DNA of 22,115 nucleotides, from positions 1-22,115 of IMG/VR virus record IMGVR_UViG_3300049259_000049; one strand, written 5' to 3'. The notes under the pieces were generated by a model, which saw only the letters and a list, made by a program, of their open reading frames with translations, was not told the DNA's origin and did not search any database. The stretch is from a virus. Positions 1 through 22,115 of the stretch are shown one piece after another. Each line of letters begins with the position of its first letter. The first letter of the stretch is position 1. Made by a program: the position numbers and the translations under genes.

Positions 1-1
1 C

Positions 2-2419
2 AGGGGAAGGCATTTCATTGGACGATCCGGGGAGGTTCTGCGCTTCCGAATGCCGGATGGATGGGATGATTATCTCCGCTGGAACAACTGCGTCAGAACG
101 CGTCCGCCGCATAATCGCGATCCCGCCATGGTGGAGATTGAATGTTGCCGCCCTTCGGTCGAAGCCGATATCGAAGCGAGCAAGCCGGTCGCGATCTTCG
201 GCTTTGGTAACGTCCCATTGAAATGGGCTCTTCGGCGATCCGGGATTACTATCTGGGCGGGGCGACGAATTCCAATCAGGATCGGCTCGCACTCCTGCTG
301 GTACTATCCGATGTTCCATCCATCGGGGATCGCACAGAAGCGCAAATTTGAACCGCGCTCCCGTGATCAATATGGGTGTGATGACGAATTTGCTTTCGCC
401 AAGCATCTGGAAAATGCATTCGCCGATATCGACGCTGGCCTTCCCGATCCGCACATCTGGTCATTAGAGGAGGTTGAAGAGGGCGTCAGCTTCGTGAACG
501 GAAGCGATCCTTCCGATGTCGACCGCATCTTGGATTTCATTGAAGAATGTTGGGAGGAGGAAGCGAGCGGTCTCGATTACGAAACTCCTTGCCTGCGACC
601 ATACGTCGCGGATGCGAAGATATTAACGGTGGGGCTTGCCCATTCAACAGGAGCATTGGCTTTTCCCCTTCATCATAAAGGTGCGTTCTGGTCGGATGCG
701 GATCGCAAGAAAGTCAATACTGCTTTCGGCGATTTCCTGCACGATGCCCCGACTCGCAAGATATCTTTTGCCTTGCCATTCGAGATGGAGTGGTCGGCTT
801 ATCATTACGGGAAGGATTGTCTATGGGGGAGCAAATGGGGAGATGCCCAATCGCAGGCTTACATTCTTGATGAACGGCAAGGTCATCGGAAGGGAGAGAG
901 CGGGCTTTCCCTCGACACATTATGCCTGCAATATTTCGGCTTCGATCTTAAGGCCCTCTCGAATGTCGATCGTAAGCAGCTAGCCGATACTCCGGTTGAT
1001 ACCGTCCTGAAATACAATGCTCTCGACGCGAAGTTCCATCGCGAGCTTTGGTTCGTGCAAGAGGAGCGCCTAGAAGAGGAGGAGCTTTCCGAGGTCTATC
1101 AATACCAAGTCGAGCGCGCTCCGACCATGGTGCTGTCGCAACTTCAAGGCGTTCCGGTTAACCGCGATGAAGTCAAGACCCTGCAAACGAAATATAACGA
1201 TCGGCTGGACGATATCGAACAAAGGATCGATGCCGATCCCGATGCAAAGAAATTCCATAATCATTACGGCCACCATTATAATCCGGGGCCTTCCAGTAAA
1301 GACGTTGGCTTGCTCTTCCGCAAGCTCCTCCATTTCCGCGACCTCGAGTCGGGGGATGAGGCGGCGCTAAAGGCCGTTGATCATCCGCTCGCAGGATTGA
1401 CGGTCGAGTGGCGGAAAGCCTCGAAAGCGCTTTCGACTTATATCGATCCCTGTGACCCCGACCATCCGCGCACCAACGTCTATCCGGATGGTCTCCTTCA
1501 TATGATCATCTCGATTTGCAAAGTGCGCACTTGGCGCACTTCCTCCGAAGAACCCAACATCCAGAATTGGCCCAAGCGCGACGAGGAGATGAAGGAGGTC
1601 CGCAGGATCGTCAGCGCCCTCAAACAGATTTATCTCGAACAGGCGCTTGGCTTGGGGACCGATCTTAAGCTCGTTTCCTTTGACTATGCCGGAATTCAAG
1701 CGCGCAATATCGCGATGGAAAGTCAAGACGCGCGCCTCATCCAAGCTTTCTGGGATCGTTACGATATTCACACGGATTGGATGGAAAAAATACAGAAGAT
1801 ATTCCCGCAATGGGCGGACCCGAAGAAACTGGTTCACGATAAGGAATACCGCAGCGCGAAGCGACACAAGGCCAAGAATGGATTTGTGTTCCCAACATTC
1901 TTCGGCGCACAGGCCCGCAAGACTTCCGCGGAATTGGGCATCGAGGAGTGGGCATCGGAGGAGCTTCGTGAAATGATCTTTGACGACTTCCCCGACGTTC
2001 TCTCATGGCAGGAAGACCTCAAGGCCAGTTATTTCGAGCGCGGTTATGTGACCGGCTTATCCTGCTTCCGAAGGAGAGCGCCGGTCGAGCAGAACCAAAT
2101 CATCAACTCCCCTATTCAATCGGATGAAGCTATAATCGTCTGTGACGCAATGGCGCGCCTATCACGGCGCAGTTACGAAGAAGGGCACCCCGCTTATCAG
2201 GCCATGCTAGAAATTCACGATGACCTGACTTTCCTTTGGCCAAAGAAAGATATTGAACGGAACGCGGAGGTCGTCATTCAAACAATGATTGATACACCAT
2301 TTGAATGGGCACACTGCGTACCAATCGAAGTTGAGATGAGCGTCGGCGATAACTGGGCCGAGCTTAAGAAGATTGGCGCTTATGCGTCGGATACGTGGAA
2401 AGGTGGAGTAAAGCTATGA
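2..2419 (+). CDS. Family A DNA polymerase with N-terminal uracil-DNA-glycosylase-like domain (5' partial)
   Basis: This is the replicative polymerase of the phage, and its 5' end lies outside the window because the frame is open from base 2. The first ~110 codons match family 4 uracil-DNA glycosylases: a GRxFxGRSGE segment at 8-34, RPPHNRDP after base 100, the FGFGNV strand near 196-213 and the FHPS motif at 314-325. This fusion is known from phage SPO1-type polymerases. A 3'-5' exonuclease domain follows, with DYE (Asp at 575, Glu at 581) and a YNALD motif III; exo motif II is atypical (FEMEW). The polymerase domain has motif A DYAGIQAR (from 1682), motif B RSAKRHKAKNGFVF (near 1850) and motif C IHDD (near 2213), as in Pol I. 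One usual iron-sulfur cysteine (KCRPP) is replaced by Thr at 98-100. Whether the glycosylase domain is active cannot be judged because its motif A lies upstream. Confidence 0.93.
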   Translation, partial: RGRHFIGRSGEVLRFRMPDGWDDYLRWNNCVRTRPPHNRDPAMVEIECCRPSVEADIEASKPVAIFGFGNVPLKWALRRSGITIWAGRRIPIRIGSHSCWYYPMFHPSGIAQKRKFEPRSRDQYGCDDEFAFAKHLENAFADIDAGLPDPHIWSLEEVEEGVSFVNGSDPSDVDRILDFIEECWEEEASGLDYETPCLRPYVADAKILTVGLAHSTGALAFPLHHKGAFWSDADRKKVNTAFGDFLHDAPTRKISFALPFEMEWSAYHYGKDCLWGSKWGDAQSQAYILDERQGHRKGESGLSLDTLCLQYFGFDLKALSNVDRKQLADTPVDTVLKYNALDAKFHRELWFVQEERLEEEELSEVYQYQVERAPTMVLSQLQGVPVNRDEVKTLQTKYNDRLDDIEQRIDADPDAKKFHNHYGHHYNPGPSSKDVGLLFRKLLHFRDLESGDEAALKAVDHPLAGLTVEWRKASKALSTYIDPCDPDHPRTNVYPDGLLHMIISICKVRTWRTSSEEPNIQNWPKRDEEMKEVRRIVSALKQIYLEQALGLGTDLKLVSFDYAGIQARNIAMESQDARLIQAFWDRYDIHTDWMEKIQKIFPQWADPKKLVHDKEYRSAKRHKAKNGFVFPTFFGAQARKTSAELGIEEWASEELREMIFDDFPDVLSWQEDLKASYFERGYVTGLSCFRRRAPVEQNQIINSPIQSDEAIIVCDAMARLSRRSYEEGHPAYQAMLEIHDDLTFLWPKKDIERNAEVVIQTMIDTPFEWAHCVPIEVEMSVGDNWAELKKIGAYASDTWKGGVKL

Positions 2420-2796
2420 GCAGAAGCTACATCATGACACTTCCGGAGTACGAAGAATTCTTCCGCAAGCGGGTTCGTATGTATGGAGCGAAAGATATTC
2501 AGTATCTTTCTGGAAAGCTTATGATCGAGGCAGGGGAAGTGCACGATTACATCTGCAAGATCATCCGGGACGATTTCGAACGCGCGGTCGGTCCGGACGA
2601 GATGCAAGCTTACATAATGACGCGCGATGTTCTTAGAGAACGCATTGCAACTGAGCTTGGCGACACTCTTTGGTATCTCATCCGGATCACCAATCTTCTT
2701 GGCTACAATCTGCAAGACATCCTCGCGATGGAAGCGGAGAAGATCGTGGGCAGGCAAGAGCGTGATACGGATCACGGATCGGGAGATGATCGATGA
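2416..2796 (+). CDS. mazG: MazG-like nucleotide pyrophosphohydrolase
   Basis: A 126-residue protein of the MazG/all-alpha NTP pyrophosphohydrolase type, which hydrolyses (d)NTPs to monophosphates and pyrophosphate in the cytoplasm. The visible signature is the metal-binding ELGDTLWYL segment near residue 80. It is preceded by a helix with paired acids (LMIEAGEVHDY, near residues 36-46) and followed by a helix ending in EAEKIVGRQ. The start at 2416 overlaps the polymerase stop as ATGA and has an AAAGGTGGAG ribosome site at 2399-2408. A start at 2395 is in frame but lies inside the polymerase gene and ahead of that site. Its position directly after the polymerase suggests a role in managing the nucleotide pool during replication. 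The substrate is not predictable from sequence. Confidence 0.78.
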   Translation: MSRSYIMTLPEYEEFFRKRVRMYGAKDIQYLSGKLMIEAGEVHDYICKIIRDDFERAVGPDEMQAYIMTRDVLRERIATELGDTLWYLIRITNLLGYNLQDILAMEAEKIVGRQERDTDHGSGDDR

Positions 2797-3071
2797 GCGA
2801 AGAAAAGCCAAAGGAAATCCTGACGCGCGTCGTGTGGACGTTCCACCGCGAGGTCCTAAAGGTAACGGAGGTCGAGGAGCATTATAATCACCGGAAGGCC
2901 GATCCGACCAAAGACCCGTCCGAACAAAACATGGCCTATGATATTCGCACTATCGGATGGCAGGTGCGAATATCGGATGGGTCGGCCATCGGGCTCTTTC
3001 CGGAGAACCCGGGCTACAAGCCGGGGGATGAATTGGAAATGACTATAACAAGGAAAAGGGCAAAGCCGTGA
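2793..3071 (+). CDS. Hypothetical protein, small
   Basis: A 92-residue protein I do not recognise. Its ATG overlaps the upstream stop as ATGA, and its stop overlaps the GTG start of the next gene, so it sits firmly in a coupled operon. The sequence alternates charged and hydrophobic segments. A stretch near residues 48-75 (DIRTIGWQVRI, then IGLFPENPGY) looks like short beta strands. The C-terminus (ITRKRAKP) is basic. No signal peptide, membrane helix or catalytic motif is visible. Placement among replication genes suggests a small accessory protein, but no function can be given. Confidence 0.72.
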   Translation: MSEEKPKEILTRVVWTFHREVLKVTEVEEHYNHRKADPTKDPSEQNMAYDIRTIGWQVRISDGSAIGLFPENPGYKPGDELEMTITRKRAKP

Positions 3072-3346
3072 CCTATCTTCCTCCCCGCCCGCCGCTCCTT
3101 CCTTCGGAGGGCATAACTTGGCCTCCCCGTCTTAAAGCCGTCGTTACGCGGATCAATACCGATAAGCGCAACGTTAGCAATGAGGAATGGCAATACTTCA
3201 AGAAGCATTTGAGGGAGGTCGATCCGGAAGCGGATATCCGATGGAAAAGCGAGAGCGCTCGACGAAGAGCTATCACGTATGCAGTTAACTATCTCAACAT
3301 CGAGGACCTTGAGAAACTCATAAAGCACAAACACACCCGTCCATAG
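3068..3346 (+). CDS. Hypothetical protein, small, GTG start
   Basis: A 92-residue protein of unknown function. The start codon is GTG at 3068, overlapping the upstream TGA as GTGA, which is the only sensible start given the coupling. The N-terminus is proline-rich (residues 4-20). The rest is charged and probably helical, with Arg/Lys clusters around residues 28-34 and 59-68 and a basic end (IKHKHTRP). The TAG stop is followed at once by an AAAGG ribosome site serving the clamp loader gene at 3361. No family is recognised. Confidence 0.68.
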   Translation: MTYLPPRPPLLPSEGITWPPRLKAVVTRINTDKRNVSNEEWQYFKKHLREVDPEADIRWKSESARRRAITYAVNYLNIEDLEKLIKHKHTRP

Positions 3347-3360
3347 AAAGGGAATGCGCA

Positions 3361-4341
3361 ATGGTTGCGAGAGCGACGACAAAAGAAATCGAGCCTATCA
3401 AGCCAAATCCGCTTCATAAGAAGTACCGCCCCGATCGATGGCGCGATGTCATCGGGCAGGATGCCGCGGTCAAATCCCTTGAAGGGATTATAGCGCGGCG
3501 GGGTTCTCAGGCGTTCCTATTCGTTGGCCCATCGGGGGTTGGCAAGACGAGCATAGCCCGGATTGCCGCCAAGGAACTCGGCGCGCTGAATGCTCAAGAT
3601 GTGCGGGATTTTGACGCTGCAACGAATAGCGGGGTTGATGCGATCCGCGCCATTAAGGAGATGGCGGATTATCAGCCTTTCGGCGACAGCACGGCACGAT
3701 GCATCATCATCGACGAGGCGCATGGCCTGAGTAAACAGGCATGGGACGCGCTGCTCAAGATTACGGAGGAACCTCCTCCCCATATATTCTGGATGTTCTG
3801 CACGACGAATGAAGCAAAGGTTCCTATCACGATCAAGCGCCGCTGCACGATCCTCCACCTTAAGCTGGTCAAGGAGCGCGAGCTTGGCGAACTCTATGAC
3901 TTCGTCGCCGAAGAGGAGCGGATCGATATTCCGGGCGATGTTGCGGATATGGTTATCCGCGAAGCACAAGGATCGCCCCGGCAACTTCTCGTCAATATGG
4001 AAACATGCCGCGACGTGACCAGCAAACGTGAAGCGGCGGAACTTCTTAAGACCGTCGTCGAGGTCAAGGCGGTGCTTGAGCTTTGTCAATATCTGGCGAA
4101 AGGCAGGGGATCGTGGGCTAAGCTCATGGGAATTTATACGACCATCGATGAGGAAGAGAACCCAGAAAGCGTCCGGATCGTAATCCAGCGCTACTTCGCC
4201 AAGGTCATCGCAGGGGCAAAAAGCGATGACGCAGCATGCGCCGCTTTACAAATCATGGACGCTTTCGCCGAGACTTACAATTCGGCGGAAGGCTCCGCTC
4301 CATTGCTGCGTTCGCTTGGGCGGGCAATGTTTTCCGCCTAG
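3361..4341 (+). CDS. dnaX: DnaX-like clamp loader AAA+ ATPase
   Basis: A 326-residue AAA+ protein that most resembles the motor subunit (gamma/tau, DnaX) of the sliding-clamp loader. The opening LHKKYRPDRWRDVIGQ is the classic DnaX/RFC entry motif. Walker A is GPSGVGKT (56-63), Walker B IIIDEA (115-120), sensor 1 CTTN (147-150), and the arginine-finger region reads KRRC (159-162). The four zinc-binding cysteines that bacterial DnaX carries between Walker A and Walker B are absent, and the protein stops after a short helical collar domain, so there is no tau extension. No sliding clamp or second loader subunit is visible here. This is one of five genes whose product begins MVAR. A GAAAGGG ribosome site precedes the ATG. 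DnaX-like is more likely than an RFC small subunit or T4 gp44. Confidence 0.88.
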   Translation: MVARATTKEIEPIKPNPLHKKYRPDRWRDVIGQDAAVKSLEGIIARRGSQAFLFVGPSGVGKTSIARIAAKELGALNAQDVRDFDAATNSGVDAIRAIKEMADYQPFGDSTARCIIIDEAHGLSKQAWDALLKITEEPPPHIFWMFCTTNEAKVPITIKRRCTILHLKLVKERELGELYDFVAEEERIDIPGDVADMVIREAQGSPRQLLVNMETCRDVTSKREAAELLKTVVEVKAVLELCQYLAKGRGSWAKLMGIYTTIDEEENPESVRIVIQRYFAKVIAGAKSDDAACAALQIMDAFAETYNSAEGSAPLLRSLGRAMFSA

Positions 4342-4390
4342 CCGTGTATGATTGAATAGACCCAATGAGGGTAGAGGGAGGCCCTGCCAA

Positions 4391-4633
4391 ATGCCCACAC
4401 ATTCGCGCTACGCGAAGCTTGCTCTTCGCGCTCCGGAACGGCTGATCATCGCTTTACCATTCATATGGCTGAAAGCGGATAGTTCGCACATCTACTTACG
4501 GACGGCTTTGTGCGATATTACTTTATGTCCGGATAGCGAAGCAGGGAGGCAAACAAAGATCGTCACGAGCGACGAAGATGCATGGGAATGTCGTCTATCC
4601 CATGGTGAAGGCATCACGATAGTCAACACATAG
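4391..4633 (+). CDS. Hypothetical protein, small
   Basis: An 80-residue protein that I do not recognise. I place the start at the ATG at 4391 because a GAGGGAGG ribosome site lies about 9 bases upstream; an in-frame TTG at 4352 would add 13 residues but has no such site. The sequence has a hydrophobic stretch (LIIALPFIWL, near residues 18-27) followed by a probable beta-rich segment with two cysteines. It is too short to call a membrane protein with confidence. It ends 13 bases before the next MVAR gene, whose ribosome site directly follows this stop codon. Confidence 0.55.
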   Translation: MPTHSRYAKLALRAPERLIIALPFIWLKADSSHIYLRTALCDITLCPDSEAGRQTKIVTSDEDAWECRLSHGEGITIVNT

Positions 4634-4646
4634 AAAGGCACCCACA

Positions 4647-5294
4647 ATGGTGGCAAGATCGAATAGTCGGCGCGACCCGCCCTCCCCTCCTCGCACGGGA
4701 AGCGGCGTGCCGAATGAACCGCGCGGGCAACGTTCCAATGCTCCACGATCCGACGCCGTCGGCGGCGTCTCGATTGAAGAACTCGAAAGGGCTCTTCCAA
4801 TCGGGCAGGACTTGGAGCAAGCGGACCGCGAGCAAGCGGAAGCTTACTGGCGCGTTGCCAAAGCGGCCGCAATCGCTACGTCGCGCCGCGATGCTGCTTA
4901 CCAGAACATCAAGGAGGTCGAAGCTTCCGAAGATCAGAAAATCCGCGACAGCTATGGCGCGGAAGATAAGATCACGGAAAAGGCAATCGAAAGCGAGCGG
5001 CGCAATTCCCCCGCCGTTCGCGCGGCGATCCGCGAACATCTCGCACTTGCGGAGCGGGCAGCCGTCCTTGGTGCCTTGACCCGCTCCTTCGAGCAGCGTA
5101 GCTACGCACTCAAGGACTTGGTGCAGATGTTCCTTCGTGACTTCTTCACTCAGCAGGGGACGAGAAGCGATCCGGTCGCGGATAACATCCGCCGCGAGCG
5201 GCACGAAGAGCGCCAACGCCGCTCTTCCCGTGATGAGGATGACCGCGACGCTCGCGAGCGTCGTGAAGGCGGACGCGGCCGGAACCGTGATTAG
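4647..5294 (+). CDS. Helical protein with Arg/Asp-rich tail, upstream of SSB; function unknown
   Basis: A 215-residue protein without a family I can name. Residues 1-40 are basic, proline-rich and probably disordered, starting MVAR. Residues 41-180 look almost entirely helical, rich in Ala, Glu and Arg, with no Cys and few aromatics. Residues 181-215 are a mixed-charge tail of Arg, Asp, Glu and Ser. The tail closely resembles the N-terminal region of the single-strand binding protein encoded next, which suggests the two proteins meet or share a binding partner. Position beside SSB and RecA genes recalls the UvsY or gp59 mediators of T4, which are also small and helical, but I see no sequence match to either, so a mediator role is only inferred. 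Confidence 0.75.
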   Translation: MVARSNSRRDPPSPPRTGSGVPNEPRGQRSNAPRSDAVGGVSIEELERALPIGQDLEQADREQAEAYWRVAKAAAIATSRRDAAYQNIKEVEASEDQKIRDSYGAEDKITEKAIESERRNSPAVRAAIREHLALAERAAVLGALTRSFEQRSYALKDLVQMFLRDFFTQQGTRSDPVADNIRRERHEERQRRSSRDEDDRDARERREGGRGRNRD

Positions 5295-5334
5295 AGCTTT
5301 CAACCAGAGAGCGTGAAAGAAGGAGAAGCTTACT

Positions 5335-6678
5335 ATGGTAGCACGTCGAGCAAGCGCGAGCCGTGGCAGTAGCCGGGATCGCGACAATGATCGTGGTTCG
5401 CGCCGCGGTCGGGACGAAGAGCGGGGAAGTCGTGGGGGTCGTGATCGGGACGACGATCGTGGGGGAAGGGATCGGGATCGCGACAATGATCGCGATGAAC
5501 GCTCATCATCGCGGCGGGATCGGGATCGCGACCGGGATGAAGATCGCGGAAGCCGGGGCGGAAGGAGCGGTCGCGGGAAAGGCGGCGGCTTCGTCTACAA
5601 GCCACGCGATCCGGAAGCCACCAAGAAGAAAGCGGAGCGCCAAGGCGGCAACTTCGACTCCATCGTGAAAAGCAACGTCGATGTTTGGCGTCCGAAGAGC
5701 GGCGATAACCTGATCCGCATCCTTCCGCCGACGTGGGATAACCACGACGACTGCGTCTACACCATTTGGCTCCACAAGTATGTCGGGCCGGATGAGAGCA
5801 CGTATCTGTGCCCGCGCAAGATGCTGAACAAGCATTGCCCGATCTGTGCAGAAGCCAAGGCGTGCAACGATGCGGGCGACAAGGAAGGTGCGAAGGTCTA
5901 CCGCGCCGGTGAGAACGTCGCAATGTGGATCATCGACCGCGACGACAAGACCGATCCGCCAATGCCTGCCTTCTATACGATGTCGGAGCGGCAATGGCGG
6001 GATATCATCAAGGTGTCGATCGACAAAAAGAAGGGCAGCGTCCTCACGATCGATCATCCCGACGAGGGCTACGACCTCTCGATCTTCCGGAGCGGATCGG
6101 GCCAGCGCACTCGCTACTCCGGCTTCGCCTTCGACCGCGACAAAAGCCCCATCGACGACGACGAGGGTATCCAGAATGATATTCTCGAATTCGCCGAGAA
6201 AAATCCGATCCCCGACGTTCTCAACTATTACGACGAGGATTATCTCGACAACGTCATCTCCGGGACCCAGCCGGAGCGGGATCGCGATGCCGGGGATGAT
6301 CGCGGGAAAGATGATGACAACGGCGACGATAAGGATCGCGATGGCGATCGTGGCTCTTCGCGTCGCGGAAGTCGGGATCGCGACGATGATGGCGACCGCG
6401 GCAGTAGCCGCCGCGGTAGTCGAAACCGGGATCGTGACGACGACAAGGATCGCGATAACGACGATGGCAATGGTGCCGACGAAGGTGCCGACGACGATAA
6501 CGGCAATGGCGCCGACGAGGAGGATGATAACGACAAGGATAACGATCGCGGCGGTCGGAGCGAGCGGCGTGGAAGCCGGGAGGATCGGGACAACGACCCC
6601 CCTCCTCCCCGGAGGAACGCCCGCCGTGGGAGTAGCGGCGAAAGGGGCGGGAGGAGTGAGCGTCGCTATCGCGACTAG
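5335..6678 (+). CDS. gp32-like single-stranded DNA-binding protein with long Arg/Asp-rich tails
   Basis: A 447-residue protein whose core (about 85-312) resembles T4 gp32-type single-strand binding proteins. It has a KSGDNLIRILPP strand (121-132), then a zinc-binding set Cys159, Cys168, Cys171 and Cys177 within CPRKMLNKHCPIC...C, then OB-fold-like strands. It would coat single-stranded DNA at the fork and in recombination. The core is flanked by two low-complexity tails. Residues 1-84 are nearly all Arg, Asp, Gly and Ser; residues 313-447 are similar but acidic in the middle (Asp/Asn/Glu-rich 365-405) and basic at the end. Ordinary SSBs carry only a short acidic C-terminal tail, so this is unusual. 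The start has an AAGAAGGAGA ribosome site, and a hairpin terminator follows the gene. Confidence 0.85.
   Translation: MVARRASASRGSSRDRDNDRGSRRGRDEERGSRGGRDRDDDRGGRDRDRDNDRDERSSSRRDRDRDRDEDRGSRGGRSGRGKGGGFVYKPRDPEATKKKAERQGGNFDSIVKSNVDVWRPKSGDNLIRILPPTWDNHDDCVYTIWLHKYVGPDESTYLCPRKMLNKHCPICAEAKACNDAGDKEGAKVYRAGENVAMWIIDRDDKTDPPMPAFYTMSERQWRDIIKVSIDKKKGSVLTIDHPDEGYDLSIFRSGSGQRTRYSGFAFDRDKSPIDDDEGIQNDILEFAEKNPIPDVLNYYDEDYLDNVISGTQPERDRDAGDDRGKDDDNGDDKDRDGDRGSSRRGSRDRDDDGDRGSSRRGSRNRDRDDDKDRDNDDGNGADEGADDDNGNGADEEDDNDKDNDRGGRSERRGSREDRDNDPPPPRRNARRGSSGERGGRSERRYRD
5365..5580 (+). repeat. Low-complexity Arg/Asp-coding repeats in SSB N-terminal tail
   Basis: Degenerate GATCGGGATCGCGAC-like units are repeated through the part coding for the SSB N-terminal tail. 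One exact 20-base copy occurs twice, at 5374-5393 and 5473-5492. These repeats could expand or contract by slippage or recombination, and they create long open shadows in other frames. Confidence 0.8.
6270..6600 (+). repeat. Low-complexity Arg/Asp-coding repeats in SSB C-terminal tail
   Basis: Imperfect repeats of GATCGCGAT/GACGATAAC-like units encode the C-terminal tail of the SSB. Units coding RGSSRRGSR occur twice (protein residues 339-347 and 355-363), and GNGADE occurs at 378-383 and 390-395. The units are related to those in the N-terminal tail. Confidence 0.75.
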
Positions 6679-6701
6679 CTCTCTTTGACGGGAACCATCG
6701 G

Positions 6702-6731
6702 CGGGAGGGCAGGAAACGCCCTCCCGTTTCT
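6702..6731 (+). terminator. Rho-independent terminator between SSB and RecA genes
   Basis: A perfect 9-base-pair GC-rich stem (CGGGAGGGC, 6702-6710, with GCCCTCCCG, 6718-6726) and a 7-base loop are followed by TTTCT. It sits in the 84-base gap after the SSB gene and would reduce or stop readthrough into the RecA-like gene, so a promoter for that gene may lie near 6727-6755. The short T run suggests partial termination. Confidence 0.75.
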
Positions 6732-6762
6732 CACATAAAAGCTTTCATCAAGGAGCGGGAAA

Positions 6763-7794
6763 ATGGTAGCGCGAATTTCTAAGAGCGGTGATCGGGCGCA
6801 AGAGGGTGGCAATTACTTCGCCAAGCAACAAGAGGGCGTCGAGTTCTTTCCTTCCGGATGCCTCAACCTCGACTTGATACTCGGCGGGGGATGGGCGGAA
6901 GAGCGGCATATAAATGTCATCGGCGATAACTCCACCGGCAAGACCCTGCTTGCTATCGAGGCAGCTACCAACTTCATGCGGAAGTATGGCAAGAAGGCTC
7001 GCGTCCGTTATCGCGAGAGGGAGAAGGCTTTCGATTTGAGTTATGCGAAAGCCTTGGGAATGCCCGTCGATGATGTCGACTTCGGCGACCCGGAAGAGCC
7101 TTGGCGGGCGGTCGAGGATATGTACGATGAAATCGATTACCGCTGTGATAAGGCGGCGACCAATGACTACCATACGCTCTTCATCATCGACTCCCTCGAT
7201 GCCATTTCCTCTCGTGCCGAGTTAGCTCGCGCCATCGATGAGGGCAGCTACGGCGCGGAAAAGGCCAAGATGATGTCACAGCTATTCCGCCGCAAGACCG
7301 ATCCGATGAAGGAGGCGCGGATTACGCTTTGGATTATTTCACAGACCCGCGACAAGATCGGCGCGACCTTCGGCAAGAAATATACGCGATCGGGCGGCAA
7401 TGCGATGGACTTCTACTGTTCGCAGATTGTCTATCTCGCGCACGTCGAGAACGTATGGCGCGAGCTTGGCGGCTTCAAGCGGCCGGTCGGTAATCACATT
7501 CGCGCTCGCATGGACAAGTGCAAGGTCGGCCTTCCTTACCGCCAATGTGATTTCAACATCCTCTTCGGCTTCGGCATCGACGATTTGACTGCCTGTTTGA
7601 ATTGGGCAAAGGCCCATAAGATCGCGGATGATATCTACGACCATCATAGCGTGAACAAGAGCAAATACAGCCGCCTCGTCGCCAGTCTTGACAAGGACGA
7701 ATACAACAAGGAGCTTGCCCGCGTCAGGGAAATCGTTACGAAGAGATACTGGGAAATCGAAAAGACGTTTCTTCCCACCCGCACCAAATACTAA
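6763..7794 (+). CDS. recA: RecA/UvsX-like recombinase
   Basis: A 343-residue strand-exchange ATPase that would form filaments on single-stranded DNA for recombination-dependent replication and repair. Walker A is GDNSTGKT (54-61) and Walker B LFIID (139-143). The DNA-binding loop 2 region (194-213) matches RecA in SQTRDKIGATFG and in SGGNAMDFY, and KCKVGLPYRQCDFNILFG matches the strand after it. The catalytic Glu of RecA (Glu96) aligns with Glu87, but the usual IDAEHA context reads YREREKA (83-89). The C-terminal RecA domain is reduced to a short helical tail. It begins MVAR and has an AAGGAGCGGG ribosome site. A RecA-like protein of phage type is certain; whether it is closer to RecA or UvsX is not. 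Confidence 0.92.
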   Translation: MVARISKSGDRAQEGGNYFAKQQEGVEFFPSGCLNLDLILGGGWAEERHINVIGDNSTGKTLLAIEAATNFMRKYGKKARVRYREREKAFDLSYAKALGMPVDDVDFGDPEEPWRAVEDMYDEIDYRCDKAATNDYHTLFIIDSLDAISSRAELARAIDEGSYGAEKAKMMSQLFRRKTDPMKEARITLWIISQTRDKIGATFGKKYTRSGGNAMDFYCSQIVYLAHVENVWRELGGFKRPVGNHIRARMDKCKVGLPYRQCDFNILFGFGIDDLTACLNWAKAHKIADDIYDHHSVNKSKYSRLVASLDKDEYNKELARVREIVTKRYWEIEKTFLPTRTKY

Positions 7795-7817
7795 TTGGCA
7801 ATGAATGAGGGGCGGGC

Positions 7818-8015
7818 ATGGGCGTTATCAATTCGCATGATCGCGGCAAGCGGTGCCTATCCAAGATCGGAAGGCATTGCAGCGAACTCATCCTGCTCAT
7901 TCAGGAGGGGCGCACCAAGGAAGCTCTCGAAACCGCAGGCGATCTTGCCGCCGATCTTCGCGGCTTGCAGGAATGGCAAAGAAGCGTTCTGAGAAGGAAA
8001 GCAAATGGTCGCTAG
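7818..8015 (+). CDS. Hypothetical protein, small
   Basis: A 65-residue protein of unknown function. A GAGGGGCGGG ribosome site lies just upstream of the ATG, and its 3' end overlaps the following nuclease gene by 11 bases, suggesting translational coupling. It appears to be two short helices (about residues 18-32 and 34-57) with a basic C-terminus (VLRRKANGR). A second reading frame (7795-7992) is open across the same bases, but it lacks a ribosome site and gives a compositionally odd product. Confidence 0.6.
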   Translation: MGVINSHDRGKRCLSKIGRHCSELILLIQEGRTKEALETAGDLAADLRGLQEWQRSVLRRKANGR

Positions 8016-8580
8016 GAGAAGCAGCCCCCGTCGAACCGCCCGCTCCAAACCTCGCGCCAAGGGCAAGGGGAAGGGCCAGCAATTCGAGAGGGAGGTCTGT
8101 AAAGCTCTTTCGCTTTGGGTCTCCGGGGGAGAGCGCTCCGATGTATTCTGGCGATCCGCGATGAGCGGCGGGCGGGCAACCGTTCATGGGGCGGGAAACG
8201 TCCGGCAAGCGGGGGATATTACGGCGGTATCAAGCGAGGGCTTCGACCTGACAGATCGTTGCTACTTCGAATGCAAATTCTACAAGAACCTGAATATTCA
8301 ACTCTTCATCCTCCACGGCGGCGGGAAGCTGGCGGCTTTCTGGGAAGAGACCTGCAAGCGGGCTCATGAACATAATCGACATCCGGTGCTCGTCGTCAAG
8401 GAGAATAACGAAGTCCCGCTCGTCATCATGCTGCGAGAGTTTCAGGGGCTACTGGGTCTCTATACGGATGATAGCTTGCCTCATCTCAACAACTGCATGG
8501 GGGCATCCTGCACAGTATTCAAATTGTCGGATATTCTTGCGCAGCCCTACTACGTACCTCGCATCAAAAGGAGAACCTGA
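8005..8580 (+). CDS. PD-(D/E)XK nuclease, probable recombination or Holliday junction endonuclease
   Basis: A 191-residue protein with the layout of a PD-(D/E)XK nuclease. A helix carries the acid of FEREVCKAL (27-35), followed by QAGDI with Asp71, then YFECK with Glu89 and Lys91. The strand-helix order and the conserved GG/GAGN segments before Asp71 resemble Holliday-junction resolvases and related phage recombination nucleases. Residues 1-24 are a very basic, probably disordered tail beginning MVAR, likely to bind DNA. It lies directly after the recombinase and before the SbcCD-like genes, which supports a role in resolving recombination intermediates. The exact substrate (junction, flap or other structure) is an inference. 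Confidence 0.78.
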   Translation: MVARRSSPRRTARSKPRAKGKGKGQQFEREVCKALSLWVSGGERSDVFWRSAMSGGRATVHGAGNVRQAGDITAVSSEGFDLTDRCYFECKFYKNLNIQLFILHGGGKLAAFWEETCKRAHEHNRHPVLVVKENNEVPLVIMLREFQGLLGLYTDDSLPHLNNCMGASCTVFKLSDILAQPYYVPRIKRRT

Positions 8581-8582
8581 AA

Positions 8583-8930
8583 ATGGCCAGCGTTATCGGT
8601 ACTCGCAAGACGCAATACCATCCGCGCAATCCGACGCAGCGTATGGAGGAGCTTCGTAAAGAGAAGGCGCGAGCAAAAGATAAGTCCATCGATTGGGATA
8701 AGATAGTCAAAGAAAGTCTAAACGTCCTTATGCAATTCAAGAAGCATTTCGCCGACCCGAAGAACCGAGCTTCGAGTATGCTCAAGGCGAAATGCCCGCG
8801 CAAGGGATGCGGCGGAATGGTCTGGGCGCGAACATCCGGCCCACCCAAGCACCATATCCACTTCGCCTGCACGAACACGTCTAGCAAGCAAGGAGGAACG
8901 GGGGAGTGCTTTATCCAAGGGATGGAGTAA
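8583..8930 (+). CDS. Zinc-ribbon-like hypothetical protein
   Basis: A 115-residue protein starting two bases after the nuclease stop. The N-terminal 65 residues are basic and helical. The C-terminal part carries four cysteines arranged like a zinc ribbon: Cys71, Cys76 (CPRKGCGG), Cys96 and Cys109. Such small zinc ribbons often bind nucleic acids or proteins. No named family is recognised. Its place between two recombination nucleases hints at a DNA-related role, but that is inferred from neighbours only. Confidence 0.72.
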   Translation: MASVIGTRKTQYHPRNPTQRMEELRKEKARAKDKSIDWDKIVKESLNVLMQFKKHFADPKNRASSMLKAKCPRKGCGGMVWARTSGPPKHHIHFACTNTSSKQGGTGECFIQGME

Positions 8931-9088
8931 ACAAGAAGGCACCAAAAGCTTCGACCGCCTTATGCTGCCGGGGAGGCGCGCAAGCAAAGCTCCGCAACTA
9001 CTGCATCTACTTTGTTGCCGCCCGCTTCATCGCATGGGAACACTTCACGAAACGGAGAAGGATCAATGACAATAAAAAGAAAGACTAA
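8906..9088 (+). CDS. Possible very small basic protein (uncertain)
   Basis: A 60-codon frame starting GTG with a good AAGGAGG site at 8890-8896, overlapping the zinc-ribbon gene by 25 bases and the next gene by 23. It fills the only plus-strand gap of more than 100 bases. The product is basic, with four cysteines and a Lys-rich end (RRRINDNKKKD). Nothing about its composition is strongly protein-like, so it may be chance; if it is false, the gap 8931-9065 holds nothing I recognise. Confidence 0.3.
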   Translation: MLYPRDGVNKKAPKASTALCCRGGAQAKLRNYCIYFVAARFIAWEHFTKRRRINDNKKKD

Positions 9089-9374
9089 AGCTGATATCGA
9101 AGCCGCGCGGCATGCGGAAGAAGTCACGAAGCAACTGCGCGAGCGCTGCCGGGAAATGCTCTCGACGCTTAGCAGAGACGCAATCCTCCGGCAAAACAAT
9201 CCGGTCGAAACGTTGATGGCCTTCGTGCTTTCGGAGCGCGGGCGGGAGCGCTCCCCGGAACTCACCCACCTAAAGGCGATTATCCTTTACTTCGCCGATA
9301 ACGATGGGCGGGAAAGCTTGATCGATTTCCTCAAGACCCAATGCCCGAACACGATCACACAGAAAATTAGCTAG
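9066..9374 (+). CDS. Hypothetical protein, helical
   Basis: A 102-residue protein of unknown function. The ATG at 9066 has a GAGAAGGA ribosome site; an in-frame TTG at 9012 would add 18 residues but lacks one. Residues 7-40 look like a charged helix (ADIEAARHAEEVTKQLRERC), followed by further helices to residue 95. No motif of catalysis, zinc binding or membrane insertion is visible. The stop is two bases before the ATG of the SbcD-like gene, so the two are probably translated together. Confidence 0.7.
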   Translation: MTIKRKTKADIEAARHAEEVTKQLRERCREMLSTLSRDAILRQNNPVETLMAFVLSERGRERSPELTHLKAIILYFADNDGRESLIDFLKTQCPNTITQKIS

Positions 9375-9376
9375 CC

Positions 9377-10372
9377 ATGTCGATCCGCTCATTGATCGTC
9401 GGCGATCTTCATTTGAACGATAACCCCCGTGATAAGTACCGTCACGATTTTCAAAGCTATCTACGAGATATCGTCTACGAGAGCAAGCCGGATCGATTGA
9501 TCTTCGTGGGGGATTTCACCGACGCAAAGGATCGCCACTCCGCATGGCTGGTCAACAAGATCGTCAACTACTTCGCGCTTCTTGCCGAATTGGTTGACGA
9601 GATAATCGCACTGCAAGGCAACCATGATTACCTGGACGAGGAGTGGCCCTTCTTCGAGTTCCTTTCGCATATCGAGGGCATCCGCTGGATAAGGCGACCC
9701 CGCCTGATTGACGATTGGTTATTCCTTCCCCACACGAGGGATTACGAAGCGGATTGGAAAGGCGTCGATCTAAAGCGCCCCCGCCTGATCATCACACATA
9801 ACACATTCGCAGGGGCGGATAACGGGTTCGGCAAACGCTTGCGCGGTATCCCGCTTGAAGTGATCCCGAAGGGAGCGCAGGTGATTTCCGGGGATGTACA
9901 TGTGCCGCAGGAGCTTGGACCGGTCAGTTATATTGGTGCTCCCTACACAATCAATTTCGGAGACGATTTCCACCCACAACTATTCTTGATTGAAGGGGAG
10001 AAGCTGACCCCGATCCCCTGCGATGGCCCGCAAAAGATACTCGTCGAGGTCGAAGCAGGAAAGAAGCTCGATCCTCATTCGACCTTGAATAGTGTAAGAG
10101 CAGGCGACATCCTCAAGGTCCGCGTGCATATAGATGCCGATAAGGTCGATCAGTGGCCCAAGCTCCGAAGTGATATCCGCTCATGGGCGGATAAATACGA
10201 TATTACCATTTCAATCATCCAACCAATCGTCAAATACCGCGGGAGCAAACAAGTCAAAGGAGGAGCAATCAAGAAACGCTCCGATAAAGAATTGATCTTA
10301 GCCTACGGAAAGAACCGCAGCGTCGATCCGGGCACTCTCAAGACTGGTACGTTAATCGCTGAACGCTCATAA
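9377..10372 (+). CDS. sbcD: SbcD/gp47-like calcineurin-fold nuclease subunit
   Basis: A 331-residue metallophosphoesterase, the nuclease half of an SbcCD/Mre11-Rad50 or T4 gp47-gp46 complex that processes DNA ends for recombination. All five motifs are present in order: GDLHL (Asp10, His12), GDFTDA (Asp46), GNHD (81-84), THNTF (His in the fourth motif) and GDVH (fifth motif). The C-terminal third is the capping domain. The Rad50-like partner is encoded three genes downstream at 10901, with two small genes between, as often seen in phages. The polypeptide is about the length of T4 gp47. Confidence 0.92.
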   Translation: MSIRSLIVGDLHLNDNPRDKYRHDFQSYLRDIVYESKPDRLIFVGDFTDAKDRHSAWLVNKIVNYFALLAELVDEIIALQGNHDYLDEEWPFFEFLSHIEGIRWIRRPRLIDDWLFLPHTRDYEADWKGVDLKRPRLIITHNTFAGADNGFGKRLRGIPLEVIPKGAQVISGDVHVPQELGPVSYIGAPYTINFGDDFHPQLFLIEGEKLTPIPCDGPQKILVEVEAGKKLDPHSTLNSVRAGDILKVRVHIDADKVDQWPKLRSDIRSWADKYDITISIIQPIVKYRGSKQVKGGAIKKRSDKELILAYGKNRSVDPGTLKTGTLIAERS

Positions 10373-10384
10373 GGAGAAGAGCAG

Positions 10385-10684
10385 ATGTCAAATGTAAATG
10401 TAAAAGCAAATCGCCTCGTTCTTTGGCCGAGCATCCTGACGCGGAGCGGCTTTGTCGTCGAGAAATGGCCAGCGGGTAAAAGCTACGAACGAATGACGAA
10501 AGATAATGAACACGATACAAAGCACACGACCCCCGCGCGGGAAACTGTCCTTACGGACGAGGAGTGGCAACTCAACATCCGACAGCTGGTCGAGAAGTAT
10601 CCGCTTCCGGACGCTCCTTGGAAACGCAAGGATGGCGTAGTCCGTTCAATTTCCTTAAGCAAGAATACGCGCGACGTGGAATGA
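10385..10684 (+). CDS. Hypothetical protein, small
   Basis: A 99-residue protein between the two nuclease-complex genes, preceded by an AAGGAGAAGAG ribosome site and followed after 4 bases by the next ATG. It contains an acidic-aromatic helix (TDEEWQLNIRQLVEKY, residues 57-72) and otherwise looks soluble and charged. I do not recognise it and see no active-site motif. Confidence 0.65.
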   Translation: MSNVNVKANRLVLWPSILTRSGFVVEKWPAGKSYERMTKDNEHDTKHTTPARETVLTDEEWQLNIRQLVEKYPLPDAPWKRKDGVVRSISLSKNTRDVE

Positions 10685-10688
10685 CCCC

Positions 10689-10901
10689 ATGTTATTCTAC
10701 GTTGGTCTAGATCACGTGTCGGATGCGAAGCACTTTGATCGGGCCTTCATTTCCATCAATGCCATTCGCGGCCGCAAGAGCGACCTTGCGGTCAACGATT
10801 GGATTATGGATAGTGGGGAAGCCAAGAATTTTGAGACGAAGGTCAATCGCTTGATCGCGATCCCCGCGCGGAAACCCAGTCTCCCATTTTGGATGCGATA
10901 A
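10689..10901 (+). CDS. Truncated DpdA/queuine tRNA-ribosyltransferase-like protein (N-terminal fragment)
   Basis: A 70-residue product whose first 43 residues resemble the N-terminus of phage and bacterial queuine-tRNA-ribosyltransferase-like proteins related to DpdA, which insert 7-deazaguanines into DNA or RNA. The match runs from MLFYVGLDHVSDAKHFDRAF through ISINAIRGRK to NDWIMDSG. In the family DSG is followed by AFT and ~200 further residues with the rest of the TIM barrel. Here it changes to EAKNFETK and ends 27 residues later. The Asp of DSG is present, but the barrel is missing, so the protein cannot be an active transglycosylase. The stop overlaps the next start as TAATG, so translation may be kept to couple expression of the SbcC-like gene. 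The family link rests on memory of the pattern, not on a search. Confidence 0.6.
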   Translation: MLFYVGLDHVSDAKHFDRAFISINAIRGRKSDLAVNDWIMDSGEAKNFETKVNRLIAIPARKPSLPFWMR

Positions 10902-12748
10902 TGGACCTCGATTTTGACTTACTGGATATTGAAGGCTTTCGTACCTTCATCGGCAGAGAGGTTCTCGACTTCCATGCGATAGGCCCCGGCCTCCATTTCA
11001 TGGAAGGCCGGAACCTTGCCAAACCCAGCCTTGAGAGCAATGGAGCGGGGAAATCCTCCATATGGGGAGCGCTGGTTTGGTGCCTCTATGGAAAGACGGT
11101 CGGCGGGCTCAATCGAAATGATGTCAAGCCTTGGGAATGTTACGGCAAGATACCAACTTATGTCGAGCTTCACATATTCTGCGACCACAAAAAGCATCGC
11201 ATTTTACGAACGCTTTCCAAGCTCACGCTTGATGGCAAGATCGTTCCGCAAGAACGAATTGATGCCCTCATCGGTATGAGCTTTGCCGTCTTTACTCACA
11301 CGATCTTGCTTGGTCAGGGGCAACATCTTTTCTTCGACCTCTTCCCTTCCAAGAAGCTCGAACTCTTTACTCCGATCCTCAAGCTTGACAGATGGGATAA
11401 CTATTCCAAGACCGCAGGCGACGAGGCAAAAGGGATCGCCTCCGATATCACCGCGGCAAATGCCAAGCTCGACGCATTGGATGAGGAGAAGCGGCGACTT
11501 AACCTAGATCGCGGTCGCCTCGATGATCAATCGGAAGATTGGGAACAGGAGCGGCGCGAGCGTAACAAGAAATCCAATACGGACCTGACGAAGCTGGAAA
11601 AGGAGTTGAAGCACGCCGAAGATCGTCACGCGGAAGCCAGCCTTAAGGTCGATGGGGCGGGGGCGGAAATCAAAGGCTTGATAACAGAGATTACGCGCGG
11701 CGAAAAACTCCTTGCCGCATCGGAGAAACAGTTACTCAAATTCAATTCGGATATGGAACGCAAACGTGAGCGCGCCAATGAGCTTGATGACGAATTGGGT
11801 AAGCTAGGCAAGGGTGATAAATGCCCGACGTGTGGGCAATCAACAAAAGGGACGGCCTTAGCAAAGCATCGGGCGGACCTCGAACGCCGCATATCCGCGC
11901 TAGATGACGAGAGCCAAGCCAAACCTCCCAAGAAGCTCGTCGAAGATATCGCGAAGCTGACCAAGACCTTGAAGATCGCCGAAGATGCACGAGCGCGGTT
12001 CGAGGCGGTGATCGATCGATGGCAGGCAGGAGTCGATTTCACCGCTCCGCAGATAGCTGGCTTGAAAGCTCAAATCAATGCAGCCAAAGAAGCCAAGCGC
12101 GAGCGGGAGGAGGAGAGCAATCCCTACTTGGAGCAGCGCCGATCCCTCGATAAGAGAGCCCGCCAGATTGCCAAGGAAATCGGCCGCTTGCAGGACCAAC
12201 TTATCTCCCTTGAAAGCAGGAAAACCCAAACAGCATTCTGGGTCAAAGGCTTCAAGGAAGTGAAGCTTTATGAAATCGAGGAATGCCTTCACGAATTGGA
12301 GATTGCCACGAACTCCATGCTTGACGAATTTGGATTGATCGATTGGGCAGTACGATATGATATCGAGCGCGAGACCAAATCGAATACGACTCAGCGCGGG
12401 CTTAATGTCATGATCCTCTCCCCGGAGAATGATAAAGCAGTCAAATGGGAGGCTTGGTCCGGGGGAGAAGGCCAGCGCTTGCGGATTTGCGGGGCGCTTG
12501 CGCTTGGCGAAGTGCTGCTTCATTATGCCGGGATCGAACCGAGCTTGGAAATTCTCGACGAACCGACACAAGCCGTTAGCAGGCGGGGAATAGATGACCT
12601 CTGCGAATTCCTAGCGGAGCGGGCACAACGCCTCGATCGTCAGATTTTCCTGACCGACCAACACGTCATCCAAAGCCCCGCCTTTTCCTCGACCATTACC
12701 GTAACGAGAGAAAAGAAATATGGGTCCCGGATCGACACAAAGAGTTAA
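10901..12748 (+). CDS. sbcC: SbcC/gp46-like Rad50-type ATPase
   Basis: A 615-residue SMC-like ATPase, partner of the SbcD-like nuclease, that uses ATP to open and process DNA ends. Walker A is SNGAGKSS (46-53), the zinc hook CPTC (308-311), the ABC signature WSGGEGQ (519-525) and Walker B LEILDEP (550-556). Long charged coiled coils fill about 170-305 and 320-455. It is shorter than cellular SbcC (~1050) and close to T4 gp46 (~560). I start it at the ATG at 10901, which forms TAATG with the upstream gene; an in-frame TTG at 10889 would add four residues. The end of the gene lies four bases before the next ATG. Confidence 0.92.
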   Translation: MDLDFDLLDIEGFRTFIGREVLDFHAIGPGLHFMEGRNLAKPSLESNGAGKSSIWGALVWCLYGKTVGGLNRNDVKPWECYGKIPTYVELHIFCDHKKHRILRTLSKLTLDGKIVPQERIDALIGMSFAVFTHTILLGQGQHLFFDLFPSKKLELFTPILKLDRWDNYSKTAGDEAKGIASDITAANAKLDALDEEKRRLNLDRGRLDDQSEDWEQERRERNKKSNTDLTKLEKELKHAEDRHAEASLKVDGAGAEIKGLITEITRGEKLLAASEKQLLKFNSDMERKRERANELDDELGKLGKGDKCPTCGQSTKGTALAKHRADLERRISALDDESQAKPPKKLVEDIAKLTKTLKIAEDARARFEAVIDRWQAGVDFTAPQIAGLKAQINAAKEAKREREEESNPYLEQRRSLDKRARQIAKEIGRLQDQLISLESRKTQTAFWVKGFKEVKLYEIEECLHELEIATNSMLDEFGLIDWAVRYDIERETKSNTTQRGLNVMILSPENDKAVKWEAWSGGEGQRLRICGALALGEVLLHYAGIEPSLEILDEPTQAVSRRGIDDLCEFLAERAQRLDRQIFLTDQHVIQSPAFSSTITVTREKKYGSRIDTKS

Positions 12749-12751
12749 CTA

Positions 12752-13636
12752 ATGAATATGGAAAGTGCCGCGATCAATACCGCCCGCATCCTTGGATGTC
12801 CGCGACATACAGCCTGCCCAAAGATGATACTATGTTCGACCCGATGCATTGAAAAGCCCATCGGGTTCGTTCTATGTGACGACTGCCCGCCCACGACGTG
12901 GAATTTATCCGAACGCCGTTGCCTCTCCTGTCCCAGAAGAAAGGAACCAAACATGAGCTTCGTCAACCCAACCCAACTCAGCAGCGACCAACTCCGCCGT
13001 GAAAGCGCCCTTCTTGACGCGCGAGAGCAAGCCCGAAAGGAATTGGTCCCACGATCGACAATTCAGAAATGGGTATCCTTCCTTCCCCTCATGCAACAAT
13101 CGACGATGCTTTCTGGCATCCGCGGTTGTGATGGCTTACCCAAAGGCCACAAAGCGAAGCGCGTCGTCCGCTTCTTCCGCCGCGTGATCATCGTCTCTGC
13201 ATTCGAGGGGGAAGCCTTGACCAATCCTTTCTTGCCGGGCGGCGGTGACTTCACCGGCCCTCTTGCCGAAATCCGGCAGTACTCCGAACCGACGCCCAAT
13301 TTCTGGATTGCTGTATTTGACGACGCATCGGAGTATAACTTCAAATCCGAATATGATGCCCGCTGCGGCACTCTTCAAAAGGTCGCCGATGACTTCATCC
13401 GAAGTCGGGATGAGCTTCACCAGCACTATTACGAACACATGATGCATGCTTTCGAAATCGTCGGCTACAAGCATTTCGACGAAGGCGTCCGGGATTACTT
13501 CTTGGCGCTATACATCCGAATGGTCCGCGCCAAACATCTCTACCCGGAAAGCGAAGCGCAGCTTGACGAGCGCCTTGGCGATGATCCGACCGGATGGGCC
13601 AAGTACTCAGATGAGTCCGGCTCCTGTTCGACGTAA
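12752..13636 (+). CDS. Conserved-looking phage protein with N-terminal cysteine-rich segment
   Basis: The frame encodes 294 residues. The first 67 contain eight cysteines in pairs (Cys16/22/28/32, Cys42/45, Cys57/60), consistent with one or two zinc-binding sites. The remainder (68-294) is a soluble domain with LSGIRGCDGLPKGHKAKR and paired aromatic-acidic helices near its C-terminus. It resembles uncharacterised phage proteins I have seen described only as hypothetical. A second ATG at 12953 has a much better ribosome site (AAGAAAGG, 8-9 bases upstream) than the one at 12752. The short form without the zinc segment may therefore be the main product or be made alongside the long one. No function is assigned. 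Confidence 0.72.
   Translation: MNMESAAINTARILGCPRHTACPKMILCSTRCIEKPIGFVLCDDCPPTTWNLSERRCLSCPRRKEPNMSFVNPTQLSSDQLRRESALLDAREQARKELVPRSTIQKWVSFLPLMQQSTMLSGIRGCDGLPKGHKAKRVVRFFRRVIIVSAFEGEALTNPFLPGGGDFTGPLAEIRQYSEPTPNFWIAVFDDASEYNFKSEYDARCGTLQKVADDFIRSRDELHQHYYEHMMHAFEIVGYKHFDEGVRDYFLALYIRMVRAKHLYPESEAQLDERLGDDPTGWAKYSDESGSCST
12936..12946 (+). promoter_or_regulatory. Internal ribosome binding site deciding an alternative start
   Basis: GAAGAAAGGAA ends about 6 bases before the in-frame ATG at 12953. It resembles the sites of neighbouring genes, whereas the ATG at 12752 has only a weak AAAGAG upstream. Confidence 0.5.
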
Positions 13637-13641
13637 CGACA

Positions 13642-13875
13642 ATGAGAAGAAAACTCATCCCATACGCGGGCAAGGAACCCGGATCGCCGCGCCTTGCAAA
13701 GGAGCAGCCCGCGCAAACGCGTAGCCCTTCGGGGCCTGAACTTCTAACAGAAGCTCTATGCAACGAGCTAGCCGCCACGCACATGTTGATCGGGCGGTTA
13801 ACAATGAAGCGGCGAACACTCATCCGCCGCTACGTTCGCATTCGGAGGAGGAGAGCGCAAAAGGAGCGTGCGTGA
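13642..13875 (+). CDS. Hypothetical basic small protein
   Basis: A 77-residue product, strongly basic, ending in an Arg-rich stretch (RRYVRIRRRRAQKERA). Its stop overlaps the next ATG as TGATG, and it starts six bases after the preceding stop, which fits the tight packing here. The ribosome site is weak (CGTAACGACA). No family is recognised, and the Arg-rich end could bind nucleic acid. An overlapping frame is also open, so the call is moderate. Confidence 0.5.
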   Translation: MRRKLIPYAGKEPGSPRLAKEQPAQTRSPSGPELLTEALCNELAATHMLIGRLTMKRRTLIRRYVRIRRRRAQKERA

Positions 13876-14150
13876 TGAAAATCGATCTTCTGGCGAGAGA
13901 TGGAAAGCCAGCGGGGCAAATTGACGTGCCGGATGAAATCGTATCCGCAGCGCAGCGCGTGAACACATGGCTCAACCAACAGGCAATTCACAGAGGGGTC
14001 GCGGTCCTTTGCGGCGTGACGCTTGCCTTCCCTCTTCCAACAATGCTCACCGGCACTCCCGCGATACCGGTTGATGGGGAGGTCAAAATGCGGCTTGGAG
14101 AAGACAGCTTACGCGACCAACGACAACTCTGGTGGAAACGTGATGACTGA
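13875..14150 (+). CDS. Hypothetical protein, small
   Basis: A 91-residue protein of unknown function. An AAAAGGAGCG ribosome site lies 6-8 bases before the ATG at 13875, which overlaps the preceding stop. The N-terminal 45 residues (KIDLLARDGKPAGQIDVPD, then a helix) look soluble. A hydrophobic stretch near 41-60 (VAVLCGVTLAFPLPTML) could be a short membrane-contacting or core segment. No motif is recognised. Confidence 0.62.
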   Translation: MKIDLLARDGKPAGQIDVPDEIVSAAQRVNTWLNQQAIHRGVAVLCGVTLAFPLPTMLTGTPAIPVDGEVKMRLGEDSLRDQRQLWWKRDD

Positions 14151-14529
14151 CCTTCTCACATTCTGGCACGTGCTCGACAGCCACGATTGGTATGCGAGCA
14201 TGTCGGATAGCAACGCTATCTACAAATCAGGGGAAGATAAGAAAGCGGTTCTATTGGCCGTTGCCAAGGAAAGCGACCGGCACCGCGAGCTTTACAATGC
14301 ATTCAACGCCTACATGTGGCACATCGGAGGAGAGGTAAGCAAGCCCCCAAAGCCACCTACTCCTCTTGAGCGCTGCCCGATCTGTATCAATTGGGGACCG
14401 CGCTTACCCGGGTTCGGATGCGGATCGCCTGACGGATCACGCCCGGCACCAATCCGATGGACCCGCCCGCTTTGCCCATCATGCGGGGATACGAAATGGG
14501 CGACAGCCTTGTGGTTTTGGGGCTGCTAG
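14143..14529 (+). CDS. Zinc-ribbon hypothetical protein
   Basis: A 128-residue protein starting eight bases before the previous gene stops, with GGTGGAAACG upstream. The first ~70 residues are helical and acidic/aromatic. The last 50 carry CPIC (78-81), Cys93, CPSC (111-114) and a final Cys128, a zinc-ribbon-like arrangement. It may be a small DNA- or protein-binding factor; no named family is seen. Frames upstream of this ATG are open to 14023 but have no ribosome site. Confidence 0.65.
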   Translation: MTDLLTFWHVLDSHDWYASMSDSNAIYKSGEDKKAVLLAVAKESDRHRELYNAFNAYMWHIGGEVSKPPKPPTPLERCPICINWGPRLPGFGCGSPDGSRPAPIRWTRPLCPSCGDTKWATALWFWGC

Positions 14530-14560
14530 AAATCAGAACCTCAACATGGAGTGAAAAGAA

Positions 14561-15325
14561 ATGACGAAGCAACCCATCCGCGCCGCGCAAGCCGGTCAAG
14601 GAAGTCAGAACGTGCGTGTCGCATGCATCAATCAGGCGACCGTGCCTCTTGGCAAGTACTCCTTCGACGCGCTGACCGCGGCGTTGCAGAAATGCTACAC
14701 GCAATTCTTCGTCCCGGTTTGGGGCTACAATCTGACGCTCTACAACGTCCCCAAGGGCGGCAAGGCGAAAGCCGACGAATGGCAAATCCTCTACATCGAT
14801 ACCGCGGATGAAGCCGGGGCGCTCGGCTACCACGACCTGACGACGAAGGGCCAACCGGTCAGCAAGATATTCGTCAAGACGACAATTGCCGACGGGGAGG
14901 AGGTCAGCGTCACCGCCTGCCACGAAGTTTTCGAGATGGCAATCGATCCTCTTGCCAATCTCTGGGCACAGGCTCCGAACGGCATTCTCCACGCCTACGA
15001 AATGTGTGACGCGGTCGAGGAGGATACATTCCTCGTCGACGGCATCCCGATGTCCAACTTCCTGCACCCTTCCTACTTCGAACCCTTCACTCATCCCAAG
15101 GGAACGAAGTATGACCATCTCGGCAAGCTGACCGCTCCCTTCACGATGACGAAGGGCGGCTACCAAATCCATATGAAGGGCGGGGCCGTGACCGAGGTCT
15201 TCGGATCGGTCGAGAAACGTCAACGCTTCGCGAAGAGCAATCGCGTCGGCCATCGTTCGGAGCATCGCAAGGCGCTCATGGGGCAACCGCATCGATGCAT
15301 CGCGCCAATCGCCTCCGATGCCTAG
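14561..15325 (+). CDS. Putative metalloprotein with HExxE motif
   Basis: A 254-residue protein that ends the plus-strand block. The core has VTACHEVFEMAIDPLANLW with His121-Glu122-x-x-Glu125, and further conserved-looking acids in YEMCDAVEED (146-155) and VSNF-like SNFLHPSYF (165-173). The pattern recalls uncharacterised bacterial and phage proteins with SHELLEMLVDP, which look like metallopeptidases but lack the usual HExxH. HD of GYHDLT (91-92) may help bind metal. The N-terminus shows no signal peptide. It could be a virion or host-acting protease, or a non-catalytic relative; neither is proven. A GGAGTG site precedes the ATG, and the palindromic terminator follows 21 bases after the stop. 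Confidence 0.7.
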   Translation: MTKQPIRAAQAGQGSQNVRVACINQATVPLGKYSFDALTAALQKCYTQFFVPVWGYNLTLYNVPKGGKAKADEWQILYIDTADEAGALGYHDLTTKGQPVSKIFVKTTIADGEEVSVTACHEVFEMAIDPLANLWAQAPNGILHAYEMCDAVEEDTFLVDGIPMSNFLHPSYFEPFTHPKGTKYDHLGKLTAPFTMTKGGYQIHMKGGAVTEVFGSVEKRQRFAKSNRVGHRSEHRKALMGQPHRCIAPIASDA

Positions 15326-15346
15326 AACCTCATCCCTGCAATGATG

Positions 15347-15378
15347 AAGGGCGGGCCTAGCTAGGCCCGCCCTTTTCT
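15347..15378. terminator. Palindromic terminator between convergent operons
   Basis: AAGGGCGGGCCTAG (15347-15360) is followed directly by its exact reverse complement (15361-15374), a 28-base perfect palindrome, then TTCTTT. It lies between the stop codons of the two converging blocks (15325 plus, 15410 minus). The rightward RNA gets a T-rich tail; the leftward tail (after CCCTT) is weaker, so termination may be better for the plus strand. Confidence 0.85.
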
Positions 15379-15409
15379 TTGCCGCCTTGCCGCCTCAAAG
15401 AGCAGGTTC

Positions 15410-15976
15410 CTAGCCGGTTCCGGGAGCGCCCGCCTTATCGATAGCTCCCCTGCCTCCGAAGAGCCCGGACGGAAGCTTGGCGGAAGGAGCGGCTTCCGCG
15501 ATCGTCGCTTGCATCTTGGTTATGGACTTCGTCGTGCTGGCCTTCTCCAATGGCCGAAGTCCGACGATCGCCGTAATGATCCCGATGAAAAGATACATCC
15601 AGATTGGGACCATGTGGCTTGTGTCGATGCCGATTGCGGCCGCAAGCTTTGGAAGCGTGGACTCGATTGCAACGCACGCCAGCACGAAAGCCGCGATGAG
15701 AAAAGCAATCTTCCTCATCCACGAGTTCTTTTCATTCGTGCTATCCGCCAATGCTTGCGCGGCATAAAGCTCTCCGGTGCGGGTATCGGATTGATAACCG
15801 CCAAGGGTAATCTGCGTCGCGGCATTGACGTCCATCCCGTGTTGATCGACCATCGCCTTTTGCTTTGCCGCGTAAGCTTCCGCCAAAGGAGCGCCGATCT
15901 TATTGGCGATGTTCCCCGCGGTTGAAAAGATGGCCGTTGCTCCTCCGGTGAAGAGCCAGCTAATCAGACTGCCCAT
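15410..15976 (-). CDS. Holin-like membrane protein
   Basis: A 188-residue protein with two clear membrane helices (about 87-106 and 122-141) and a possible weaker third at the N-terminus (3-24), followed by a flexible Gly/Pro/Ala-rich C-terminus. The arrangement resembles three-helix holins such as those of gene transfer agents. It sits six bases after the endolysin gene with an AAGGAAG site, which supports a holin role, making the holes or triggering lysis. Whether it permits endolysin passage is unclear, because the endolysin next to it has its own membrane helices. Confidence 0.65.
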   Translation of the reverse strand: MGSLISWLFTGGATAIFSTAGNIANKIGAPLAEAYAAKQKAMVDQHGMDVNAATQITLGGYQSDTRTGELYAAQALADSTNEKNSWMRKIAFLIAAFVLACVAIESTLPKLAAAIGIDTSHMVPIWMYLFIGIITAIVGLRPLEKASTTKSITKMQATIAEAAPSAKLPSGLFGGRGAIDKAGAPGTG

Positions 15977-15982
15977 GACTGA

Positions 15983-17350
15983 TTACTTCCTTTTCCTGAT
16001 CTTGGATTTCTTCGCGGGCTTACGCTTCGCAGGCTTGCGCTTGGCCTTGGCTTTCTTCTTCGCTGGTTTCTTCGCGGGGCGCTTCTTGGTGATCTTCCTC
16101 GCAACCTTCGCAACGACGACATGCTCCGGAGCGTTCGCCGCCTCGACCGCAGGAGCCAACACGTCAACCGGGAGCGTGCCCGGATCGGTCACCGCGGCAA
16201 GTGCCGGAGTCGGCGTGGCCCCTGCAACATGCGAGCTATCCGCCGCGACAGTTACTGCGAGGGTCGGATCAATCTTGCCTTGCTCACCAGTTGCGATCGA
16301 TCGGAAATAATCGAATGCGCGCGAGACGCCGACGGAAAGCAAGAGCGCATATTGTGAAGCCTGTACTTCCATCTCGGTAAATGGAATATGGATGGCAGGC
16401 AGGAAGGAGTTAAGATCGATGCCGGTCCCGCCGATTGCCGTATCCGCGTAGCTGAATGCGAAGGTCAGCGCTCCCAATCCTTCGACCAAGCGTGCGAGCA
16501 TCTTGGTGCGCAAGCCTTGGACGAATACGAGAAAGCGCGTCTTGATATCCGCGTCGGCGAATTCCGGGGCGTGCTGTAAGTAGTCACGCCAACGCGTATA
16601 AGCGGGGCGCAACACGTAGATGAAGAGCAGCACCAAGCCAATTGCGAGCACGACCCAAGGAAGTGCTTGCCCCGCGAATTTGACTGCGCCCGCCGCGCCG
16701 ATGCCCGCACCCCCAAGGATCGTACCCCAGAAGCTCTTATTGTTATTGACCGGCTTGGGGATGCCATCGGGAACCGGCGTAATCCCATCCCTCATAATCG
16801 GCTCCGGGGCCGGATCGCTATCCGTCGGTTGCGGAGCGTTAGCCTTGATGACTGGGTCCTTGGCAATCGCCGCCTCTTCCGCATTGTAAGCATCGAGCGC
16901 CATCTGAGACCATGAGACCCGTCCCTCGTAATGCGGAATGCCGGGGCGCTCGAATTTGACCATGAACATCTTGGTCGCATCCGCAACGGTCTTACAGGTT
17001 CGCATTGCCGGAATGGTGGCTTTCTCCGGCCCCTTGAGTTCCGTTTTCAGCATGCCGTACATGAAGTCATAATTGAGCGCATCCCTTGGGGACGTCGGAT
17101 CGCCCCCATGCGCCTTGATATAAGCTTCGTAAGCACGGCGACGCGGTCCGGTCCATTGGAAGCCACCCCATCCTCCCTTGGGTGGCTTGATGCCTCCTTC
17201 TTGCGCGATGGTAAAGCCCCCGCTTTCGCCGCCTCCGTTGCCGACGATGCCCGCCGCTTGGGTTGCGGAGAGCGGAGCGAAGTCGCGCATAAGATCACGC
17301 ATCATGCGGGGCGCTAGCGTCCGGAATACGGAATAGTTGACTTTAGTCAT
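15983..17350 (-). CDS. Membrane-bound endolysin with lysozyme-like domain and Lys-rich tail
   Basis: A 455-residue protein. Residues 22-155 resemble the phage tail-lysozyme/lysozyme-2 domain: GIVGNGGGESGGF with the probable catalytic Glu42, GGFQWTGPRRRAYEAY (62-77) and a closing HYEGRVSWSQMALDAY. It would cleave peptidoglycan. After a Pro/Asp-rich linker come a strong membrane helix (about 229-248) and less certain hydrophobic segments near 290-305 and 333-345. The last 37 residues contain 23 Lys or Arg in PAKK/KRK repeats, like histone H1 tails. The start has a strong AAGGAGGAG site and overlaps the upstream gene by 8 bases. A lysozyme on a membrane-anchored chain with a polycationic tail is uncommon. 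The tail could disturb the outer membrane, bind DNA or hold to lipopolysaccharide, all of which are inference. Confidence 0.82.
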   Translation of the reverse strand: MTKVNYSVFRTLAPRMMRDLMRDFAPLSATQAAGIVGNGGGESGGFTIAQEGGIKPPKGGWGGFQWTGPRRRAYEAYIKAHGGDPTSPRDALNYDFMYGMLKTELKGPEKATIPAMRTCKTVADATKMFMVKFERPGIPHYEGRVSWSQMALDAYNAEEAAIAKDPVIKANAPQPTDSDPAPEPIMRDGITPVPDGIPKPVNNNKSFWGTILGGAGIGAAGAVKFAGQALPWVVLAIGLVLLFIYVLRPAYTRWRDYLQHAPEFADADIKTRFLVFVQGLRTKMLARLVEGLGALTFAFSYADTAIGGTGIDLNSFLPAIHIPFTEMEVQASQYALLLSVGVSRAFDYFRSIATGEQGKIDPTLAVTVAADSSHVAGATPTPALAAVTDPGTLPVDVLAPAVEAANAPEHVVVAKVARKITKKRPAKKPAKKKAKAKRKPAKRKPAKKSKIRKRK

Positions 17351-17696
17351 GGAACTCCTCCTTGTCGTGGGACTTATGTGATTTCTTAACGCCCCCGTTT
17401 AGTACCTCTGGCGGGATCAATCCTTTCGAGCGAATGAATTCTTCAAGATGGTCGACCGTGATCTGACACTCAGCGACTTCCTCCCGAAGCTCCTTGATAT
17501 CATCCTGCAAATCATTGATCGTCCCGGCTTGCCGCTTTATCTCGTCCGTAAGCTTATCGACCAATCCCTTGAAACCCTCGTTGATGATCCCCTGCACGTC
17601 CGTCCCGGATTTCTTCCGCTGCACCAGATAAACGAATAGCCCGGTAACTAATGCGGACAGAACAACACCGATCGTCGTGACCATTTCCGGTGCCAT
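17343..17696 (-). CDS. Single-helix coiled-coil protein of the lysis block
   Basis: A 117-residue protein with one N-terminal membrane helix (about 5-26) without a signal-cleavage site, then a charged coiled coil (about 47-90), then a His/Lys/Asp-rich tail. This is the layout of inner-membrane spanins, which join inner and outer membranes at lysis, but no lipoprotein partner is seen, so the role is open. It starts one base after the stop of the gene before it and overlaps the endolysin by 8 bases. Confidence 0.65.
   Translation of the reverse strand: MAPEMVTTIGVVLSALVTGLFVYLVQRKKSGTDVQGIINEGFKGLVDKLTDEIKRQAGTINDLQDDIKELREEVAECQITVDHLEEFIRSKGLIPPEVLNGGVKKSHKSHDKEEFHD
17355..17363 (-). promoter_or_regulatory. 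Strong ribosome binding site of the endolysin gene
   Basis: AAGGAGGAG, read on the minus strand, lies inside the end of the upstream coiled-coil gene and about 6 bases before the endolysin ATG (17350). It is the best ribosome site in the lysis block and fixes the start. Confidence 0.8.
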
Positions 17697-17697
17697 T

Positions 17698-17940
17698 TTA
17701 CTTCTGTCCGTTGTGGGCTAAGTCTTCACTACCCAGCGGAATTTGAAGCTCCTTCTCCAAATCCTCCGTGATCGCTTTGACTTCCGTATGTACGCTCTTC
17801 TTAAGCTCGCGCACGAATTGCCGTTGCGCATAGCGGATCGAGAGCACCGCCGATAGGATGAGCATGAACACGTAACTGACGACCGTTAGTAATACACCCA
17901 CATCCGGATGCATCTGGGCCAACGTGCTCAAAACAGTCAT
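17698..17940 (-). CDS. Small single-helix membrane protein
   Basis: An 80-residue protein with a membrane helix (about 14-36) followed by a charged amphipathic segment (38-66). The start is one of two adjacent ATGs (17943 or 17940) that overlap the upstream stop; I prefer 17940, which is 5 bases from GGAG. A longer frame reaches 18180, but it overlaps the ETR1-like gene entirely and is probably a shadow. It resembles the gene that follows in design (helix, then charged chain). Function unknown. Confidence 0.6.
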   Translation of the reverse strand: MTVLSTLAQMHPDVGVLLTVVSYVFMLILSAVLSIRYAQRQFVRELKKSVHTEVKAITEDLEKELQIPLGSEDLAHNGQK

Positions 17941-18308
17941 CATTGCTCCAATAATCGTTGCGTGGTCACGATGGCGGTAACTACGGAGACAGCCGCCATC
18001 GCGGCGACGATAACGACATCCAAGCGATAAACGCCGAAGAACATCGTCAGGGTCTCCGTAAAATGATTGAGACCACAAAGGAAGATGAAGGCTCCAAACA
18101 ATCCGCGTGCTTCCGGGTTCAGCGTGACTTGCCGGAACCTCTTGAAGAAAAGCGTACCCCCGATAACAAAATAGGAGCATCCGGTCGAGATGTTCCCCGC
18201 AACATAGAGGATCATGAGCAGCGGATCATTCGTCAGGCAGATTGCGTGTTGCGAATAGCGCTCCGCTCCTAGCAGGTCGGCGAGGTCTCTTAACCAATCC
18301 AGGTTCAT
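17940..18308 (-). CDS. ETR1-like ethylene/copper-binding-type membrane domain, stand-alone
   Basis: A 122-residue protein with three membrane helices (about 31-55, 69-91, 97-114). The second helix reads LFGAFIFLCGLNHFTE, closely matching the FGAFxxLCGxTHL signature of ETR1-type ethylene receptors and the bacterial sensor kinases that share their N-terminal domain. Both residues that bind copper and ethylene in ETR1 are present: Cys78 and His82 (Cys65 and His69 in ETR1). Tyr46 aligns with ETR1 Tyr32, while the position of Asp25 appears to be Asn39. The third helix, AAMAAVSVVTAIV, also resembles the family. No kinase, GAF or response domain follows, so it is a bare sensor or a repurposed membrane module. 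It overlaps both neighbours by 4 bases or fewer and lies in the lysis block. Confidence 0.65.
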   Translation of the reverse strand: MNLDWLRDLADLLGAERYSQHAICLTNDPLLMILYVAGNISTGCSYFVIGGTLFFKRFRQVTLNPEARGLFGAFIFLCGLNHFTETLTMFFGVYRLDVVIVAAMAAVSVVTAIVTTQRLLEQ

Positions 18309-18814
18309 GACGTTACCTCAAGATCGAATTCGGCGATTGTGCTCGTTTGGCTTCGCAGGGGGCAGTGAGAGTCGGCGGCAACGGTCATCGTCCACTTGCC
18401 GGGCCATACCGTATCGGGGACGTCGAGCGCGACGGGGAAATCCCGATACACTCCGATATCCGATCGCGTGATCGGACGCCGGATAGTCACGACGGCAGGC
18501 GGCTGGTCGGTCCTTTCCGTCTTTGACGTGAATGTTGTAACGATATCTCCGGGGCAGGATTGGTTCTGCCGCGTATGCACCACGTAGATAACATGCCCGC
18601 CCCGCTTTATCGTCGGCGTGACCAACTGCGGCTTGACGGTCGTCGAGTGCTCGAAGACCGGGCTTTCGATATCGTAAGGCAGCACTAGCAAGAAAGAGAT
18701 ACCGATGGACAGTAAGCCGATGCCCGCTGCGTTTGCGTAGAAATTCCACAGCAGGCATATATACATAACCCATTTTCTATTGGCCTTTTGTTTCTCGAAC
18801 CATCGCAGTACCAT
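18305..18814 (-). CDS. Membrane-anchored protein with extracytoplasmic domain
   Basis: A 169-residue protein with a basic cytosolic N-terminus (residues 1-14), one long or two short membrane helices (about 15-46) and a probable periplasmic beta-rich domain (50-169). That domain has two cysteines, Cys87 and Cys151, that could form a disulfide. Its stop overlaps the start of the ETR1-like gene as ATGA, so the two are likely made together and may form a pair. It is not a lipoprotein (no lipobox seen). No family is recognised. Confidence 0.62.
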   Translation of the reverse strand: MVLRWFEKQKANRKWVMYICLLWNFYANAAGIGLLSIGISFLLVLPYDIESPVFEHSTTVKPQLVTPTIKRGGHVIYVVHTRQNQSCPGDIVTTFTSKTERTDQPPAVVTIRRPITRSDIGVYRDFPVALDVPDTVWPGKWTMTVAADSHCPLRSQTSTIAEFDLEVTS

Positions 18815-18834
18815 TTTTAGCCCTCACCCTTGGG

Positions 18835-20103
18835 TTAGGTTTGCCCGGACTTCTTTAACCAATGCTCGTAGCCGGAATTGAAACTCGGCTTATCAAGATC
18901 GCAACGAGTCGTGTATCCTCCTGACCTTATGTAATTATGTTCCGCCTGCTTGATCTTGAAGTTACCATCCACTCCGGGGCGCGCTCCGATAATCTGCACC
19001 GCAGCACCCGCGCGAGCGGTCGGTTCTCCATTGAAAAGTACCCAGCCGGTCCCCCGCTTGAGTTCGCTCTCCGCACTCATCCCACCATTGTAATGATCGC
19101 CAACCTGTTTATTCGGAGCAGCGCCGAAACGCATCGCGGTCGCGGCCGCATTACCGAAGGGAGTGCTTCCACCAATATCGCCCTTGGTCTGCTCCCAACT
19201 CCCTTTGAAGATTTCAAAGAATTTGGAGCGGGCTGCTTTATATTGCGAGCGCGCAACGTAAGGCTTGATGCGCCATGAGATAAGATTGACGCCCCACTCA
19301 ACGGCAATCAGCGGCATCATCTGACCATCGATGTTCAAGCCATCCGTTGCCGAAGTCATGATCATCTGGTTTCCGGCCATCTTGACTTGCCCGCCAATCT
19401 CATGCGCGATCCGCTCCGCAAAATGTCGGGGGCTCTCATTCATCATCCAAAAGCTTCGGGAGATGTTTCCAAGCGAGGGCGATATTTGCAACCCCATTCC
19501 AGCTTTCGCCGCCGCATCGCCTAGAACCTGCGACAGCGGGATGCCTCCTCCGGTCGCTCCGGATTGCGCCTCATTACCGACCGCCTCCGCTCCGCTCCCC
19601 CATGATTTCATATCAGGCGTTTTATCATTCGCTTTTGCATGGGTACCTTTGGCTTCAATCCAAAGCCTGCGACCACCCGATCGTCGAGAGAAACCGCTTT
19701 CAACATTATGAACGTAGCCATTAAATACGATCAGCATCCCCGATGCCTCGAAAGGAAGCTCTCCGGGAGGAATGTCCGTTGGCAAGACATCGTAATCATA
19801 TCCGATCAAATGCCCGCTTTCGTCGACCTGCTCTTGCCGGAACAGCGGAATGCGTGGCCCCTCTCCCGCCCATCCAAGCTTGACGACGACGTTCGCATCA
19901 TCTTCGGGAATGGATAACTGTGCGTTGCGATCGTCAAGCTCGATGTTGCAAAGGTCCTCAACATCGATGTTATCGACGACCTGCACGCTGATCAGATAAG
20001 GATCAAAGCGGTCGGTTACATCCTGCCCATCGACGATGATTTGACAGAAGGCCCGTCGCCGATAGCCTTGAAAATGAGCCTGCTGTATTTGGGCGGGGGG
20101 CAT
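18835..20103 (-). CDS. D: gpD-like tail protein (baseplate hub, late control D family)
   Basis: A 422-residue protein of the P2 gpD / VgrG-related hub family that caps the tail tube at the baseplate in contractile tails. The N-terminus (FCQIIVDGQDVTDRFDPYL), acidic linkers, the central segment with ESPRHFAERIAHEIGG (typical of the second hub domain) and a C-terminal beta domain (GARPGVDGNFKIKQAEHNY) support this. The ATG at 20103 is preferred: a CAAGG site lies 7 bases upstream and the frame's TTG at 20109 is weaker. It follows the gpX gene with 2 bases between stop and start. The order tape measure, U, X, D is that of P2-like phages. Confidence 0.82.
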   Translation of the reverse strand: MPPAQIQQAHFQGYRRRAFCQIIVDGQDVTDRFDPYLISVQVVDNIDVEDLCNIELDDRNAQLSIPEDDANVVVKLGWAGEGPRIPLFRQEQVDESGHLIGYDYDVLPTDIPPGELPFEASGMLIVFNGYVHNVESGFSRRSGGRRLWIEAKGTHAKANDKTPDMKSWGSGAEAVGNEAQSGATGGGIPLSQVLGDAAAKAGMGLQISPSLGNISRSFWMMNESPRHFAERIAHEIGGQVKMAGNQMIMTSATDGLNIDGQMMPLIAVEWGVNLISWRIKPYVARSQYKAARSKFFEIFKGSWEQTKGDIGGSTPFGNAAATAMRFGAAPNKQVGDHYNGGMSAESELKRGTGWVLFNGEPTARAGAAVQIIGARPGVDGNFKIKQAEHNYIRSGGYTTRCDLDKPSFNSGYEHWLKKSGQT

Positions 20104-20105
20104 TA

Positions 20106-20363
20106 TCAAACCTTGCCGTAAAGCGTGACCGTCTTTTGTGGCTGTGGCCTATTCCGCAAGATATCCGTATCGATTGGAATACGAACTTGCGTTCCAACCG
20201 GAAGGAAAGGTGAGAGCTTATGAAGCTTGGCCAAGTGTGGATTATCGTCAAGCAAGCGCTCGACGATCCCAAAGGCGCGCGTCCTATATCGCTTCCACAC
20301 GATACTATCCGCGGTGATGAAATCGCCTTCAACCGTGATCAGGTCGTAGGATGAAATGGTCAT
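20106..20363 (-). CDS. X: gpX-like tail protein (LysM-like)
   Basis: An 85-residue protein resembling tail protein X of P2-like phages, a LysM-type fold that connects tail tube and hub. It shows the sequence order of that family: TVEGDFITADSIVWKRYR, then IVERLLDDNPHLA, then LPVGTQVRIP. It lies four bases after the gpU-like gene and two before gpD, which is the usual place for gene X. Confidence 0.82.
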   Translation of the reverse strand: MTISSYDLITVEGDFITADSIVWKRYRTRAFGIVERLLDDNPHLAKLHKLSPFLPVGTQVRIPIDTDILRNRPQPQKTVTLYGKV

Positions 20364-20367
20364 TGCA

Positions 20368-20844
20368 CTATCCGTTCAATGCGCCCCAAAGGAACGCGAA
20401 GTAACTATCCGGGTTGGGAACTGGCACTCTTTGGAACGAGCCTTGGAAGTCGATCTGTTGTCCGATGCCATCGGAACCAAGCTCGGTATGACCGCGGCTG
20501 AGTTTTTCCAAGATATACCAACCGAGCTTATAACCATCGCCCCGGATCAAGAGATGAGCTTGCCCAAGCCGCCGCATGTTATCCAGAACATCGAGATGCC
20601 CCAATCCTCCGGAGCTATTGATGTTTGAACCGCGAGCCCGGATTTTCTCGGCCATGTAATGCGGGAAGACCCGACCACGAAGCGTAATCTCGTCATCCCC
20701 CTCACCGACCCATTCCCGATACTGCGCCGCTCCCGCGATTTCCTTACGTGCCCAATCGCTTTGGGTCGTGTGGTCCATCTGGTGAACGTTAAGAGGATAA
20801 ATCTGGAATTGGATTGGTCCCCATTGGTAAAGAGTTGCAATCAT
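20368..20844 (-). CDS. U: gpU-like tail protein
   Basis: A 158-residue protein similar to P2 gpU, a tail completion or assembly protein. The start (LYQWGPIQFQIYPLN), the GEGDDEITLRGRVFP strand pair, and the final segments GYKLGWYILEKLS and GQQIDFQGSFQRV follow the gpU pattern. Its ATG overlaps the stop of the upstream tape-measure-like gene as TGATG. It is slightly longer than P2 gpU, with an extra segment (about residues 62-86). Confidence 0.8.
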   Translation of the reverse strand: MIATLYQWGPIQFQIYPLNVHQMDHTTQSDWARKEIAGAAQYREWVGEGDDEITLRGRVFPHYMAEKIRARGSNINSSGGLGHLDVLDNMRRLGQAHLLIRGDGYKLGWYILEKLSRGHTELGSDGIGQQIDFQGSFQRVPVPNPDSYFAFLWGALNG

Positions 20845-22115
20845 CAGGCTGCTCCGAAGTCCGCGTAACTATCCGCGCGGTTCTCGCGTAGCTCCTTATC
20901 GGTTTCTCTGCGGATCGAGGTGCGTCGGAATTGTGCTTCCGATGCATCCATGCGAGCGCGGATGACGATAGGCTGCTCGAGTTGGGTGCGAAGCTCTTGC
21001 GCCTCATTCTGCGCTCCGCTTAGATCGGCGGGAGGAGCGGTCGGATATTCTGGTTGTTGATTGAGAGCGCCTTGCGTCTGCTGATCAGGCCCGGAGGTCG
21101 CTGTTTGGCGCGGAGCAGCGCGGCGGAATTCATACGAGTCGGAGCGGAAGCGGCTTTGAAATCCCCCGCGCTGATTTCCTCCCAATCCAGTGAAGCGCCC
21201 TGTGCGCGGGTCGACTTGGTCAACGACCGTTACATGCGATCCTGTTGAACCCGTGCGCACGCCGCGACGTACAGCGATATCGCCCGGCTGTGGGTTCTCG
21301 ACCGCTTCTCCGAAGTTGCGCCAATTAGAGGCAATGCCGGGATTAGCGGGAGGAGTCCCACCGACGGAGCTAACAACCGATGCTGCGAATTGCCCGCACC
21401 AATTACCGCTTCGCGGATAACCCTGCTGTGCCATGAATTGCTCAACCGCTCCGGGGCCTCCTTGTAAAGCAACTTGCCGCGCCCTATTCAGGATTTCACT
21501 CGGGACAGCGTTGCCCATATTTGTACGACCGCCTGCTCCACCACCAGCGCCCCCACCTGCGGCACCATAACGAGTGCCTTCCGCCGACGGGATACCAGTA
21601 CGCGCAATAGACGATCGTTGCTCCGGAGTTGGGACTGCATCTTCGGGAATGCCGGTCGCCCTCGAAACATTTCGTGACCAATTCGGATCACCTTCCGCCC
21701 AACGTCGTCCGATCTGTCCGAGCGTCAATCCCTGATAGCCTCTTCCGCCGAGTAAATTCTCCGCTGCTTTGAACCCATGCTCGCGCGTCGGGAATATCGC
21801 GAAGCCACGACTGTCGGCACCGACGGCACCATTCCTTTGCGCGAAAGCTCCATACTTGATGTTGCCCGGATTGTTGTTGCGATCCGCGACAGTTCCTCCT
21901 CCCCTTACTCCGGGGGTTGCCATCTGCGCTCCCGTACCAGCGCCGACAGTCCCCGGAGCAGGGGGCGGGATATCCTGCCCGCCCGGACCATTCCAAGGGC
22001 GGTTAGCTCTTCCTCCCCCACCTCCTAAGCCCGGAGGGATGCCCCCTCCCGTTCCCGCTCCTTGTCCGCCTCCTTGCCATCCCCAACCGCCAAAGCGCCC
22101 GCCCCCGCCTAGACC
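20844..22115 (-). CDS. Probable tail tape measure protein C-terminus with two peptidoglycan-hydrolase-like domains (5' partial)
   Basis: The frame stays open from 20844 to the window edge, so this is the C-terminal part of a larger protein. Upstream of gpU and gpX, this is the tape measure position in P2-like phages. Numbered from the internal Met at 21923: a Gly-rich linker comes before it; residues 15-110 resemble the phage/PRD1 P5-like lysozyme domain (RNNNPGNIKYG, FPTREHGFKAAENLL, RWAEGDPNWS); a Gly/Ala linker follows; residues 165-265 resemble an NlpC/P60 or CHAP-type amidase, with GNWCGQFA (probable Cys176) and GSHVTVVDQ (probable His230). The last ~100 residues are charged and flexible. 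Two cell-wall-cutting domains on the tail would help the tube cross the peptidoglycan at infection. A separate virion lysin is the alternative. Confidence 0.68.
   Translation of the reverse strand, partial: GLGGGGRFGGWGWQGGGQGAGTGGGIPPGLGGGGGRANRPWNGPGGQDIPPPAPGTVGAGTGAQMATPGVRGGGTVADRNNNPGNIKYGAFAQRNGAVGADSRGFAIFPTREHGFKAAENLLGGRGYQGLTLGQIGRRWAEGDPNWSRNVSRATGIPEDAVPTPEQRSSIARTGIPSAEGTRYGAAGGGAGGGAGGRTNMGNAVPSEILNRARQVALQGGPGAVEQFMAQQGYPRSGNWCGQFAASVVSSVGGTPPANPGIASNWRNFGEAVENPQPGDIAVRRGVRTGSTGSHVTVVDQVDPRTGRFTGLGGNQRGGFQSRFRSDSYEFRRAAPRQTATSGPDQQTQGALNQQPEYPTAPPADLSGAQNEAQELRTQLEQPIVIRARMDASEAQFRRTSIRRETDKELRENRADSYADFGAA

Follow-up and report, generated by a model that had tools for sequence, protein, structure and literature searches.

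A kinase-less ethylene-receptor-type membrane domain encoded in phage lysis operons, a candidate split sensor

In plants, bacteria and fungi, the membrane domain of ethylene receptors is known as an input module that precedes a kinase, and in full ethylene receptors the third membrane helix continues into a cytoplasmic transmitter. The window analysed here, the whole 22,115-nucleotide stretch of the virus record IMGVR_UViG_3300049259_000049, raises the question of what such a domain does when it stands alone in a phage lysis cluster, as a first-pass annotation made from the sequence had proposed. The open reading frame in question (17940-18308, minus strand, start ATG, stop TGA) encodes 122 residues and matches the Pfam profile PF25487 (ETR1_N) with 54.7 bits (E=1.2e-14), the curated cut-off of this family being 27 bits, and the proposed ETR1-type domain is thus borne out. 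The assignment as a stand-alone ETR1_N-family protein further rests on a residue table against AzoEtr1 and on a three-helix model. The protein contains LFGAFIFLCGLNHF together with Cys78, His82 and Tyr46, which were found as annotated when checked in the translated frame. As the pattern FI..CG..H arose in only 3 of 200,000 shuffled versions of the sequence, as the ETR1_N family scored in none of the 14 control genomes, and as the motif is conserved in homologues, its presence is more than chance. PHROGs contained no family for this frame, and NCBIfam returned a chance-level row only.

An AlphaFold model based on the viral alignment (mean pLDDT 85.7, pTM 0.74) consists of long helices at 29-59, 65-91 and 94-121, in agreement with the three membrane helices that had been described, and Cys78 and His82 (C-x3-H) lie within the second of these, as expected of a PF25487 member. 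The absence of a kinase was also correctly noted: neither the sequence nor the model includes a kinase, PAS, GAF or other transmitter, since the frame terminates one residue past the third transmembrane helix. The N-terminus carries a charge of -3 and the first loop a charge of +2, and an extracytoplasmic N-terminus and a cytoplasmic C-terminus are predicted, as in ETR1. A fold comparison of the model with the PDB was uninformative, as it gave only generic helical bundles with Z<8, the ETR1 membrane domain being absent among the listed rows, and a search of BFVD gave nothing at E<=0.001, with a 289-residue protein of the same length as Colly1_63 as the best row (E=0.051). A sequence search of the PDB with the phage profile was discarded, as it produced chance matches to efflux pumps only. 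For the frame, neither Pfam nor PHROGs contained a holin family, and Foldseek rows that link the protein to holins were weak (E>1).

The setting in a phage lysis cluster could be confirmed, as a lysozyme and several small membrane genes share a tightly packed minus-strand operon in the order A, ETR1_N, C, D, lysozyme and weakly holin-like protein, in which successive genes either share 4 to 8 bases or are separated by 1 to 6 bases. The lysozyme (15983-17350, 455 residues; Phage_lysozyme2, E=3.6e-19) has C-terminal membrane segments and a Lys-rich tail, and its start overlaps the gene of protein D by 8 nucleotides. The last product, a membrane protein of 188 residues (15410-15976), is holin-like by weak matches only (Phage_holin_3_6, sub-threshold, E=0.016; phrog_2524, E=9.5e-4). 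Protein C (17698-17943, 81 residues), whose start overlaps the stop of the ETR1_N gene by four nucleotides (ATGA), comprises one transmembrane helix and an amphipathic helix with a predicted N-out/C-in topology by the charge rule, and has homologues in L001, L003, L004 and L008. Protein D (17343-17696, 117 residues), with homologues in L001-L009, has one transmembrane helix and a predicted cytoplasmic coiled coil, and exemplifies the kind of neighbour that recurs beside viral ETR1_N genes. Weak PHROG matches relate protein D to Rz-like spanins, but it does not fit the pattern of an Rz-type i-spanin, with an N-in transmembrane helix and a periplasmic coiled coil, by prediction: the positive charges follow the transmembrane helix, which predicts N-out/C-in according to the positive-inside rule. 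Protein A (18305-18814, 169 residues), for which no Pfam or PHROG family exists, has an N-terminal transmembrane helix and, judged by alignment and an AlphaFold model (pLDDT 73.5, transmembrane helix plus beta strands), a predicted extracytoplasmic Ig-like beta-sandwich, and its Cys87 and Cys151 are invariant in an alignment of seven homologues. This Cys pair belongs to an SCPG...CP motif that is invariant in the family, whose genes lie directly upstream of ETR1_N in the window, L001-L004, L007 and L008. Fold matches of protein A to Ig-like sandwiches reached Z 10.2 (NPC2, TRAP subunit) and are too common to indicate a function. Neither a kinase nor a response regulator, nor any other output module that could be recognised, was found in the window cassette. 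The early genes of the window lie on the plus strand (50-12748), convergent with the late minus-strand block, and include a DNA polymerase gene, supported by tblastn matches to DNA polymerases of phages, as well as genes that look, by eye, clamp-loader-like, RecA/UvsX-like, SbcD-like and SbcC-like.

Homologues in other phages, for which the first-pass annotation had suggested a search, do exist. Within a collection of 50,697 phage records, ETR1_N was limited to 8 records of the Maribacter phages Molly and Colly, which are cultured, all other viral relatives being metagenomic, and IMG/VR scans recovered the window's own clade at 46-59% identity as well as many distant lineages. All 38 further virus records that were searched again exceeded the Pfam cut-off, and most of them encode stand-alone ETR1_N proteins; many viral stand-alone domains are 93-130 residues long. 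A tree of this short domain did not discriminate between a single and several origins of the phage stand-alones, and a scan of genome contigs gave one match, in Paenibacillus, which was false, and neither a prophage nor a host. The tail protein of the window has its nearest counterparts in phages labelled Microcystis, Aurantimonas and Paracoccus. On plasmids, ETR1_N matches sit in longer open frames that are kinase-like where annotated, and alphaproteobacterial plasmids carry ETR1_N receptor proteins.

Other forms were seen among contigs classed as viral. Three related contigs (L025, L026 and L027, 5917-7356) encode a protein of 479 residues that, judged by eye, has an ETR1_N-PAS-histidine-kinase-like organisation and keeps all seven ethylene residues and Lys91, and it is possibly a complete virus-encoded ethylene-type receptor; the same contigs carry, by eye, ribonucleotide-reductase-like and CTP-synthase-like genes. 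Another type of output is suggested by L028 (5761-6828), where ETR1_N is followed by an apparent anti-sigma-antagonist (STAS-like) domain, again by eye. The stand-alone ETR1_N gene of G027 (349,660 bases; L122) has neighbours that look chromosomal (by eye DUF72-like, lipoproteins and ArfB-like) and may represent a bacterial stand-alone form. In G029 (39150-39428, minus strand), the match is interrupted by an in-frame TAG or a frameshift, representing either a decayed gene or a sequencing error.

What is most strictly kept in the viral proteins is the metal site. In ETR1, Cys65 and His69 hold Cu(I) (PMC6586836). When the viral proteins were aligned on AzoEtr1 (L012), the equivalents of both residues were present in 32 of 32 stand-alones, among them those of Molly and Colly, at about 25-55% identity; one search pattern required Cys and His, and 22 of the 32 came from motif-free searches or are the window protein itself. 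With a mean column identity of the alignment of about 50%, the Cys and His columns are much tighter. Homologues that lack both residues, as would have spoken against the annotation, did not occur among those checked. Due to this conservation and the role of the two residues in ETR1, the window protein likely binds copper(I) via Cys78 and His82.

The situation is different for ethylene, one of the inputs that had been considered for the window protein. In Arabidopsis ETR1 (AtETR1), Wang and colleagues are said to have identified Y32, I35, P36 and I62 in 2006 as the required positions besides D25, C65 and H69. The alignment with AzoEtr1 shows that the window protein keeps five of these seven residues (Tyr46, Ile49, Ile75, Cys78 and His82), whereas Asp25 is replaced by Asn39 and Pro36 by Gly50, and Val101 occupies the position of the Lys91 partner. 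All seven residues are required for ethylene binding by AtETR1, a change of D25 or C65 abolishes binding, D25 and K91 are a predicted polar pair, and AzoEtr1, in which the seven residues are conserved, binds ethylene (PMC11819568). The window protein therefore falls short of the complete set expected of a functional ethylene receptor, and it is doubtful that this member binds ethylene. By the same comparison, the proteins of L037, L039, G030 and G031, which keep all seven residues and Lys91, are better ethylene candidates. As D25 and P36 vary among the viral proteins, there is no general constraint in them on the geometry by which ETR1 senses its ligand. Among 46 aligned ETR1_N sequences, 29 combine Asp25 with Lys or Arg at position 91, 2 have Asp with another residue, 1 has Lys or Arg without Asp, and 14 have neither. 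The two positions thus appear to covary as the ETR1 model predicts, which is suggestive and not significant, since only three pairs are independent on well-supported branches. This natural covariation bears on models of ETR1 and would support the modelled Asp25-Lys91 contact.

Furthermore, the gene recurs with the same kind of neighbours. Four loci (L001, L003, L004 and L008) share the order A, ETR1_N, C, D, with muramidase genes upstream (in L001 a profile match to GH108), and L002 has the order A, ETR1_N, D beside a GH19 gene. A protein with one transmembrane helix and a helical region is encoded adjacent to 15 of 26 ETR1_N genes; among more distant genes of these loci, taken as controls, the figure is 9 of 265 (Fisher p=1.5e-12). 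This count applied a strict rule to automatically predicted genes, with related loci not collapsed. These partner proteins do not form one clear homologous family, and in 18 of 20 the positive charges follow the transmembrane helix. The coiled coil is therefore predicted to be cytoplasmic, contrary to what holds for an i-spanin and on the side expected for the output helix of a receptor. An endolysin or holin was recognised by profile within a few genes in the window, L001 (GH108), L002 (GH19), L009 (muramidase), G010 and G016 (both M15), G019 (PHROG endolysin), G021 (amidase), G022 (GTA_holin_3TM), G023 (weak lysozyme), G025 (GH25) and G036 (GH108). Lysis is not the sole setting of viral ETR1_N, as the genes of G017 and G024 lie outside a recognisable lysis region, and in several other ETR1_N-bearing fragments no endolysin was recognised. 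In two lineages, the lysis cassette with ETR1_N also includes a stand-alone PAS-domain gene, once with a GH25 endolysin (G025; L132, oriented, 8306-9460) and once with an amidase endolysin (G021; L080, 7944-8573, minus strand). In true receptors such as AzoEtr1, a PAS domain follows ETR1_N (PMC11819568).

What, then, could a receptor input domain do in a lysis operon? We tentatively favour, at somewhat less than an even chance, a split membrane sensor or switch, in which the kinase-less ETR1_N protein with its Cu(I) site acts together with the lysis cassette. The three-helix N-out/C-in protein, probably a dimer as in ETR1, would most likely hold Cu(I) between Cys78 and His82, and it would be co-produced from the lysis operon with the one-pass membrane proteins C and D, whose helices or coiled coils are predicted to be cytoplasmic. 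The cytoplasmic helix would thereby be supplied by a neighbouring gene, and the set could act as a split receptor; instead of phosphorylation, its output would be the state of the membrane complex for lysis, that is, holin action or endolysin release. The input of the window member would probably be copper occupancy or the redox state rather than ethylene, and relatives with a complete seven-residue site may sense ethylene. This is the simplest reading to cover the ligand conservation, the absent kinase, the position in a lysis operon and the cytoplasmic coiled-coil partners. Its fold family, the conservation of the site and the neighbourhood are established by the data, whereas binding of copper, contact with the partners and an effect on lysis are inferred. 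A generalised version, which we consider rather unlikely as it stands, is that in many phage lineages a split gas/copper receptor, made of ETR1_N, a coiled-coil partner and in some cases a free PAS protein, replaces the kinase pathway and directly gates the holin/endolysin system, with complete-site members answering to ethylene and the window type to copper or redox state.

The main rival, a somewhat unlikely one in our judgement, is a holin- or antiholin-like scaffold, in which the three-helix bundle has been reused to form or block membrane lesions and the metal site is structural only. The size and the number of transmembrane helices indeed fit class I holins, the gene adjoins endolysins and other small membrane genes, and D25, P36 and K91 vary. 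Such a scaffold accounts for position and size but not for two ligands that never vary: it would not need a Cys and a His kept in 32 of 32 proteins at about 25-55% identity. Moreover, the G022 cassette holds a separate holin, and in two lineages the PAS genes close by point to sensing.

The remaining alternatives differ in what the domain would act upon. An improbable one is a decoy, by which the phage-encoded domain would associate with ETR1_N kinases of the host via the shared dimer interface and would block signalling in the host or keep other phages out; ETR1 has been modelled as a dimer through its membrane domain (PMC6586836), and the ETR1_N receptors on alphaproteobacterial plasmids, along with the phage labels of the window's tail protein, would be compatible with it, but the gene is mostly a late lysis gene with a recurrent type of partner, and not an early gene. 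It is quite improbable that the input is truly ethylene, from plants, cyanobacteria or soil, to which lysis or host physiology would answer. Membership in the family of the ethylene-binding AzoEtr1 (PMC11819568; L012) and the four proteins with a full site and Lys91 are in line with this, whereas the window protein has Asn, Gly and Val in place of Asp25, Pro36 and Lys91, against the strict requirements in AtETR1. Finally, the protein might buffer Cu(I) during lysis or shield lysis proteins from copper, which we regard as highly improbable: the copper ligands and an extracytoplasmic Cys pair of the neighbouring protein A are invariant, but one site in each protein would make a poor buffer, and no copper genes and no Met-rich or His-rich proteins were noticed in the cassette.

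If the kinase-less form indeed senses a signal, lysis timing would be linked to copper, redox state or a gas. Irrespective of function, the viral stand-alones are very small natural ETR1 membrane domains that lend themselves to structural work, as in the literature searched the membrane domain of the receptor has so far been modelled. The open-access literature that we searched contained neither a phage ethylene-type receptor nor a description of a kinase-less form that recurs in lysis cassettes of phages with both copper ligands kept throughout. The window protein resembles class I holins and further small membrane proteins of phage lysis in size, number of transmembrane helices and gene position, but differs from them in its ETR1_N homology, its invariant metal ligands and the lack of a holin family match. 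The closest parallel in cultured phages is Colly1_63 (L005, 5890-6759), a viral ETR1_N protein of the Maribacter phages Colly and Molly that in Colly is encoded between a gene for a one-pass transmembrane and helical protein and an annotated amidase gene directly downstream. Unlike the window protein, Colly1_63 has an additional C-terminal region of about 165 residues without Pfam match, and the host of these phages is a flavobacterium. With Arabidopsis ETR1, the window protein shares the copper(I) ligands Cys65 and His69, here Cys78 and His82, and the predicted N-out/C-in topology, whereas GAF, kinase and receiver domains are lacking and two of seven ethylene-binding residues are lost. AzoEtr1 of Azospirillum brasilense (PMC11819568) and other bacterial ETR1_N histidine kinases have a homologous three-helix membrane domain, and the phage protein has in common with AzoEtr1 an H-x2-C motif ahead of the first transmembrane helix as well as Tyr32, Ile35, Ile62, Cys65 and His69; in contrast to AzoEtr1, it ends after the third helix, without PAS and kinase domains, is changed at Asp25, Pro36 and Lys91, and is encoded in a lysis operon.
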